Positions 1 through 64,000 of a stretch of 64,000 nucleotides of DNA are shown piece by piece. Position 1 is the stretch's first letter. Each line of letters starts with the position of its first letter. Both the position numbers and the translations under genes were made by a program. The stretch covers positions 496,001-560,000 of the forward strand of contig NZ_VCNM01000001.1 of the NCBI RefSeq assembly GCF_007671725.1, in the 5' to 3' direction. Source of the stretch: Halorubrum depositum (GTDB lineage Archaea; Halobacteriota; Halobacteria; Halobacteriales; Haloferacaceae). A model generated the notes under the pieces. That model did not search any database, had not been told where the DNA came from, and was given only the letters and a program-made list of their open reading frames with translations.

Positions 1-131
1 ACACCGATAAGTCGCCACCTAAACGTGTAAACTGTACTATATGCGCTCCGAGCTCGACATTATATTGTGCAGTTATTGAATTACTATGAGAACCCTTTTG
101 TACGTTCACCCGGTAGGATGGGGTGTACAAC

Positions 132-1325
132 ATGGACGCTGAAGATTTCCCGACGCCGGACGTCGACGTCGAAACGATCGCACCGGACACGCTGAAAGAG
201 CGCATCGACGCGGGCGAGGCCGTCACGCTCCTCGACGCACGCATGCAATCCGACTACGAGGAATGGCGCATCGACGGCGAGAACGTCACGTCGATCAACG
301 TCCCGTACTTCGAGTTCCTCGACGACGAGATCGACGGGGACGTCCTCGAACGGATCCCCGAGGACCGCGAGGTGACCGTCCTGTGCGCGAAGGGCGGCGC
401 CAGCGAGTACGTCGCGGGCACGCTCGCGGAGCGCGGCTACGACGTGAACCACCTCGAAGAGGGCATGAACGGCTGGGCGGGCATCTACGAGGCCGTCGAA
501 GTCGCCGACTACGACGGCGCGGGCACGCTGGTGCAGTACCAGCGCCCCTCGTCCGGGTGTCTCGGCTACCTCCTCTACGACGACGGCGAGGCGGCGATCA
601 TCGACCCGCTGCGCGCGTTCACCGACCGCTACCTCGACGACGCCGCCGACCTCGGCGTCGACATCGAGTACGCGCTTGACACGCACATCCACGCCGATCA
701 CATCTCGGGCGTGCGCGACCTCGACGCGGAGGGCGTCGAGGGCGTCATCCCCGAGGCGGCCGTCGACCGCGGCGTCACCTACGCCGACGAGCTGACCACG
801 GCTGCGGACGGCGACACCTTCCAAGTCGGCGACGCGGCCATCGAGGTCGTCTCCACGCCCGGCCACACGACCGGGATGACCTCGTACCTCGTCGACGAGA
901 GCCTGCTCGCGACCGGCGACGGGCTGTTCGTCGAGAGCGTCGCCCGCCCGGACCTCGAGGAGGGCGACGACGGCGCGCCGGACGCGGCGCGCATGCTGTA
1001 CGAGTCCCTGCAGGAGCGCGTTCTCACCCTGCCCGACGACACGCTGATCGGGGGCGCGCACTTCAGCGACGCCGCCGAGCCCGCCGAGGACGGCACCTAC
1101 ACCGCTCCGATCGGCGAACTCGTCGAGGAGATGGACGCGCTCACGATGGAGGAAGACGCGTTCGTCGAACTCATCCTCTCCGATATGCCGCCGCGGCCGG
1201 CCAACTACGAGGACATCATCGCGACGAACCTCGGTCAGAACGCCGTCGACGACGAGGAGGCGTTCACCCTCGAACTCGGGCCGAACAACTGCGCCGCGAG
1301 CCAGGACTCGCTCGCGGGTGACTGA
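132..1325 (+). CDS. Rhodanese-metallo-beta-lactamase fusion (persulfide dioxygenase-like)
   Basis: A 397-residue protein. Residues 10-110 form a rhodanese-like domain with the candidate sulfur-carrying Cys85 in an LCAKGGASEY loop. Residues 130-390 form a metallo-beta-lactamase fold with THIHADH at 184-190 and a later STPGHT metal-ligand loop, as in ETHE1-type sulfur dioxygenases. The likely role is cytoplasmic oxidation or relay of persulfide sulfur. The domain order (rhodanese first) is the reverse of some bacterial fusions. I chose ATG 132 over an in-frame GTG at 123 because the reading frame between them is only three codons and ATG is the commoner start. It heads a same-strand run of sulfur-transport genes: the next start is 12 nt after the stop. 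A hydrolase of the glyoxalase II type remains possible. Confidence 0.85.
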   Translation: MDAEDFPTPDVDVETIAPDTLKERIDAGEAVTLLDARMQSDYEEWRIDGENVTSINVPYFEFLDDEIDGDVLERIPEDREVTVLCAKGGASEYVAGTLAERGYDVNHLEEGMNGWAGIYEAVEVADYDGAGTLVQYQRPSSGCLGYLLYDDGEAAIIDPLRAFTDRYLDDAADLGVDIEYALDTHIHADHISGVRDLDAEGVEGVIPEAAVDRGVTYADELTTAADGDTFQVGDAAIEVVSTPGHTTGMTSYLVDESLLATGDGLFVESVARPDLEEGDDGAPDAARMLYESLQERVLTLPDDTLIGGAHFSDAAEPAEDGTYTAPIGELVEEMDALTMEEDAFVELILSDMPPRPANYEDIIATNLGQNAVDDEEAFTLELGPNNCAASQDSLAGD

Positions 1326-1336
1326 GACTGCCATCG

Positions 1337-1891
1337 ATGCCTGACCCACTCGTCGCGCAGGCGGCCGCCGATCTGTTCCCAAACGGGGTCAGCCGGTACG
1401 CCGTCGGCGGGCTGCTCGTCGGCCTCGGCGCGGTCGTGATATACGTCGGAACGGGGATCGCGGCCGGCGCGAGCACCTTCCTCGAGTCGACGCTGTCGTA
1501 CGTGTCGGGGCAGTCGCGGTTCCAGCGGTACGTGAGCTCTCGCGACTGGCGCGTCGTGTTCACGCTCGGAATCATCCTCGGCGGCGCGGCGTTCGCGGCG
1601 ACGGTCCAGTCGGGCGTCATCACGACGTCGCTCTACCAGCCCGGAACGACCGGGCGGACCTACGAGCTCGCCGGCGTGACCCTGTGGCTGACCGACGTCC
1701 AGCCGTGGCGGCTGTTCGTCGGCGGCGTCCTCGTCGGCATCGGGACCCGAATCGGGAAGGGATGCACCTCGGGGCACGGCGTCTGCGGCGTCGGGTCGGC
1801 GTCGAAGACGTCGCTGGTCGGCGTGGCGACGTTCCTGACCGTGGCGATCGGGACGGCGCAAGTCGTCGCCGCGCTGGGGGTGAGCCCGTAA
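1337..1891 (+). CDS. YeeE/YedE-type sulfur transporter, N-terminal half
   Basis: A 184-residue membrane protein with about four hydrophobic segments. It carries the YeeE/YedE signature GKGCTSGHGVCG near residues 139-150, whose cysteines in thiosulfate carriers of this family line the transport path. Bacterial YeeE (TsuA) is roughly twice this length; here the second half is the next gene, whose ATG overlaps this stop (TAATG at 1889-1893). The pair is therefore likely one split transporter for thiosulfate or a related sulfur compound. Substrate is inferred from the family and from the rhodanese-MBL neighbour. Confidence 0.82.
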   Translation: MPDPLVAQAAADLFPNGVSRYAVGGLLVGLGAVVIYVGTGIAAGASTFLESTLSYVSGQSRFQRYVSSRDWRVVFTLGIILGGAAFAATVQSGVITTSLYQPGTTGRTYELAGVTLWLTDVQPWRLFVGGVLVGIGTRIGKGCTSGHGVCGVGSASKTSLVGVATFLTVAIGTAQVVAALGVSP

Positions 1892-2349
1892 TGGCGGACA
1901 GACATCCGCTGTTCAAGCCGCTGATCTTCGTCGGCGGTCTGATCTTCGGGTTCGGGCTCGGCTTCAGCCACATGGCGCGGCCGGAGGTCGTGTTGAACTT
2001 CCTCACGTTCGAGGACTTCGGGCTGCTGTTCGTGATGTTCGGCGCTGCCGTCGTCTCCGGGATCGCGTTCGCTGTGATGCCCCGGATTCGGGACGCCGCG
2101 CCGCTGACCGGCGACCGGTACGAGCGGCGTCTGAAGCCGTTCGACCGGAACGTCCTGGTCGGCGGCGCCGTCTTCGGCGTCGGCTGGGGACTCTCCGGCA
2201 TCTGCCCGGGCGCGGCGTACGCGAGCCTCGGCGTCGGCAACGTCACCATCCTCTGGGCGCTCGCCGGGATGTTCCTCGGCGCGTACGCGCAGGGGTACTG
2301 GCGGAGCCGCAGCCAAGCGCGTGACGCCGCCGCGGCCGGCGCGGACTAA
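1891..2349 (+). CDS. YeeE/YedE-type sulfur transporter, C-terminal half (DUF6691-like)
   Basis: A 152-residue membrane protein with about four hydrophobic segments and the second family signature GLSGICPGAAYASLG near residues 108-122. The start ATG shares its A with the stop codon of the preceding half, which points to translational coupling and equal amounts of the two halves. The open frame extends further upstream, but that part is out-of-frame coding sequence of the first half, so ATG 1891 is the sensible start. Together the two would form a sulfur-compound importer. Confidence 0.82.
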   Translation: MADRHPLFKPLIFVGGLIFGFGLGFSHMARPEVVLNFLTFEDFGLLFVMFGAAVVSGIAFAVMPRIRDAAPLTGDRYERRLKPFDRNVLVGGAVFGVGWGLSGICPGAAYASLGVGNVTILWALAGMFLGAYAQGYWRSRSQARDAAAAGAD

Positions 2350-2358
2350 CGAACCGGT

Positions 2359-3534
2359 ATGGACCCCGTTTTCATCGCCCTCTCCGTCGGTGCAGCGCTC
2401 GCCAGCCTGTTCATGGCGTGGGTCATCGGCGCCGGGTCGAGCGGTGCGACCCCGTTCGCACCCGCCGTCGGCGCGAACGCGATCGCGACGATGCGGGCCG
2501 CGTTCCTCGTCGGCATCTTCGGGTTCGCCGGCGCCGTCACGCAGGGCGGCAACGTCTCGGAAGCCGTCGGGAGCGGTCTCGTCGGCGGGATCAGCCTCCC
2601 CGTAGCGGGGGTCATCCTCGTGCTCGTGTTGGGCGCGGGGCTGATGGCGGTCGGCATCACGACCGGCTACCCGATCGCGACCGCGTTCACCGTCACCGGG
2701 GCGGTCATCGGAGTCGGCCTCGCGCTCGGCGGGACGCCCGTCTGGGCGAAGTACCAGCAGATCGCCGCCGTCTGGGTGTTGACTCCCTTCGTCGGGGGCG
2801 GCATCGCGTTCTCGATCGCGAGCCTGCTCCCGCGCTCCGACGTCCCCGAACAGTTCAGCGTGCCCGTCCTCGCCGGCCTCGTCGGGGCGGTCCTCGTGAA
2901 CGTCCAGTTCGGCTTCCTGGGTGAGGGGAGCGCGTCGGGGACCCTCCGCGGGCTCGGGCAGCGGGCGCTGGCGGTCGACGGACTCGCGTCGGCGGTCGGT
3001 GTCACGGGGCTCGCGGCGCTGGCCGTCGGCGCCGTCGTCTGGTGGGACGTCAGTCGCGACGAGCCCGGCGGGCTGCGACGCGTGCTGCTCGCGCTGGGCT
3101 CGCTCGTCGCGTTCTCCGCGGGCGGGAGTCAGGTCGGACTCGCCGTCGGGCCGCTGCTGCCGCTGCTCGACGAGGTGGGGACGGTCTCGACGTTCGCCGT
3201 CCTCGTCGGCGGCGGCCTGGGGATGCTCGTCGGGTCGTGGACGGGCGCGCCGCGGATGATCAAGTCGCTCGCACAGGACTACTCGTCGCTCGGGCCGCGG
3301 CGCTCCATCTCGGCGCTCGTGCCCTCGTTCCTGATCGCGCAGCTGGCGGTCATGCTGGGCGTCCCGGTCTCGTTCAACGAGATCGTCGTCAGCGCCATCA
3401 TCGGGAGCGGTGCCGCCGTCGGCGGGCGGGAGGCGGTGGACGCGCGGAAGATCCTCGTGACGGTGGGAGCGTGGGTCGGATCGTTCGTCCTGTCGTTCGG
3501 ACTCGCGTACGCCGCCGCGTTCCTCCTGTTCTGA
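2359..3534 (+). CDS. PiT-family anion permease (possibly sulfate)
   Basis: A 391-residue polytopic membrane protein with the two inverted halves of the PiT (inorganic phosphate transporter) family; the second half ends in a region equivalent to the PVSTTH block. The usual GANDxAN motif of phosphate carriers is not present: the N-terminal half reads AWVIGAGSSGATPFAPAVG, and the C-terminal block reads PVSFNEIVVSAIIGSG. Start ATG 2359 lies 9 nt after the YeeE-like stop, so it belongs to the same transcription unit. The Bacillus subtilis sulfate permease CysP is a PiT-family member, and the surrounding sulfur genes favour sulfate or thiosulfate here, but that is inference. Confidence 0.8.
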   Translation: MDPVFIALSVGAALASLFMAWVIGAGSSGATPFAPAVGANAIATMRAAFLVGIFGFAGAVTQGGNVSEAVGSGLVGGISLPVAGVILVLVLGAGLMAVGITTGYPIATAFTVTGAVIGVGLALGGTPVWAKYQQIAAVWVLTPFVGGGIAFSIASLLPRSDVPEQFSVPVLAGLVGAVLVNVQFGFLGEGSASGTLRGLGQRALAVDGLASAVGVTGLAALAVGAVVWWDVSRDEPGGLRRVLLALGSLVAFSAGGSQVGLAVGPLLPLLDEVGTVSTFAVLVGGGLGMLVGSWTGAPRMIKSLAQDYSSLGPRRSISALVPSFLIAQLAVMLGVPVSFNEIVVSAIIGSGAAVGGREAVDARKILVTVGAWVGSFVLSFGLAYAAAFLLF

Positions 3535-3711
3535 ACCCGCCAGTCGTCCTTTTCTGAACCCGCCCGTCGTCCTGTTCCGAAAACGACCGTCGCCGTGCCG
3601 CGCGTGCGATCGGTAGATTTCACGCCGTGCACCGACGTTGCCCGGTCCGGCGGAGCGTCGTACGTTCCGTATAAGTTATCGATGGTCGGGCGGAGGTTAT
3701 CCGGATATAGT

Positions 3712-3740
3712 ATTGTGTGGTAAGCCCAAAACTGTTATAG
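3712..3740 (+). promoter_or_regulatory. Candidate promoter with ATTGTGTGGT box for the DUF7512-TauE pair
   Basis: The 284-nt gap 3535-3818 drops in G+C and holds ATTGTGTGGT at 3712-3721, followed by a TATA-like CTGTTATAGG at 3731-3740. The first element closely matches the left half of the palindrome upstream of the regulator gene at 5149. It therefore may be a half-site for that regulator; this is inference from similarity only. Confidence 0.4.
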
Positions 3741-3818
3741 GCACGAACCGGGTAGGGGATGTTGAACAGAAATGTGCCAACAGCGAATTTCCGACGGCGG
3801 AGATCGGAGGACGAATCG

Positions 3819-3983
3819 ATGTCAGGGTTAGAGATCCCCACGTGGGACCCGGAGACGGCCCTACTCATCGGCGCGATACTCCTGGAAGCGATCGTGCTGT
3901 ACGTGGGTTACGGGGGGCTTGAGCGGCTCATCGGGCCTCGCTTCATGAAACTCGTGATCGGAGGCGAAGCGGATGCTCAGTAG
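3819..3983 (+). CDS. Small membrane protein, DUF7512 family
   Basis: A 54-residue protein with one central hydrophobic segment (about residues 12-32), of the type commonly encoded just before TauE/SafE-like exporters in haloarchaea. The start is ATG 3819 because a good Shine-Dalgarno GGAGG lies at 3806-3810, 8 nt upstream; the frame is open back to 3759 but that extension is Arg-rich and unlike the family. The stop overlaps the next start by 11 nt, indicating coupled translation. It is probably a small partner subunit of the exporter; the molecular role is not known to me. Confidence 0.75.
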   Translation: MSGLEIPTWDPETALLIGAILLEAIVLYVGYGGLERLIGPRFMKLVIGGEADAQ

Positions 3984-5031
3984 CTTCCCGGACGGACTCG
4001 GGCTCTTCGGGACGAGCCCGGAGATGGCGGCCCTGTTCGTCGGCTTCGGCCTCGTCGTCGGCGTCCTGTTCGGGTTCTTCGGCATGGGCGGGTCGTTCCT
4101 CGTGACCCCCGCCCTGCTGATGCTGGACTACCCGGCGCCCGTCGCGGTCGGTAGCGGGATGGCGTTCGTCTTCGGGACGGCCGTCATCGCGACCCTGAAA
4201 CACCACGACCTCGGGCAGGTCGACTACAAGCTCGGCGCGATCATGATCACCGGGACGACCATCGGTATCGAGGCCGGACGCGCCAGCGTCTACTACCTCG
4301 AATCGCTGGGGCTCGCCGGCGGCGTCATCAGCGTCGCCTACGTGGTTCTGCTCGGCGGCGTCGGAGCGATGGTGACCCGCGACGCCCTGAAAAACGACGG
4401 CGGCGGCGGCATCGACCACGAGGCGGCCGACCGGGACCTCAGCGAGTACGAGATCCCCGAGATCGCCAAAACGATCCAGCGGACCGTCCGGATTCCGCCG
4501 ATGGTGACGCTCCGCGGCGACGTCCGCGTCTCCGCGTGGGTCATCACGGCCGTCGCCTTCGCGACCGGCCTCCTGTCCGGCTTCCTCGGCGTCGGCGGCG
4601 GCTTCATCCGGATGCCCGCGATGATCTACGCGATCGGCGTTCCGGTCCCCGTCGCCGTCGGGACGGACCTGTTCGAGATCGTCTTCTCCGGCGGGCTCGG
4701 GAGCTACCTCTACGGACAGGGCGGCGGCGTCGACCTCGGCATCGTCGCTCCGCTGCTGTTCGGGAGCGCGCTCGGCGCCCGCGTCGGCTCCGCCGCGACC
4801 GCCGTCGTCGACGCCGACGGCATCAAGGTCTACTTCGGCGGGATGCTGCTCGCCGGCGCCGTCGCGGTCGGCATCGGCGAGATCGGATCCTACATCGGGA
4901 ACTCGCTCCTGGAGACGGTCGGACTGGTCCTCGTGATCGGCGCGGCCGTCGTCGTCGCCGCCGCGGTCATCTACACGTCGGTCGTCTCGCTGCGGACGAC
5001 GCGCAGTCGCCAAGCCGCGACGGCGGACTGA
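3973..5031 (+). CDS. TauE/SafE family sulfite/organosulfur exporter
   Basis: A 352-residue polytopic membrane protein built from two repeats, each with the glycine-rich family motif (GFFGMGGSFLVTP near residues 35-47 and GFLGVGGGFIRMP near 207-219), separated by a hydrophilic cytoplasmic stretch at about 135-165. Members of TauE/SafE move sulfite, sulfoacetate, taurine-derived anions or thiosulfate. It overlaps the DUF7512 gene by 11 nt. Its place between sulfur importers and a regulator suggests it removes sulfite or thiosulfate produced by the rhodanese-MBL enzyme. Confidence 0.87.
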   Translation: MLSSFPDGLGLFGTSPEMAALFVGFGLVVGVLFGFFGMGGSFLVTPALLMLDYPAPVAVGSGMAFVFGTAVIATLKHHDLGQVDYKLGAIMITGTTIGIEAGRASVYYLESLGLAGGVISVAYVVLLGGVGAMVTRDALKNDGGGGIDHEAADRDLSEYEIPEIAKTIQRTVRIPPMVTLRGDVRVSAWVITAVAFATGLLSGFLGVGGGFIRMPAMIYAIGVPVPVAVGTDLFEIVFSGGLGSYLYGQGGGVDLGIVAPLLFGSALGARVGSAATAVVDADGIKVYFGGMLLAGAVAVGIGEIGSYIGNSLLETVGLVLVIGAAVVVAAAVIYTSVVSLRTTRSRQAATAD

Positions 5032-5091
5032 CGCGGTCACTCGGCCTCGAAGTCCCGACGTTCCCCGCGAGCCGTCGGCGTTAGCGCGAAA

Positions 5092-5110
5092 TTGTGTGAT
5101 CTATACACAA
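5092..5110. promoter_or_regulatory. Palindromic operator in the promoter of the sulfur-cluster regulator
   Basis: TTGTGT at 5092-5097 and ACACAA at 5105-5110 are perfect inverted arms with a 7-nt spacer. The palindrome sits directly before the TATA-like TTTTAAC at 5114-5120 and about 40 nt before ATG 5149, so a bound protein would compete with or recruit the basal factors. Autoregulation by the downstream winged-helix protein is the simplest reading. Related ATTGTG boxes occur at 3712 and 64. Confidence 0.6.
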
Positions 5111-5148
5111 GTCTTTTAACGGCGTACCACGTACATACTCCCGATAAA

Positions 5149-5553
5149 ATGCCGGATTCGATGTCGGAACAACTCCAGCAAGACATGGTGTGCGAGGGGC
5201 TCCTAGAGTGTTTCCACGGGCTCAAGCAGCTCGACAAGCAGGTCTTTCAAGAGCTCGTCCGGACCGAGGCGCCGCTGACCATCGACGAGATCGCCGACGA
5301 AGTGGACCGCGAGCGGTCGACCGCGTACCGCGCGGTACAGCGGCTCCTGCAGGCCGGATTCATTCAGAAGGAGCAGGTGAACTACGACCAGGGCGGATAC
5401 TACCACGTGTACAGGCCGACGGATCCGGAGAAGGTCGCCGACGACATGCAGCGGATGCTCAACGACTGGTACGCGAAGATGGGACAGCTCATCCAGGAGT
5501 TCGAAGACAAGTACGACCGGGCCGAGACCTCGTCTCCCGCCGCAGAGAGCTAA
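5149..5553 (+). CDS. Winged-helix transcriptional regulator of the sulfur cluster
   Basis: A 134-residue protein. Residues 20-85 form a winged helix of the TrmB/MarR-like kind (IDEIADEVDRERSTAYRAV recognition region), followed by a wing and a C-terminal helix of about 40 residues likely to dimerise. Two Cys (16 and 21, MVCEGLLECFHG) lie just before the first helix and could sense sulfur or redox state; this is inference. I use ATG 5149; an upstream in-frame ATG at 5092 would fall inside the palindromic operator and before the TATA box. The gene follows the exporter and has its own promoter. Confidence 0.75.
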   Translation: MPDSMSEQLQQDMVCEGLLECFHGLKQLDKQVFQELVRTEAPLTIDEIADEVDRERSTAYRAVQRLLQAGFIQKEQVNYDQGGYYHVYRPTDPEKVADDMQRMLNDWYAKMGQLIQEFEDKYDRAETSSPAAES

Positions 5554-6271
5554 CGCCGGCGCGAACCGGCCGTCCGGCGACCGAGACCGGAGTGGGGGTC
5601 GCCCCGCCTCGGCGTCGGTGACCCGCGTGTGAAACGGGGGACGCTCGAAGCGATCGCAAACGGGAGCGTGGACCGCTACCGCCGCCAGAAAGGTAACAAA
5701 AAAGTCTATGACGGATATGATATATTTCTGTGGTACCCGATGCGGTCGGAACCGAGTGGGGGACGTGCGATGTCGGAATAAACCTGGCGCCACGGCTCTG
5801 GAGCTTCGGGATTTTAAGGGTGCTATCGCCCGATCACCTCTCCTATCGCGGCGTTTCGGAAACCGAGACCGGAGACGGGACGCTCGATCGAGGACGTCGG
5901 TTCAAAAAGGGGGCCGGTAGGATACAACTGGGCTCAAGAGAACTGCTGAACGAACAATTCGTGCGGATCGTTCTCGACTGAGACTGCTGTCGGAGGTCAG
6001 ATGACGGTTCGGCCGATAACATATGAAATATGGTTATTTCGCGGTTGTATACTTTATCGGACAGTTGTTTCACCGGGCGCGTAGCGCGGCCGTCGGAGGG
6101 CGTTCTCGGTGAATCGCGTGAGTCGCCAACTGTCGTACTCCCCGTCCGCGGGGTCGGTGTGGCAGTGCGACCGGCGCGATGGCTGCCGAGGGGCGCCGAA
6201 CGCCCTTCGCTCCGTCCGGACGGCGTGTGCGCCCCATAATTCTTATAACCCGTCTTCGGTGAGATAGGCCC
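5554..6271. other. 718-nt intergenic region, no supported gene
   Basis: No frame here has a convincing protein. A frame at 5730-5981 exists, but its composition lacks the acidic bias of the other genes and I see no family. The region contains AT-rich patches at 5695-5730 and 6018-6062 (including GTATACTTTATC), which look like promoter-type DNA, and a TATA-like TTCTTATAACC at 6239-6249 about 25 nt before the IclR start at 6272. Confidence 0.6.
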
Positions 6272-7042
6272 ATGAAGAGGCCAAAAACGGAGTCGGTGCG
6301 GGCGACGGGGACCTCGATGCGGATACTGACGGCCATCGCGGACCGCGGCGAGGGGGTCTCGATCGCGGAGTTGGTCGAGAGCCTGGACCTGGCCAAGAGC
6401 ACGGTGTACAAGCACCTGATCACGCTCGAGGAGCACGGGCTCGTCGTCAAGCGCGAAGACGGCTACCGGCTCGGCCTCCGGTGTCTGGAGTTCGGCGGGA
6501 TCGCCCGACAGTACGACGGCGTCTACGACGTCGCGAAGCCGGAGGTGCGCAAGCTGGCCGAGGAGACGGGCGAACTGGCGAACCTGCTGTTCGAGGAGCG
6601 GGGGCTCGGCATCTACGTGTACACCGCCCGCGGCGAGCAGGCGATCGACTTCGACGTCCACCTGGGACGGCGCGTCTACCTCCACACGACGGCGCTGGGC
6701 AAGGCCCTGCTCGCGAGCCTCTCCGACGAGCGCGTCGACGAGATCGTCGACCGGCACGGGCTGCCGGCTCGGACCGACGAGACGATCACGACCCGGGACG
6801 CGCTGTTCGAGGAGCTCGATCGGATCCGCGAGGAGGGGTTCGCGTACAACGAGGAGGAGCGGCTGGGCGGGCTCGGCTGCGTGGGGACGCCGATCGAAAC
6901 CGGGGAGCGTCGGAACGCCGCGATCAGCATCATGACGCCGATAAGCCGCCTGAAACCCGAAGACCAGCGCCGCGAGTACACCGAGAGCCTCAACCAGACC
7001 GCGAACGTCATCGAAGTCAACCTCACTCACGGACGGCCGTGA
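6272..7042 (+). CDS. IclR family transcriptional regulator
   Basis: A 256-residue protein with an N-terminal winged helix (about residues 14-75, including SIAELVESLDLAKSTVYKHL) and a C-terminal IclR effector domain (85-250, with LHTTALGKALLASL and FAYNEEE signatures). Such proteins bind small carboxylates or aromatics and act as dimers or tetramers on palindromic operators. Start ATG 6272 sits about 25 nt after a TATA-like TTATAACC, consistent with leaderless transcription. Its targets are likely the neighbouring hydroxyacid dehydrogenase and ThDP enzyme genes, but no direct evidence is visible. Confidence 0.88.
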   Translation: MKRPKTESVRATGTSMRILTAIADRGEGVSIAELVESLDLAKSTVYKHLITLEEHGLVVKREDGYRLGLRCLEFGGIARQYDGVYDVAKPEVRKLAEETGELANLLFEERGLGIYVYTARGEQAIDFDVHLGRRVYLHTTALGKALLASLSDERVDEIVDRHGLPARTDETITTRDALFEELDRIREEGFAYNEEERLGGLGCVGTPIETGERRNAAISIMTPISRLKPEDQRREYTESLNQTANVIEVNLTHGRP

Positions 7043-7417
7043 GCAAACGAGGAATGGCAAGGAGAATATCATTACAAGTGTAGTAATGTAATGAGACGGG
7101 AGAACCGACAGGACGTTCCGGCGGAGTAGGGCCCCCTCGCCGGACGAATGGAGCGCCCCCGAGTTCGCATATACGAAACCAGAATTCGCGCCGACGCAGG
7201 AGACGCGAGGGCAAAACGCGACTGTTTTTCGTCATAATTGCGCATCAGAACCGATCAAAATCTTTGATATTTCTCTAATAATCGGTGTTGTAGAAGATAC
7301 TGTTCGAATTACACAGATATTTCCCCGGAAGCATCGTGTACGGTGTTACGTAAAACGGATAATAAGGCGTTCGCAATGACGAAACAACAGAGAGATACGA
7401 GGTCGGTGCGGGAAGCG
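7043..7417. other. 375-nt AT-rich intergenic region between convergent genes
   Basis: No gene is visible. Short inverted repeats occur: CTCACGG/CCGTGAG at 7026-7043 around the IclR stop, CATTAC/GTAATG at 7070-7088, and ATCAAA/TTTGAT at 7254-7268. They may be fold-back ends or decayed regulatory sites. The stretch 7235-7370 has much lower G+C than the genes. Confidence 0.5.
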
Positions 7418-8356
7418 TTACGCGACCCGGTTCCGCAGCGATTCGGCCGCTTGGTACCGCTCGACGTTCTCCGTCACGAGCTCGGCGATGTCGAGGTGGT
7501 ACCGGTTGGTCGCGGACCCCTTGTGCGGCGAGATGATCACGTCCTCAAAGTCCCAGAGCGGGGAGTCGTCGGGGAGCGGCTCGGTCTCGAACACGTCGAG
7601 GCCCGCGCCGGCGATCTCGTCGCTCTCGAGCGCGTCGACGAGCGCGGTCTCGTCGACCAACGGCCCCCGAGCGACGTTAATCAGGTACGCGTCGTCGCGC
7701 ATCGCCTCGAACTCCGCCTCCCCGATCAGACCTTCGGTCTCGGGGGTGTGCGGGAGCGCGAGCGCGACGAAGCGCGCGTCCTCGATGGCGTCGTGGAGGT
7801 CCGACGGGTCGAATATCTCCGACACGCCCGGCACCGACTCGTCGGACCGCCGGATCCCGACCACCTCCATCCCGAGCGCGTCCGCGCGCTCGGCGATCCC
7901 GCGGCCGATCGTCCCGAGGCCCACGACGCAGAGCCGCTCGTTCTCCACGGTGAACGGTCGCTCGTACTCCGGCGTGTACCAGCTCCGCTCGTTCTGGTGG
8001 TCGCGGTAGACGTGGTGGAGCCGCGCGAGCGACAGCATGTAGCCGAGCGCGACCTCGCTGACGGTGGTGTCGTGGATGCCGGTGCTGTTGGTGAGCGGGA
8101 CGCCCGCCGCCTCGTAGGCCGCGGTGTCGAACTCGTCGTAGCCGGCGCGGATGCAGTGGACCCAGCCCGCGTCGAGGAACTCCGGACGGGGGACGTACGT
8201 GGCGACGGCGTCGGTCTCGTCGTAGCTCCCGCCGTCGCCGACCAGTTCGACGTCGAGGTCGAGGTCGTCGAACGCCTCGACGAAGGCCTCGGGCGGGATG
8301 ACGTTCTCCACGGACTCGTGGACGGACAGCGTATCGAGCGGCGCTCGGTCGGACAT
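7418..8356 (-). CDS. D-2-hydroxyacid dehydrogenase (NAD(P)-dependent)
   Basis: A 312-residue soluble enzyme of the D-isomer-specific hydroxyacid dehydrogenase family. The Rossmann motif GLGTIG is at residues 146-151, and the catalytic triad reads Arg230 (INVARG), Glu259 (DVFETEP) and His278 (ISPHKGS). It interconverts 2-oxo acids and D-2-hydroxy acids; candidates are glyoxylate, hydroxypyruvate or D-lactate-like substrates. I start at the ATG complement 8354-8356 (MSDRAP); an in-frame ATG 16 codons upstream is possible but leads into atypical sequence. The gene is divergent from the ThDP enzyme at 8601 across the tandem-repeat array, suggesting shared control. Confidence 0.87.
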   Translation of the reverse strand: MSDRAPLDTLSVHESVENVIPPEAFVEAFDDLDLDVELVGDGGSYDETDAVATYVPRPEFLDAGWVHCIRAGYDEFDTAAYEAAGVPLTNSTGIHDTTVSEVALGYMLSLARLHHVYRDHQNERSWYTPEYERPFTVENERLCVVGLGTIGRGIAERADALGMEVVGIRRSDESVPGVSEIFDPSDLHDAIEDARFVALALPHTPETEGLIGEAEFEAMRDDAYLINVARGPLVDETALVDALESDEIAGAGLDVFETEPLPDDSPLWDFEDVIISPHKGSATNRYHLDIAELVTENVERYQAAESLRNRVA

Positions 8357-8449
8357 ACGCGGACCGTCGTCGCAGTGCAACATCAGTCCTTCGGGAGCCG
8401 GCAAAATAGGGGAGCCGTCGCGGCGGCCCGATCCGCGGCGACCTCCTGG

Positions 8450-8548
8450 TGACGAAACCGTCCTCTACAGCCTAGTGACGAAACCGTCCTCTACAGCCTA
8501 GTGACGAAACCGTCCTCTACAGCCTAGTGACGAAACCGTCCTCTACAG
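8450..8548. repeat. Four tandem 26-bp repeats in a divergent promoter
   Basis: Copies start at 8450, 8476, 8502 and 8528; three are full 26-mers and identical, the fourth is complete for 21 bases. Each contains a small dyad GACG-AAAC-CGTC. The array lies between divergent starts 8356 and 8601 and ends just before the TATA-like box of the ThDP gene. The period equals about 2.5 turns of B-DNA. An array of activator or repressor sites is likely; slippage-generated expansion would explain the exact identity. Confidence 0.9.
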
Positions 8549-8551
8549 GTA

Positions 8552-8561
8552 CCTTTATCTA
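8552..8561 (+). promoter_or_regulatory. TATA-like box of the ThDP enzyme gene
   Basis: CCTTTATCTA immediately follows the fourth 26-bp repeat and lies about 45 nt before ATG 8601. Its position right beside the repeats suggests that repeat-bound protein contacts the basal transcription factors. Confidence 0.5.
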
Positions 8562-8600
8562 ACCCCGGGCCGGTGGTTGTGGTATACGATCTAATAAAAG

Positions 8601-10208
8601 ATGAACGTTACAGAAGCCATTGCGCAAGCGCTGAAAGAGGAGGGTGTAGAGTACGTGTTCGGGTTCCCGAGCAATCCGCTGTTCGACACGGGCGCCGCCG
8701 AGGACGCCGGTCTGCGGACGATCATTACCCGTCAGGAGCGGACGGCGGTCCACATGGCGGACGCTATCGGCCGGCTCACGTCCGGCGACGAGGTCGTCGC
8801 CTTCGCCTGCCAGCACGGTCCGGGGACCGAGAACTCCATCGGCGCCGTCGCGCAGGCGTACGGCGAGTCGGCGCCGCTGGTGGCGATCCCGGCGGGCTAC
8901 GACCGCGCCAAGACGGACGTCGATCCGAAGTTCAACTCCCTGGTGAGCTACCAGAGCGTGAGCAAGACCTGCGAGCAGCTCTCGGACCCGGACGCGGTCG
9001 GGGAGACGTTCCGCCGGGCGTTCACCGCGGCCCGCAACGGCCGTCCCCGCCCCGCGGTCGTCGAGGTGCCCAAGGACGTCTTCTGGGAGGAGATCGGCGA
9101 CTTCGAGTACAACCCGTCGAGCGCCAACCGCGCCGGCGTGGACCCCGACGCGGTCCCGGCGGTCGCGGACGCGCTCGTCGACGCCGAGAACCCGGTCATC
9201 TTCGCCGGGCAGGGCGTCCACTACGCGAAGGGATGGGACGAGCTGAAGGAGCTCGCCGAAACCCTCGAGGCGCCGGTCGCCACGAGCCTGAACGGCAAGA
9301 GCGCCTTCCCCGAGAGCCACCCGCTCTCGCTCGGCGCCGGGAGCAAGAGCGAGCCCGGACAGCTCGCGCACTTCCTCGACGAGTGCGACGTCCTCTTCGG
9401 CGTCGGCTGCAGCTTCACCGAGACGGCGTACGGGATCACGGTTCCCGAGGGGAAGACCGTCATTCACTCGACGCTCGACCCCACCGACATCGACAAAGAC
9501 GTCGACTCGGAGATGGCGCTCGTCGGCGACGCGCAGATCGTGCTCGACGCGGTGACCGACGCCGTGGCGGAGCGCGTCGACGACGACCGCGGCCGCTTCG
9601 ACGACGTCGCCGAGGAGATCGCGTCGGTCAAGTCCGACTGGCTCGACGAGTGGGAGCCGAAGCTCACGTCCGACGAGACGCCGATCAACCCCTACCGCGT
9701 GATCCACGAGATCACGAACGTCGTCGACCCCGACGAGACGATCATCACGGCCGACGCCGGGAACCCGCGTGACTTCCTCGCGCCGTTCTACGAGACGGAC
9801 GAGCCCCTCTCGTACATCGGCTGGGGGAAGACGACCCAGCTCGGCTACGGGCTCGGGCTCGCGCTCGGCGCGAAGGTCCGTTTCCCCGAGAAGCTCTGTA
9901 TCAACATCATGGGCGACGGCGCCATCGGGATGACCGGACTCGACTTCGAGACGGCGGCCCGCGAGGACGCCCCGATCCTCACCATCCACCTGAACAACTA
10001 CGAGATGGCGTCGTACGACACGCCGTTCAGCGGCGACTTCGCCGACGTCGGCGAGGCCCTCGGCGGCTACGGCGAGCGCGTCGAGGACCCCGAGGAGGTC
10101 GCGCCCGCGCTCGAACGCGCCATCGAGAAGACCGAGGAGGGGACGCCGGCCCTCCTGGAGATCATCACCTCCAAGGAGACCGAGCTCTCTCGACCCGACC
10201 TCGACTGA
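8601..10208 (+). CDS. ThDP-dependent enzyme of the acetolactate synthase superfamily
   Basis: A 535-residue protein with the three-domain layout of the family: N-terminal pyrimidine-binding domain with the candidate catalytic Glu46 (TRQERTAVHMADA), a central Rossmann-like domain (about 180-340) and a C-terminal pyrophosphate-binding domain with GDG at 438-440 and the paired Asn near 466-467. Family reactions are decarboxylation or carboligation of 2-oxo acids (acetolactate, glyoxylate carboligation, sulfopyruvate, oxalyl-CoA). The sequence does not let me choose among them. It stands alone and is divergent from the hydroxyacid dehydrogenase, so a 2-oxo acid shared by the two enzymes is plausible. 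Confidence 0.82.
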   Translation: MNVTEAIAQALKEEGVEYVFGFPSNPLFDTGAAEDAGLRTIITRQERTAVHMADAIGRLTSGDEVVAFACQHGPGTENSIGAVAQAYGESAPLVAIPAGYDRAKTDVDPKFNSLVSYQSVSKTCEQLSDPDAVGETFRRAFTAARNGRPRPAVVEVPKDVFWEEIGDFEYNPSSANRAGVDPDAVPAVADALVDAENPVIFAGQGVHYAKGWDELKELAETLEAPVATSLNGKSAFPESHPLSLGAGSKSEPGQLAHFLDECDVLFGVGCSFTETAYGITVPEGKTVIHSTLDPTDIDKDVDSEMALVGDAQIVLDAVTDAVAERVDDDRGRFDDVAEEIASVKSDWLDEWEPKLTSDETPINPYRVIHEITNVVDPDETIITADAGNPRDFLAPFYETDEPLSYIGWGKTTQLGYGLGLALGAKVRFPEKLCINIMGDGAIGMTGLDFETAAREDAPILTIHLNNYEMASYDTPFSGDFADVGEALGGYGERVEDPEEVAPALERAIEKTEEGTPALLEIITSKETELSRPDLD

Positions 10209-10549
10209 GGTAGAGCGAGTCTCCCGACGACCGACCGTCCACGCGTGGCCCGCGGTGGGCATCGGTCGTTCGAATGCGTTCGAGATGCTCGGATGGATCG
10301 ATCGCCGCCCCCGTCGCGGGAGCGGAACGAACCGACCGAGGCCGATCCTCGATTATGTCCGAGTGCGCGGCTGTCGCAACGTCGGTCGGATCGCGACGAG
10401 ACGCCGATCTGCTTCCCTGCCGCCCCATCCCGTATACTCGTATTTCGATCCGGGCTCGCCGGGTCGAGCGTGCCGGCGGGCAGGAGCGCGCGTCGCGAGA
10501 CGAAGAGAGATGCCCATAAGTATTTATGCGGTTCGCGTGATCGATCGGT
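10209..10549. other. 341-nt intergenic region with malic enzyme promoter
   Basis: No gene is supported. A TATA-like AAGTATTTATGCG lies at about 10517-10529, roughly 25 nt before ATG 10550, consistent with a leaderless transcript for the malic enzyme. The rest is ordinary high-G+C spacer in which open frames run on all strands without family features. Confidence 0.6.
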
Positions 10550-12808
10550 ATGACGCTGGAAGACGACTCCTTGGAGTATCACCGGGCCGACCCGCCCGGG
10601 AAGATCGAGATCGCGACGACGAAGCCGACCAACACCCAGCGCGACCTCTCGCTGGCCTACTCGCCGGGCGTGGCGGGGCCGTGCCGCGAGATCGCCGAGG
10701 ACCCCGAGAAGGCGTACGACTACACGGCGAAGGGGAACCTCGTCGGCGTCGTCTCGAACGGCTCCGCGGTACTCGGCCTCGGCAACATCGGCGCCACGGC
10801 GTCGAAGCCGGTCATGGAGGGGAAGGGCGTGCTGTTCAAGCGGTTCGCGGACGTCGACGTGTTCGACGTCGAGCTCGACATCGCAGACGTCGACCCCTTC
10901 TGCGAGGCGGTCGCGGCGATGGAGCCGACGTTCGGCGGGATCAACCTCGAGGACATCAAGGCGCCGGAGTGCTTCGAGATCGAGAACCGACTCCAAGACG
11001 AGATGGACATCCCCGTGTTCCACGACGACCAACACGGCACCGCCATCATCAACGGCTCCGGGCTCATCAACGCCGCCGACATCGTCGACAAGGACCTCGG
11101 CGACATGAGGGTCGTGTTCTCCGGGGCCGGCGCGTCGGCGCTCGCGACCGCGCACTTCTACGTCTCGCTGGGCGTCGAGCGCGACAACATCACGCTCTGT
11201 GACTCGACGGGGATCATCACCGAGGATCGGGCCGAGGCGGGCGACGTCAACGAGTACAAGCGGGAGTTCGCCCGCGACGTCGAGGACGGCGACCTGGCGG
11301 ACGCGATGGAGGGCGCGGACGTGCTCGTCGGCCTCTCGGCCGGCGGGATCGTCTCGCAGGAGATGGTGCGGTCGATGGCCGACAACCCGATCATCTTCGC
11401 GATGGCGAACCCGACCCCGGAGATCGGCTACGACGAGGGGAAGAACGCCCGCGACGATACGGTGGTCATGGCGACGGGCCGGTCCGACTACCCGAATCAG
11501 GTGAACAACGTGCTCGGCTTCCCGTTCATTTTCCGCGGCGCGCTTGACGTCCGGGCCTCGGAGATCAACGAGGAGATGAAGGTCGCCTGCGCGGAGGCGC
11601 TGGCGGAGCTGGCGCGGAAGGACGTTCCCGACGCCGTGTTGAAGGCATACGGCGACGAGCCGCTCCAGTTCGGGCCGGAGTACATCCTCCCGAAGCCGGT
11701 CGACCCGCGCGTGCTGTTCGAGGTCGCGCCGGCGGTCGCGGAGGCGGCCATGGAGTCCGGCGCGGCGCGCGAGGAGGTCGACCTCGACGAGTACCGCGAC
11801 GACCTGGAGGCGCGGGTCGGGAAGTCCCGCGAGATGATGCGGATCGTCACCAACAAGGCCAGACAGGACCCCAAGCGCATCGCGCTCGCCGAGGGGGAAG
11901 ACGAGAAGATGATCCGCGCGGCGTACCAGCTCTCCGAGCAGGGGATCGCCGAGCCCGTGCTGCTCGGCGACGCCGACGCGATCGCGGGGACCGTCAGCGA
12001 CCTCGGGCTCGACTTCGAGGCGACCGTCGTCGACCCGACGACGGGCGAGTACGACGAGTACGCGGACCGACTCCACGAGCTCCGCAAGCGGAACGGCATC
12101 ACCCGCAGCGAGGCGGGCGACCTGATCCGCAACAACACCGATTACCTCGGCAGCGTGATGGTGGACCAGGGCGACGCCGACGCCATGCTGACGGGGCTGA
12201 CCCACCACTACCCCTCGGCGCTCCGGCCGCCGCTGCAGGTCATCGGGACCGCCGACGACGCCGAGTACGTCTCCGGGGTCTACATGCTGACGATCGGGAA
12301 CCGGGTCGTGTTCTTCGCCGACGTCACGGTCAACCGGGAGACCGACGCCGACGTCCTCGCGGAGACGACGCGGCACACCGCCGACCTGGCGCGACAGTTC
12401 AACGTCGAACCGCGGGCGGCGCTGCTGTCGTACTCCAACTTCGGAAGCGTCGACGACGAGACGACTGAGGCGCCGCGGGAGGCGGCCGCCATGCTCCGCG
12501 ACGACCCGGCGGTCGACTTCCCGGTGGACGGGGAGATGCAGGCCGACACGGCCCTCGTCGAGGAGATGCTCACCGACACCTACGAGTTCTCCGAGCTTGA
12601 CGAGGCCGCGAACGTCCTCGTCTTCCCGAACCTGGAGTCCGGGAACATCGGCTACAAGCTGCTCCAGCGGCTGGGCGACGCGGACGCCATCGGCCCGATG
12701 CTCGTCGGCATGGACGAGCCGGTCCACGTGCTCCAGCGGGGCGACGAGGTCAAGGACATCGTCAACCTCGCGAGCGTCGCCGTCGTCGACGCCCAACAGC
12801 GCGAGTAG
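10550..12808 (+). CDS. maeB: NADP-type malic enzyme fused to phosphotransacetylase-like domain (MaeB type)
   Basis: A 752-residue protein. Residues 1-425 are the malic enzyme ([21 protein letters not shown] and the NAD(P)-binding [10 protein letters not shown] region); residues 430-750 are a phosphate acetyl/butyryltransferase-like domain ([32 protein letters not shown]). It oxidatively decarboxylates malate to pyruvate with NAD(P); in characterised MaeB proteins the C-terminal domain serves as an acetyl-CoA sensor rather than an enzyme. Length fits the family. It has its own promoter and is followed 132 nt later by the FAD/Fe-S dehydrogenase, which could share the pyruvate pool. Confidence 0.92.
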
Positions 12809-12940
12809 CTCGCTCCGTCGGGCGTCCTCGACCTCTCGACTCTTTTTAATTCGGTTTGTCCCGCCGTTCCGCCCGATTGTCGTACCGTGTTGACGCGTAA
12901 CATTCATGAGCACGCCACGCCGAATGCACTCAACTGACCG

Positions 12941-15904
12941 ATGGGATCTAAAAACACAGTAGCCGATCCGTCCGCCGACCCCCGGGCGAACTACGATTAC
13001 CAGAGCGACGCGGAACACGACTCGGCGCTCGTGACCGACCTCGACGCGCTCGTCGACGGCGACGTCCGCTTCGACGAGTACTCCAAGCAGATGTACGCGA
13101 CCGACGCCAGCGCGTACGAGGTGACGCCGATCGGGGTCGTCTACCCGACCTCGACCGCGGACGTCGCCGCCGTGATGGAGTACTGCGCCGCGGAGGAGAT
13201 CCCGGCGCTCCCGCGCGGCGGCGGCACGAGCCTCGCCGGCCAGTCGGTGAACGAGGCGATCGTCTTGGACTTCACGCGGTACATGACCGACGTCGTCGAC
13301 GTCGACCCGGAGAACGCGCGGGTCCGGGCTCGGACCGGGATCACGCTCGGCGAGCTCAACCGCACCCTCGAACCGCACGGCCTGAAGTTCGCGCCCGACC
13401 CGTCGACCGCGGACCGGAGCGCGCTCGGCGGCGCCATCGGGAACAACACGACCGGGGCGCACTCCCTGAAGTACGGGAAGACCGACGCCTACGTCGAGGA
13501 GGTGGAGGCGGTGCTGTCCGACGGGAGCGTCGAGACGTTCGGCGAGATCGAGGTATCGGAGCTGCGCGAGGCGGCCGACCCCGGCGGGGAGCTCCTCGAA
13601 CGGATCTACGCGGAGGTCGTCCGGGTCATCGACGAGGAGGCCGACGAGGTCGACGAGCGGTACCCCGACCTCAAGCGGAACGTGTCGGGGTACAACCTCG
13701 ACGTGCTGATCGAGGAGGCGGAGGCGGGGACCGTCAACCTCGCGCGCCTGCTGGTCGGGAGCGAGGGGACCCTCGCGATCGTCACCGAGGCGGAGGTGAG
13801 CCTCGAACCGATCCCCGAGACGAAGGGAGTCGCGCTGCTCACGTACCACGACCTGCTCGACGCGATGGAGGACGTCGGCCCGATCCTCGAACACGACGCG
13901 GCGGCGGTCGAGGTGCTCGACGGCGTCCTCGTCGACCTGGCGCGCGACCTCGAGGAGTTCAAGGACGTCATCGGCCTGTTGCCCGACGAGACCGACTCGT
14001 TCCTGCTGATCGAGTTCTACGCCGACGACGAGGAGACGGCCAAGCGGCAGGTCGACGACCTCCTCGAGGACCGGGTCGGCGACCTGGCGTTCGACGGGAT
14101 GGCGGCGTACGACGAGGAGACGCAGAAGAAGTTCTGGAAGATGCGAAAGGCGTCGACGCCGATCCTGCTGTCGCGGACGGGCGACGAGAAGCACATCGCG
14201 TTCATCGAGGACCTCGCGATCCCGCCGGAGCACCTGCCGGAGTACACCAAGGAGTTCAAGCAGATCTTCGAGGACCACGACACGTTCGGGAGCTTCTACG
14301 CGCACGCCGGTCCCGGCTGCATGCACGTCCGGCCGCTCATCAACACGAAGACCGCCGAGGGGACCGAGACGATGGTGTCCATCTCCGACGCCGCCACGGA
14401 TCTGGCGGTGAAGTACGGCGGGTCGGTGTCGGGCGAGCACGGGGACGGGCGCGCTCGGACCCAGTGGAACCGGAAGCTGTACGGCGACCGCCTCTGGAAC
14501 GTCTTCCAGGACCTGAAGACCGCGTTCGACCCCGACTGGCTGCTCAACCCCGGGAGCGTCTGCGGCGACCACGACATGAGCGAGAACCTCCGGTTCGGGG
14601 AGGAGTACGAGTTCGACGCCGGCTTCGAGCCGGCCTTAGAGTGGGAGAACGAGAACGGGTTCCAGGGGATGGCCGAGCTCTGTCACGGCTGCGGCGGCTG
14701 TCGCACCAGTCAGGACGGGGCGGGCGGCGTGATGTGCCCGACGTACCGCGCCTCGCAGGAGGAGATCACCAGCACGCGTGGTCGCGCGAACCTCCTCCGG
14801 CAGGCGATGAGCGGGGACCTCCCCGAGGGCGAGCAGTTCGACACGGAGTTCATGCGCGAGGTGCTCGACCTCTGTGTCGGCTGTAAGGGCTGTTCGATCG
14901 ACTGCCCAAGCGAGGTGGACATGGCGAAGATGAAGGTGGAGGTCGAGCACGCCCACCACGAGGAGCACGGGGCCGACCTCCGGTCGAAGCTGTTCGCGAA
15001 CGTCGACGCGCTCTCGAAGCTCGGGAGCGCGACGGCGCCGCTCTCGAACCTCGGGACCAAGGTCCCCGGCGCGCGCGTCGTCATGGAGAAGACGCTCGGG
15101 ATCGCCCGGGAACGCTCGCTCCCGACGTTCCACCGCGAGACGTTCGTCGACTGGTGGGCGGACCGCGGCGGGTCGACGGTGGACGAGTCGACCGCGGACC
15201 GGCGCGTCGTGCTGGTGCCCGACACGGTCACGAACTACAACAACCCGAAGGCCGGCAAGGCGGCGGTCCGGGTGCTCGAGGCGGCGGGCGTCCACGTGAC
15301 GGTCGCCGACGAGATCACCGACAGCGGTCGCCCCGCGCACTCGAAGGGACTGCTCGGGAAGGCCCGCGAGACGGCCGAGTCCAACGTCGCGGCGCTGGCG
15401 CCGCACGTCGACGACGGGCGCGACGTCGTCGTGGTCGAGCCGTCCGACGCCGTCATGCTCCAGTCCGACTACCTCGACCTGCTGTCGTCCGACGACGCGA
15501 CCCGCGTGGCCGGGAACGCCTACGGCGTGTTGGAGTACCTCGACACGCACCGACTCGACGAGGCGCTCGACGTCGACGGCGGCGCGGAGCGGCTCACCTA
15601 CCACGGCCACTGCCACCAGAAGTCCGTCAAGAAGGACCACCACGCGGTCGGCGTCCTCCGGCGGACCGGGTTCCGGGTCGACCCGCTCGACACCTCCTGC
15701 TGCGGGATGGCCGGGACCTTCGGCTACGAGTCGGAGCACTACTCGATGAGCCAGGCCATCGGATCGATGCTGTTCGACCGGATCGACGACAGCGACGGCG
15801 ACGCGGTCGTCGCTCCCGGCGCCTCCTGCCGGACGCAGATCGGCGACGAGTACGACGAGAAGCCGCCGCATCCGATCGAGAAGATCGCCGACGCGCTGGC
15901 GTAG
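12941..15904 (+). CDS. FAD-linked and Fe-S D-lactate/glycolate-type dehydrogenase
   Basis: A 987-residue fusion. Residues 60-290 are an FAD-binding (PCMH/VAO) domain with PRGGGTSLAGQSV near 89-101; 300-545 the FAD-oxidase C-terminal domain; 575-665 two 4Fe-4S binding sites (Cys581-Cys584-Cys587 and Cys645-Cys648-Cys651, each with a further Cys); and 750-985 a heterodisulfide-reductase-like cysteine-rich domain with Cys920-Cys921. This combines GlcD- and GlcF/GlpC-like functions in one chain, passing electrons from a 2-hydroxy acid (D-lactate is the usual assignment) to the quinone pool at the inner membrane face. No transmembrane helix is seen. ATG 12941 is preceded by an AT-rich promoter region (CTTTTTAATTCG near 12841). 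Confidence 0.88.
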   Translation: MGSKNTVADPSADPRANYDYQSDAEHDSALVTDLDALVDGDVRFDEYSKQMYATDASAYEVTPIGVVYPTSTADVAAVMEYCAAEEIPALPRGGGTSLAGQSVNEAIVLDFTRYMTDVVDVDPENARVRARTGITLGELNRTLEPHGLKFAPDPSTADRSALGGAIGNNTTGAHSLKYGKTDAYVEEVEAVLSDGSVETFGEIEVSELREAADPGGELLERIYAEVVRVIDEEADEVDERYPDLKRNVSGYNLDVLIEEAEAGTVNLARLLVGSEGTLAIVTEAEVSLEPIPETKGVALLTYHDLLDAMEDVGPILEHDAAAVEVLDGVLVDLARDLEEFKDVIGLLPDETDSFLLIEFYADDEETAKRQVDDLLEDRVGDLAFDGMAAYDEETQKKFWKMRKASTPILLSRTGDEKHIAFIEDLAIPPEHLPEYTKEFKQIFEDHDTFGSFYAHAGPGCMHVRPLINTKTAEGTETMVSISDAATDLAVKYGGSVSGEHGDGRARTQWNRKLYGDRLWNVFQDLKTAFDPDWLLNPGSVCGDHDMSENLRFGEEYEFDAGFEPALEWENENGFQGMAELCHGCGGCRTSQDGAGGVMCPTYRASQEEITSTRGRANLLRQAMSGDLPEGEQFDTEFMREVLDLCVGCKGCSIDCPSEVDMAKMKVEVEHAHHEEHGADLRSKLFANVDALSKLGSATAPLSNLGTKVPGARVVMEKTLGIARERSLPTFHRETFVDWWADRGGSTVDESTADRRVVLVPDTVTNYNNPKAGKAAVRVLEAAGVHVTVADEITDSGRPAHSKGLLGKARETAESNVAALAPHVDDGRDVVVVEPSDAVMLQSDYLDLLSSDDATRVAGNAYGVLEYLDTHRLDEALDVDGGAERLTYHGHCHQKSVKKDHHAVGVLRRTGFRVDPLDTSCCGMAGTFGYESEHYSMSQAIGSMLFDRIDDSDGDAVVAPGASCRTQIGDEYDEKPPHPIEKIADALA

Positions 15905-15961
15905 GGCGCCTCGGCTCGCGGCGGCGTTCGCTGTTTAAATAGGGACGAGCGACGGCGACGC

Positions 15962-16318
15962 TATTTATAAATAAACGAGGCGGTGGCGCGTGCCTCCGAG
16001 CGGCCGGTAGGCCGCGAGGAGCACGCGCGAGGGACGCCGCGAGCGTAGCGAGCGGCGAGGCTGGGGAGGCGTGAGGTGCGGTTGCGGTGCGGTCGGGCGG
16101 GACTCAAAGGGGCAGCCGCGAGGGCGAAGCACGGCGCAGTAAGCACCACAGCGAAGGAGCGTCAGCGACTGAGCGAGGAGCGCAGCAAGCCGCGCGAGTC
16201 CTCGCGGCTGGGGCTTTAGCGGTGTTCACCGCAGCGTCGTCGATCGCGTACAGTCGAGGGGCTGGGACTTTGGAGGCATTCACCACTGATCCGCGGTCGA
16301 CTGTTTATAAACAAAAAC
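15962..16318. repeat. Structured non-coding haloarchaeal repeat element
   Basis: This gap between two genes contains about 350 nt dense in inverted repeats: GCGGCC/GGCCGC at 16000-16015, a CGCCGC/GCGGCG stem near 16036-16058, and perfect 11-bp arms CAGCCGCGAGG at 16113-16123 with CCTCGCGGCTG at 16200-16210. A GGCTGGGnCTTT...TTCACC module occurs twice (near 16206 and 16259). TTTATAAA boxes flank it near 15964 and 16303. I recall very similar sequence recurring between genes in Halorubrum-type genomes. Short frames on the minus strand (15961-16149, 16104-16286) are low-complexity readings of the stems, not proteins. It may be a non-autonomous mobile element or an RNA; function unknown. Confidence 0.65.
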
Positions 16319-16340
16319 GACGAGAAACCGACATTCCGTA

Positions 16341-17546
16341 TCAGTCGCCGAACGCGCCGCCCTCCCGCCACTCGTCGAGCGTCGTCTGGTCGCCGGCGAC
16401 GTCGGCGAACACGGACTCCGTGTGCTCACCGAGCCGGGGCGCGGGCGACCGGATGATGTCATCGTGGTCGGGGAAGTTGATCGGGTGGCCTGGGAGCAGA
16501 CACTCGCCCCAGTCGGGGTCGTCGTGCTCGACGACGAGGTCGCGCGCCCGCGTCTGGTCGTAGTTGACGACGTCCTCGACGTCGTTTATCGGGCCGCAGG
16601 GGAAGCCGTAGTCGATGAGGCGATCGAGCCAGTACTCCGTGGACTCCGTCTCGAACTCCTCCTCGATAATCCCGACAACGGTGTCGGCGTGCTCGAACCG
16701 GTCGTCGTTCGTCGGGTACTCCGCCAGCTCGTCGCGGCCGACCAGCTCGACGAAGTCGTCCCACCGGTCGTCGCTCGGGACGCCCGTGACGAGGGCGCCG
16801 TCGGCGGTCTCGAACCGCTGGTACGGGACGAGCGTCTGGTGGGAGGTGCCCTGCGGCCCCGGAACCGACCCGTCCATCGAGTACGACGTGAGGTACTCGT
16901 TCATCAGCGTCACGATGGAGTCGAAGAGACCGACGTCGAACTTGCCGTTGAAGCCGTCTTCTGTATCTCCGCCGCCCGCGTTCCCCCGCTCGTAGAGGCG
17001 GGCGAGGATCCCGATCGCGGTGAACATGCCGGTCGTGAGGTCGCCGATCGCCTGCCCGACCTTGACCGGCTCGCCGCCCTCCGGCCCGGTGACGCTCATG
17101 ATCCCGCCCTCCGCCTGCAGGATGAGGTCGAGGCCGGCCTGCTTCTTCCGCGGCCCGGTCTCGCCGTACCCCTTGATGCTGGCGTAGACGATCTCCGGGT
17201 TCCGTTCCTTGGCGGCGTCGTGGCCGACGCCGAGCTTGTCCGTGACGCCGTAGCCGAAGTTCTCGATGAACACGTCGGCCTCCTCCAGCAGCGACAGCGC
17301 CGCCTCGGTGCCGGCGTCGGACTTGAGATCGAGCGTGACGGAGCGCTTGTTCCGGTTGTTCGCCATGAAGTAACCGGACTTGCCGTCGGGGCCGACGCCC
17401 TGACTGCGGGCGGGGTCGCCGACGCCGGGCCGTTCGATCTTCACGACGTCGGCGCCCATGTCGGCGAGGAGCGCGCCGCAGAACGGGCCCGCGCGGTGAC
17501 CGGTCATCTCCACGACGGTGAGGTCGGCGAGCGGTCCCCCGGTCAT
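16341..17546 (-). CDS. CaiB/BaiF family CoA-transferase (type III)
   Basis: A 401-residue protein with the family's N-terminal nucleotide-binding core (LADMGADVVKIERPGVGD), FMANNRNKRSVTLDLK, and the catalytic Asp140 in the AGLDLILQAEGG motif that forms a mixed anhydride with the acyl donor. It transfers CoA between carboxylic acids, typically from succinyl-, acetyl- or formyl-CoA. Start at complement ATG 17544-17546 (MTGGPL), overlapping the crotonase stop by 4 nt (ATGA), so the two are co-translated. Near the TctABC uptake genes, its acceptor is probably an imported di- or tricarboxylate, which is inference. Confidence 0.88.
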   Translation of the reverse strand: MTGGPLADLTVVEMTGHRAGPFCGALLADMGADVVKIERPGVGDPARSQGVGPDGKSGYFMANNRNKRSVTLDLKSDAGTEAALSLLEEADVFIENFGYGVTDKLGVGHDAAKERNPEIVYASIKGYGETGPRKKQAGLDLILQAEGGIMSVTGPEGGEPVKVGQAIGDLTTGMFTAIGILARLYERGNAGGGDTEDGFNGKFDVGLFDSIVTLMNEYLTSYSMDGSVPGPQGTSHQTLVPYQRFETADGALVTGVPSDDRWDDFVELVGRDELAEYPTNDDRFEHADTVVGIIEEEFETESTEYWLDRLIDYGFPCGPINDVEDVVNYDQTRARDLVVEHDDPDWGECLLPGHPINFPDHDDIIRSPAPRLGEHTESVFADVAGDQTTLDEWREGGAFGD

Positions 17547-18325
17547 GCGTCGTTGAACTCGTCGACGAGCCGTTCCCGTTCGTCCGTCGCGAACTGCTCC
17601 CACCAGACCTCGGACTCGAACTCGCGGTTCTCCTCGGCGCTCTGCGCGTCGACCGCGTGGTTGAACGCGCGCTTGGAGTTCTTCACCGCGCTCCGTCCCG
17701 TGCTCTGGATCGCCTCGACGATGTCGCCGACCGTCTCGTCGAGCTCCTCGCGCGGAACGGCGTGGTTGACGAGGCCGATCCGCTCCGCCTCGTCCGCCTC
17801 GATCATCCCGGCCGTGTAGACGAGCTCCTTCGCTTTCGCCTCGCCGACGAGCTCGATCGCGCGCCACGTGGAGTTCCCGGTCGGGATCTGGCCGATGTCG
17901 GTCACGGGGACGCCGAACTTCGCGTCGTCGACCGCGATCCGCATGTCGCAGTACATCGCGAAGATGAGGCCGCCGCCCACGCAGTAGCCGTTGACCTTCG
18001 CGATGACGGGCGCGTGGCAGTCGAACGGCTTGCGGTACATCTCGTAGAACAGCTCCTGGCGGTCCTTCTGTCGCGGGTCGTGCTCCTCGGCGGAGCCCGC
18101 GTACTGCGAGATGTCGGCGCCCGCGGAGAACGCGTCGTCGCCCTCGCCCGTGATCACGACCACGTCGATGGACCGGTCGAGCTGGATCTCGTCGAACGCC
18201 CGGAGCAGGTCCAGCATGACCGTGTCGTTGAGCGCGTTGTACACCTCGGGCCTGTGGAACTCGATCGTCGCCACTCCGTCGGTGACGTCGAGCGAGATAC
18301 TCTCGTAGGCTGTCTCGCTTACCAT
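17543..18325 (-). CDS. Crotonase-fold protein lacking both hydratase glutamates
   Basis: A 260-residue enoyl-CoA hydratase/isomerase superfamily protein with the oxyanion-hole regions FSAGADISQYAG (66-77) and NGYCVGGGLIFAMYCD (112-127). The two catalytic Glu of classical enoyl-CoA hydratase (rat Glu144 and Glu164) align with Ile121 and Val141 in my hand alignment, and the usual IPGAGGTQR reads IPTGNSTWR. It binds an acyl-CoA, but the reaction may not be hydration: the crotonase fold also supports decarboxylation, hydrolysis, isomerisation and retro-Claisen cleavage. It is the first gene of a two-gene operon with the CoA-transferase and carries a palindromic operator just before its start. Confidence 0.82.
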   Translation of the reverse strand: MVSETAYESISLDVTDGVATIEFHRPEVYNALNDTVMLDLLRAFDEIQLDRSIDVVVITGEGDDAFSAGADISQYAGSAEEHDPRQKDRQELFYEMYRKPFDCHAPVIAKVNGYCVGGGLIFAMYCDMRIAVDDAKFGVPVTDIGQIPTGNSTWRAIELVGEAKAKELVYTAGMIEADEAERIGLVNHAVPREELDETVGDIVEAIQSTGRSAVKNSKRAFNHAVDAQSAEENREFESEVWWEQFATDERERLVDEFNDA

Positions 18326-18331
18326 GAATCA

Positions 18332-18349
18332 CACTCCCATCGGGGAGTG
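18332..18349. promoter_or_regulatory. Perfect palindromic operator before the crotonase gene
   Basis: CACTCCC at 18332-18338 and GGGAGTG at 18343-18349 are perfect 7-bp arms around a 4-nt centre. On the minus strand it lies between a TATA-like AATACTTTT (18350-18358) and the crotonase start at 18325, that is on the expected transcription start. Binding there would block transcription, so it is probably a repressor site. IclR proteins encoded at 6272 and 29541 are candidate binders, without direct evidence. Confidence 0.65.
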
Positions 18350-18505
18350 AAAAGTATTGTGAGTGGGGTAATCGCGGGGATCGCGAGTGGAGCGATCACG
18401 GGCGACGAGTCCCGTCAGACGCGGGGGATGATCGCCCCGCGCACCGGACGGGCAAGGGGTGTCACAGTCCAAAGAGTTTAGCTTGTGTGAGCGAATTCCG
18501 GAACT

Positions 18506-19561
18506 ATGTCGTACGAGATAGCGACGATACCAGGCGACGGTATCGGTCCGGAGGTCGTCGACGAAACGCTCCCGCTCCTTCACGAGGCGGCGTCCCGCCA
18601 CGGCGTCGACGTCGAGTTCACGGAGTACGATTGGGGGACCGAACGGTACCTCGAGACCGGGGAGATGATGCCCGACGACGCGCTCGATCAGATCGTCGAC
18701 GCGGACTCGATCCTCCTCGGCGCGGTCGGCCATCCGGACGTCCCGGACCACATCACGCTGCACGGGCTCCTGCTGCCGATCCGGAAGGGGTTCAACCAGC
18801 AGGTGTGCAAGCGCCCGTCGATCCTCTTCGACGGCGTCGAGAGCCCGCTCCGCGGGTACGAGGCCGGCGACATCGACTTCGTCGTGTACCGGGAGAACAC
18901 GGAGGGAGAGTACTCGGACGCCGGCGGTCGGGTCCACGAGGGGTTCGACCACGAGGTGGCGATCCAGAGCGCGGTCCACACGCGCGAGGGGACGGAGACG
19001 ATCGTGCGGGCGGCGTTCGAGGCGGCGACGGAGCGCGAGGGGCATCTGACGAGCATCACGAAGTCCAACGCCCAAGCGTTCAGCATGACGTTCTGGGACG
19101 ACGTCGTCGAGGACGTCGCGACCGACTACCCCGACGTCGAGGTCGAGTCGCTGCTCATCGACGCCGGGAGCATGGACCTCGTCCGCAGGCCGGAGGAGTT
19201 CGACGTGTTGGTCGCGTCGAACCTGTTCGGCGACATCCTCACGGACATCGGCGCCATCGTCAGCGGCAGCATGGGGCTCGCGCCGTCCGGGAACATCAAC
19301 GTCGACGCCGAGTACCCGTCGATGTTCGAGCCCGTTCACGGGAGCGCCCCCGACATCGTCGGGCAGGGCGTCGCGAACCCGATGGCCACCGTGCTCTCGG
19401 CCGCGATGCTGTTCGAGGACCTCGACGAGACCGCCGTTTCCGACGCTCTCTGGAGTGCGGTTCGAGAGGTGCTCGCCGACGACGACGCTCCGTCGACGCC
19501 GGACCTCGGAGGGTCGGCGTCGACCGGAGAGGTCGTCGCGGCGATCGAAGATCGGCTCTGA
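18506..19561 (+). CDS. Isocitrate/isopropylmalate-type dehydrogenase, tartrate/D-malate subgroup
   Basis: A 351-residue beta-decarboxylating dehydrogenase. IPGDGIGPEV (8-17) and the metal/NAD region DILTDIGAIVSGSMGLAPSGNI near 230-255 are clear. The segment PDHITLHGLLLPIRKGFNQQ resembles tartrate/D-malate dehydrogenases more than IPMDH or ICDH. The expected reaction is NAD-dependent oxidative decarboxylation of D-malate (or tartrate) to pyruvate (or related products). It is divergent from the crotonase-CoA-transferase operon and precedes the tricarboxylate uptake genes, fitting a carboxylate catabolic role. A TATA-like AGTTTAGC lies near 18475. Confidence 0.85.
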   Translation: MSYEIATIPGDGIGPEVVDETLPLLHEAASRHGVDVEFTEYDWGTERYLETGEMMPDDALDQIVDADSILLGAVGHPDVPDHITLHGLLLPIRKGFNQQVCKRPSILFDGVESPLRGYEAGDIDFVVYRENTEGEYSDAGGRVHEGFDHEVAIQSAVHTREGTETIVRAAFEAATEREGHLTSITKSNAQAFSMTFWDDVVEDVATDYPDVEVESLLIDAGSMDLVRRPEEFDVLVASNLFGDILTDIGAIVSGSMGLAPSGNINVDAEYPSMFEPVHGSAPDIVGQGVANPMATVLSAAMLFEDLDETAVSDALWSAVREVLADDDAPSTPDLGGSASTGEVVAAIEDRL

Positions 19562-19993
19562 TCAGTCGGTTCGGAGCGAGACGACCGGGACGTCGGAGTT
19601 GAGCATCAGGGACTGAACGGTGCTCCCGAACAGCGCCTTCCCGACCGGCGACCGCTTCCGACCGGCGATGACGAGGTACCGGGCGTCGTTGGACTCGCCG
19701 TAGTTGATTATCTCGTCGTCCGGTTCGCCGAGAAGTCCCACCGGGGTCGCGTCGTCGACGCCCGACTCGTCGATCGCCTCCTGTGCGAAGTCCTCGGCGA
19801 GTTCTCGGATGTCGTCTGTCGGAATCGACTTTCCGGTGTCGCTCACGCTGGTTCGTTCGAGTCCGACGAACTCCGAGCGGGTCAACACGTGGACGACGTG
19901 GACGGGTTCGTCGAACGCCTCGCCGAGCTCGTTCGCTTCTTCGACGATGCTCGGCGCTCTCTCCGACCGATCGACGGCTGCAACGATTACCAT
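19562..19993 (-). CDS. Universal stress protein (UspA family)
   Basis: A 143-residue single-domain UspA protein: VAAVDRSERAPS at the N-terminus (Asp8 region) and an ATP-binding loop AGRKRSPVGKALFGSTVQ near residues 110-127 matching the G-2x-G-9x-G(S/T) pattern. The start is complement 19991-19993; the long frame upstream is Arg-rich and not coding. It ends 1 nt after the tartrate/D-malate dehydrogenase stop (convergent) and is divergent from TctC. USPs are often encoded next to membrane carriers in haloarchaea, where they may regulate them in response to nucleotides. Confidence 0.85.
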   Translation of the reverse strand: MVIVAAVDRSERAPSIVEEANELGEAFDEPVHVVHVLTRSEFVGLERTSVSDTGKSIPTDDIRELAEDFAQEAIDESGVDDATPVGLLGEPDDEIINYGESNDARYLVIAGRKRSPVGKALFGSTVQSLMLNSDVPVVSLRTD

Positions 19994-20292
19994 AGGGACC
20001 GTATTCAGCCCCGGAATATAAAATGTTCCTCCGACGGGCAGGCTCGCGACACGGGACCGCGGCACTACCGGCGAACGCGGCGTACCGACGAACGCGACGC
20101 GACCGAGCGGGCTTCCGCCGGTCGACCGGAAAGATCGTCTCCGGTGGATCCCGGAGCGACGGCGAATAACGGAGATTTTGATAGAAACATTTATGATAAT
20201 GCCATCGAATGGCATGCATGGATACGGCGAAAGCCTACCCCGAAAGCAGATCCGGGCGAGAAAAAACCAGCTAAGCCGACCAACGTGACAAG

Positions 20293-21453
20293 ATGACTGA
20301 AGAAACACCAACCGACTCGGTCGAATCGACGTCAAACACGAAGCGGCGACGCTTCCTGCAGGCGATCGGCGCAACCTCCGCCATTTCGCTCGCCGGCTGT
20401 TCCGGCAACGGCGGCGACGGCGGCGACGGCGGCGACGGCGGCGATGGCAGTGACGGAAGCGACGGCAGTGACGGAAGCGACGGCGGCGACGGCGGCGACG
20501 GCGGCGACGGCGGCGACGGCGGCGACGGATGGTCCCCCGACGGAACCGTCCGGTACATCGTCCCGTACGACGAGGGCGGCGGAACCGACACGTACGCCCG
20601 CGGTATCCAGGAGGGCTTCCAGGAGGAGCTGGGCGAATCGCTGCAGATCGACAACATTCCCGGCGCCGGCGGCCTGAACGGTCTCGGCGAGCTGTACCGC
20701 TCGGAGCCCGACGGACAGACTATCGCGGGCAACGCGGGCCCGCTCGAGGTCGCGCCGCAGCTGCTCAACGAGCCGGACTTCGACATCCGCGACCTCACGG
20801 GACTCGGCGTGGTCGGGCAGTCGACGTGGTGTCTCGTCGTCAACGAGGAGTACGAGGGCGAGGTCGAGACGTTCGACGACGTCCTCGCGAAGTACGAGAG
20901 CGGCGAGTGGGAGAACATCGGCGTCCAGTCGTCCGGGAGCTCGCAGGACATCATCGTTCTGCTGTACAAGTACGCGTACGAAGATGAGGTCGGCTGGAAC
21001 TGGCAGAACCGCGTGCAGTACACCGGGACGGGCCCGGTGGCGCAGGCGGTCGCCAGCGGCGAGGTTCCCTGTGGTATCGGGACCGACGCCGGGACCCAGT
21101 CCGTCGTCAACACCGGTCGGATCTACCCCGTGGTGACATTCTTCGGGCCCGGTACCGGAGTCTACCCGGACATCGATTCGGTCACCGACCTCGGCTACCC
21201 CGAGATCGACTTCGTCGGCGGCGTCTGGCGTGGCATGTACGGCCCGCCGGAGATGGATCAGGAGATCGTCGACTTCTACGCCGAGACGCTGGAAGCGACC
21301 ACCGAGCACGAGGCCGTGCAGTCGTGGAGCGAGGAGACGGGGAACCCGGTCGTGTGGGAAGGACCGGAGGTCGCCGAGCAGAACTTCGAGGACGCCTTCG
21401 CGCAGTACGAGGAACTCGAAATCCTCGACCTCGTCAACGAGAACCAGCCCTGA
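20293..21453 (+). CDS. tctC: Tripartite tricarboxylate transporter substrate-binding lipoprotein
   Basis: A 386-residue extracytoplasmic binding protein of the TctC/Bug type. The N-terminus has a Tat signal (KRRRFLQAIG) and a lipobox with Cys36 (SLAGC), so it should be exported folded and lipid-anchored. Residues 38-79 are a Gly/Asp/Ser linker; residues 80-386 are the binding domain (RYIVPYDEGGGTDTYAR; PGAGGLNG). It captures a carboxylate for the TctB-TctA membrane pair downstream (start 74 nt after the stop). The ligand cannot be read from the sequence. Confidence 0.9.
   Translation: MTEETPTDSVESTSNTKRRRFLQAIGATSAISLAGCSGNGGDGGDGGDGGDGSDGSDGSDGSDGGDGGDGGDGGDGGDGWSPDGTVRYIVPYDEGGGTDTYARGIQEGFQEELGESLQIDNIPGAGGLNGLGELYRSEPDGQTIAGNAGPLEVAPQLLNEPDFDIRDLTGLGVVGQSTWCLVVNEEYEGEVETFDDVLAKYESGEWENIGVQSSGSSQDIIVLLYKYAYEDEVGWNWQNRVQYTGTGPVAQAVASGEVPCGIGTDAGTQSVVNTGRIYPVVTFFGPGTGVYPDIDSVTDLGYPEIDFVGGVWRGMYGPPEMDQEIVDFYAETLEATTEHEAVQSWSEETGNPVVWEGPEVAEQNFEDAFAQYEELEILDLVNENQP
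20409..20530 (+). repeat. In-frame GGCGGCGAC-type microsatellite in tctC
   Basis: About 120 nt of 9-bp units encoding Gly-Gly-Asp, with a central Gly-Ser-Asp variant block. It lies entirely in the linker after the lipobox Cys. Copy number can change without a frameshift, altering tether length. Similar acidic linkers are common in haloarchaeal lipoproteins. Confidence 0.85.
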
Positions 21454-21526
21454 GCCGGTTGCGACGCGTCGCGCGTCGTACTTAATTTATTTATACTTGG
21501 AGTCCGGCGGATCAGTTAACACTGTC

Positions 21527-22186
21527 ATGGTCAATTACTCACAACGACTTGAAGGAATCACAGCAGAACACGTACTACTCGTAACGCTTCTCGGGCTGTC
21601 GATAGTGTTCTACGTCGACCCGATACTCAAGGATTACCCGGAGAACGCGGCGATCTTCCCGCAGCTGATGGCACAGGTCGTCGGGATCGGTTCGTTCCTC
21701 CTCCTCATACAGAGCTACCTCCCGGGACCGCTCCAGAAGATCGTCGCCGAGGAAGTGAGTATGACGGAGAGCTTCGAAGAGGACCGCACGGAAGGAGTCG
21801 GCGCCGTCGAGGACGCCCAGGAGGACGAGGACTCCACGGACGTCGAAGACACCGACATCGATGAGAAGTACATCGACACCGACGACGACGACGATGCCGA
21901 CGACGTCGAGGTGAAGGGTCCCCCGCTGCACCAGAAGTGGGGCTTCGACATCAACAACACGGTGATCATGATCGTCTTCTCGAGCGTCTACTTCGCGCTC
22001 GGGTGGGCGATCGGCTTCCTCTACGTGACGCCGCTGTTCGTCTTCGCGTACATGACGTGGTTCAGAGTGAACGTGATCAAGAGCGCCCTGCTCGCCGGGC
22101 TCGCGACGGTCATCGTGTACGGATTCATCGTCTTCCTGCTCATGCCGTTCGACCAGGGAGCGTTGGTCTTCACGGGGGGTCTCTAG
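21527..22186 (+). CDS. tctB: Tripartite tricarboxylate transporter small membrane subunit
   Basis: A 219-residue membrane protein with four hydrophobic segments, two at residues 14-62 and two at about 143-210, in the TctB position between the binding protein and the large permease. Residues 78-130 form a very acidic, probably cytoplasmic loop (tract of five Asp near 119-123) longer than in bacterial TctB proteins I know. ATG 21527 follows a TATA-like AATTTATTTATAC, so a promoter internal to the cluster is possible. It is contiguous with tctA: TAG is followed directly by ATG. Confidence 0.83.
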   Translation: MVNYSQRLEGITAEHVLLVTLLGLSIVFYVDPILKDYPENAAIFPQLMAQVVGIGSFLLLIQSYLPGPLQKIVAEEVSMTESFEEDRTEGVGAVEDAQEDEDSTDVEDTDIDEKYIDTDDDDDADDVEVKGPPLHQKWGFDINNTVIMIVFSSVYFALGWAIGFLYVTPLFVFAYMTWFRVNVIKSALLAGLATVIVYGFIVFLLMPFDQGALVFTGGL

Positions 22187-23686
22187 ATGGCGGTCGCAAG
22201 CCTCGTCGAGGGGATACAGATCGCGGTCAGCTGGCCGGTCATCGGCTGGATGGCCGCCGGACTGCTCGCCGGGATCGTTCTGGGTGCGCTGCCGGGGATC
22301 GGCTCGCCGGTCGGTATGGCGATCGTCCTCCCGCTCACCGTCCCGCTCGATCCGACGCCCGCGCTCATCCTCCTGATCTCCATCTACAGCGGCGCGATGT
22401 TCGGGGGGAGTATCGCCGCGATCCTGTTGAACGCTCCCGGGACGGAGTCGGCGGCCGCGACGACGCTCGACGGCTACCCGATGGCGAAGAAGGGGCTCGC
22501 GAAGAACGCGCTCGCGATCGCGACGACGGCCTCCGCATTTAACGGGTTCGTCGCCGCGATCCTGTTGATCGCGATCTCGCCGGTCCTCATCGAGGTCGTC
22601 CTCCTGTTCGGATCGGTGGAGTACTTCCTGCTCGCGATCCTGGGGATCTCGCTCATCACGATCGTCGCGGACGGGTCGATCGTGAAGGGGCTCGTGGCGG
22701 GCGCGTTCGGCTTCATGATCTCGACGATGGGCGTCGCCATCATGGCGCCGACGCCGCGCTACGCGTTCGGACAGCTCGCGCTGTACGACGGGCTCAACTT
22801 CGTCGCCGCCCTGATCGGGATGTTCGCGTTCGCGGAGATGATGAAACTCGCCGTGCAGACGTCGATCGCGGAGGACGCGGTCGGCATCACGGGCAGCATC
22901 ACCGACGGGATCAAGACGGTGTTCAACTACCCGAAAGCGCTGTTCAAAGCGGGCGTGATCGGCATGCTGATCGGCGCCGTCCCCGGCTCCGGTGCGACGA
23001 CATCGACGTTCGTCGCGTACGCCGAGGAGGCGCGCTCCTCGGCCGCCGACGGGATCTTCGGCGACGGTGACCCGCGCGGGATCATCGCCCCGGAGGGGGC
23101 GAACAACCCGACCGTCAGCGGGTCGCTGGTCCCGACGCTGTCCTTCGGGATCCCGGGGAGCGGTTCGACGGCGGTGTTCCTCGGCGGCATCCTGATGCAC
23201 GGGCTCCAGCCCGGTCCGGGGCTGTTCGGCGATCAGCTGCACATCACGTACGCGCTGTTCGTCTCGGTGTTCCTCGGCAACTTCATCATCCTGGCCGTCG
23301 GCTACTCGGTCATCCCGTACGCGAGCGCGATCACCAAGATCGACACGGACGTCATCATTCCGATGGTGATCGTCCTCTCGTTCATCGGCGCGTTCAGCCT
23401 CAGGCGGAACTGGTTCGACGCCTTCGGCGTGCTGGCGCTCGGCATCCTGGGCTACTACATGGTGAAGTACAAGTACTCGGTGATAGCGTTCGTCCTCGGG
23501 ATCGTTTTGGGGCCGATAGCCGAGGAGAACTTCTTCCGGGCGCTTCAGCTATCGGGCGGCGGGTACGGCATCTTCGTGTCGCCGAGCCGACCGCTCACGC
23601 TGAGCATCTCCATCCTGATCATCGTGGTGCTGGTCGGGCCGTTCGTCGGACCGTACATCAAGGAGGCGGTGAGCAACCGCCGGTAG
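22187..23686 (+). CDS. tctA: Tripartite tricarboxylate transporter permease
   Basis: A 499-residue polytopic protein of the TctA family, with the characteristic first block GALPGIGSPVGMAIVLP (near 44-60), IYSGAMFGGSIAAILLNAPG and a second conserved block around GAVPGSGATTSTFVAYAEEA. About 11-12 membrane segments are visible. With TctB and TctC it forms a sodium- or proton-driven, binding-protein-dependent carboxylate importer. Its start directly abuts the tctB stop. Length is normal for the family. Confidence 0.92.
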   Translation: MAVASLVEGIQIAVSWPVIGWMAAGLLAGIVLGALPGIGSPVGMAIVLPLTVPLDPTPALILLISIYSGAMFGGSIAAILLNAPGTESAAATTLDGYPMAKKGLAKNALAIATTASAFNGFVAAILLIAISPVLIEVVLLFGSVEYFLLAILGISLITIVADGSIVKGLVAGAFGFMISTMGVAIMAPTPRYAFGQLALYDGLNFVAALIGMFAFAEMMKLAVQTSIAEDAVGITGSITDGIKTVFNYPKALFKAGVIGMLIGAVPGSGATTSTFVAYAEEARSSAADGIFGDGDPRGIIAPEGANNPTVSGSLVPTLSFGIPGSGSTAVFLGGILMHGLQPGPGLFGDQLHITYALFVSVFLGNFIILAVGYSVIPYASAITKIDTDVIIPMVIVLSFIGAFSLRRNWFDAFGVLALGILGYYMVKYKYSVIAFVLGIVLGPIAEENFFRALQLSGGGYGIFVSPSRPLTLSISILIIVVLVGPFVGPYIKEAVSNRR

Positions 23687-23931
23687 CGCGCCGCCGGTCG
23701 CCCCGGCACGGCGGATCGCTTCGACACTCGGTCGGCGTCGACGGACGTCCGCCGACCGACGCAGTTCGCGTCGCAGTTCTCGGTTCCATTTTGAAGACGG
23801 CTTCCCCGGTTCGACCACTGACGAGCACTCTCCGCCGTCGACGGGGTCGTTCGCGGCGGCCGCGAGGCGCGTGCAACGAGTGGCGCGAACCGTACCTATA
23901 AACCGGTCTAGCGTCTGAGTTCGAACGTACG

Positions 23932-25137
23932 ATGACCGCCCAGAAGCGAGAAGCGCGGGCAGTAGACGCATCACCGGTCCGCGGCGACTCCCCGGCGATC
24001 ACCGGCGCCGGCATGACGGCGTTCGCGAACGCCGACGATCGGTCGCTCCTCGAACTCCTCCTCGTCGCGGCGGAGCGCGCGCTCGACGACGCCGACCGCG
24101 ACCCCGCCGGCGTGGACTCGGTCCACGTCGGGAACATGGCCGCCGAGGCGTTCAACGAGCGGTCCGGGCTGGCGAACGCGCTCGTCGGCGGCCTCGGGAT
24201 GACCGGCGTCACCGCCCGGCGGATCGAGAACACCAGCGCGAGCGGCGCCAGCGCGTTTCAGAGCGCGGTCGCGGCGGTCGCGAGCGGTCGGAGCGACCGA
24301 GCGCTGGCCGTCGGCGGCGAGAAGATGTCCGCCGCGGACACGGCGACGGCCACGGAGATCATCAGCCGGATCACACACGACCGCGAGTACGAACAGGGGG
24401 TCACGCTGCCGTCCTTCGGCGGGCTGGCGGCGGCCGCCTACCTGCGCGGCTCCGACGCGGACCGGCGCGACCTGGCGCGGGTCGCCGTGAAGAACCACGC
24501 CAACGCGAGTTCGAACGAGTACGCCCAGTTCCGCAAGCGGATCGCCGTCGACGACGTGCTGGCGTCGCCGGCGGTCGCCGAGCCGCTGCGCCTCTACGAC
24601 TGCTGTCCGACCAGCGACGGGGCCGCGGCGGTCCTGATCGAGTCCGGTCCGGCGGAGAGCGACGACGCGGTCAGGGTCGCCGCCTGCGAGAGCGCCACCG
24701 GGACGCACGCGGTCGCCGACCGGGCGGACCCGCTGGAGATCGAGAGCGTGCGGACGGCCGGCGAGCGCGCGTACGACGCGGCCGGTTTCGGGGCGGACGC
24801 GGTCGACATCGCGTGCATCCACGACGCGTTCACGATCCTCGAGTGGCTGGAGATGGAGGAGCTCGGGCTCGCCCCGGCAGGGCGCGCGTGGGAACTCACT
24901 CGCGACGGGGAGACGGACCTCGACGGGGCGCTCCCCGTCAACCCCGGCGGCGGGCTGAAGGCCCGCGGGCACCCGCTCGGCGCGACGGGGATCTCGCAGG
25001 TGATCGAGCTCGTGTGGCAGCTCCGCGGCGACCTGCCCGACGAGCGGGCGGTCGACGGCGCCGCCCGCGGGCTCGCCGTCAACGTCGCCGGGTTCGGAAA
25101 CAACGCCGTCTGCACGCTGCTGGAGGGCGACGCGTGA
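23932..25137 (+). CDS. Thiolase-like protein with Ser in place of the nucleophilic Cys
   Basis: A 401-residue SCP-x/lipid-transfer-type thiolase fold. The N-terminal active-site loop that normally reads C(A/S)SG reads NTSASG, putting Ser102 (codon AGC) at the nucleophile position. The other catalytic elements are kept: His297 (HDAF), His347 (GHPLG) and Cys394 near the C-terminus. It is co-translated with a DUF35 protein (GTG overlapping the TGA). Actinobacterial Ltp2-ChsH2 pairs of thiolase-like and DUF35 proteins act as retro-aldolases without the thiolase Cys, so a C-C lyase or aldolase role is plausible; ordinary thiolysis seems unlikely. A TATA-like CCTATAAACC precedes ATG 23932. Confidence 0.82.
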   Translation: MTAQKREARAVDASPVRGDSPAITGAGMTAFANADDRSLLELLLVAAERALDDADRDPAGVDSVHVGNMAAEAFNERSGLANALVGGLGMTGVTARRIENTSASGASAFQSAVAAVASGRSDRALAVGGEKMSAADTATATEIISRITHDREYEQGVTLPSFGGLAAAAYLRGSDADRRDLARVAVKNHANASSNEYAQFRKRIAVDDVLASPAVAEPLRLYDCCPTSDGAAAVLIESGPAESDDAVRVAACESATGTHAVADRADPLEIESVRTAGERAYDAAGFGADAVDIACIHDAFTILEWLEMEELGLAPAGRAWELTRDGETDLDGALPVNPGGGLKARGHPLGATGISQVIELVWQLRGDLPDERAVDGAARGLAVNVAGFGNNAVCTLLEGDA

Positions 25138-25460
25138 CCGACCTGCTCGAGTGTCGCGACTGCGGGCACCGGACCTACTACGAGAAACACCGCTGCCTGG
25201 AGTGCGGCGGGGCGGAGTTCGACGCCGTTCCGGCCGGGAACGGCGAGCTGCTCTCCGTGACCACCGTGCACGTCACGCCGGAGGGGGTCCGCGAGCCGAA
25301 CGCGCTCGGACTCGCCGCGTTCCCCGGCGGCGCGAACGTCGTCGCCCAGCTCGACGAGGAGCTCTCGATCGGGGACGAGGTGCGCCTGGTCGGCGACCGA
25401 GAGCTTCGGGTCACTGAGGACGGGCCGCTGTGGGGCGTCCGCATCGCCGCCGCGGAGTGA
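25134..25460 (+). CDS. DUF35 zinc-ribbon/OB-fold partner of the thiolase-like protein
   Basis: A 108-residue protein starting at GTG 25134, overlapping the thiolase TGA by 3 nt. Residues 6-27 hold a rubredoxin-like zinc ribbon (CRDC and CLEC), and residues 40-105 an OB fold. DUF35 proteins bind acyl-CoA and form stable complexes with thiolase-like proteins, including archaeal thiolase-HMG-CoA synthase assemblies and steroid retro-aldolases. Its strict coupling to the thiolase gene indicates a 1:1 complex. Confidence 0.85.
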   Translation: MTDLLECRDCGHRTYYEKHRCLECGGAEFDAVPAGNGELLSVTTVHVTPEGVREPNALGLAAFPGGANVVAQLDEELSIGDEVRLVGDRELRVTEDGPLWGVRIAAAE

Positions 25461-25494
25461 GTCGCCGCGATACTCGCCCGGCCTGAGCGGTCGG

Positions 25495-25878
25495 CTACTC
25501 GTCGTACCGCGCCAGCTCGACCAGGTTGCCGTCGGGGTCGCGAACGTACACCGACTCCGTTCGCCCTCGTGCGCCGACCTTTTCGACGGGGCCGTGGACG
25601 ATCTCGACGCCGCGGTCGCGGAGGTCCCGGCGGAGCACCTCGATGGGGTCGTCGACGACGAGACAGAGGTCCCCGCTGCCCGGCGTCGGCCGCTCGGCGT
25701 GGGGCGAGTACACGTCGTCGGCCGGGTGGAAGTTGATCTTCTGGTCGCCGAACGAGACGGCCCGCCGACCGCCGTCGAACGTCTCGGCCGTGCCGCCGAG
25801 GGTATCCGCGTAGAAGTCGACGGCGCGGTCGACGTCGGCGACGGTCAACACCGCGTGATCGAGCCCGGTGACGTGCAT
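25495..25878 (-). CDS. VOC superfamily (glyoxalase/bleomycin-resistance fold) protein
   Basis: A 127-residue metal-dependent VOC protein: LDHAVLTVADVDRAVDFY at the start and VYVRDPDGNLVELARY at the end supply the two paired beta-alpha-beta-beta-beta modules. Likely metal ligands are His6 (LDHAV) and the Glu of LVELARY. Substrate is unknown; family members isomerise, epimerise or dioxygenate small organics, including methylmalonyl-CoA. The start is complement 25876-25878; eight codons upstream another ATG exists. It is convergent with the DUF35 gene. Confidence 0.8.
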   Translation of the reverse strand: MHVTGLDHAVLTVADVDRAVDFYADTLGGTAETFDGGRRAVSFGDQKINFHPADDVYSPHAERPTPGSGDLCLVVDDPIEVLRRDLRDRGVEIVHGPVEKVGARGRTESVYVRDPDGNLVELARYDE

Positions 25879-25984
25879 GCGCTCCCTCGGGGCGGCGAGC
25901 ACATAAGCGCTCGGCGGGGAGACGAAACGTTCGCCGCGGGCGCCGGGGGCACAACACTATACGTCCGTTCGTCGTACGACCCGT

Positions 25985-26968
25985 ATGCGTGCCGTCAGAT
26001 TCCACGAACACGGAGACGAGAGCGTACTGACCCTGGAGACCGTCGACCGCCCCGAGCCGGGTCCGGGGGAGGCCCTCGTGCGGATCGAGGCGGCGAGCGT
26101 GAACCCGATCGACACGTACGTCCGGGAAGGGAACGTGAGCCCGCCGTCCGGGCTCCCGCACGTCGGGGGCTCCGACCTCGCCGGCGTCGTCGAAGCCGTC
26201 GGCGAGGGCGTGACCGCGGTCGAGTCGGGCGACCGCGTGTTCGCGACCGGGCTCGGCCTGTTCTCGCCCGGGACGTACGCGGAGTACACCGCGGCGCCGG
26301 TCGACCAACTCGCGCCGCTCCCGGAGTCGGTTTCGTTCCGGGAGGGGGCGGCGGCCGCGATGGCGTTCGCGACCGCGTGGCGCGCGCTCGTGACCCGCGG
26401 CGACCTCCGTCTGGGCGACGTCGCGCTGGTCCACGGCGCGTCCGGCGGCGTGGGTCACGCGGCGGTGCAGGTCGCCGCGGCGGCGGGCGCGACCGTCGTC
26501 GGCACCGCCCGCGAGGGCGAACCCGCGGCGTTCGCGCGAGAACTCGGCGCCGACGCGGTCGTCGACTACCGGAGCGAGTCGCTCGCAGACGATATCGCGG
26601 CGGCGGCCGACGGCCGCGAGGTCGACGTGGTGTTCGAGCCGCAGGCGGACGCGCACCTCGCGGCGAACCTGGCCTGCCTGACGCGCGGCGGCCGGATCGT
26701 CGTCATCGGAGAGAACGGGCCGATCACCGTCGACGGCGGGACGTCGATGGCGGCGAAGCAGGCGGACGCCGACCTCCGGTTCATGTCGATCGTGGCCTCG
26801 GCGGGCGATCAGGCGGCGATCCTCGAACGCGTCGGCGAGGGGCTCGCCGACGGGACGTTCACCGCGGCGATCGATTCGGCCTTCGGGCTCGACGCGGTGC
26901 CGGAGGCGCTGGCCGAACTGAGATCCTCGGGGACGCTCGGGAAGGTCGTCCTCGATACGGGCCGCTGA
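25985..26968 (+). CDS. Quinone oxidoreductase-like MDR enzyme (zeta-crystallin type)
   Basis: A 327-residue zinc-free medium-chain reductase: GroES-like N-terminal domain (EPGPGEALVRIEAASVNPID) and Rossmann domain with the nucleotide-binding HGASGGVGHAAVQVA near 151-165. No zinc-ligand Cys set is present. It probably reduces quinones or enoyl/enone substrates with NADPH. The stop abuts the convergent second CoA-transferase stop with no spacer. ATG 25985 is preceded by ACACTATACG, a plausible TATA box. Confidence 0.85.
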   Translation: MRAVRFHEHGDESVLTLETVDRPEPGPGEALVRIEAASVNPIDTYVREGNVSPPSGLPHVGGSDLAGVVEAVGEGVTAVESGDRVFATGLGLFSPGTYAEYTAAPVDQLAPLPESVSFREGAAAAMAFATAWRALVTRGDLRLGDVALVHGASGGVGHAAVQVAAAAGATVVGTAREGEPAAFARELGADAVVDYRSESLADDIAAAADGREVDVVFEPQADAHLAANLACLTRGGRIVVIGENGPITVDGGTSMAAKQADADLRFMSIVASAGDQAAILERVGEGLADGTFTAAIDSAFGLDAVPEALAELRSSGTLGKVVLDTGR

Positions 26969-28225
26969 TCAGGGCTCGGGGATCGCGCCGGCCTCGATCA
27001 GCTCGTCGATGCGGGCGTCGTCGTAGCCGGCCGCTTTCAACACGCGCACCGTGTCCTCGCCCAGCAGCGGCGGCGCCTTCTCGAACCCGGAGTCGGCCCG
27101 GTCGTAGTTGAGCGGGTGTTCGATGACCGGGATCTCCCCCGCGGCGGGGTGGTCGATGGAACTGACGACGCCGCGGGCGCGCACCTGTTCGTTGTCCAGC
27201 GCCTCGTCGACGTCGAACACCGGGCCCACGGGGAGCCCGCGCTCGTCGGCCAGCAGGTCGACCCACTCGTCGGTCGTCTTGGTTCGCAGGACCTCCGAGA
27301 GCTCCGCCTCGAGCGCGTCCATGTTGTTCACCCGCGCCGAGTTCGTGGCGAAGCGCTCGTCCGACGAGAGGTTCTCGCGCCCGATCGCGTCGCAGAACTC
27401 CTCCCAGAGCTTCTGGTTCCCGCAGGCGACGTTGAGGTGGCCGTCGGCCGTCGGGTACATCTGGTACGGGGCGAGCACCGGGTCCTTCGTCCCCATCCGC
27501 GACGTCTCCTCGCCGACGAAGCTCTTGCCCGCCTGCTTCGTGAGCCACGGGAGCGCCGCGTCGAGCATCCCGAGCTCGACGCGCTCGCCCTCGCCGGTCC
27601 GCTCGCGGTTGTACAGCGAGGTGACGATCCCGAACGCCGACCACATCGCGGTGATGAGGTCCGTCTGGGGGAGCCCGACCTTCGCCGGCGGCGCGTCGGG
27701 GTAGCCCGTGACGCTCATCGTGCCGCTCATCCCCTGCACGAGCAGGTCGTACCCCGGCCGGTCGCTCCACGGGCCCGTCTCGCCGAACGCCGAGATCGAA
27801 CAGTAGATCAGGTCGTCGTTGTGATCCCGGAGCGTCTCGTAGTCGACGCCGAGGCGCTCGGCGGTGCCCGGCCGGAAGTTCTCGACGACGACGTCCGCCT
27901 CGGAGACGACGTCGTACAGCGCGGTCAGCCCCTCTTCCGTCTTCAGGTTCAGTTCGATGCTCTGCTTACCGTAGTTCACCGTCCAGAAGTACGGCGACTC
28001 CCCCTCGTCGGACGCCGGCTTCCCGGGGCCCTCGTACCCCTCGACGTCGACGAACGGCGGCCCCGAGTACCGGCTGTCGTCGCCGACGCCCGGCCGCTCG
28101 ACCTTGATCACTTCCGCCCCCTGATTCGCTAACATCATCGTGGCGAAGCCGCCGGTGACGAACGTCGTCAGGTCGACCACGACGATCTCCTCTAAGAGTC
28201 GCTGTCGCTTCTCGTCTGGGCTCAT
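26969..28225 (-). CDS. Second CaiB/BaiF family CoA-transferase
   Basis: A 418-residue type III CoA-transferase with catalytic Asp160 in RPGYDLLVQGMSGTMSVTG, and the conserved VDLTTFVTGGFATMMLANQGAEV and WTVNYGKQSIELNLK blocks. It is only distantly like the first copy at 16341, so a different acid substrate is likely. I start at MSPDEK (complement 28223-28225); ATG three codons upstream is an alternative. It is the last gene of a minus-strand run IclR-MFS-CoA-transferase, suggesting import by the MFS carrier and activation by this enzyme. Confidence 0.87.
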   Translation of the reverse strand: MSPDEKRQRLLEEIVVVDLTTFVTGGFATMMLANQGAEVIKVERPGVGDDSRYSGPPFVDVEGYEGPGKPASDEGESPYFWTVNYGKQSIELNLKTEEGLTALYDVVSEADVVVENFRPGTAERLGVDYETLRDHNDDLIYCSISAFGETGPWSDRPGYDLLVQGMSGTMSVTGYPDAPPAKVGLPQTDLITAMWSAFGIVTSLYNRERTGEGERVELGMLDAALPWLTKQAGKSFVGEETSRMGTKDPVLAPYQMYPTADGHLNVACGNQKLWEEFCDAIGRENLSSDERFATNSARVNNMDALEAELSEVLRTKTTDEWVDLLADERGLPVGPVFDVDEALDNEQVRARGVVSSIDHPAAGEIPVIEHPLNYDRADSGFEKAPPLLGEDTVRVLKAAGYDDARIDELIEAGAIPEP

Positions 28226-28286
28226 ACCTACCACTCCGACGACGACGGCATAAAGGTTGGGAGACCGCGGGCGGTGAGGGGAACGG

Positions 28287-29489
28287 CTACAGCCGCATCA
28301 ACAGCAACACCGCGGCGCCGCCGAGCCCGGCGATCCCGGCGAGGAGGAAGAACAGCACGGCGCTCGTCGCGTGCGTGAGCACGAACCCCGCGAGCGACGC
28401 GCCGAGGGCGCCGACGCCGAACATCGCGAGGTACGTGAAGCCGTACGAGAGCCCCTGCACCGCTTCGTCGGCGTTCTCGGCAACGACGACCTGGTATATC
28501 GGGGCCGTGCCGTACACGAAGAAGCCGAGCAGGAGACAGGCGCCGACGAGCGCGACGGTGCCGAGCTCCCGGACGAACGGGAACGCCGCCGCGAGGCCGG
28601 CCAAGACAGCGAAGAAGCCGAAGAAGGCGGTCGTGCTGGAGACGCGGTCGGTCAGCCGCCCGCCCACGTACTGGCCGCCGATGCCGACGGTCAGGAGGGC
28701 GGTGTACACGTACTGGGCCGGCTGGACGGTCTGATCGAGCAGCTCGAAGGACTGGAGCGCCGGGGACTCGGCGAGGACGTCGGGAAGGAACGTCAACAGG
28801 CCGCGGTAGTACGTGCCGTACAACAGCACCGCGACGAGCGCGACCGCGAACGCGGTCGCGAACAGGGTGCGGGAGTCACGAGCGGTCTGTCGGAGCTCGT
28901 CGGCGATCGACCCCGTCTCGCCCGCGTCCTCGGCCTCGCCGAGCTCGAACTCGATCCGCGTCCCGGCCAGCCCGACGAGCAGGGCCACGGCCGACAGCGC
29001 GCCGGCCGCGAGCCGCCAGTCGGCGACCATGAGCAACAGCGCCGTGAGGAGCGGGCCGAACGCCGTCCCGACGTTGCCGCCCACGCCGTGATACGCGAAC
29101 ACCGAGCCGCGGGCGTCCGCGGTGCGGCTGATGAGCGAGAGCCCCGCGGGGTGGTAGACGCTCGCGAAACAGCCCCACAGGAGCACGGCGGCGCCGAGCG
29201 AGACCACGCCGCGCGAGAGCGCCACGATCCCGAACCCGATCCCCATTCCCGCGATGGAGATCAAGATCAGTCGCCGCGAGCTGAACCGGTCCGAGAGGAT
29301 CCCGCTCACCGGCGCGCCGAGGCCGATGAACGCGTAGCCGGCGCCGATGACGGTGCCGATGACGGCCGCCGAGACGTCGAATTCGGCCATCCAGAGCCCG
29401 ACGAAGAGCGGTATCGAGAGTTCGTACGTGTGAAACATCCCGTGGGCGAGAGAGGTGAATCGCACGAGCGACCGATCGTTCGCGTTCAT
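28287..29489 (-). CDS. MFS transporter (carboxylate type)
   Basis: A 400-residue protein with 12 predicted membrane segments and MFS landmarks such as GAPVSGILSDRFSSRRLILIS in the first cytoplasmic loop and GGRLTDRVSSTTAFFG in the matching second-half loop. A basic-acidic central loop (about residues 185-205) separates the halves. It lies 51 nt downstream of the IclR regulator and 61 nt upstream of the CoA-transferase, so it probably imports that enzyme's acid. Substrate is not determinable. Confidence 0.85.
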   Translation of the reverse strand: MNANDRSLVRFTSLAHGMFHTYELSIPLFVGLWMAEFDVSAAVIGTVIGAGYAFIGLGAPVSGILSDRFSSRRLILISIAGMGIGFGIVALSRGVVSLGAAVLLWGCFASVYHPAGLSLISRTADARGSVFAYHGVGGNVGTAFGPLLTALLLMVADWRLAAGALSAVALLVGLAGTRIEFELGEAEDAGETGSIADELRQTARDSRTLFATAFAVALVAVLLYGTYYRGLLTFLPDVLAESPALQSFELLDQTVQPAQYVYTALLTVGIGGQYVGGRLTDRVSSTTAFFGFFAVLAGLAAAFPFVRELGTVALVGACLLLGFFVYGTAPIYQVVVAENADEAVQGLSYGFTYLAMFGVGALGASLAGFVLTHATSAVLFFLLAGIAGLGGAAVLLLMRL

Positions 29490-29540
29490 TGGTTCGACGA
29501 GCGCCGAGAGACATTATAAACTCTCGGGGGCCGGCGATCC

Positions 29541-30302
29541 TCACACCGAGTGTTCGATGTGGAGCTCCAGCTCGTTGACCGCGCCGAGGATCCGTTCGGG
29601 GAGCGCCTCGGTGAAGCGGTCGCCGGTGATCCGGTTGGCGGGCCCGGAGACGCTCAGCGCGCCGACCACCTCGCCGCCGGCGACCACGGCCGCACCGATC
29701 GCGTGGACGCCCGCCGTCGTCTCCTGTCGGTTGAACGCGTAGCCGCGCTCACGGATCCCGTCCAGCTCCGCGAACAGGTCCTCGCGGGTCGTGATGGCGT
29801 CGTGGCCGGCGTCGAGTCCGTGCGCGTCGACTATCGCCTCGACCCGGTCGCGGTCGTACGCCGCGAGGATCGCCTTCCCCGCCGCGCTCGTGTGGATCGC
29901 GCCGCGCTTTCCGACGTGGGCGCCCGTCTGAACGGCGCTCTGTCCGACTTCGGTGTAGAGGTACACCCGCTCGCCGTTCTCCTCGACGATGAACTGCGCC
30001 CGTTCGCCCGTCTCGTCGGCGAGGGCGTCGACCTTCTCCTTGATCATGGGGTAGGCCGTCACGCGGCGCTGGATCTGCCCGCCGACCGTGAGGAACTGGA
30101 GGCCGAGCGCGTACACGTCGCCGTCGCGGACGACGTACCCGTGTTTCTTCAGCGTCGCGAGGTGGCGGTGGACCGTGCTCGGGGCCAATCCGAGATACTC
30201 GGATAACTCGGCGATCGTCATCCCGTCGTTTTCGCGCAGCGCATCCATCACCCGTAACGACGTTTCAGTCGTTTTAGCGACCGATTTGAGTTCTTTTTCC
30301 AT
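29541..30302 (-). CDS. IclR family transcriptional regulator of the MFS-CoA-transferase unit
   Basis: A 253-residue IclR protein: winged helix at residues 10-65 (TIAELSEYLGLAPSTVHRHLA) and effector domain at 80-245 (KRGAIHTSAAGKAILAAY; GYAFNRQETTAGVHAIGAAV). It heads the minus-strand run and is divergent from the LarA-like gene. A TATA-like AGTTAAGTAG lies just upstream on its strand. It likely controls both directions through palindromes in the 381-nt gap. Confidence 0.88.
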   Translation of the reverse strand: MEKELKSVAKTTETSLRVMDALRENDGMTIAELSEYLGLAPSTVHRHLATLKKHGYVVRDGDVYALGLQFLTVGGQIQRRVTAYPMIKEKVDALADETGERAQFIVEENGERVYLYTEVGQSAVQTGAHVGKRGAIHTSAAGKAILAAYDRDRVEAIVDAHGLDAGHDAITTREDLFAELDGIRERGYAFNRQETTAGVHAIGAAVVAGGEVVGALSVSGPANRITGDRFTEALPERILGAVNELELHIEHSV

Positions 30303-30683
30303 ACGTCACAGTCCGCTCCTAACTACTTAACTTCCCGTGTACTCGGATAATAAAGAATATTTGGCCGTACGAGGCCGTCGGTGTCGCCGAGAACCGTCGG
30401 CGTCTTGAGTCATCGTCTAAGCATGTAGAACGCCTCTCGGCGGGCCAGCGCGTCGTTATCGGTAATCAAGCCGAGAAAGACCCGTCGTCGTCGGGTATAA
30501 CAGATCCGGATTATTCGGATCTAGATTCGATCTCGTCGTGTTTCATTACAGCCGTACGTTTGTAACGGAGATTCCGTCCGCCGCACGCGTTCGACGTCGC
30601 GGCGATACCGCTCGCGGGGGCGATTCCGGGACGGATCGCGTCGCGGCCCCCACGTTTATGTCGGTCGAGCGGGAGTCGATCAC
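30303..30683. other. 381-nt divergent control region between IclR and LarA-like genes
   Basis: No gene is present. It contains the IclR promoter near 30320-30335, an AT-rich stretch at 30345-30362, a TATA-like GGGTATAACA at 30493-30502 followed by a palindrome, and a second TATA-like CACGTTTATGTC at about 30650-30661, which would give a short leader for the LarA-like gene starting at 30684. Confidence 0.6.
30502..30522. promoter_or_regulatory. Perfect inverted repeat, candidate IclR operator
   Basis: AGATCCG at 30502-30508 and CGGATCT at 30516-30522 are perfect arms with a 7-nt AT-rich spacer. It begins just after a TATA-like box (30494-30500), covering the expected start point of a rightward transcript. 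Its position between an IclR gene and its divergent neighbour makes it a candidate operator. Confidence 0.5.
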
Positions 30684-32033
30684 ATGGACTCACTCGACGA
30701 TCTCGTCGTGCCCGAGGCGACCGTGCTCGACGCGTGCGGCGACCGGCCGCTCCCGGAGTTGGGGCTCATCGAGCGCGCATGGGAGACCGACCCGATCCCG
30801 AGCGACCGCGTCGAGGCCGCGGCCGCCGAGGCGGTGGCGTCGCTGGAGTTCGACGGGGTTCCCGAGGGCGGCGAAGTCGCCGTCGGCGCCGGCAGTCGCG
30901 GGATCGCGAACCTCCCGTCGATCGTGAGCGGCGTCGTCGGCGCGATCGAGGACGCCGGCTACGACCCCTTCGTGTTCCCGGCGATGGGGAGCCACGGCGG
31001 GGCGACCGCGGAGGGCCAGCGGGAGATGCTCGAATCGCTCGGCGTGACCCCGGAGGCGATCGGCTGCGAGATCCGGTCGAGCATGGAGGTCGTGCGGGTC
31101 GGCGAGACCCCCGATCGAGGCGTTCCCGTGTACGCGGACGCCAACGCCGCCGCCGCCGACGCGATCGTTCCGGTCAACCGGGTGAAACCCCACACCGACT
31201 ACGACGGCCCCGTCGAGAGCGGGCTCTCGAAGATGCTCGTCATCGGCATGGGGAAACAGCGCGGGGCGAAGACCGCCCACGAGTGGGCGGTCGACTGGAG
31301 CTTCCGGAACATGATCCCGGAGATCGCGGAGAAGCTGCTGGCCGAACTCCCGGTCGCGGGCGGCGTCGCGATCGTCGAGGACCAGTTCGACGACACCGCC
31401 GTGATCGAGGGCGTCCCTCCGTCCGGCTTCCTCGACCGCGAGGCGGAGCTGCTGGAGGACGCGTACGACCGCCTGCCGACGGTCCCCTTCGACGACGTCG
31501 ACGTGTTGGTCCTCGATCGGCAGGGGAAAGACGTCAGCGGGCAGGGGATGGACACGAACGTGATCGGCCGGCGCCCGTTCGCGATCAACGAGCCGGAGCC
31601 GGAGCTGCCGGACGTCAAGCGAATCTTCGTGCGGGGGCTGACGGAGACGACCCACGGCAACGCCATGGGGATGGGCTCCGCGGACTTCGTCCATCGAGAT
31701 CTCGCCGCCGAGCTGGACAGCTCGACCACGCTCATCAACGCGATCACCGCGAGCACGACGCGCGGGGTTCGGCTCCCGCCCGTCGTCGAGACGGACCGCG
31801 CGGGGCTCGTCGCGTCGCTGTCGACCGTCGGCGTCGTCGATCCGGACACGGTCCGCGTGCTCCGTGCGACGGACACGATGCGGCTCGACCGGCTGTACGC
31901 CTCTCCCGCGCTCGTCGACGAGGCCCGCGAGCGCGACGACCTGCGGGTCGTCGCGGAGCCGAGCCCGATCGAGTTCGACGACGGCCGGTTCGTCGCGCCG
32001 ACCCCGCACGAAACCGGAGAGCGCGGCGGCTGA
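30684..32033 (+). CDS. LarA-like nickel-pincer-dependent racemase/epimerase (DUF2088)
   Basis: A 449-residue protein of the lactate racemase (LarA) superfamily: VAVGAGSRGIANLPSIV, GSHGGATAEGQ, and VKPHTDYDGPVESGLSKM with conserved His, Lys and Ser positions expected around the nickel-pincer nucleotide cofactor. Known members racemise lactate or malate or epimerise sugar acids. No larB, larC or larE cofactor genes are in the window, so the cofactor, if used, would be made elsewhere. It is divergent from the IclR regulator and fits the hydroxyacid theme. Substrate is inferred only in general terms. Confidence 0.75.
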   Translation: MDSLDDLVVPEATVLDACGDRPLPELGLIERAWETDPIPSDRVEAAAAEAVASLEFDGVPEGGEVAVGAGSRGIANLPSIVSGVVGAIEDAGYDPFVFPAMGSHGGATAEGQREMLESLGVTPEAIGCEIRSSMEVVRVGETPDRGVPVYADANAAAADAIVPVNRVKPHTDYDGPVESGLSKMLVIGMGKQRGAKTAHEWAVDWSFRNMIPEIAEKLLAELPVAGGVAIVEDQFDDTAVIEGVPPSGFLDREAELLEDAYDRLPTVPFDDVDVLVLDRQGKDVSGQGMDTNVIGRRPFAINEPEPELPDVKRIFVRGLTETTHGNAMGMGSADFVHRDLAAELDSSTTLINAITASTTRGVRLPPVVETDRAGLVASLSTVGVVDPDTVRVLRATDTMRLDRLYASPALVDEARERDDLRVVAEPSPIEFDDGRFVAPTPHETGERGG

Positions 32034-32075
32034 GAGATAGATTTAAGGATATGAGAGAGTTCAACTAGATAATCG

Positions 32076-34043
32076 ATGGATCAGACCTCTCAATCGGCCG
32101 TGCGCGTCGACGTCCGAAATGTGGGCGGCATCGACGAGGCGTCCGTGACCCTCCCCGAGGGGGTCTCGGTGTTGGCCGGGCGAAACGCGACGAACCGGAC
32201 CTCGTTCCTGCAGGCGCTGATGGCCGGACTCGGGAGCCGTCGGAGCTCGCTGAAGGGCGACGCCGACGAGGGCGAAGTGACCCTCGAACTGGGCGACGAG
32301 ACGTACACCCGGACGCTGAAGAGACGCGGGGACTCGGTCGCGTTCGGCGGCGACCCGTACCTCGACGACCCGGAGCTCGCGGACCTGTTCGCGTTCCTGC
32401 TGGAGAACAACGAGGCGCGCCGGGCCGTCGCCCGCGGCGACGACCTTCAAGAGATCATCATGCGGCCGATCGACACCGACTCGATCGACGCCGAGATCCG
32501 GGAGTGCAAGCGCGAGCGGTCCGAGCTGGAAGACGAGATCGACCGGCTCGACGGGCTCGAACAGGACCTCCCCGAGCTGGAGGCCGAGCTCCGCGAGAAG
32601 CGGTCGGAGCTCGAGGAGGCCGAGGCGGAGCTCGAATCGGTCCGGGATGAGCTGGACGACCTCGACGCCGGCGTCGAGGAGAGCCGCACCCGCAAGCGGG
32701 AGCTCGAAGAGGCGTTCCAGCGCGTTCGCGACGCCCGCTCGGAGCTGGACGACCTCGAGTTCGACCTCGAGACCGAACGGTCGACGCTGACGGAGCTGAA
32801 GGCGGAGCGCGACGAGCTCCAGGAGACGGTGGAGTCGGCACAGGAGCCCGACGAGAGCCCCGATCAGCTCGCCGGTCGCATCGGCGAGCTGCGCCGTCGC
32901 CAGCGCGCGCTCGACGACGCGATCAACGAGCTCGGCAGCGTCATCAACTTCAACGAGGACATGCTCGAGGGCTCGGCTCCCGCCATCGACGTCGAGGGGA
33001 GCGGCGACAAGGCGGTCGCCGCCGCCGGCGCGTCCCGGGGCGGCGACAGCCCGACCGACGCGCTGACCGGCGAGGACCGGACGACGTGTTGGACCTGCGG
33101 CTCCGTGGTCGAGACCGAACAGATCGAGGCGACGCTCGACCGCCTCCGAGACCTCCGGTCGGAGCGGCTCGACGAGCGAGGCGATCTCCGCGAGGAGATC
33201 CAGGAGCTTACCGACCGGCAGTCAGAGCTGCGCGAGGCGCAGCGCGAGGTCGAGCGCGCCGAGGAGCGGCTCGACGCGGTCCGGTCGGAGATCGAGGGGA
33301 CCGAGTCTCGGATCGCGGATCTCGAGGACCGGATCGAGGCGAAGCGGTCGGAGATCGAGGAGCTTGAGGCGGAGGCCGAGTCGATCGACGTGGACGGTCA
33401 CGACGAGGCGCTGGAGCGCCACCGCGAGGCCAACGAGATCGAGCTCCGGATCGGGCGGCTCGAAGACGAGATCGCGGAGATCGAAGCGGAGATCGACGAG
33501 CGGGAGGAGGCGATCGAACGCCGCGAGGAGCTCGAGGCCGAGCGGGAGGCGATCGCGGACCGGCTGACGGAGCTGCGAACGCGGGTCGACCGGCTGGAGG
33601 AGAGCGCCGTCGAGGAGTTCAACGAGCACATGGCGACGGTCCTCGACATCCTCGGGTACGAGAACCTCGACCGGATCTGGATCGAGCGCCGCGAGACCGA
33701 CGTGCGCGAGGGGCGGCGGAAGGTCACGCAGACGCGGTTCGACCTCCACATCGTCCGCTCGTCGCCCGACGGCGCCGCCTACGAGGACACCGTCGACCAC
33801 CTCTCGGAGAGCGAGCGCGAGGTGACCGGACTCGTGTTCGCGCTGGCGGGGTACCTCGTTCACGACGTTCACGAGACGGTGCCGTTCATCATCCTGGACT
33901 CGCTGGAGGCGATCGACTCGGACCGCATCGCGCGCGTGGTCGACTACTTCCGCGACCACGCGGATTACCTCGTGGCCGCCCTGCTCCCGGAGGACGCCGC
34001 CGCGCTCCCCGACGAGTACGCGTACGTCGAGCGGATCGACTGA
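32076..34043 (+). CDS. Archaea-specific SMC-related ATPase with zinc-hook-like CxxC
   Basis: A 655-residue SMC/Rad50-like protein. The N-terminal P-loop is degenerate: GRNATNRTS at 35-43 instead of GxxGxGKS/T, with Arg41 at the Lys position. Long coiled coils occupy about 140-290 and 345-535, separated by a hinge with Cys338-x-x-Cys341 resembling a Rad50 zinc hook. The C-terminal head has a signature-like LSESEREVTG and a Walker B ending at Asp608-Ser-Leu-Glu. It probably dimerises and acts on chromosome or cell-shape processes. A TATA-like GATTTAAGG lies about 30 nt before ATG 32076. The partner gene rdfA follows after 78 nt. Confidence 0.82.
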   Translation: MDQTSQSAVRVDVRNVGGIDEASVTLPEGVSVLAGRNATNRTSFLQALMAGLGSRRSSLKGDADEGEVTLELGDETYTRTLKRRGDSVAFGGDPYLDDPELADLFAFLLENNEARRAVARGDDLQEIIMRPIDTDSIDAEIRECKRERSELEDEIDRLDGLEQDLPELEAELREKRSELEEAEAELESVRDELDDLDAGVEESRTRKRELEEAFQRVRDARSELDDLEFDLETERSTLTELKAERDELQETVESAQEPDESPDQLAGRIGELRRRQRALDDAINELGSVINFNEDMLEGSAPAIDVEGSGDKAVAAAGASRGGDSPTDALTGEDRTTCWTCGSVVETEQIEATLDRLRDLRSERLDERGDLREEIQELTDRQSELREAQREVERAEERLDAVRSEIEGTESRIADLEDRIEAKRSEIEELEAEAESIDVDGHDEALERHREANEIELRIGRLEDEIAEIEAEIDEREEAIERREELEAEREAIADRLTELRTRVDRLEESAVEEFNEHMATVLDILGYENLDRIWIERRETDVREGRRKVTQTRFDLHIVRSSPDGAAYEDTVDHLSESEREVTGLVFALAGYLVHDVHETVPFIILDSLEAIDSDRIARVVDYFRDHADYLVAALLPEDAAALPDEYAYVERID

Positions 34044-34121
34044 GTCCGGACCGGCGCCGTTCGGGTCGGAACCGCGTCGTCGCACCGATACCCTTGTAAC
34101 GCTACCCCTCGAACCACCGAT

Positions 34122-34745
34122 ATGACCGGCGAGGACGGACCGAACACGAAAGTCGGGCGAGTGATCGAGGCGTACGATCTCGACGAGATGGGATCGACGC
34201 TCGAGGCCGAGTGGACGGGCGAGACGGGCGAGCGCACGAGCCTGCGGGACCTCGCCGACGAGTTCAACGAGGCGGTGGTGGCGGCGGCGGTCCGCGAGTC
34301 CGCCAGCTCGTCGCTCGACGTCGAGGTCTCGAGCACGTACGAGGCGCTGCGGAACGGGACCGGCCCGGAGGCGACGCGGGCGCGACGGCGACTCGAACGC
34401 GAGGGCGTGGACGTCGACGAACTGACTGCCGACTTCGTCACGCACCAGGCGATCCACACGTACCTCACCGAGGACCGCGGGGCGAGCCTCCCCAGCGACG
34501 AGGAGGGGCGCGTCGACCGGAAGATCCAGACGATCGAGAAGCTGCAGGGGCGGCTCTCGGCGGTCAGCGAGTCGGCGATCTCGTCGCTCGCGAACGCCGG
34601 CGAGCTCGATCGGGACGACTACGACGTCCTCGTGGACGTGCGGGCCGTCTGTCCGCACTGCGGGGCGGACGCGCCGGTCAGCGAACTCATCCGCCGGGGC
34701 GGCTGCGGCTGCGCGACCGACGACGCCGCGGCGGACGGGGACTGA
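34122..34745 (+). CDS. rdfA: Rod-determining factor RdfA
   Basis: A 207-residue acidic protein with the features I associate with haloarchaeal RdfA: N-terminal TKVGRVIEAYDL, a central helical region, and a C-terminal zinc-binding tail with CPHCG and GGCGC near residues 180-200. RdfA is required for rod formation in Haloferax volcanii. Its co-orientation with the SMC-like gene, 78 nt apart, supports a joint role in cell shape. The assignment rests on recognition of the family, not on a search. Confidence 0.75.
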   Translation: MTGEDGPNTKVGRVIEAYDLDEMGSTLEAEWTGETGERTSLRDLADEFNEAVVAAAVRESASSSLDVEVSSTYEALRNGTGPEATRARRRLEREGVDVDELTADFVTHQAIHTYLTEDRGASLPSDEEGRVDRKIQTIEKLQGRLSAVSESAISSLANAGELDRDDYDVLVDVRAVCPHCGADAPVSELIRRGGCGCATDDAAADGD

Positions 34746-34762
34746 TTCGGCCGGCTGGCGGC

Positions 34763-34870
34763 CTACCGCTTCCTGGCCGCCGCGACCGCGTCGACCGTCC
34801 GGCGCGCGTTCTCGGTGATCGTCGCGTACGCCTCGTTCGCGACGGCCTCGCCGCCGTCGACGGGATCGAG
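34763..34870 (-). pseudogene. C-terminal fragment of an unidentified minus-strand gene
   Basis: Reading leftward, about 35 codons end in a stop (TAG complement 34763-34765) and encode a typical haloarchaeal helical tail (NEAYATITENARRTVDAV). Further upstream on this strand the frame runs opposite to SDR coding sequence, so only the C-terminus remains. The parent family is not recognised. It is joined to the headless SDR gene at about 34840-34870. Confidence 0.4.
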
Positions 34871-35497
34871 GCGGCGGGCGGCGAAGCGACGTTCGTCAGG
34901 GCCGACATGCGCGAGCCCGCTGAGATCGAGGCGCTCGTCGACCACGCCGCCGCGGAGTACGGACGGATCGACGTGCTGGTGAACAACGCGGGCGTCCAGA
35001 CGGAGACGACCGCTCGGGAGGCGACGGTGGAGGACTGGGAGTTCGTCGTCGAGACCGACTTCCGGTCGTTCTGGCTGTGCGCGAAGCACGCGGCCGACCA
35101 CATGCCCGCCGGCGGGACGATACTCAACACCGCCTCGAACCAAGCGTACCTCACGATGCCCGGTCTCTTCCCCTACAACGCGGTCAAGGCCGGGATCAAC
35201 GGGATGACCCGCGCCCTGGCGCTGGAGCTCGGCCCGGACGGGATCACGGTGAACACGATCAACCCCGGCTGGATCGAAATCGACCGGACCCGGGAGGAGC
35301 TGGGCGACGACTACGGGAACACGGAGGACATTCATCCGGTCGGTCGACTCGGGAAACCCGCCGACGTGGCCGGGGTCGCGGCGTTCCTCGCGAGCGACGA
35401 CGCGAGCTTCGTCACCGGCGAGAGCGTCCTCGTCGACGGCGGCCGGTCGCAGGTGATGGAAGACGACCGCTATCTCGACTACCGTCGAAACCGGTGA
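34850..35497 (+). pseudogene. 5'-truncated short-chain dehydrogenase/reductase
   Basis: The frame encodes about 215 residues of a classical SDR from the region after the first Rossmann elements to a normal C-terminus: DVLVNNAGV, an active-site Ser in ILNTASNQAY, and the YNAVK (YxxxK) catalytic pair, ending in FVTGESVLVDGG. The TGxxxGIG cofactor loop and about 45 N-terminal residues are absent, and there is no start codon near the break. A restart at ATG 34907 would still lack the cofactor site. I therefore call it a pseudogene created by a deletion joining it to the tail of an opposing gene. Confidence 0.8.
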
Positions 35498-36070
35498 TCG
35501 CACGACGAGCGTTTCGGTGACGGTGCGGTCCGTCGACGGTGGCGGTCGCGTCGGAACCGGTGGGCGCAGATACACAAGTGTTTATACTATTCTGTTAACC
35601 TAACAAACATACTATTTATTTACGAGATCGGATCGTTCAGAGTCGGTCGTTCCCGAAACGCTCACGCAGTTTGCGATTCTTCGGCGAATACGAACCTTGA
35701 AATAGGCACTAACGCCGTTTCCTCGACGAACGGATATCCATCGATCAGCCGGTTCGCGGTGGGGTCGACGGTTGTCGCTCATTCTCCGGCACTCGGCACC
35801 TCTCAGCCGACAAAAACGCCGATACCGTCATCCGTCGAGATCGAGTGCGACTATCCGGGAACGTATAAATATAAGAAATATAGTATGTATTTTTGTTTGG
35901 TAGTTAGACGTATCGTCGAGCGTCGTCGCCCGGTCCGATTCGGTCCGTTCGGCTGGCCTACCGTATAGACACGTCAATCCGCGGCGGCGTCGACACCGCG
36001 TCGGCGAGTTCGATGGCCGCGGCGGGCAGGCGAGAGAACCGTTTATTGTCCGCGGGTCAGACGGCACCGT
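35498..36070. other. 573-nt gene-free region with two facing AT-rich promoter-like blocks
   Basis: Two unusually AT-rich blocks, 35581-35624 on the plus strand and 35862-35910 on the minus strand, share an ACC(A/T)AACAAA...CATACTAT motif in inverted orientation. They look like convergent promoters about 240 nt apart with no gene between them. The remaining sequence has lower G+C than neighbours. Together with the truncated SDR gene this reads as a decay zone. The nuclease gene promoter may lie near GTTTATTGTCC at 36040-36050. Confidence 0.5.
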
Positions 36071-37234
36071 ATGGACGAGGCGGCGGTGTTCGACCGCGTG
36101 GTGACCGCGCTCGACGAGCGGAACTACGAGCCGCTGGTGCACGTGCCGGAGGCCCACAGCGAGACGTACGCGGACGTGCTCGACCGGTGTCGCCGCCACG
36201 AGATCTCGATTCGGAGGCGGTACCCGGACGTGCTCGGCTTCACCGACGCGGACCGCGTGTTCGCGATCGAGGTGAAGGGGTCGACGAACCTCCTCCGCGG
36301 CATCGGGCAGGCGATGACGTACCAGCAGGGCGCGCACGTCTCGTACCTCGCGGGCGACGGTGAGGCCGTCGCGCCCCACGCGAACCTGCTCCGGTCGAAG
36401 GGGGTCGGCGTCATCGGCGTCGACGGCGACGGGGCGACCTCGTGGAGCGACCCGCCGAGCGCGGAGTCGGCCGAGGAGGTCGCCGACGTCGAGGGGCAGC
36501 TGTCCATCCGGCTCCGCGGAAACGCGTTCGGCGGCGACGTCACGACGCTGAGCCTCGCGCAGCCGCTGAACTACCTCGCGCCGGTCGTCGCCCTCGACCG
36601 GTACGGGCCGCTCGCGCGCGACGAGCTCGTCGACGTCATCGCCGACGAGTACGGGTTCGGCGCCGGGGACGAGACCGTCGCGAGCGCGCGGACGCTCGGA
36701 CTCCTCGCGCTCGGCTCGCCGCACGCGCTGACCTCCCAGGGCGAGCTGGCCGCGACGGTGCTCCGCGGGTACGGGGTCGAGGACCTCGACGACCTCCGCC
36801 TGACGAAGCGGGACGTGACCGGGAAGACGGTCGCCGAGGTCCACCCGCCGCTCGCGGTGCTCCTCCGGAACTCGTTTTCCCGGCACCCGGAGTTCGGCCT
36901 GCTGCTCGACGCGCTCCGCAAGGAGGGGCCGCGCGTGCAGTTCCTCGACCTCGTCGAGCGGCTGGTCCGCGAGTACCCGAACGTCTTCCTGAGCGCGTTC
37001 TGCACGACGCGGGGCGCCGCTCGCGCCCGAGAGCTGATCGAGCGAGGGAAGACCGCGCGCCTCTATCGCGACCCGTCGGTCTGGCGGGACGTGATCCGCA
37101 ACAACGTCCTCTTCAACTTCGTCCAGCAGCTGAAACACGTCGGCGTGCTCGCTCCGGAGACGCGGAGCCACAGCGGGGCGATAGACGAGTACGACCCCGA
37201 CGAGAAGCCGTGGATCGTCGCCGATCTCGGGTAG
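36071..37234 (+). CDS. Orphan PD-(D/E)XK nuclease-like protein
   Basis: A 387-residue soluble protein of a family I do not recognise by name. Its N-terminal part has the restriction-endonuclease-fold signature: Pro52-Asp53 (RRRYPDVLGF), Glu67-Val-Lys69 (FAIEVKG) and Gln80-x3-Tyr84 (GQAMTYQQG), the QxxxY motif of RecB-type nucleases. The C-terminal two thirds is helical with a possible winged-helix segment around 190-250. No methyltransferase or other restriction partner is adjacent; the neighbours are the decay zone and the E1 operon. Possible roles are DNA repair or defence. Start ATG 36071 is the first in frame. Confidence 0.65.
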   Translation: MDEAAVFDRVVTALDERNYEPLVHVPEAHSETYADVLDRCRRHEISIRRRYPDVLGFTDADRVFAIEVKGSTNLLRGIGQAMTYQQGAHVSYLAGDGEAVAPHANLLRSKGVGVIGVDGDGATSWSDPPSAESAEEVADVEGQLSIRLRGNAFGGDVTTLSLAQPLNYLAPVVALDRYGPLARDELVDVIADEYGFGAGDETVASARTLGLLALGSPHALTSQGELAATVLRGYGVEDLDDLRLTKRDVTGKTVAEVHPPLAVLLRNSFSRHPEFGLLLDALRKEGPRVQFLDLVERLVREYPNVFLSAFCTTRGAARARELIERGKTARLYRDPSVWRDVIRNNVLFNFVQQLKHVGVLAPETRSHSGAIDEYDPDEKPWIVADLG

Positions 37235-37368
37235 GCGCCGGAGACTCCGATCGGGAACAGCGGCAACGCGACCGGAAGGTGACCCGCCGATGGCGAGTGT
37301 GCTCCGGATATGTCGTTCGGATGCCACCAGAAGTATCTAATATTATTAACCGTGTACATTACTGTGGC

Positions 37369-38415
37369 ATGGTATCAGTAGGCAAGATGCGCGAGCTGTA
37401 CGCCGACATGGTAACGGCGCGGTACTACGAGGAACGCCTCCAGGAGGAGTACCTGGAGGGGAAACAGCCGGCGTTCGACATCTCCGCGGGGCCGATTCCC
37501 GGGGAGCTCCACCTCGCGGCGGGTCAGGAGGCGGCCGCCGCGGGCGTCTGTCACCACCTTCGACCGGACGACACCGTAACGGCGCCGCATCGGCCCCATC
37601 ACGTCGCCATCGCGAAGGGCGTCGACCTGAAGCGGATGACCGCCGAGATCTTCGGGCGGAAGACGGGCCTCGGGAAGGGCAAAGGCGGGCACATGCACCT
37701 GTTCGACCCCGACGTGAACTTCGCGTGTAGCGGGATCATCGCCGAGGGGTGTCCGCCGGCGGCCGGGGCGGCGTTGGCGGCCAAAAAGCGGAACGAGGAC
37801 GCCGTCGCGGTCGCGTTCCTCGGCGAGGGGGCGATCGACCAGGGGGCGTTCCTCGAGTCGCTGAACTTCGCGAGCGTCCACGACCTGCCGGTCGTGTTCG
37901 TCGTCGAGGACAACGACTGGGCGATCAGCATGCCCAAAGAGCGCGTCACCGACGTGGAGGACGGGTCCGATCGGGCGGCCGGGTTCGACATGCCCGGCGT
38001 TCGCGTCGACCGTGACGACGCCCTCGCCGTCTACGAGGCGGCCGGCGAGGCGGTCGGGCGTGCGCGGGATCGGAACGGACCGACGCTCCTGGAGGTGCAG
38101 GTCCACCGCCGGATGGGCCACTTCATGGGCGATCCGCAGGCGTATCGGTCCGACGAGGACGAGGAGGCCGCGCTCGCCCGCGACTCGATCGACAGGCTCG
38201 AATCGGAGCTTCGGGACCACGGCGTCGACGATGACGGGCTCGCGGGGATCCGGGAGGACGCGGAGGCGCGGGTCGAGGAGGCGATCGCGTGGGCGAAAGA
38301 GCAGCCGCAGCCCGCCCCCGAAGATGCCCACGACGACGTGTTCGTGAACCCGCCCTCGGGCGTGACGACGGACGAACCGGAGTTCGAGCTCGCGGAGGTG
38401 AACGGCGATGAGTGA
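37369..38415 (+). CDS. 2-oxoacid dehydrogenase E1 component, alpha subunit
   Basis: A 348-residue ThDP enzyme subunit: GELHLAAGQEAAAAG, PHRPHHVAIAKG, GLGKGKGGHMHLF and the ThDP-metal block GEGAIDQGAFLESLNFAS...VEDN. It decarboxylates pyruvate, acetoin or a branched-chain 2-oxo acid and passes the acyl group to a lipoyl arm. ATG 37369 is chosen because it follows an AT-rich promoter (AATATTATTAACCG, about 37339-37352) by roughly 25 nt; the frame extends upstream into the preceding gene. The beta gene overlaps its end by 8 nt. Confidence 0.9.
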   Translation: MVSVGKMRELYADMVTARYYEERLQEEYLEGKQPAFDISAGPIPGELHLAAGQEAAAAGVCHHLRPDDTVTAPHRPHHVAIAKGVDLKRMTAEIFGRKTGLGKGKGGHMHLFDPDVNFACSGIIAEGCPPAAGAALAAKKRNEDAVAVAFLGEGAIDQGAFLESLNFASVHDLPVVFVVEDNDWAISMPKERVTDVEDGSDRAAGFDMPGVRVDRDDALAVYEAAGEAVGRARDRNGPTLLEVQVHRRMGHFMGDPQAYRSDEDEEAALARDSIDRLESELRDHGVDDDGLAGIREDAEARVEEAIAWAKEQPQPAPEDAHDDVFVNPPSGVTTDEPEFELAEVNGDE

Positions 38416-39436
38416 GTCGGAGGGCGTCGTCGACCGCGAGCTGACGATGAGCCGCGCGATGGTCGAGTCGATCGCCCACGAGATGCGCGAGAACGAGGAG
38501 GTGTTCTACATGGGCGAGGACGTCGCCGACTACGGCGGCATCTTCGACAGCACCCAGGGGTTACTCGACGAGTTCGGTCGCGACCGGATCATGGACGTGC
38601 CGATAAGCGAGACCGCGTACCTCGGGGCGGCGGTCGGCGCCGCGCAGGAGGGGATGCGTCCGATCGCGGAGCTGATGTTCGCGGACTTCTTCGGCGTCGC
38701 GATGGACCAGATCTACAACCAGCTCGCGAAGAACACCTACATGAGCGGCGGCAACGTGAACGTGCCGCTCGTCCTCACGGCCGCCGTCGGCGGGACGTAC
38801 AACGACGCCGCCCAGCACTCGCAGACCCTCTACGGGACGTTCGCGCACGTTCCGGGACTGAAGCTCGTCGTGCCGTCGACCGCCTACGACGCGAAGGGGC
38901 TGATGCACAACGCGATCCGCGACGACGACCCGGTGATGTACCTGTTCCACAAACGGCTGATGGGGATCGGCTGGATGCCCGCGCCGGACGGCCCGAAGAC
39001 GCCGGTCCCGGAGACGGACTACACCATCCCGTTCGGGTCGGCCGACGTCAAGCGCGAGGGCGACGACGTTACCGTGGTCACGCTCGGGCTCCACGTCCAC
39101 CGCGCGCTCGACGCGGCGGAGTCGCTCGCGGCGGAGGGGATCGACGCGGAGGTCGTCGACCTCCGGAGCCTGGTCCCGCTCGACACCGAGACGGTCCTCG
39201 AGTCGGTCCGGAAGACCGGGCGGCTCGTCGTCGTCGACGAGGATTACCGGTCGTTCGGCGTCACCGGAGAGATCATCGCGCGGGTCGCCGACCGCGACCT
39301 CGACGCGCTCGACGCCGTCGAGCGGGTGGCCGTTCCCGACGTGCCGATCCCGTACGCCCGCCCGATGGAGAACGAGGTGATCCCGGACGCCGACGACATC
39401 GAGGAGCGCGTTCGAGCGGTCCTGTCCGCAGAATGA
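38408..39436 (+). CDS. 2-oxoacid dehydrogenase E1 component, beta subunit
   Basis: A 342-residue transketolase-like subunit with EEVFYMGEDVADYGGIF, the conserved GAAVGAAQEGMRPIAELMFADF segment and a C-terminal transketolase domain (LVVVDEDYRSFGVTGEI). It forms an alpha2-beta2 tetramer with the upstream subunit. Overlap of 8 nt with alpha and 4 nt with the lipoyl gene shows a tightly coupled operon. Acetoin- or branched-chain-type is more likely than the main pyruvate complex because E2 and E3 are missing. Confidence 0.9.
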   Translation: MSESEGVVDRELTMSRAMVESIAHEMRENEEVFYMGEDVADYGGIFDSTQGLLDEFGRDRIMDVPISETAYLGAAVGAAQEGMRPIAELMFADFFGVAMDQIYNQLAKNTYMSGGNVNVPLVLTAAVGGTYNDAAQHSQTLYGTFAHVPGLKLVVPSTAYDAKGLMHNAIRDDDPVMYLFHKRLMGIGWMPAPDGPKTPVPETDYTIPFGSADVKREGDDVTVVTLGLHVHRALDAAESLAAEGIDAEVVDLRSLVPLDTETVLESVRKTGRLVVVDEDYRSFGVTGEIIARVADRDLDALDAVERVAVPDVPIPYARPMENEVIPDADDIEERVRAVLSAE

Positions 39437-39720
39437 GCGGACGACGACTGGCGGCCGACGGCGGCTCCGGGATGCGGGTCGCGGTCCGCGCGACCGGCGA
39501 CTGGGAGGCCGACGTCGACGAGACCGAGGGGATCCTCGTCGACTGGTTCGCCCGCGAAGGCCGGGCGGTCGAGGCCGGCGACACGCTGTGTGAGATACAG
39601 GTCGAGAAAGTGAGCGTCGACATTCCCGCGCCCGTGGCGGGGACTCTCGACGAGATCGTCGTGGGCGAGGACGACGAGTTCGAGATCGGCGACACGCTCG
39701 GGTGGATCCGGACCGAGTGA
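39433..39720 (+). CDS. Free-standing lipoyl-domain protein
   Basis: A 95-residue single lipoyl domain: EGILVDWFAREGRAVEAGDTL, the lipoylation hairpin with Lys59 in VEKVSVDIPAPV, and DEFEIGDTLGWI. There is no peripheral-subunit-binding or acyltransferase domain. It overlaps the E1 beta stop by 4 nt (ATGA). It may be the mobile acyl carrier of this E1, with acyl transfer done by an E2 encoded elsewhere. ATG 39472 (residue 14) is an alternative start. Confidence 0.85.
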   Translation: MSGRRLAADGGSGMRVAVRATGDWEADVDETEGILVDWFAREGRAVEAGDTLCEIQVEKVSVDIPAPVAGTLDEIVVGEDDEFEIGDTLGWIRTE

Positions 39721-39745
39721 CGGCTCGCCTCCCCCGTCCGCCCGA

Positions 39746-40198
39746 TTACCGGGGCTCCGAGGCGGAAGAATCCAGATACCGGCCGAACAGCAGCGGAGAA
39801 ACGAGCAGCGCGAGCGGGACGGCGATCCAGACCTGCCCCGCGAGCACGTCGTACTGGCCGAGCGTGACCGAAACCGGCGTGCCCTCGGCCCACCCGACGA
39901 CGAACTCGAACCCGACGGTGAGCATCGTCCACAGGACGCCGACACCGATCAGTTCGATCCGTCCGTACTCGGTCGGGGTCCGCGAGAAGTAGGCGAACGA
40001 GACGAGGAGTATCGCGGCGACGAGGAGCGCGGTGCTCGCCACGTGCCCGGGGTAGTCGCCGATTCTGGGGATTAGAACGAGTTCTCGAAAGACGCCGTTG
40101 ACGACGGCGACGACCGCCATCACCGCCCAGACCCCAAGCGGGTACAGGAACGCGTGCGGCCGAATCGATCCCGTCTCCGATCCGGGCGTGAGTCTCAT
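39746..40198 (-). CDS. Polytopic membrane protein of unknown function
   Basis: A 150-residue protein with four hydrophobic segments (about 17-38, 52-72, 82-103 and 115-140) and conserved-looking polar residues inside (FRELVLIP, FEFVVGWAEG). I do not recognise the family. I start at complement 40196-40198 (MRLTPG), since the longer frame overlaps the 3' end of the threonine synthase-like gene. It is convergent with the E1-lipoyl operon and downstream of the threonine synthase-like gene, 58 nt away. Confidence 0.65.
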   Translation of the reverse strand: MRLTPGSETGSIRPHAFLYPLGVWAVMAVVAVVNGVFRELVLIPRIGDYPGHVASTALLVAAILLVSFAYFSRTPTEYGRIELIGVGVLWTMLTVGFEFVVGWAEGTPVSVTLGQYDVLAGQVWIAVPLALLVSPLLFGRYLDSSASEPR

Positions 40199-40256
40199 CA
40201 GTCGGCGTTCGTACCGCGACGGGAAAAGCCGACTCGGAGATTCTCTACCGGCGGGA

Positions 40257-41465
40257 TCAGCGAACACCGAGCAGCGAGGCGAGCCGTTCCGGAAGCGCCG
40301 ACCGGTCCGTCCGCTCGGACGCCACCGACGCGTCGCCGGTCCCGAGCTCTTTGAATCCCGTCCCGGTCGGGACGAGGACGACGTCGTCGTCGGCGGCGAT
40401 CTCGCCGCGCTCGGACAGCCGGGTCGCGCCTGCGAGCGACGCCGCCGACGCCGGCTCGACGCAGAACCCGCCTTCGACGGCGAACCGGCACTGTGCGGCC
40501 CGAATCTCGTCGTCCGTGACCGAGACGACGGCGCCGCCGGTGTCGCGGACCGCCGCGAGCGTGCGACCCCCGCTCGGCGGGTCCGGGTTCCCGATCGAGT
40601 GCGCGATCGTCTCGCCGGTTTCGTCGGGCGCGAGGGGCGTCGGGTCGGTCGCGCCCGACTCGAACGCCCGCGTTATCGGGTCGGCCGCGGCGGTCTGGAC
40701 GGGGTACAGGCGAGGGGGCTCGTCGAGGAGTCCGGCGGCGTCGAGGTCGCGGATCCCGCGCCAGAGCCCCGAGGCGAACCCCCCGGAGCTCGTCGGCACC
40801 ACGATCGCGTCGGGGGCGTCGGGCGCGAACGCCTCGCAGATCTCGAACAGCGCGGTCGCGTACCCGCTTATCCGGGCCGGGGCGTCGCTGACGAGGAACC
40901 GGACTGGGAGCTCCTCGGACAGCGCGAGCGCGTCGCCGTAGAGGGCTCCGTAGTCGCCGTCGACCCGCACGATCGTCGGCTCGTACTGGCCGATGAGTTC
41001 CAGTCGGACAGGGGAGATGTCGTCGGGGACGAGGACGACGCACTCGCGGGCGAGGCTCGCGGCGTGGGCGGCGGTGCTCATCGCCATGTTGCCGTACGAG
41101 ACGGTGCCGACGGCGCCGTCCTCCGCGGCGATCGCGTGCGGGACGGCCACGGCGCTGCCCCGGTCCTTGTACGCGCCGGTCGGGTGTTCGCCCTCGTCTT
41201 TGACGTACACGCGACAGCCCGCGGCGGCGTCGAGCCCCTCGCTCCTGACCAGCGGGGTGCCGCCCGCGGCCCGAGCGACGCCGTCGGGCCGGTCGATCGG
41301 CAAGAGCGGCTCGTAGCGCCACGCGCCGTCGTACTCCCGGCAGTCCGCCCAGTCGAACGCCGCCGCGTCGGTCTCGAACCAGAGCGGCTCTCCGCAGTCG
41401 CACCGGACGCGGAGCGAGTCCTGATATCGTTCCTCACATCGGTAACACCGCAACGCGGGAGACAT
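40257..41465 (-). CDS. thrC: Threonine synthase-like PLP enzyme
   Basis: A 402-residue fold-type II PLP enzyme. An N-terminal zinc ribbon uses Cys7, Cys10, Cys22 and Cys24; the PLP Schiff-base Lys100 is in HPTGAYKDRG; the phosphate loop PTSSGG and C-terminal VLVPTGTGFKE are present. It converts O-phosphohomoserine to threonine, or may be one of the haloarchaeal paralogues with altered substrate. The gene is monocistronic or co-transcribed with the small membrane protein downstream. Confidence 0.82.
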   Translation of the reverse strand: MSPALRCYRCEERYQDSLRVRCDCGEPLWFETDAAAFDWADCREYDGAWRYEPLLPIDRPDGVARAAGGTPLVRSEGLDAAAGCRVYVKDEGEHPTGAYKDRGSAVAVPHAIAAEDGAVGTVSYGNMAMSTAAHAASLARECVVLVPDDISPVRLELIGQYEPTIVRVDGDYGALYGDALALSEELPVRFLVSDAPARISGYATALFEICEAFAPDAPDAIVVPTSSGGFASGLWRGIRDLDAAGLLDEPPRLYPVQTAAADPITRAFESGATDPTPLAPDETGETIAHSIGNPDPPSGGRTLAAVRDTGGAVVSVTDDEIRAAQCRFAVEGGFCVEPASAASLAGATRLSERGEIAADDDVVLVPTGTGFKELGTGDASVASERTDRSALPERLASLLGVR

Positions 41466-41630
41466 GGAGCGTCCTGCGGCGCGCGGTCACGTATACCCTC
41501 CGACCGCGCGGAGGCGCTCACCTATCGCGTCGCTCTCGTCGGACCGCCGAGCGGTACTGGTTCCCCGACCGCCGCCACGATCGCCGGCGAGCGCGCCCGG
41601 CACCAGCCTTTTCAGTATTCATCACGAAAA

Positions 41631-41921
41631 ATGAGCATGGACAGAGAGACGGCGATGACCGACGTCTGCGACCGCCAGTACCCCGTCGCGTTCGACACCG
41701 TCGTCGAGGAGTGCGACGAGGCCGTCGTCGAGTTCGCGAACGGCGAAACGATGCCGCTCGCGGAGATCCTCGGCGTGGTCGACGACGAGCCCGACGCCTT
41801 CCGGTCCGAGGCCGAACTGGAGGAGTTCGTCACCTCGCTGCTCCCGGAGGACGCGGTCGGGCGGAAGGGATACGACGACCGCGGGAGCGCCGCCACCGAG
41901 TCTGACGAGACCTCGTTTTAA
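41631..41921 (+). CDS. DUF5789 family small acidic protein
   Basis: A 96-residue protein whose core (YPVAFDTVVEECDEAVVEF ... LLPEDAVGRKGYDDRG) matches the haloarchaeal DUF5789 pattern. It is soluble and acidic. Function unknown. A TATA-like CCTTTTCAGTATTC lies about 25 nt before ATG 41631. In-frame ATGs at 41637 and 41655 are alternatives. Confidence 0.75.
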   Translation: MSMDRETAMTDVCDRQYPVAFDTVVEECDEAVVEFANGETMPLAEILGVVDDEPDAFRSEAELEEFVTSLLPEDAVGRKGYDDRGSAATESDETSF

Positions 41922-42062
41922 ACCCCGAGCCGGCCGGTAGTTGGTAACGGGCTACTCACTGGCGAAAACGGCTTCGGCCAGTCGCTTTCACGCGTCGTCG
42001 ACCGTTCGAGCTCGTCCGATCGGACGGGGGAGCGACAGGTCGGGGAACGCGCGGGCGACGGG

Positions 42063-42212
42063 CTACCGATGGGCACCAACACCGACGATCGCGCCACAGC
42101 CCGCACATTCGGAGACGACCAGCGGATCGGACGAGGAATGCTTCACGACGACGTCGTCGACTCCGCTCGGGCCACCGCACCGCGCACAGACGACCGGACG
42201 AGTGTCTCTCAT
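42063..42212 (-). CDS. 49-residue zinc-ribbon microprotein
   Basis: A small frame from complement ATG 42210-42212 to TAG 42063-42065. It has two CxxC pairs, Cys9-x2-Cys12 followed by GG, and Cys36-x2-Cys39 followed by G, separated by 23 residues: a standard single zinc ribbon. Codon use is typical of neighbouring genes. It is too short for usual ORF cut-offs. Haloarchaea encode many such zinc-finger microproteins; the role of this one is unknown. It is convergent with the DUF5789 gene. Confidence 0.7.
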   Translation of the reverse strand: MRDTRPVVCARCGGPSGVDDVVVKHSSSDPLVVSECAGCGAIVGVGAHR

Positions 42213-42371
42213 TTGGTGTTCAGTACTCCGCAGCGAGGTACGTCACCGACTCACATAACCGTATGGTATACCTTACTGCCAGGTGTTGTGGCCGTCGCGC
42301 CCGTGAGGTGATCCGGGCCGACATTGACTATTGGTACCAAGTATCATAATGTTGGGCGCCGAACACGAGGT

Positions 42372-43850
42372 ATGGACTGCGCTGCGATCGTCCGACGGAG
42401 TCGGAGCGCGGCGACGCGGCGGACATTCCGACGGCGAGTCAAACGACAGGCGGCGGCGCTCCGAGAGCGTCTCAAGGCCGGTGAATTCGACGGCGGATTT
42501 CGACTCGGGCTCGAGCTCGAAGGCTACACCGTCGACGGCGACGGCCGGCTCGCGGCCGCTCCCGAAACGGCGATGCCGTCGGTCTGTGAACGCGAGCTGG
42601 GGCGGCACAACGCCGAGTTGAACACGCCGGCGACGGCGTTCGATCCCGAGGGAGTCGCGCGACAGGCGGACTGTCTCACCGAGCGCGTAACCGCTGTCCG
42701 AGAGGCGTTCGCGGCCCGCGACCGGCGGTTCGTCACCGACGGGATCTGGACAGTCGGCCCCCCGGAGGGACCGTTGACGTATCTCTCCGCGACCGAAACG
42801 AAGGGGGGGTTCGAAGTGTCAGCGAACCTCTCGCCGGAAGACCGGTACTACGCGCTGGAGGCGGACATCACCACCCAGGGGTCGGTCGAGCTAGCGCTCC
42901 CCGGCTGCCGTCGGACGTTTCGAACGATCCTCGTCGAATCGTTAGCCGCCTCGCTACAGATCCACCTCCAGTCGCCGGTCGACGAGTTCGCACCGTACTT
43001 CAACGCGGCGCTGCGCACCGTCGGCCCGGTGGTGGCGCTGGCGGCGAACGCCCCGTTTCTCCCGCCCGAGCTGTACACCGACGCCGACAGGGAGACGGTG
43101 TTGTCCGCCGGGGTCGAGCTCCGACTCCCCGTGTTCGAGTCGATGAACGTCCGCGACCGGGGCAAGGTTCGGTTCCCCCGCGACATCGACTCCCCGGCGG
43201 ACGCAGTCGATCGCATCGTCGACGACCGACTGTGTGCACCGTACCTCCGCGAGTGGCGTACGGAAGAGCCCCGCAGGGGGTTCGAAGCCGACTACTGGGA
43301 GTTGCTCCACAAGCAGAGTACCTGCTGGCGATGGGTCCGCCCCGTGTTCGGCCCCGACGGGCCCCGGATCGAGTACCGACCGCTCGCCGCCCAACCGAGC
43401 GTGGCCGACGTCGTCGGGTTCCAGGCGCTCGTCGCCGGCCTGCTCCACGGCGTCGTCATCACCGATCACCCCCTGCTCGATCTTTCGTGGCGGGCCGCCC
43501 GAGAGTCGCTTTACGCGGCGAGCCGGGAGGGGTTCGACGCACCCCTCGCGTGGGTGACCCGCGACGGCGGCCGAACCGACGATCCGAGCGTTCTCTATTC
43601 GGATCTGTTCGCCCTGGCTCGCACCGGACTCCGCGACCGGGGACTGACGGACGCCCGCATCGACGATCTCCTCGATCCCGTCGAGCGCCGCTGGACGACC
43701 CGCACGACGCCGGCGACGTGGAAGCGAGACCGAGTGAGGGCGCGGCTCGACGACGGCGAGGATCTCGACACCGCCATCGCCGGGATGCAACGGGAGTACA
43801 TCCGGCAGGCCGGGAGCGGAGAGCCGTTCGTCCGCTGGTCGAGCCGGTGA
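42372..43850 (+). CDS. Glutamate-cysteine ligase-like (GCS2) carboxylate-amine ligase
   Basis: A 492-residue protein of the GCS2 glutamine-synthetase-like superfamily: [16 protein letters not shown] near 43-58, [10 protein letters not shown] near 85-94, and the later [17 protein letters not shown] and [12 protein letters not shown] blocks. Such enzymes ligate an amino group to a gamma- or alpha-carboxylate using ATP; the gamma-glutamylcysteine-forming GshA of haloarchaea is a relative. Substrate here is open. ATG 42372 has GAGGT 3-7 nt upstream and is preferred to the upstream ATG 42324, whose extension is unlike the family. Confidence 0.75.
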
Positions 43851-44047
43851 CTCGCGGCGGAAGTCGTCGGCGCGTCGGTGGTGGCCCCCGCTGCCGACGG
43901 GCCCGCGACAGCAGGTCAATCGACGTGTCGCGAGATCCGCCGGCGTCCTGTGGTCAGGGTCGCGCCTCACTCGACCATCGCCGTGCGTCGACCGTTCGAA
44001 CGGTTCTGACAGAACGTTTATTAGTAAGCGATCGGAAGCGAACGGCG

Positions 44048-44152
44048 GTGTCCCGTGAAAGTACAGTCGAAGGGGAGGACTTCGACGGAGAGACGATGAC
44101 GGATCGTCCTGTCATCGTGGGGATGGTCGCCGCTCCGACCCCGAACGGGTGA
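44048..44152 (+). CDS. Candidate 34-residue leaderless upstream ORF
   Basis: GTG 44048 lies 24-30 nt after a TATA-like TTTATTAG (44017-44024), the spacing of a haloarchaeal leaderless start. The frame ends at TGA 44152, 3 nt before the ATG of the membrane protein. The peptide (including MTDRPVIVGMVAAP) has no recognised family. It could couple translation of the next gene. Low support beyond position; the stretch 43851-44047 holds nothing else. Confidence 0.35.
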   Translation: MSRESTVEGEDFDGETMTDRPVIVGMVAAPTPNG

Positions 44153-44155
44153 GTC

Positions 44156-45373
44156 ATGGCCGCTGCAATCTCTCGTTGGTCGCGTCGATACGTTCTCGTC
44201 GGGGCGATCGCATTCTGCTGTTGGCAGGCGGCCACCGTCGCCGGCCTCCCACGGCGCACGGCGGTGGCGTTGGCCCTGTTCGGGTTCGTGTTCAACGTCG
44301 TGTTCGGCAAGGCTTACGCGCTCGTACCGGCGTACTTCGACGCTGAACTCGTCTCCGAGCGCGCGCCGCAGGTCCAGTTCCCGTTCGCCGTTGCCGGAGC
44401 GGCGTGTCTCGCGATCGACCCGCTTCTCGGTCGCGGCCTCCGCGTCGAGCTCGCCGCTCTCGGCAGCGTGCTGTGGGCGATCGGCGTCGCCGTGTTCGTC
44501 GGGTCGATCGCAGTGACGATCGGCGGACCGCTCCGACGCGGGGCGACCGGGACCGGAGATCACAACGCCGACCGCCGCCGAGTCGACCGGTTCGCGAACC
44601 ACTTCGTGCCGGTCGTGCTCCTGTATCTCCTCGCCGGCACCTACGAGACGGTCGCCGGGCAGACGGGAGCGCTCCCGCCGCTGATCGGCGTGCGGGCCGC
44701 CGCAACGCATCTCTTGGCCGCCGGTGCCGCGACGTTGCTCGTGGTCACGCTCGGATTTCGACTGCTTCCGCGGTTCCTCGGCGCGCGTCCGGCTCGGTGG
44801 TCGGCCGCGCTCGTCCTGCCCGCGGCCGCGACGGCTCCCGGGCTCATCGCCGTCGGGTTCGTCGACGAGCGGTGGCTCCCGATCGGTGCCGCCCTGATGG
44901 CGATCGCGATGGTCGGCTTCGCGCTCGTCGTCTCCGGCATGTGGGTCCGGTCCGACACGCGCCGAATCGGACTGTACGCCCTCCCTCCGAGCGCGGCGTT
45001 CGGCGTCATCGGCGTCCTCTTCGGCGGTCACTTCGCGCTCGGCGGCGCCTCTGCGGCGTTGATCGAGACGCACCTCCGGGTCAATCTGCTCGGCTTTCTC
45101 GGCCTGATGATCGTCGGCACCTCGTTTCAGTTCTATCCGCCGCGGCTGGGCGTGTTTCCCGGGTCGTCGAATCGAATGGCGAGCGTGACGATCGCCACGC
45201 TCGGGTGCGGGCTCGGGATCGAAATTCTCGGTGTCGTCGCGCCCGCCATCCTCGGTCCCGCGACGGCGGCCGTCTCGGCCGAACCGATCGCTTTCGGCCG
45301 TCGGCTCACGCTCCTCGGTGCGCTCGGCTACGCGTACCTCGTCGCGAGCGTGTTCGCTGCGCGATCGAACTGA
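44156..45373 (+). CDS. Twelve-segment membrane protein resembling NnrS/haem-copper oxidase-like proteins
   Basis: A 405-residue protein with about 12 hydrophobic segments. Several His lie inside or at the edge of helices: HFVPVVLLYLLAG (near 147), ATHLLAAG (near 183) and ETHLRVNLLGFLGLMIVG (near 305), a pattern reminiscent of NnrS and of HCO subunit I, where His ligate haem or copper. FGKAYALVPAYF near 50-61 is also typical of this group. I cannot assign a reaction. No other respiratory gene is adjacent. Confidence 0.6.
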   Translation: MAAAISRWSRRYVLVGAIAFCCWQAATVAGLPRRTAVALALFGFVFNVVFGKAYALVPAYFDAELVSERAPQVQFPFAVAGAACLAIDPLLGRGLRVELAALGSVLWAIGVAVFVGSIAVTIGGPLRRGATGTGDHNADRRRVDRFANHFVPVVLLYLLAGTYETVAGQTGALPPLIGVRAAATHLLAAGAATLLVVTLGFRLLPRFLGARPARWSAALVLPAAATAPGLIAVGFVDERWLPIGAALMAIAMVGFALVVSGMWVRSDTRRIGLYALPPSAAFGVIGVLFGGHFALGGASAALIETHLRVNLLGFLGLMIVGTSFQFYPPRLGVFPGSSNRMASVTIATLGCGLGIEILGVVAPAILGPATAAVSAEPIAFGRRLTLLGALGYAYLVASVFAARSN

Positions 45374-45679
45374 TTTCCCCGACCCCACGCGACGGACTGG
45401 CGGTGAAAACGAGGCGCGACGTAGTCGGGGACGGAGGGACGTAGCCGGGGACGGATCTCAGTCCGACGCGCGCGACACGGTTGCGGGGGTGACCGGTCGG
45501 TTCGGCGGTGTTCGTGTGGATTGGTATACACAGTCACACTAACACTCACCACGGCGCTGGGGTCGTGCGATTAAGTCGGATTACGCGAGATTAAGGGCGT
45601 AAATCCGGTCAGAAGGCGGGTGAATCCGGGTGCAGCGTTTGGACGGTTCATAGGGGTCGGGGAGCGAGGGGGAGGTACG
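45374..45679. other. 306-nt intergenic region with a 20-bp direct duplication
   Basis: Two adjacent, nearly identical 20-bp copies lie at 45418-45437 and 45438-45457 (GACGTAG(T/C)CGGGGACGG core). AT-rich promoter-like DNA follows (GATTAAGTCGGATTA near 45571). The glycosyltransferase start at 45680 has its own Shine-Dalgarno. No gene is seen. Confidence 0.5.
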
Positions 45680-46924
45680 ATGAACACCGAACGTATCGCG
45701 TTGGTCGCGGTGACGCTGGTGCTCGTCGTCGGCGGGGTCGCGACGGTGGTCGCACCGACCGTGATCACCGGGCCCGGGACGGCGCCCGCTCAGGCGGCGG
45801 CGACGACCGCCGTCGGGGACGGCGGAGTCGCGTCGCTGTTCGGGATCGCGCTGTGGGGCGTGACGCTGCTGTTCGGCGCGACCGCGCTCGTCTGGCTCGT
45901 CCTCACGACGGTCGTCGGCGCGGGGTACGAGCCGCCGCCGAACGAGTACGGCCTCGACGAGATGCAGGTGCGGATCATGACCGTCGACGCCGCCGAGGTC
46001 GTCCAGGAGACCGTCGACTCGCTGCCCGACGGGCTCGACGACGTTCACGTGATCGCGGAGTCGCCGATCGACGTGAGCGGGGCGACGGTCCACGTCGTCC
46101 CCGAGGAGTTCACGTGCCGCGCGGTGCGGAAGGGCCGCGCGCAGGAGTGGGCGCGGCGGGCGCTGGAGTGCCGGCGGGAGTTCGTACTGTACCTCGACGA
46201 GGACAGCGTCGTCGAGTCGCTCGACGGGCTTCCGGACGCGGACATCGTCCAGCTCCGGGAGAAGCCGCGCCGCACGGGGTCGAACCTCAGCTATCTGGCC
46301 GACGTCTACCGGATGGGCGTGCAGTTCGAACAGCGCGCGTTCGCTCGCCTCTCGATTCCGCTGTTCGCGTGGGGCGGCGGGATCGCCGTGCGCACCGACG
46401 TCGAGGAGCGGACGACGTGGGACCGTGAGACGCTCGTCGAGGACACCGCGTTCGTCTGGGCGGCGTTCCAGGAGCTCGACGTGACGTTCGCGCTGTCCGA
46501 CGCGGTGTGTCGGAACGAGGCGCCGCCGTCGCTGTACGAGATCCTACAGCAGCGTCGCCGCTGGGCGGCCGGCAACGTGCAGGCCTCGACGATGCTCCCG
46601 TTCCGGTACGAACTGCTGACTCGCGTGCGGAACTACGCGTGGGCGCTCTCGCCGATCGTGACGCTGATCGCCGTTCCGCTGTCGCTGTTGAGCGTGACGA
46701 TCGCGTACGGCGGGTGGTTCTTCCTCGCGTCGATGGGGCTGGCGCTGTGTACGCTCGGCTGGTTCCTGCTCGGCGTCGCGTACTACGGCGACACTCACCG
46801 ACACTGGGCGCTTGCGCTCCCGCTGGCGCCGCTGATCACCGTGATCCACTCGATGGGAACGGTCGCGGGGATCCTCGACCCGCCGGAGACGTTCCGGGTG
46901 ACGACGAAGGTCGGGAACGAGTGA
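45680..46924 (+). CDS. Membrane processive glycosyltransferase family 2
   Basis: A 414-residue protein with two N-terminal membrane segments (about 7-27 and 52-76), a cytoplasmic GT2 domain (95-295) and three or four C-terminal membrane segments (310-395). Catalytic landmarks are YLDED near 171-175, EDTAF near 254-258 and the processive QQRRRW (QxxRW) motif near 289-294. It resembles cellulose/hyaluronan synthase-type enzymes that polymerise and export a glycan. ATG 45680 is supported by GAGGT 4-8 nt upstream; the frame extends 20 codons further. Confidence 0.85.
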   Translation: MNTERIALVAVTLVLVVGGVATVVAPTVITGPGTAPAQAAATTAVGDGGVASLFGIALWGVTLLFGATALVWLVLTTVVGAGYEPPPNEYGLDEMQVRIMTVDAAEVVQETVDSLPDGLDDVHVIAESPIDVSGATVHVVPEEFTCRAVRKGRAQEWARRALECRREFVLYLDEDSVVESLDGLPDADIVQLREKPRRTGSNLSYLADVYRMGVQFEQRAFARLSIPLFAWGGGIAVRTDVEERTTWDRETLVEDTAFVWAAFQELDVTFALSDAVCRNEAPPSLYEILQQRRRWAAGNVQASTMLPFRYELLTRVRNYAWALSPIVTLIAVPLSLLSVTIAYGGWFFLASMGLALCTLGWFLLGVAYYGDTHRHWALALPLAPLITVIHSMGTVAGILDPPETFRVTTKVGNE

Positions 46925-47012
46925 GCCGCGCCGGCGGGACGTACGCCCCAGCCGTTGCCCCGAGATGGCGCCCGACGACGACCGCCGGCCGGTCCTCTCG
47001 ACCGGGTGCTAT

Positions 47013-49316
47013 TCAGGAATCGGACGGGTCAGCCGATTCCGGTGTCCGGAATTCGAACCGGGCGCCGCCTTCCGCGCCGTCCGTGAGGGTGACCTCCCAG
47101 TCGTGTGCCTGCGCGATGCGTGAGACGATGGTGAGTCCGACGCCGCTGCCGCCGTACCCGGTCGTGTATCCGTGATCGAACACGTCGTCTCGTTCCTCCG
47201 GAGGAATCCCGTCACCGGTGTCTTCGACGTAGAAGCCGCCGTCGAGCGGACCGACGCGAACGGTCACGCCGTCGCCGCCGTGCCCGACGGCGTCGCCGGG
47301 TTCCGCCCGGCTGCTCGTGGAACCGTGTTCCACGCTGTTTCGGAAGAGGTTCTCGAACAGGGCCGTGAGCTGCCCGGCGTTGCCGGTCACCGTGCACGGC
47401 TCCGCTGACAGGGTCGCCGACCGCGTATCGATCAGCTTCCACGCGTCGCGGGCGACGTCGCACACGTCGAGCCGTTCGTGGGGCTCCGCGGAGTCGCCGT
47501 GGCGGGCGAGCGCGGTGAGGTCCGTGACGAGGTCTCGAATGCGATCGAGCGACGTGTCGACCGTGTCGAGGCGGGATTCGTCGCCGGTTTCACGGTACAA
47601 GTCGAGGTTCCCGGACGCGACTGTCAGCGGGTTCCGCAAGTCGTGTGAGACCATGCTAGCGAACTGTTCCAGTCGCTCGTTTTTCGCTTCCAGCTCCTCC
47701 TCTCGCTCGCGTAACGTCCGTTCGGTGGTGACCTGCGAGAGCGCGGTGGTGACGTGAGCGGCGAGGATCTCGGCGACGGTCACGTCCTGCGTATCGAAGT
47801 TCGACGGGGACGGTGACCCGGCGATCAGAACGCCGTACTCGCCCAGCGGGAGGTGTAACTCGCTCCGGATCGGCGACTCCGGGTTATAGACGTCCGGGTC
47901 GGCGTGGACGTCGTCGATCGCCGTCGCGGTCCCGTCCTCGAAGACCCGCCACGCGATACCCTCTCCGGCACGGAACGACGGCGGGTCACCGACGAGCGCT
48001 ACGACCTCATCGGTGTACGCGATCGGCGCCAGTTCCTCGGTCTCCGAGTCGTACAAGTGAATCGCGTTCGCCCGGAGGTCCAAGATCTCGCGCGCGGCGG
48101 CGACCCCGCGTTCGGCGACGGCTTCGACCGTCTCCGCGGACAGTAACCGCGGGATCTCTCGGTTGAGCGCTTCGAGTTGGTGTTCTCGTTTCTTGTGTTC
48201 AGAGATCTCCGTGGACACGCCGAACACTCCGTCCACGTCGCCGGTGTCGTCCACCGCGGGGACTTTCAGTGAGAGGTACGTTCGCTCCTCGCCGTCCACC
48301 GTGATCCGTTCTTCGACTTCGATCGGCTCGCCCGTCTCGAGCACGCGGCGGTCGTTCGCGCGGACCCGTTCGGCCGCGTCCGACGGGTGGATGTCCTCGT
48401 CGAACCGGCCGACGAGATCCTCGGTGTCTACGTCGAACAACCGCTCGTACGCGGCGTTCACGAACACGTACCGTCCGTCCGTATCTTTCAGATACATCAC
48501 CGCGGTCGTGTGTTCGAGGATGAGGGTGAGCCGACGGTCCGCTTCTCGGAGATCCGAGAGAACGCGTTGCCGGTCGAGGTACGCCGCGATAAGCCGTACG
48601 ACGGTGGACAGCAGTTCCCGCTCTTCGGGGAGAAACGCGTCGCCGTCCGCCGCGGTCTCGACCTCCGCCGTGTACCCGACCGTGAGCGTGAGTTCGGTAC
48701 CGGCGGTCGTCACGTCGTGGACCGTGAGCCGTTCGACCGGCGGGTCGTACCCGGGCGAGGTGAACTCCGTGTCGTCGACGGTGAGCGCCGCCACGGCCTC
48801 GTCCGGGAACTGTAACGACTGCGGGAGGTACGTGACGACGTGGGTGAGCGGGTGTATCGACCGGTCGTCGCCGTCGGTGAGGAGGCCGCTGATCGTTTGA
48901 ATCGCGGTGAGCTCTTTGACGCGTTCCCGTAGCTGGTGTTCCGTTCGGTGCTCGGCGACCGCGTGTCGAATGCGGGCGGCGAGCCGGTCGTACTGTTCCG
49001 GCCCTCGTTTCTGGAGGTAATCGGTGACGCCGGCGGAGATGGCTTCGCTCGCGATCTCCTCCGACCCCGTCCCGGTGAACAGAATAAACGGTAAGTCCGG
49101 GTGCGCGTCGCGGACTTCGCGGAGGAGTTCGAGCCCGTTTCGCGTCGGCATCTCGTAATCGCTCACGACGCACGCGATCGGTTCCGTCTCGATGAGTTCG
49201 CGCGCGTCTTCGACCCGTGTCGCGGTGTGTATCGTGGCCGCGGGGAGCTTCCGTCCTAAATACGTGGCGGCGAGATCTAAGAAGTCCGCGTCGTCGTCAA
49301 CGCAGAGAAGGTGCAT
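47013..49316 (-). CDS. Response-regulator/PAS/GAF hybrid sensor histidine kinase
   Basis: A 767-residue cytoplasmic protein with receiver domain 1-115 (phospho-acceptor Asp53, CVVSDYEMP), a region at about 130-255 of GAF type, PAS domain 270-385 (VMYLKDTDGRYVFVNAAYERLF), GAF domain about 400-540, HisKA with His558 (MVSHDLRNPL) and HATPase with NLFRNSVEHG, GDGIPPEE and GGSGVGLTIV. No membrane segment. The receiver-first layout is common in haloarchaea. I start at complement 49314-49316 (MHLLCVDDD); upstream frame is non-homologous. It is divergent from the 7TM kinase at 49581. Confidence 0.88.
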   Translation of the reverse strand: MHLLCVDDDADFLDLAATYLGRKLPAATIHTATRVEDARELIETEPIACVVSDYEMPTRNGLELLREVRDAHPDLPFILFTGTGSEEIASEAISAGVTDYLQKRGPEQYDRLAARIRHAVAEHRTEHQLRERVKELTAIQTISGLLTDGDDRSIHPLTHVVTYLPQSLQFPDEAVAALTVDDTEFTSPGYDPPVERLTVHDVTTAGTELTLTVGYTAEVETAADGDAFLPEERELLSTVVRLIAAYLDRQRVLSDLREADRRLTLILEHTTAVMYLKDTDGRYVFVNAAYERLFDVDTEDLVGRFDEDIHPSDAAERVRANDRRVLETGEPIEVEERITVDGEERTYLSLKVPAVDDTGDVDGVFGVSTEISEHKKREHQLEALNREIPRLLSAETVEAVAERGVAAAREILDLRANAIHLYDSETEELAPIAYTDEVVALVGDPPSFRAGEGIAWRVFEDGTATAIDDVHADPDVYNPESPIRSELHLPLGEYGVLIAGSPSPSNFDTQDVTVAEILAAHVTTALSQVTTERTLREREEELEAKNERLEQFASMVSHDLRNPLTVASGNLDLYRETGDESRLDTVDTSLDRIRDLVTDLTALARHGDSAEPHERLDVCDVARDAWKLIDTRSATLSAEPCTVTGNAGQLTALFENLFRNSVEHGSTSSRAEPGDAVGHGGDGVTVRVGPLDGGFYVEDTGDGIPPEERDDVFDHGYTTGYGGSGVGLTIVSRIAQAHDWEVTLTDGAEGGARFEFRTPESADPSDS

Positions 49317-49580
49317 GGCTGCGTGTGTGTCACCCGGAAAATAATTCTTTCTCAAAACGAGTTCGCCGAGGTAGGCTCGAGGCGCGGCACGGCGAGCGTC
49401 AAGGATTGAGTTGACTTTCCAGAAGACAGTTCGCGCGGATCGGCTCGAACAGTCCGTCACAGACCGTGGGTCGAGGAGTACGACACCGAATTCAGCGGGG
49501 TCCTCTCTCCACTCGGCGGACTCGATGGGCGGTATCCACAATGTTATAATCGTTTATACGCCAATTACGCGTATCGACTG

Positions 49581-51257
49581 ATGACTCCGGGAGTGGTTGG
49601 ACTCGCGATTGTGGGCGCTTCGGTTGCGGCCAGCGGCGGGGCCGCGTATCTCTTGCGGTACCTGTACCGGCAGCGCGGGAAGTCGGGTGCGAACTGGTTC
49701 ATGGGGAATATGGCGTCGGTCGCCGTGTTCTGTCTCGCGTACGGCGTCGCGTTGCTCGTCTTCGACCCGACGGTGCGGATCGCGCTCGCGGTCGTGGCGT
49801 TCGTCTGCGTGTGTTTCATGGGCCCGTTCTTCCTCGCGTTCGGTCTCGATTACACCGGACGGGGGAACCTCATCCGCACCCCGCTGTTCGGGATCGTCGC
49901 CGTCGTCCCGCTCGTGTCGGTCGCCCTCGCGGTGACGAATCCGATTCATGAGCTCGTGTGGACCGATTTCCAGCTCGACCCGGTGTTCGGCCTCGCCACG
50001 GCCACGTACACGGTTCAACCGTGGGGGGCGTTCGCGTTCTTGTTCTCGATCGGGACCGCGGGCGTCGGCTCGCTGCTGCTCATCGGAGCGATACTGAGTT
50101 ACGGGCCGTTGTACCGGCGTGAAGCGACGGCGGTCATTCTGAGTACCGTCCCGCCGTCTGTCGGCGTGTCGCTGTGGCTGCTCGGCGTCGGACCGATCCC
50201 GCAGCTGCATCTCACCGCGCCGTTGATGCTCATTCACGTCGCGCTCGACGCGTACGCGTTCGTGGGCACCCACATGTTCGAGACGAACCCGGCGACACAG
50301 CGGATGGCGGAGCAGACCGGGTTGGACTCGCTATCGGACCCCGTGTTCGTCCTCGATACCAACGGACGGGTCGTCCGGGTGAACGACCGGGTGGAAGAGC
50401 TCTTTTTGACCCCGTCGTCGACGTCGCTTCCGATTTCGTTGGAGTCGGTCCTCGGCGTCACGTCCGAAGAGCTTCGCGAGACTGGCGAGATCACGGTCGG
50501 GACCGACGGCGGCGGGACGTTCGCCGTGTCGTTTACCGACTTGACGAACCCGGTCGGCGAATCGGTCGGGAGTATGGCCGTGCTGTACGACGTGACCGAG
50601 GAACGGCAGCGCGGGCAACAGCTCGAGGTGCTCAACCGCGTTCTCAGGCATAACCTCCGAAACGAGACGATGGTTATCGGCGGGTACGCGGAGCTGCTGA
50701 AAACGACCGTCGGTGAGACGACCCAAGCGACGCAGGCCGGCATGATCGCCGCTGCGAGCGACCGACTGAACTCGATCGCCGAGAAGGTCCGCGAGTTCGA
50801 GGACGTGCAACAACGAGGCGTGCAACCGGAGTCGCTCTCGGTGAAAGACGTCGTGGCCGAAATCGTGCGGACGCGTTCGACCGCGCACGGCGATGCGACG
50901 ATCACGTCGACGGTCGAACCGGTGGACCACGAGATTCGTACCGACAGGGAGATCCTGTCGGTGCTCCTCGACAATCTCGTCGAGAACGCGATCGTTCACT
51001 CGGACGCCGCGGAGCCGACAGTCGACATCGCGGTCACGGAGGCGACAGAGTCGAGCAGCGAGGTTCGCATCGAGATTCGAGACGGCAACGACCGGATCCC
51101 CGAGCACGAGGTCGAGACCCTGCGGGCGGGCGAGGAGACCGCACTCCAACACGGGCAGGGGATCGGGCTGTGGATCGCCTACTGGTGTACGCGCAAGTTA
51201 CACGGAGAGATCAGCTTCGAGTACGACGACGGGAACGTGCTCGCAGTAGCGTTGTGA
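49581..51257 (+). CDS. Seven-transmembrane sensor histidine kinase with PAS domain
   Basis: A 558-residue membrane kinase. Seven hydrophobic segments span residues 3-230, matching the N-terminal 7TM kinase domain found in archaea and bacteria. A PAS-like domain (LSDPVFVLDTNGRVVRVN) covers about 250-345, then a HisKA-like dimerisation helix with His357 (RVLRHNLRNE), and an HATPase domain with DNLVENAIVHS and GQGIGLWIAYW. Divergent from the soluble hybrid kinase with 264 nt between starts. It may sense a membrane or extracellular signal; the ligand is unknown. Confidence 0.85.
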   Translation: MTPGVVGLAIVGASVAASGGAAYLLRYLYRQRGKSGANWFMGNMASVAVFCLAYGVALLVFDPTVRIALAVVAFVCVCFMGPFFLAFGLDYTGRGNLIRTPLFGIVAVVPLVSVALAVTNPIHELVWTDFQLDPVFGLATATYTVQPWGAFAFLFSIGTAGVGSLLLIGAILSYGPLYRREATAVILSTVPPSVGVSLWLLGVGPIPQLHLTAPLMLIHVALDAYAFVGTHMFETNPATQRMAEQTGLDSLSDPVFVLDTNGRVVRVNDRVEELFLTPSSTSLPISLESVLGVTSEELRETGEITVGTDGGGTFAVSFTDLTNPVGESVGSMAVLYDVTEERQRGQQLEVLNRVLRHNLRNETMVIGGYAELLKTTVGETTQATQAGMIAAASDRLNSIAEKVREFEDVQQRGVQPESLSVKDVVAEIVRTRSTAHGDATITSTVEPVDHEIRTDREILSVLLDNLVENAIVHSDAAEPTVDIAVTEATESSSEVRIEIRDGNDRIPEHEVETLRAGEETALQHGQGIGLWIAYWCTRKLHGEISFEYDDGNVLAVAL

Positions 51258-51374
51258 GCGGTCACCCGCTGCGTCGACGTGTCGGATTCATGGCCGAGTG
51301 GGCGTCTCGCCAGTGCAAAACGTTCCGCGCCCCAACCGGAATCGCCCGTGAACGCGGGTTTCTCTCCGATTCGT

Positions 51375-51690
51375 TCACGGCAAAAATCGGGAGAGGACGT
51401 CCGAGCGCGTCGGCTCGCACGTTTTCGTGTACGTGACGTTGTTGTCTCCCGTGTCGGAGACCGTCACCGTGTGGCGTTCCCTGAGTCGGTTACCGACCCA
51501 GTTTTTGTATTCGATCTGCGGCTGGCCAACTCGGTGCTCTTCGACCGTATCGTACCGGCTCTCGAACTGCGCCGTGTCAAGATCGCCGCTCGCCGCGATG
51601 GAGGGTAGCGTCGCGAGGGAATTCCGCGACAACTTCGCGGTCGGTGCGACGAGACAAGCGTTAACACGACCGGTCCGAACCGTACTGAAC
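51375..51690 (-). pseudogene. Orphan coding fragment, minus strand
   Basis: Reading leftward to TGA 51375-51377, about 80-100 codons encode a normal-looking soluble segment (FESRYDTVEEHRVGQPQIEY; NRLRERHTVTVSDTGDNNV). I find no start codon with promoter support, and the frame runs into the opposite-strand ketopantoate reductase gene, so it may be the 3' remnant of a lost gene or an unrecognised short gene. The rest of 51258-51732 shows only AT-normal spacer. Confidence 0.35.
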
Positions 51691-51732
51691 GATGTCAGAC
51701 CCAAGTCCGATTCCGACGGAGAGTGAGGACCG

Positions 51733-52674
51733 ATGAAGGTCGCGGTGTACGGGGCGGGCGGCGTCGGCGCGTACTTCGGCGGCCGTCTCGCTCGGGCCGG
51801 CGCCGACGTCCACCTCATCGCGCGAGGCGACCACCTCGACGCGCTCCGGCGGGACGGTCTCCGCGTCGAGAGCGTCGACGGCGACTTCTCGGTGAATCTG
51901 CCCGCGACCGACGACCCGGCCGACGTTGGCCGCTGCGACGTCGTGCTGTTCACGGTCAAATCGTTCGACACCGAGGCGGCGGCCCGGGAACTCGGTCCGC
52001 TCCTGGACGACGACACCGCCGTCGTCTCGCTGCAGAACGGCCTGGACAACGAGGAGACGCTCGTCGCCGAGATCGGCCGCGAGCACGTCATGGGCGGTGT
52101 CGCCTACATCTTCTCGACGATCGCGGAACCGGGCGTCGTCGAACACACCGGGGGGCCGACCAGCTTCACTTACGGCGAACTGGACGACGCGCGCAGCGAC
52201 CGCGCCGAACGCTTCCTGGAGTGGTGCGACCGCGCCGACGGAATGGAGGCCGAGCTGTCCGACGCGATACGGACCGACCTCTGGGAGAAGACCGCGTTCA
52301 TCTGCGCGCATGCCGGCATGACCGCGGCGGTACGCCTCCCGCTCGGCGAGATACGGAGCCACCGTGAATCACGGGAGATGTACCGACGGATCGTCGACGA
52401 GGTGTGTCGGGTGGGCCGGGCCACCGGCGCCGATCTACCGGAGGGGACCGTCGACCGGTGGATGGAGTTCGCCGAGGATCTCGGCGCGGACTCGTACTCG
52501 TCTCTCCACTACGACATGACGCACGGGAAGCCGATGGAGCTCGATGCCCTACACGGCGCGGTCGTCCGGCGGGGCCGCGAACACGACGTCGCCGTCCCCA
52601 TGAACGAGGCCATCTACGCGATTCTGCAACCGTGGGCGCGGCGAAACCGGTCGAGCGAAGCCGACGGCTCTTGA
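51733..52674 (+). CDS. Ketopantoate reductase family protein (PanE/ApbA)
   Basis: A 313-residue NADPH-dependent reductase: nucleotide-binding GAGGVGAYFGGRLARAG near 7-23, FTVKSFDTE near 76-84, LQNGLDNEE near 99-107, and the catalytic Lys in LWEKTAF near 180. It reduces 2-dehydropantoate to pantoate for CoA synthesis, or a related 2-oxo acid. The length is normal. ATG 51733 is close to a Shine-Dalgarno-like GGAGAG at 51719-51724. Confidence 0.83.
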   Translation: MKVAVYGAGGVGAYFGGRLARAGADVHLIARGDHLDALRRDGLRVESVDGDFSVNLPATDDPADVGRCDVVLFTVKSFDTEAAARELGPLLDDDTAVVSLQNGLDNEETLVAEIGREHVMGGVAYIFSTIAEPGVVEHTGGPTSFTYGELDDARSDRAERFLEWCDRADGMEAELSDAIRTDLWEKTAFICAHAGMTAAVRLPLGEIRSHRESREMYRRIVDEVCRVGRATGADLPEGTVDRWMEFAEDLGADSYSSLHYDMTHGKPMELDALHGAVVRRGREHDVAVPMNEAIYAILQPWARRNRSSEADGS

Positions 52675-52996
52675 TACGGTTTGATTCGAGCCGAATACGC
52701 GTCCCGTATTCAGCGAGACAGCGAAAAACGATCACCGGTCAGGGATTCCAACAGAGCCAAATTCACATAACACGAGACGCTGCTTTCAGCAAACTGTTAA
52801 GCCGTTGGCGAGGTCAGTTGTGGTAACACATGACAAAATGTGTCGGCCAAATCGAGAACGGAGCACAGAGCGGGATCCGAAGCTCACCGACACGTACACA
52901 CCATCTCGATGAGAACAGGCGCAACCCTCCGTCGACATATCAACAGAGCGAGCGAGACAAGCCTAGACAGTTTGAACGTCCCGAGTGGCAACACCG
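52675..52996. other. 322-nt intergenic region, no gene seen
   Basis: Mixed spacer of lower G+C than surrounding genes, with a TATA-like AACTGTTAAGCCG near 52789-52801. A short frame at 52840-53028 overlaps the start of the TatD-like gene out of frame and has no family features. Confidence 0.5.
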
Positions 52997-53968
52997 ATGA
53001 GTGGACCGTCGAAACGGCCGATAGGTGACTCGCCGGAAGCGGGGGCAACACCGGATCCGGTCGACATCCCGTGGGTGGACATTCACCAGCACACACAGTC
53101 GTTGACGTGGAATGACCGCGAGAAATTCGATCTGAGCGGCGGGCAGGCGGCGGTCGCGATAGCGGCGGGGTACTATTGGGCACCGTATCGGCCAGTGAGT
53201 TCCGATGATGTCCGGTTTCTGTGGGACGACGCACTTCGGCGGGCCGCCGCGTTCGATCACCGGCACTTCTACGATCAATACGTTGCCGTCGGGATTCACA
53301 CGTGGTCTCGGGTCGAGAACACCGACGAACTCGTCGCCGTGCTCCCCGAGTATTGTAAGGATGAGAGAGTGATCGCCATCGGTGAAACTGGAATCGAGTC
53401 GACACAACACACCGTATCTTGGCCGCTAGAGGGTCAAAAGGAAGTCGTCCGCGAGCAGTTTCGTGTCGCACGCGACACGGGGCTTCCGGTGCTCGTCCAC
53501 ACGCCGGGGTCGAGCAAAGGCGATGTTGACCCGCGACATGTCCAGAGCTACGAGGAGGGGAACCGCAATTTCACCGACCCGCTGTTATCTTCGGATGACC
53601 CGAAATCGGAGGCCGTTGAAATCGACCTCGCACTCGCCGACGAAGTGGGATTGTCCGAGGAGCAGCTTGTGATCGATCACGCCGGCCGGAGCGTCCGGGA
53701 CTTCGTGTTGGAAAACACGGGTTGCTACCTCGCGTACAGCGTAAGTGCACCGTGGCTTCGGGGGATTGATGCCCGCGATATTGCCGCGGCGATCGACGCA
53801 CACGGTAGCGACCGGATCGTCGTCGACACGGACCTGATCGGCGCGATGGACAACGACCCGTTCGTGATGAAGCGGACGATGCTCGACCTGCTCCGTCTCG
53901 GCGTCGATCGTGAGGACGTCCGTCGAGTCGTTTACGAGAATCCACGAGAGATACTGGATCTAGCGTGA
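52997..53968 (+). CDS. TatD family metal-dependent hydrolase
   Basis: A 323-residue TIM-barrel hydrolase with the full metal-ligand set of the family: DIHQH (near 29-33), IGETGIE (near 128-134), VLVHTPG (near 167), VIDHAG (near 230) and VVDTDL (near 275). TatD enzymes are 3'-5' DNases or related hydrolases; this one is closer to the haloarchaeal and bacterial EboC-like subgroup by impression. ATG 52997 is chosen over ATG 52985, four codons upstream. Codon bias is weaker than in flanking genes. Confidence 0.8.
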   Translation: MSGPSKRPIGDSPEAGATPDPVDIPWVDIHQHTQSLTWNDREKFDLSGGQAAVAIAAGYYWAPYRPVSSDDVRFLWDDALRRAAAFDHRHFYDQYVAVGIHTWSRVENTDELVAVLPEYCKDERVIAIGETGIESTQHTVSWPLEGQKEVVREQFRVARDTGLPVLVHTPGSSKGDVDPRHVQSYEEGNRNFTDPLLSSDDPKSEAVEIDLALADEVGLSEEQLVIDHAGRSVRDFVLENTGCYLAYSVSAPWLRGIDARDIAAAIDAHGSDRIVVDTDLIGAMDNDPFVMKRTMLDLLRLGVDREDVRRVVYENPREILDLA

Positions 53969-54292
53969 ACCACCTCGAGGCCATGTCCCGAGGTACTCGA
54001 CGTGTCTAAACAGTTCCCGCACCGTTCGGGCTGTATTTTCATATAGGTTGTGACAAGTGGTCGTGTATCGAAACGAATTCTTCAGCACCATCTCGGCCTC
54101 AGCTGAAGAGAACTCGAGAGAGATCGAACCTCGCTTTTGACGACTCCACTCGGGGAGGCGCCGTCATGAGCGGATCACAGCATCCCTATCCCGTCATCAT
54201 GTCCGCCGACAACGTCAACAACGACATCTCCGGCGGACGACGCGGCGCGACCCTCCTGATTTTCGTCGATGACCGCCCAACCCGGGAGACAG
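53969..54292. other. 324-nt intergenic region with one small candidate ORF
   Basis: Between the TatD-like stop and the AddA-like stop. A 52-codon frame on the plus strand (54166-54324) has a Shine-Dalgarno-like GGGGAGG but overlaps the end of the opposing helicase gene. It is listed separately. Nothing else is seen. Confidence 0.5.
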
Positions 54293-54324
54293 TTACGCTT
54301 GGTGTGCTCGCACGAGGTCTTTGA
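54166..54324 (+). CDS. Candidate 52-residue small protein
   Basis: ATG 54166 is preceded by GGGGAGGCG (7 nt spacing), and the frame ends at TGA 54324, overlapping the convergent helicase gene by 32 nt. The peptide has a hydrophobic ATLLIFVDD core and no recognised family. It could be a real small gene or chance; its ribosome-binding site is the only support. Confidence 0.28.
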   Translation: MSGSQHPYPVIMSADNVNNDISGGRRGATLLIFVDDRPTRETVTLGVLARGL

Positions 54325-57139
54325 GTTCGGATTTACTTAGCGGGTCGATCTCACGGCGATCACCGTCGTCCGTATAAAAGATCGACGCAGCAACTGATCG
54401 GTCTGGGTACTGGTCGACGACGACGTGGTAGTAGATGCTGAGTTGCTTCCGGTACTCGTCTTCTGCCCGGGTGGTCCGGTCCGTCTTGTAGTCGATGATG
54501 TCGACGCGATCAGAGGTAACGTGGAGTACGTCGACGATCCCGCCGATCGACACGGTTTTCCCGTCGACAGTCACCGGGAGATACGCGTCGATCTCCGCCA
54601 GTGTCTCCCCGTCGAGCGAGTCAAGCAGTGCCCTCACGTGTCGTTTGTCCGGGTTGTCCGCTTCGGCTGGCTCGCCGAGTGCGTACCGTTCCGCGAAGTC
54701 GTGGACCGCGGACCCGAACTCCACGCCGCGACCGCCGGTATCCCCTTCGAACACCGAATCGTCGATGAACGTGTGCGGCGAGAAGCCCGTCGGCCCGTCA
54801 GTCGCCGGGATGTCAGCCGTGAACGGCGAGTGGTCACGCGCCGGCGGTTCGAACCCCGACAGGTCCGGATCGACGGCCTCGACGGCGACCGGAAGCGCGT
54901 CGAGGAACGCGTTCGGGTCGGTGCCGCTCGTGAAAATGACGTGGCTTTCGGCGCGCGTGATGGCGACGTAGAGGAGGCGGCGTTCCTCGTCGTAGTCCTG
55001 CGGGAGACACGCGTTCAGCACGTCCGTCCGCCAGTCGTCGTAGACGTACGGAACGCCGTGGGCGGCGTCTGAGAACACCTTCCGTTGTCGGAGCCCGATC
55101 GGGTCGGTGTACGCGATCGTGCTCCCGCTCCCGCCGGTCGACGGGAACGCGTTCGCGTTCATATTCGCCAGGATAACGATCGGGTATTCGAGCCCCTTCG
55201 TCGCGTGAATCGTCTGGACGGTCACCGCGTCTGTCCCGGCCCCGGCGTCGACCTCGTGCGTGCTGCCGTCCGCGATCGCTTGCTCGATGAACCGGACGAG
55301 TTCGCCGCGAGTGAACGTCGTCGTGCCGTGGACCGACTGGATCGTGTCGAGCACGACGTCCGCGGTCGGCCCGGTCCGGTCGTACCGGTCGAACACGCGG
55401 CGTGCGACGCCGCCGACCGTCTCCAACTCCCGAAGCTCGTCTCGAAACGCCACCATCGCGTCCGGGTACGCCTCGCGGTCGATGACCGCGTTCGCCTCGT
55501 CGATCGTGTACCCCGCGTCTTCCAACGCGAGCGCCCAGCCGCGGTCGGCGTCGCGTTCGAGGATCCGGAGCCACGCCAACACGAGCTTCGCCGCGTCGGT
55601 CCGGAACACCTCCATCCCGCCCTCGTACGCCATCGGGAGTCCGTACGTGTCGGCCGTGTCGAGTAGTTCACGACCGAACGCCCGCGTCCGCGTCAACACC
55701 GCGATATCGCCGTACCGCGGGGCGCGGGACTCACCGTCGTCGCCTTCGACGGCGTACGCGTCGTTCCCGACGACCGCGTCGATTTTCGCCAGGATCGCCT
55801 CGCGTTCGTCCGCGCTCGTGAGCGCTTCGATGCGAGTGTCATCGCGGTCCGTGTCGGCGTCGAGCGGCGTCACCGCTTCCGCGATCGCTTCCTCGTCGAC
55901 CGACTCGCGTTTCGTGGCGGTGGCCGTCAGCGCGCGCGTCGAGAAGTCCAGGATCGACTGCGTCGACCGGTAGTTCCGCGTCAGTCGCTTCTCCTCGATC
56001 GGCGTCGTCGGGAACGTGACGCGGTCCGCGTCGCGGTTCAACGCCGCCGCGAACCGGTCGAGGCGGTCGTCGAACTCGCGGATGTTGTCGACGTCGGCGT
56101 ACTGGAAGCCGTAGATGCTTTGCTTCCAGTCACCGACCACGCAGATGTTGTTCGTGCCGGCCAGCAACAGCATGAGTTTGAATTGGATCTCGCTGGAGTC
56201 CTGGAACTCGTCGACCATCACGTACTCGAACCCGAGGTCCTCTCGCAGGCCGTGGTCCTCGCATAGAAGCACGAACGCGAACAGCTGGAGGAACCCGAAG
56301 TTCAGGTAGTTCCACCGCAACGCGAACGCGAGATACGAGTGATACACGTCGTGAACGAACCGCTTGAGCGCGGTTCTGTCCGCCTCGAACGCCCGGGCGG
56401 CGACGCGTTCCGGGACTTGTTTGCCGTCGCCGCGTATCTCCGATTTGTCCGGGGCGTCCGGCAGGTACGTTTTGTCTTGTCCGTACCGGTACAGCTTCGA
56501 CCGGAGCTTCGACTGCTTGCCCCCGTCGTTCCGCGGCTCGTTCAGCTCAGCGAACAGCGACTCGAACGTCTCGAACTCACCGTCGAGATGCGACTCGCCG
56601 TCACGGTACCAGCCGTCCGCCGTCGGGAACACGCCCTTCGCCGACAGCTCCTTGATCAGGTCCAGCAGCTCCGCCGGTTCCGACAGCGCCGTGAAGAACG
56701 CGTCGTACTCCGGGTGCGCGTCGGTGAACTGCCCGGTGAACTCGCGGAACAGCGCCTCCTCGATGATCTCGTCTTCGACGATCCGCGTCGACCCGGTGAT
56801 CGTCTCGTCGACCCCGAGGTGCGTCGGCGCGTCGTGCCCGTGTTCATCGAGGATGTCGTGCGCCAGCGAGTGGAACGTCTGGATCGGCGCGTTCGACAAC
56901 TCACGCAGCCCGTACGTCGTTTGCCGGACGATCCGGTCGCGCATCTCCTCGGCCGCGTTGTTCGTGAACGTCACCAACAACACGTCGTCCGGCGCGATGC
57001 CGTCCTGCGCGACGATGTTCGCGTACCGCCGCGTCACGGTGAACGTCTTCCCGGTCCCAGCGCCCGCGTCGACGAGGTACAGCCCGTCGGTCGCCTCGAT
57101 GAGATCGCGTTGCTCCGGGTTTGGCGTGACACCGCTCAT
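54293..57139 (-). CDS. AddA-like UvrD/Rep helicase with C-terminal RecB-type nuclease
   Basis: A 948-residue SF1A helicase-nuclease. Walker A GAGTGKT at 26-32, Walker B VDEFQD, GDWKQSIYGFQ, the motif V IHATKGLEYPIVIL and motif VI LLYVAITRAE are all intact. The last 170 residues form a PD-(D/E)XK nuclease: VHDFAERY, GIVDVL, IIDYKT and QLSIY (QxxxY). It should unwind and resect DNA ends together with the AddB-like protein, whose stop overlaps this start by 4 nt. This is the architecture of AddA/RecB and also of some phage-defence helicases. Confidence 0.88.
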   Translation of the reverse strand: MSGVTPNPEQRDLIEATDGLYLVDAGAGTGKTFTVTRRYANIVAQDGIAPDDVLLVTFTNNAAEEMRDRIVRQTTYGLRELSNAPIQTFHSLAHDILDEHGHDAPTHLGVDETITGSTRIVEDEIIEEALFREFTGQFTDAHPEYDAFFTALSEPAELLDLIKELSAKGVFPTADGWYRDGESHLDGEFETFESLFAELNEPRNDGGKQSKLRSKLYRYGQDKTYLPDAPDKSEIRGDGKQVPERVAARAFEADRTALKRFVHDVYHSYLAFALRWNYLNFGFLQLFAFVLLCEDHGLREDLGFEYVMVDEFQDSSEIQFKLMLLLAGTNNICVVGDWKQSIYGFQYADVDNIREFDDRLDRFAAALNRDADRVTFPTTPIEEKRLTRNYRSTQSILDFSTRALTATATKRESVDEEAIAEAVTPLDADTDRDDTRIEALTSADEREAILAKIDAVVGNDAYAVEGDDGESRAPRYGDIAVLTRTRAFGRELLDTADTYGLPMAYEGGMEVFRTDAAKLVLAWLRILERDADRGWALALEDAGYTIDEANAVIDREAYPDAMVAFRDELRELETVGGVARRVFDRYDRTGPTADVVLDTIQSVHGTTTFTRGELVRFIEQAIADGSTHEVDAGAGTDAVTVQTIHATKGLEYPIVILANMNANAFPSTGGSGSTIAYTDPIGLRQRKVFSDAAHGVPYVYDDWRTDVLNACLPQDYDEERRLLYVAITRAESHVIFTSGTDPNAFLDALPVAVEAVDPDLSGFEPPARDHSPFTADIPATDGPTGFSPHTFIDDSVFEGDTGGRGVEFGSAVHDFAERYALGEPAEADNPDKRHVRALLDSLDGETLAEIDAYLPVTVDGKTVSIGGIVDVLHVTSDRVDIIDYKTDRTTRAEDEYRKQLSIYYHVVVDQYPDRSVAASIFYTDDGDRREIDPLSKSELKDLVRAHQA

Positions 57140-59721
57140 CGCTCGCCCTCCAACAACAGGTCACGGTTATCCACGCGCCGGTAGTTCGGCTCCCCGGCGA
57201 GCCCCTCGATCGGGAACCGCTCCGCGCCCGTCCGCCGCCGATTCACCGCCGTCAGCTGCTCGTCGACGAACGACTCGAACGCGTCGAGATCGGGTTCGAA
57301 AAACGCCGACCGCTGCCGGTCGGCGATCGCCCGCATCACCTGCTCGCTCCCCGTCGTCACGTACTTGTAGTCGCCGATCCCGGCTTTCAGCCGCTCGATC
57401 ATCGTTTGACCGAACTCGGACTCGATGAGTTCGTCGCTGTCGGTCGTTTCGACGAGCGGCGCAGCGTCGAACAACGCGTCGTACGTCGGATACTCGATTT
57501 TCGAGAGGACCTTCTGGCACTTGTTCGCTCCCGCTTCGCGCAACGATTCGAAGAACGCCTCTCGACGCACGTGTTCAGTCACCGACTCCGGGAAGTACGG
57601 CACCGTCGTCACCGCCTCCGTCACGTCGGCGTCGCCGGTGATCAGGTCGTCGACGAGTTCGGTGACGTAGAAGAACGTGAACGAGAGTTCCGCGTCGGGG
57701 GCCTGTGTCCGCCAATACGTGAGATACAACGCCGCCTGGAAATCGGGTTTGTCGGTCGCCTCGTCGAACGCGGCGTGTTTCACGATCGCGTTCGCGCTGC
57801 GCTTGCTGCCGCTCTTGTAATCGAGCAACGCGCGCTCCGACTGGACGAGGTCGATCATCCCGTTCATCCCCAGTTCCTCGTCGACGAACCGGCGTTCGGT
57901 CACCGGTGACGCAACGTCCGTGTCGAAGTGCGCGGCGACCGCGTTCTCGCCGCCACTCGACGGCGTGAGAAACGCCCCGTCGGTCGGCGGGTTCGCATCC
58001 AGGTACGAGACGATCGTCTCCAGACTCGCCCGGTACTCGGTGCGGCGCGTCGCCTCGTCGACGCCCCGGACCAACGGCCGCACCGCATCGATCATCAGCT
58101 CGACGACCTCGGTGAGCGCCGCGTCGTCGACGACGTCCGGGTGGTTCACGTAGAACTCCGCGAAGTCGTGCAGCAGCGTCCCCTCTGTGAGATACGCCTT
58201 CTCCGGGCCGTCGACCACGCGGCTGAAATAGTACTCCCGCGGCGAGTTCACGTGCGTGTTCAGACTCGACTTACTGATCGTCTCGACCGGCTCAGACGAC
58301 GCCTCGACCGGCTCCTTGTCGAACCCGGCGTCGCCCCGCGGTGCGGACGCGGTGTGATGCGTCGTCGACGGCAGGTCGGCGAACCGATCGAACTCCGCGT
58401 CCAGCAGCTCCTCGAAGTACAGACACGGCGTGACCGGCGACCCGCCGGCCGCGTCCTGCACGAGGTAGTGCTGTTGCGATCCGCTCTGAAGCAGTAGTTG
58501 GAAGCTCTTCAGATTCCGCGTGAACTGCGCGTCCCGATCCACCCAGGGTCGACGCGGCGCGGCGTGCGTCCACCGCTCGTCGAGCCCGAGGTGGAACACG
58601 ACCTCGCGTCCCACGTACGACGCGGATTTCGCATCCGCGAGCAACACCCCTTCGTTCTCCCGGTCGACGGGAACCTCGTACGTCTGCAAGTAGAACGCCA
58701 ACTCGTCCAGCCGCGCCTCAGTCACGGCTTTCCCCGCGAGCCCGAGCGTCTCCAACTCCGCACGGAACGCGTCGAGCGAACTGCTGGTGCGGCGTTCGAA
58801 CACCGAGAGCGCGTCGGCGAACGTGTACGACCCGATGTCGTGACAAAACCCGACCAGCCACGACACCCCGTCCTCGTCGAGTTCGTGCAGCCGTTTCTCC
58901 GCGTCACGCTCACGGATATCACACCCGACGGCCGTCAGCAACGACCGAACCTCACCGACCCGCGTCTCAGTGCCACGGAACGCCGTTCGAAGTAACTGGA
59001 GGAACAACCGGTGATCGCTGCGATCCGTGAACCCGGGGCCGCCGGAAAACGGGATGCCGGCCGACTCGAGCGCCGACTCGATGAGCGGGGAATACTCGCT
59101 CTCCTGATCGAGGACGATCCCGACGCTCTCAGCGGTCCCTTCAGTCACGGAGTCGACGACCGCCGCCACGATCGCCGTCGGTGAATCGTGAATGCGGAAC
59201 GGCGGCACGTCGAACGCCGCGTCGGTGAACAGACCGACCGTGTCGTACTCGGCGGGCAGATACGACCGTTCGAGTTGCGTGAGCATCGCCGGCTCGACGA
59301 CGACGACGTCCAACTCCGGGTCGATGGTCTCGGTCGTCAGCCGCATCGACGCCGTCTCGAGCTCCGCGATCCGCTCGACGGCGCGTTCAGTCGTCGCATC
59401 AGCGTACGCCTCGTACTCCAGGATTGCGTCGTGCGACCCGCGGTGTTCCCAGCACTGCAGGATGTTCCCGACCGCGTACGCACACCGCTTCCACGACAGG
59501 TCCTCTGCGGCGATGATATCGAGGAACGCCAAGCGGTCCTCTGACTCCTGTCGCCGACCGGCCGCCAACCGCCGCGGCGGAATCGCGAACGGCCCGAGAT
59601 GCGTCCGATCGAGCTGCCGGTTCAGCGCACTCGCAAGCGGCCCGTCCGGCACGATTACCCGGTCGTACGACCGGACGTCACGATAGAGCCGAGACGGCGA
59701 TTTCGCACGGGGAACTGACAC
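57136..59721 (-). CDS. AddB-like PD-(D/E)XK nuclease protein
   Basis: An 861-residue protein with an inactivated helicase-like N-terminal region and a C-terminal nuclease of RecB type: LLHDFAEFY, GMIDLVQ, LLDYKSG and QAALY (QxxxY). The four-Cys iron-sulfur arrangement of bacterial AddB is not evident; the Cys residues are scattered. Co-translation with the AddA-like helicase (ATGA overlap) supports a heterodimeric end-resection enzyme. Start complement 59719-59721 is the first ATG. Confidence 0.82.
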   Translation of the reverse strand: MSVPRAKSPSRLYRDVRSYDRVIVPDGPLASALNRQLDRTHLGPFAIPPRRLAAGRRQESEDRLAFLDIIAAEDLSWKRCAYAVGNILQCWEHRGSHDAILEYEAYADATTERAVERIAELETASMRLTTETIDPELDVVVVEPAMLTQLERSYLPAEYDTVGLFTDAAFDVPPFRIHDSPTAIVAAVVDSVTEGTAESVGIVLDQESEYSPLIESALESAGIPFSGGPGFTDRSDHRLFLQLLRTAFRGTETRVGEVRSLLTAVGCDIRERDAEKRLHELDEDGVSWLVGFCHDIGSYTFADALSVFERRTSSSLDAFRAELETLGLAGKAVTEARLDELAFYLQTYEVPVDRENEGVLLADAKSASYVGREVVFHLGLDERWTHAAPRRPWVDRDAQFTRNLKSFQLLLQSGSQQHYLVQDAAGGSPVTPCLYFEELLDAEFDRFADLPSTTHHTASAPRGDAGFDKEPVEASSEPVETISKSSLNTHVNSPREYYFSRVVDGPEKAYLTEGTLLHDFAEFYVNHPDVVDDAALTEVVELMIDAVRPLVRGVDEATRRTEYRASLETIVSYLDANPPTDGAFLTPSSGGENAVAAHFDTDVASPVTERRFVDEELGMNGMIDLVQSERALLDYKSGSKRSANAIVKHAAFDEATDKPDFQAALYLTYWRTQAPDAELSFTFFYVTELVDDLITGDADVTEAVTTVPYFPESVTEHVRREAFFESLREAGANKCQKVLSKIEYPTYDALFDAAPLVETTDSDELIESEFGQTMIERLKAGIGDYKYVTTGSEQVMRAIADRQRSAFFEPDLDAFESFVDEQLTAVNRRRTGAERFPIEGLAGEPNYRRVDNRDLLLEGER

Positions 59722-60063
59722 ACCACACGAAACCCGCGGTGCCGGTTAAAAGTTTGTCAACCACCCTCACTCACCACCCGACACCGCACCGTCACCGATA
59801 CAACGACCATGCTGCGACGGCCCCGAATATCGAGAGATTAGGAGTCGCTCTCAATTCGAATTCCAACTGTACACCACGTGAACCCACCGGGTGACACTGG
59901 CGACAACGATGCAGTCTTCAAAACGAGATGCGGCTATGACACTCGGATGGTGTCGGAGCATCTCGATCATAAAATAATACTTATCCTGACAGCCAGCCAG
60001 GCCAGTCTATGGCGCCGCAAAACGGGAATCTCAAAGTGACCGTTCGGAGAAGGCTCTCCTAAC
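59722..60063. other. 342-nt divergent region with exonuclease promoter
   Basis: Separates the divergent AddB-like and exonuclease genes. A TATA-like AATACTTATCC at about 59986-59996 is placed to start transcription near 60009. No other gene is seen apart from the mini-ORF at 60009. Confidence 0.55.
60009..60062 (+). CDS. Candidate 17-residue leaderless mini-ORF
   Basis: ATG 60009 falls at the expected transcription start of the promoter at 59986-59996. The 17-codon frame stops at TAA 60062, one nucleotide before the exonuclease ATG at 60064, and contains GGAGAAGG (near 60043) that could serve as the ribosome-binding site of the exonuclease. Probably regulatory or coupling rather than a functional peptide. 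Confidence 0.35.
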   Translation: MAPQNGNLKVTVRRRLS

Positions 60064-60804
60064 ATGGGGACACTCGTCCTTGATATCGAAACCGCAAGTC
60101 CGTTCGAAGAACCGCCCGAACACACGAACGACACGGAGCACTACGAGTGGTTCGCCGTCAGTCTCGCGTACGCTGACGACCTGGACGAACCGCCAGAGAC
60201 GGAGGTGCTGTTCCGCCGCGGAAACTGGGACGACGCCTACACCATCGATCTGTACGAACGACTGTTTGACTGGTGTGACGACCGATCTATCGACCGGCTC
60301 CTCACCTACAACGGCACGTGGTTCGACGGAACACACCTTCTCGCATGGGCCCGCGAGATAGACGCCACGACAACCCGCGAGTTCCTCGCACGCACCGAAG
60401 CGTTGTTCGAAAACCATGTCGACGTCGCGCTCGCCGCGGCCGACGAGTATGCCGACGAACTCTGGGACGACCAGCACATCCTCCCCGACTGGAAAGCGTA
60501 CCAACTTGCAGGAATAGACAACGACAGCGTCTGGTACGACGACTACGAGTTCCCGGCCACGTACCTCTCAGAGATCGACGATCGCGGCGTCCAAGGCAAA
60601 CACGTCGGGCAGGTGCTCGGCGAACGGTACGTGGACAACGTCACCGCCGGCATCGAAGACACGAGCGTCCACCGAGAACTCACGCGACTCCTCGAAGATT
60701 ACTGCCTCAGTGACGTCGCCGACCTCATCGAACTGTACACCGCACTCGGCGGTCCGGCGCTCAACGAGTCGTACCGTCGAACGGCAGCGGACATCGACTA
60801 CTGA
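60064..60804 (+). CDS. DnaQ-like (DEDDy) 3'-5' exonuclease
   Basis: A 246-residue ribonuclease-H-like exonuclease. Exo I is Asp7-Ile-Glu9 (VLDIETA), Exo II includes Asp88 in TYNGTWFDGTHL, and Exo III is Tyr213-x3-Asp217 (DYCLSDVADL), the DEDDy arrangement. It resembles stand-alone exonucleases related to the proofreading domain of B-family polymerases. It is divergent from the AddAB-like pair and likely acts in the same DNA-processing context. Confidence 0.82.
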   Translation: MGTLVLDIETASPFEEPPEHTNDTEHYEWFAVSLAYADDLDEPPETEVLFRRGNWDDAYTIDLYERLFDWCDDRSIDRLLTYNGTWFDGTHLLAWAREIDATTTREFLARTEALFENHVDVALAAADEYADELWDDQHILPDWKAYQLAGIDNDSVWYDDYEFPATYLSEIDDRGVQGKHVGQVLGERYVDNVTAGIEDTSVHRELTRLLEDYCLSDVADLIELYTALGGPALNESYRRTAADIDY

Positions 60805-61018
60805 ACCTGACGTTTTGACCCGCATCAATATCCCGTTTCGGAATTATCCGGAACGCGACCGCCGTCAGTCGATCATGTTAATTTAAGCGTCGGTTCCAGC
60901 AGACGGCGAAGGCTCGGAGCGATGATTCCACTGTCGTCAGATACGCGTTTTAAACACATTTGAAAATAAATAATTTCTGCGTTTTAGTTTTTCAAAGACA
61001 CATCAGACAGTATATACT
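60805..61018. other. AT-rich spacer, no gene
   Basis: AT-rich non-coding DNA between the exonuclease stop and the broken end of the transposase remnant (AAATAAATAATTTC near 60965). No IS terminal repeat was recognised. Confidence 0.5.
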
Positions 61019-61500
61019 TCCGTGGCGGGCGGTTTGAAATCGGAGTGAGATTCGTGAGAGCGAAGCTATGAGACGTCCGCCAGCGTCAACGAGAAATTGC
61101 GTATGCCCAACACGGTGTTTTCTCTCCGAGATCGCGGAGGAACACCAGGTTAAATTGCTTCTTTTGAACGGTAGAAGAGTCAAAGTGGAGAAATTCATTT
61201 TCACGGAAATCTACGGTGACATACGGCCAGAACCCGTCTGAGTCGATTGAATCGCGGTGCCATCGACCGCAACGCGATTCGACCTCGCGCCGTCAGCTGG
61301 CTGTAGGTCGGCCTTTTGAATCCAGTCGTGGATTGCTGTTCGACTTCGATCGACACCAACATCTCAAAGTACTATTTTGTATTTGAAAGTGGCATTACAG
61401 CAAGGTGGAACTGAACACCGGCTTCAATGATCTCGTGGGATGTCCGTTCTCGCTCCCCAAATCCAAGTCTACCCATTCAGTAGAACCGTTGAGGCAGTTG
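61019..61500 (-). pseudogene. Degenerate haloarchaeal IS6-type transposase
   Basis: Reading leftward, pieces of a transposase I recognise from haloarchaeal IS6-like elements occur in order but in different frames: ERERTSHEIIEAGVQFHLA, an in-frame amber where SNTKQYFE is expected (SNTK-stop-YFE), IHDWIQKADLQPADGA followed by VAVDGTAIQ, then NEFLHF, then HRVGHTQFLVDAGGRL and LRFQTARHG. At least two frameshifts and stop codons interrupt it, and the C-terminal catalytic part is gone. It is therefore inactive. The family is named from memory of conserved blocks; the subfamily is uncertain. Confidence 0.7.
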
Positions 61501-61591
61501 GATTCGGACGGAGACAATTCGAAGCACCGACCGTCTCGTTCTTAACTTAATATCGCCGAGAACCGCCGTTAGAAGTGGGAAGACCGAAGGA

Positions 61592-61666
61592 TGCTCCGGC
61601 GGGGATTTGAACCCCGGTCATTGCCTCGAGAGGGCAATATGATTGGCCGGACTACACTACCAGAGC
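61592..61666 (-). tRNA. tRNA-Glu (anticodon CTC)
   Basis: A 75-nt cloverleaf on the minus strand. The acceptor GCTCTGG pairs with CCGGAGC (one G-T), the discriminator is A, and CCA is not encoded. The anticodon arm is TTGCC-CTCTCGA-GGCAA with anticodon CTC (Glu, GAG codons). The T arm CGGGG-TTCAAAT-CCCCG is perfect. No intron is seen. The 3' end faces the IS remnant. Confidence 0.93.
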
Positions 61667-61811
61667 GCACGTCCGTTCGACGCATTCTCGGATACGACTG
61701 GATATTGTAAAACAGTTCCGTTTCGGCGGCGCCGTGCTCCGGTTTACCGTGGCTCGTTTTTCGCCGACGGCGGCGGGGAGAGCGGGTCGAAGAACCACGG
61801 TGCGGCGCGAC

Positions 61812-62876
61812 TCAGACGTCGACGGCGAACGGGGCCGCCTCGGTCGCGCCGTCGGCGACGGCGGCGAGCAGGTCGGCGACCGCGTCGAGGTCGCCGAGAT
61901 CGACCACTTCCACGGGCGTGTGCATGTACCGGTTCGGGATCGCGACGTTGAGCGACGGGACGCCGCCGCGCGCGGTGTAGAAGGCGTCGGCGTCGGTGCC
62001 GGTCCGCGAGCCCGCCGCCTGCAGCTGGACGTCGACGTCGGCGTCCTCGGCCGCCTCGCGCGCGAGGGCGACGAGCGACGGGTGGTTCGCGCTCCCGCGG
62101 CCGATCACCGGGCCGGCGCCGAGCTCGATCGGTCCCTGACGCTCGCGGTCGACGTCGGGGTTGTCGGTGGCGTGGGTGACGTCGACGGCGACGAACGCGT
62201 CCACGTCGTCGAGGTCGACGCCGACCATTCGGGCGCCCTGGAGGCCGACCTCCTCTTGGACCGTGGAGACGGCGTACACGGTCGTCTCGACGTCGCGCTC
62301 GGCCGCGCGGCGGAGCCCCTCCGCGGCCGCCCACGTCCCCGTGCGGTTGTCGATCCCGCGGGCGGCGATCCGGTCGCCGACCAGCTCCTCGAAGTCGGTC
62401 GAGAAGGTGACGGGGTCGCCGACCTCGACGTGCTCACGGGCCTCCGCGGCGTCGGTCGCGCCGATATCGACGAACTGTCCGGCGATCTCCTCGTACTCCT
62501 CGTCCGACGGGTCCCGCAGGTGGATCGCGGTCTGGCCGATCACGCCCTGGACGGGCTCGTCGGCGTGGACCGTGACGTGCTGGCCCTTCGAGACGGTGCG
62601 GTCGGAGCCCCCGATCCGGGAGATCCGGAGGAAGCCGTCGTCCAGAACGTCGCGAACGATGAACCCGATCTCGTCGGCGTGGCCCGCGAGCGCGATCGTC
62701 GGCGCGTCGGGGTCGCCCTCGTGGACGGCGACGGCGTTGCCGTAGGCGTCGACGGAGACGTCGTCCGCGAACGCCCGGGCGTAGTCGGCCCAGACCCGCT
62801 GGCTCGGGGTCTCGAACCCGGAGGGACTGGCGGTCGCGAGCAGGTCGTCGAGGAACGTCCGGCCGCTCTCGTGCAT
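61812..62876 (-). CDS. M42 family metallopeptidase (glutamyl aminopeptidase-like)
   Basis: A 354-residue tetrahedral-aminopeptidase family enzyme. Ligand motifs are His66 (AGHADEIG), IDNRTG (Asp), VQEEVG (catalytic and ligand Glu), VDVTHATD (Asp) and the C-terminal MHTPVEVV (His). It removes N-terminal residues from peptides in the cytoplasm, probably as a dodecamer. Start complement 62874-62876. The frame is open upstream on this strand but that region is intergenic. Confidence 0.88.
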   Translation of the reverse strand: MHESGRTFLDDLLATASPSGFETPSQRVWADYARAFADDVSVDAYGNAVAVHEGDPDAPTIALAGHADEIGFIVRDVLDDGFLRISRIGGSDRTVSKGQHVTVHADEPVQGVIGQTAIHLRDPSDEEYEEIAGQFVDIGATDAAEAREHVEVGDPVTFSTDFEELVGDRIAARGIDNRTGTWAAAEGLRRAAERDVETTVYAVSTVQEEVGLQGARMVGVDLDDVDAFVAVDVTHATDNPDVDRERQGPIELGAGPVIGRGSANHPSLVALAREAAEDADVDVQLQAAGSRTGTDADAFYTARGGVPSLNVAIPNRYMHTPVEVVDLGDLDAVADLLAAVADGATEAAPFAVDV

Positions 62877-63018
62877 GCACGCGAGTGGCTCCGGACCGGC
62901 CAAGAAAGCGCCGGTCCGCGAGTTCGACGGGGCCCTCCCGGCGATGCTCGACGAAACCGCACTGAACCGCGACGACCGCGCCGCCACGCATAAATCGTTG
63001 CCGTGCGAACGACGGGAT

Positions 63019-63309
63019 ATGACCGACTCGTCATTCACGCTGGTGGAGCTCCACCTCGGCGACGGCGACGTGCGAATCGGCCCGTTCGAACTGTTCGGTA
63101 CGGACGACGAGCCGGCCGAGTCGGATTCCGACTCGGAAGGAGAAGCGGAAGGCGGCGCCGACGCCGCCGACGCCGAAGCCGGCGGCGTGTCGGCGCTCTC
63201 GGTCGCCGGGCTCCTGCTTGCGCTGGCCGCGCTCGTCGCGGTCGCGGTCGGCGTCGTGAAGCTCCGCGGCGACGACGAGGTCCCCTCGGGCATCGCCGGC
63301 GACGAGTGA
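63019..63309 (+). CDS. Small single-span membrane protein
   Basis: A 96-residue protein with a beta-like N-terminal region (FTLVELHLGDGDVRIGPFEL), an acidic Ser/Glu/Asp/Ala linker (33-55) and a single hydrophobic helix at about 57-80 followed by KLRG. It is likely an N-out or peripheral anchor protein; family not recognised. ATG 63019 follows GACGGGAT without a clear Shine-Dalgarno, consistent with leaderless translation. Confidence 0.65.
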   Translation: MTDSSFTLVELHLGDGDVRIGPFELFGTDDEPAESDSDSEGEAEGGADAADAEAGGVSALSVAGLLLALAALVAVAVGVVKLRGDDEVPSGIAGDE

Positions 63310-63354
63310 CCGAACCGACGCAAGCGATTTGAGTCGCGCACCCGTCCCGTGCGT

Positions 63355-64000
63355 ATGGACATCCTCCGAAGCCTACGCGCGGTCTCCGAGGCGTCCGGCA
63401 CCGGCGTCGTCGACTGGGACCGGGCCGCGGCGGCCGCGAAGGCGAGCACGGACCCCGGCTCGGTCGCGCTCACGCCGGGCGAGCGCGAGGGGTACGCCGC
63501 CGACGTCCGGGACGCCCGCACGCGGCTCGGCGAGGTCGCGGGGATCGCGTTCGACGTCCCCGACGAGATCGAGGTGCAGAACCGTCACCACTGGATCGAC
63601 GCGAGCGTCGACACGTTCCGGAACGTGATGGCGCCGATCGAGGCGGCGGCGACGGGGCAGACGGAAGCGAGCGGCGCCCCCGACGGACCGGCGACCGGTG
63701 GCGACTGGACGAGCGAAGGCCCGCTCGACCGAGTGCGAGAGCCGTTCGGCGGGGGACAAGGGAGCGCCAGCGGTGCCGGGGGGTCCGGTGAAATCGACGT
63801 TTTCGGCGGTCCGGGCGGCCCGATCGCCGCGTTCTCGCGCGACGTCTCGCGGGTCGCCAACACCGGGACGATGGCGTTCGCGCTCGGCTTCCTCGCGCGG
63901 AACGTCCTCGGGCAGTACGACCCGCTGCTGCTCGCGGACGAGCCGGACGCGGAGCACGGCCTCTACTTCGTCCACCCGAACATCGTGCGCGTCGCGGCGT
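63355..64000 (+). CDS. Zinc-dependent metalloprotease, DUF2342/TIGR03624-like (5' part)
   Basis: The frame opens at ATG 63355 and runs off the window end, giving 215 residues. The sequence (LGEVAGIAFDVPDEIEVQNRHHWI near 60-82; NTGTMAFALGFLARNVLGQYDPLLL near 170-195) matches the N-terminal half of the DUF2342/TIGR03624 metalloprotease family, first noted beside coenzyme F420 genes in actinobacteria. The catalytic HExxH would lie beyond the window. A Gly/Ser-rich insert sits at about 105-155. Confidence 0.82.
   Translation, partial: MDILRSLRAVSEASGTGVVDWDRAAAAAKASTDPGSVALTPGEREGYAADVRDARTRLGEVAGIAFDVPDEIEVQNRHHWIDASVDTFRNVMAPIEAAATGQTEASGAPDGPATGGDWTSEGPLDRVREPFGGGQGSASGAGGSGEIDVFGGPGGPIAAFSRDVSRVANTGTMAFALGFLARNVLGQYDPLLLADEPDAEHGLYFVHPNIVRVAA

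Follow-up and report, generated by a model that had tools for sequence, protein, structure and literature searches.

A recurring haloarchaeal gene set that probably converts an imported organic acid through a crotonase lacking the hydratase glutamate pair

Do the CoA-transferase, crotonase, importer and dehydrogenase genes lying close together in Halorubrum depositum belong to one catabolic system, and what would it act on? The question was raised by positions 16341–25460 of the window, i.e., the whole stretch of 64,000 nucleotides analyzed here (assembly GCF_007671725.1, contig NZ_VCNM01000001.1, positions 496,001–560,000, forward strand). All of the genes named in the original prediction, a CoA-transferase, a crotonase, a dehydrogenase, a TctABC importer, a universal stress protein (USP) and a thiolase–DUF35 pair, were present. 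Its borders, however, were too narrow, since conserved partners lay on both sides and the conserved island ran from about 6.3 to 30.3 kb of the window. The most consistent partners that had been missed were a ThDP-dependent enzyme (8.6 kb), a YdiJ/GlcD-like dehydrogenase (12.9 kb) and a second class III CoA-transferase, CoAT2 (27 kb). This undescribed, recurring gene set probably imports an organic acid, converts its CoA ester by means of a crotonase without the two usual catalytic Glu residues and passes the products to glyoxylate and hydroxyacid metabolism. No description of the cluster in haloarchaea was found in the literature covered, most subscription journals lying outside that coverage.

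Conservation was scored at 29 haloarchaeal loci of the first CoA-transferase, CoAT1, with partners counted within 10 kb. The crotonase gene adjoined CoAT1 at 26 of the 29 loci. TctCBA was present at 16 loci, the YdiJ-like dehydrogenase and the USP at 15 each, the ThDP enzyme and the tartrate/D-malate-type dehydrogenase at 14 each, CoAT2 at 13, the MFS transporter at 12, the thiolase-like gene at only 9 and the NF041369 D-2-hydroxyacid dehydrogenase at 7. CoAT1 itself was patchy: of 292 Halobacteria, only 21 carry it. The ThDP enzyme was encoded in 19 of these 21 genomes vs. 13 of the 271 others, and the tartrate/D-malate-type dehydrogenase in 20 of 21 vs. 36 of 271, counts for which Fisher tests ignore shared ancestry; the copies of the three genes were mostly 2–18 kb apart. 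Furthermore, the set was found repeatedly in four families and ten genera, and its recurrence across the families placed the gene-level observation far above chance. A divergent version in genome G220 kept the same set at identities of 46% (CoA-transferase), 35% (crotonase) and 33% (TctA). Non-conservation had been named in advance as the outcome that would speak against the original prediction, and the genes passed this check over the 29 loci and the 292 Halobacteria. Co-conservation thus supported a functional linkage, and we are highly confident that the genes of the island are linked.

The genes of CoAT1 (16341..17546, minus strand) and of the crotonase-fold protein (17543..18325, minus strand; PF00378, ECH_1, 198 bits) share a 4-bp overlap, and their products are likely to work in sequence. 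Both CoAT1 and CoAT2 (26969..28234, minus strand) exceeded the PF02515 cut-off of 23.3 bits, with 375.6 and 407.8 bits, respectively, and the catalytic Asp was present in each (Asp169 in CoAT1, conserved in all aligned orthologues, and Asp192 in CoAT2). The NCBIfam cut-offs for the CoA-transferases of mesaconate, glutarate and oxalate lie far above the scores of CoAT1, which reached 283.9 bits against the Mct equivalog, whose cut-off is 700.

The crotonase had been called atypical, and this was correct. The pair Glu144/Glu164, important for enoyl-CoA hydratase (PMC3660561), was replaced in the alignments by Ile121 and Val141 in the window copy. Ile121 and Val/Thr141 were found in 22 of 22 orthologues, where His82, Arg89 and Gln146 were new and invariant residues, and the divergent G220 crotonase also lacked both Glu residues. 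An AF2 model (pLDDT 86.8) matched crotonase 5Z7R with a Z score of 33.9 and 1.6 Å over 252 residues, in agreement with the superfamily fold; the fold comparison indicated a general crotonase fold only, the top matches being nearly tied. The most plausible role that we infer is a non-hydratase reaction, i.e., decarboxylation or another step relying only on the oxyanion hole, on a carboxy-bearing acyl-CoA. Decarboxylation in particular is possible, although we hold it to be doubtful. A methylmalonyl-CoA decarboxylase is not claimed: the His66/Tyr140 of that enzyme are absent from the window copy, although the G220 crotonase has a Tyr at a comparable position.

Additionally, all three importer subunits were there, as predicted. 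The TctC-like substrate-binding lipoprotein (20293..21453, plus strand; PF03401) and the TctA permease (22187..23686, plus strand; PF01970, 424 bits) exceeded their profile cut-offs; the small TctB-like membrane subunit (21527..22186, plus strand), weak by profile (PF07331, 19 bits vs. a cut-off of 29.1), was assigned by position and synteny, matching the annotated TctB of Natronococcus occultus. The USP (19562..19993, minus strand; PF00582) precedes the importer genes, and the MFS transporter (28287..29489, minus strand; PF07690) lies beyond CoAT2. The tartrate/D-malate-type dehydrogenase (18506..19561, plus strand; IDH/IPMDH superfamily, PF00180) reached 458.6 bits with TIGR02089, whose equivalog cut-off is 470.4, and its best solved relative was the tartrate dehydrogenase/decarboxylase 3FLK. 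The YdiJ/GlcD-GlcF-like FAD/Fe-S D-2-hydroxyacid dehydrogenase (12941..15904, plus strand; PF02913, PF01565, Fe-S and CCG domains) was below the cut-off of NF049975 (551 vs. 1350 bits), with glycolate oxidase 9QGZ as the best solved relative. The island also holds a malic enzyme carrying a fused PTA-like domain (10550..12808, plus strand; PF00390, PF03949, PF01515) and a D-2-hydroxyacid dehydrogenase of the haloarchaeal family NF041369 (7418..8404, minus strand; 511 bits vs. a cut-off of 400).

The genes are distributed over separate transcription units, with two IclR-family regulators at 6272..7042 (plus strand; PF01614/PF09339; syntenic at loci L004, L005, L014 and L017) and 29541..30302 (minus strand; PF01614). 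When up to 3 mismatches were allowed, a 7+7 inverted repeat upstream of TctC, ATGCCATnnnATGGCAT (20199–20215), still occurred only once in the window (chance expectation for further copies about 0.26), none of the fetched loci contained its 6+6 core exactly, and no motif common to the transcription units was seen by eye. No operator shared between the units was found in these comparisons. The only upstream element that looked similar across loci was a promoter-like stretch just before the crotonase gene, which is that gene's own conserved element. The second regulator also adjoins CoAT2/MFS and the thiolase-like gene in Natronococcus/Natrialba.

The ThDP-dependent enzyme (8601..10208, plus strand; family PRK06154, NF004807 828.8 bits vs. 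a cut-off of 607) keeps its catalytic Glu46, as do all aligned orthologues, whereas the known glyoxylate carboligases characteristically carry Val in place of Glu at standard position 51 (PMC3534367). Such carboligases form tartronate semialdehyde out of glyoxylate. No match above the cut-off for the canonical carboligase (TIGR01504, 711.2 bits) was obtained in the ten haloarchaea searched. In the genome of the window, a glycerate kinase was present and the haloarchaeal malate synthase was not found. In Halocatena salina and genome G183, the ThDP enzyme, two dehydrogenases and the malic enzyme lie among uricase, HIU hydrolase, OHCU decarboxylase and allantoinase-like genes, and subsets of this urate-type set occur in G263 and on contig 3 of G279; the NF041369 dehydrogenase adjoins the ThDP enzyme in the urate-type clusters too. 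The end-product of urate and allantoin breakdown is glyoxylate. The ThDP enzyme is a candidate glyoxylate consumer, and the chances that the downstream half processes glyoxylate appear evenly balanced. Besides the Glu kept by the ThDP enzyme, further points count against the best reading given below: a glyoxylate route does not call for the tartrate-type dehydrogenase, and a second CoAT1–crotonase context without TctCBA, accompanied by acyl-CoA dehydrogenase, MaoC and acetate-CoA ligase, would suit other substrates.

The locus is best read as a modular island for glyoxylate/2-hydroxyacid catabolism whose CoA-dependent upstream branch is interchangeable. TctCBA would import an acid, and CoAT1 would form its CoA ester, a chemistry supported by its family. 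The co-transcribed crotonase would then convert the ester by a reaction other than hydration, and CoAT2 may recycle CoA. Import, CoA activation and the crotonase step had been proposed in this order, which is the natural reading of CoAT1–crotonase with TctCBA. A released hydroxyacid, glycolate or another D-2-hydroxyacid, would be oxidized to a 2-oxoacid by the GlcD/YdiJ-like dehydrogenase, and the downstream half (ThDP enzyme, D-2-hydroxyacid dehydrogenase, tartrate/D-malate-type dehydrogenase and malic enzyme) would take glyoxylate and C3–C4 hydroxyacids. In other haloarchaea, the same half is coupled to urate/allantoin genes in place of CoAT1–crotonase–Tct. Two further pairings fit this reading: Salipiger has the ThDP enzyme together with an alpha-hydroxyacid oxidase and TctCBA, and Limimaricola has a crotonase–CoA-transferase operon together with a TRAP importer and an oxidase of the YdiJ-like kind. 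The chances are about even that the genes at 16341–25460 form the centre of a patchy haloarchaeal island for 2-hydroxy/dicarboxylic acids, converging on glyoxylate and C3 acids. A fully specified version, in which the CoA ester of a hydroxydicarboxylate such as tartronate is decarboxylated to glycolyl-CoA by the Glu-less crotonase, glycolate is oxidized by the GlcD/YdiJ-like enzyme, and PRK06154 is the archaeal glyoxylate carboligase of a lower half shared with urate catabolism, is a long shot.

Worked out in detail, the original prediction would have the crotonase forming a beta-hydroxyacyl-CoA from the CoA ester of an imported di- or tricarboxylate, a thiolase-like/DUF35 aldolase cleaving it to acetyl-CoA and pyruvate or glyoxylate, and C3/C4 acids passing to the dehydrogenase and malic enzyme. 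DUF35/thiolase-fold aldolases are indeed known for steroid acyl-CoAs (PMC12329534), and the gene of the DUF35/ChsH2-like zinc-ribbon OB protein (25134..25460, plus strand; PF01796, 34.9 bits) overlaps the stop codon of its partner, the SCP-x/archaeal-type thiolase fold protein (23932..25137, plus strand; PF00108, PF22691); aldolases of the Ltp2/Sal type likewise have a DUF35 partner. The pair also lies near the other genes of the island in both Halorubrum and Natrialba/Natronococcus, at differing positions. The description "Cys-less" held for the nucleophile, which is Ser102, and not for the protein, in which other Cys residues are still there. Other aligned homologues have Ser too, and the loss of Cys is not specific to the island because 4YZO, an archaeal relative of solved structure annotated only as a putative acyl-CoA acyltransferase, also has Ser for Cys. 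Moreover, the motif reads HDAF (His297) instead of YDHF/YDCY, the motif in which Tyr serves Ltp2 and Sal as catalytic base (PMC12329534), the gene is missing at 20 of the 29 loci, and the crotonase lacks the Glu pair of a hydratase. An aldolase of this kind as the central cleavage step was not supported by the locus counts and the motif, and the scheme as a whole is improbable; the protein appears accessory, with an aldolase step only weakly assigned.

Alternatively, at least two ordinary organic-acid modules might merely be co-located without a single pathway: one for D-malate/tartrate (TctCBA and its dehydrogenase), one for glycolate/glyoxylate (YdiJ-like, ThDP and D-2-hydroxyacid dehydrogenase enzymes) and a CoA-ester module. 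The separate transcription units and the several regulators and transporters would fit, as would the parts that occur apart, namely CoAT1–crotonase without Tct, ThDP–Tct–YdiJ without CoAT1 and the ThDP enzyme and dehydrogenases with urate genes. Nevertheless, one and the same combination is found again in ten genera as well as in the divergent G220 version, and mere co-location, though possible, is unlikely. Bacterial sulfolactate clusters combine a Tct-type importer with an FAD dehydrogenase, a likeness that suggests a sulfonate route: TctCBA would import sulfolactate, the FAD dehydrogenase oxidize it, the ThDP enzyme act like sulfopyruvate decarboxylase/Xsc and a TauE/SafE protein, encoded upstream of the island (3973–5031), export sulfite. 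The ThDP enzyme did match Xsc models at 225–233 bits, but these scores were below those for ALS and far under the cut-offs of 620–676; no sulfonate genes were among those annotated in the urate clusters, CoAT1–crotonase is given no role, and the route is very improbable.

If the modular island is the right reading, haloarchaea use hydroxy-/dicarboxylic acids and purines in a modular way via glyoxylate, drawing on enzymes that belong to none of the known families. Two candidates stand out: a crotonase whose active site has been rebuilt, and a ThDP enzyme that might take over the function of glyoxylate carboligase while keeping the Glu absent from known carboligases. With a gene set that recurs in archaea and, in part, in bacteria, both could be assigned by straightforward growth tests and assays.

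Among known systems, the class III CoA-transferases SUGCT, YfdE and Frc (9BR7, 4HL6, 1PQY) share with CoAT1 the fold family and the catalytic Asp, whereas CoAT1 is under the matching NCBIfam equivalog thresholds and has ENFGYG for the ENFRPG-type motif. The steroid aldolases Ltp2/Sal (PMC12329534) likewise combine a thiolase fold without the nucleophile with a DUF35 partner, but in the island protein both the Tyr base and the C/H of the YDxF motif are missing. Bacterial itaconate/mesaconate degradation consists of a CoA-transferase, a hydratase and citramalyl-CoA lyase (PMC12290011), and the island would likewise have a CoA-transferase forming a dicarboxylate ester, followed by a hydratase-fold enzyme; the C. 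necator cluster is adjoined by a gene for a Tct binding protein (PMC12290011). The likeness to itaconate/citramalate catabolism drawn originally was nevertheless not specifically supported, given the CoAT1 scores, the crotonase without the Glu pair and a scan of window ORFs in which no CitE-type lyase came up; nothing in that three-step pathway corresponds to the ThDP/hydroxyacid-dehydrogenase half. The haloarchaeal methylaspartate cycle (PMC5592240) also uses a class III CoA-transferase on a dicarboxylate and has glyoxylate as a product, but CoAT1 (284 bits) is far from the Mct cut-off of 700, and Mch belongs to the (R)-specific two-domain hydratases rather than to the crotonases. Finally, in P. 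aeruginosa a carboligase cluster lies near purine genes, and its allantoin–glyoxylate pathway comprises Gcl, GlxR, Hyi and glycerate kinase (PMC12694930). Neither GlxR nor Hyi was found in the island, which has instead a ThDP enzyme of another family (PRK06154) with the catalytic Glu and, in addition, the tartrate-type dehydrogenase and malic enzyme; its ThDP and reductase half, linked to purine genes in other haloarchaea, can be likened to this pathway.

The window occupies positions 496001-560000 of contig 1 in a haloarchaeal genome of 3.18 Mb. All genes of the original prediction were found in it and their types had been assigned correctly. The class III CoA-transferase CoAT1 (16341-17546, - strand) and the crotonase-fold gene lacking the catalytic Glu pair (17543-18325, -) overlap by 4 bp and are transcribed in the same direction. 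The tartrate/D-malate-type dehydrogenase (18506-19561, +) starts 180 bp from the crotonase gene on the opposite strand, and the importer genes TctC-TctB-TctA form a contiguous run (20293-23686, +), in which the assignment of TctB rests on position, its profile match being weak (19 bits vs. a cut-off of 29.1). The thiolase-like and DUF35 genes overlap at 25134-25137. The predicted borders of the island, 16341-25460, were too narrow, since the conserved set extends from the IclR-family regulator IclR1 (6272) to a second one, IclR2 (30302). The catalytic Asp was kept in both CoAT1 and CoAT2, the second class III CoA-transferase, and both proteins scored far under the cut-off of each matching substrate-specific NCBIfam. 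Among solved structures, CoAT1 is closest to SUGCT and CoAT2 to formyl-CoA transferase-type enzymes; judging by the family, a dicarboxylate is a plausible substrate (PMC5592240).

A locus scan over 84,980 species genomes yielded 42 loci, of which 29 belong to haloarchaea or to organisms close to them, the closest named loci to the window being from Halorubrum. Within 10-kb flanks, some of them cut by contig ends, the crotonase was near CoAT1 in 26 of these 29 loci, TctCBA in 16, the USP and the YdiJ-like FAD/Fe-S enzyme in 15 each, the ThDP enzyme and the tartrate-type dehydrogenase in 14 each, CoAT2 in 13 and the thiolase-DUF35 pair in 9 (none in the other 20). Furthermore, CoAT1 was present in 21 of 292 Halobacteria (10 of 77 genera). 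Of the 21 genomes with CoAT1, 19 carried the ThDP enzyme and 20 the tartrate-type dehydrogenase, compared with 13 and 36, respectively, of the remaining 271; the Fisher p values (2e-19 for the ThDP enzyme, 3e-15 for the dehydrogenase) are inflated by shared ancestry. In most of the 21 genomes at least one of the two lay on the same contig at most 18 kb from CoAT1; the exceptions were G290 and G233, with both genes far from CoAT1, and G131, where neither was found. The co-conservation on which the original prediction had been staked was therefore seen both in the locus map and among the Halobacteria.

The "atypical" crotonase was borne out by the alignment, in which the catalytic Glu positions of solved enoyl-CoA hydratases are taken by Ile121 and by Val141, the latter being replaced by Thr in many orthologues. 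The Glu pair is essential or near-essential in characterised members such as DmdD (PMC3660561). Tyr75, His82, Arg89, Gln90, His104 and Gln146 were invariant across 22 orthologues and mostly absent from five outgroups, and the predicted fold was that of an ordinary crotonase (pLDDT 86.8; Z 33.9 to 5Z7R). Given the lost Glu pair, the invariant residues and the ordinary predicted fold, this protein looks like a working enzyme of altered chemistry and not a hydratase. Arg89 may bind a second carboxylate.

The thiolase was indeed Cys-less, with Ser102 at the nucleophile position; the solved archaeal relative 4YZO also carries Ser there, so this loss is not peculiar to the island. The cleavage step proposed for it as a thiolase-like aldolase was not supported, though it may have some other activity: known thiolase-fold aldolases require the Tyr of YDHF or YDCY (PMC12329534), the corresponding motif here is HDAF, and the pair is missing from most loci. 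Since it lies close to CoAT2, the MFS gene and IclR2 in two lineages, it may belong to that submodule.

Related arrangements were observed in other genomes. The haloarchaeon G220 holds a divergent version (CoA-transferase 46%, crotonase 35%, the latter also without the Glu pair) together with the ThDP enzyme, USP, YdiJ-like enzyme, TctCBA and an MR/MLE enzyme. An alpha-hydroxyacid oxidase and TctCBA lie beside the ThDP enzyme in Salipiger, and a YdiJ-like oxidase and a TRAP importer beside a crotonase-CoA-transferase operon in Limimaricola. In a second haloarchaeal context, with no Tct nearby, CoAT1 and the crotonase accompany a tartrate-type dehydrogenase, an MR/MLE enzyme, another CoA-transferase, an acetate-CoA ligase, an acyl-CoA dehydrogenase and MaoC. 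Plasmid islands of Halorussus and Haladaptatus with CoAT1-crotonase (L052 1-45000 and L076) also hold the tricarballylate dehydrogenase TcuA, two MmgE/PrpD proteins and an isocitrate-lyase-family enzyme, and that of L052 a haloacid dehalogenase. In Halorubrum sp. Hd13 (L017 10001-11293) CoAT1 is 89% identical with a match longer than at other loci, and in G279 it fell below threshold, the rest of the cluster being 92-97% identical; a frameshift or decay of CoAT1 is possible.

Several features adjoin or lie within the island. A perfect 7+7 inverted repeat, ATGCCATCGAATGGCAT (20199-20215), possibly a regulator site, lies upstream of TctC and is partly retained in L017, not in more distant loci. 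A TauE/SafE-family exporter (3973-5031, +), which figures only in the sulfonate alternative, lies upstream of IclR1. Adjoining CoAT2-MFS-IclR2 is a LarA-like racemase/epimerase (30684-32033, +; Nickel-pincer-cofactor isomerase group 22, NF052515, 490 bits vs. 400), which could interconvert hydroxyacid stereoisomers. Directly after the island, at 32076-34745, come a coiled-coil AAA/SMC-like protein and then RdfA (rod-determining factor A).

Regarding the downstream half, the ThDP enzyme (8601-10208, +) is a member of PRK06154 (828.8 bits vs. a cut-off of 607), a family without a stated function. In Halocatena salina it lies beside dehydrogenases, malic enzyme, malate synthase, glycerate kinase and urate-to-allantoin genes, and urate genes are likewise found with this enzyme or with its partner dehydrogenases elsewhere: G183 has the full set, and G279 (contig 3) and G263 have partial ones. 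The breakdown of allantoin ends in glyoxylate, for which P. aeruginosa has a carboligase cluster (PMC12694930). No canonical glyoxylate carboligase exceeded the cut-off in any of ten haloarchaea searched, and the genome of the window has a glycerate kinase, while a search of it for the haloarchaeal malate synthase found none. Taken together, this points to glyoxylate as one input of the downstream half. Counting against this reading, the residue that is Val in known carboligases is Glu46 in the ThDP enzyme, so that by sequence the enzyme lies outside the Gcl family, even if it were Gcl-like in action. The YdiJ-like enzyme (12941-15904, +) scored under the D-2-hydroxyglutarate dehydrogenase cut-off, and its best sequence match among solved structures was glycolate oxidase. 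Additionally, a second copy of the ThDP enzyme, 68% identical, was observed in L087 (G279 contig 3, a genome of the same genus) in a purine-degradation cluster with D-2-hydroxyacid dehydrogenase, tartrate-type dehydrogenase, HIU hydrolase, allantoinase-like and M20 genes.

In the proposed pathway, the Tct importer would bring in an acid, its CoA ester would be formed and acted upon by the crotonase, and the product would be oxidised to a 2-oxoacid, with products probably entering glyoxylate/C3 metabolism. Tartrate, D-malate, tartronate, malonate-type acids and glycolate precursors are candidate substrates, each suiting parts of the set; nothing in the evidence specifically favours itaconate or citramalate, the analogy drawn originally. 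The island is real and conserved, and apparently undescribed so far. Although two of its enzymes depart from the norm at catalytic positions, it is a new combination of parts from known enzyme families and not a new kind of system.
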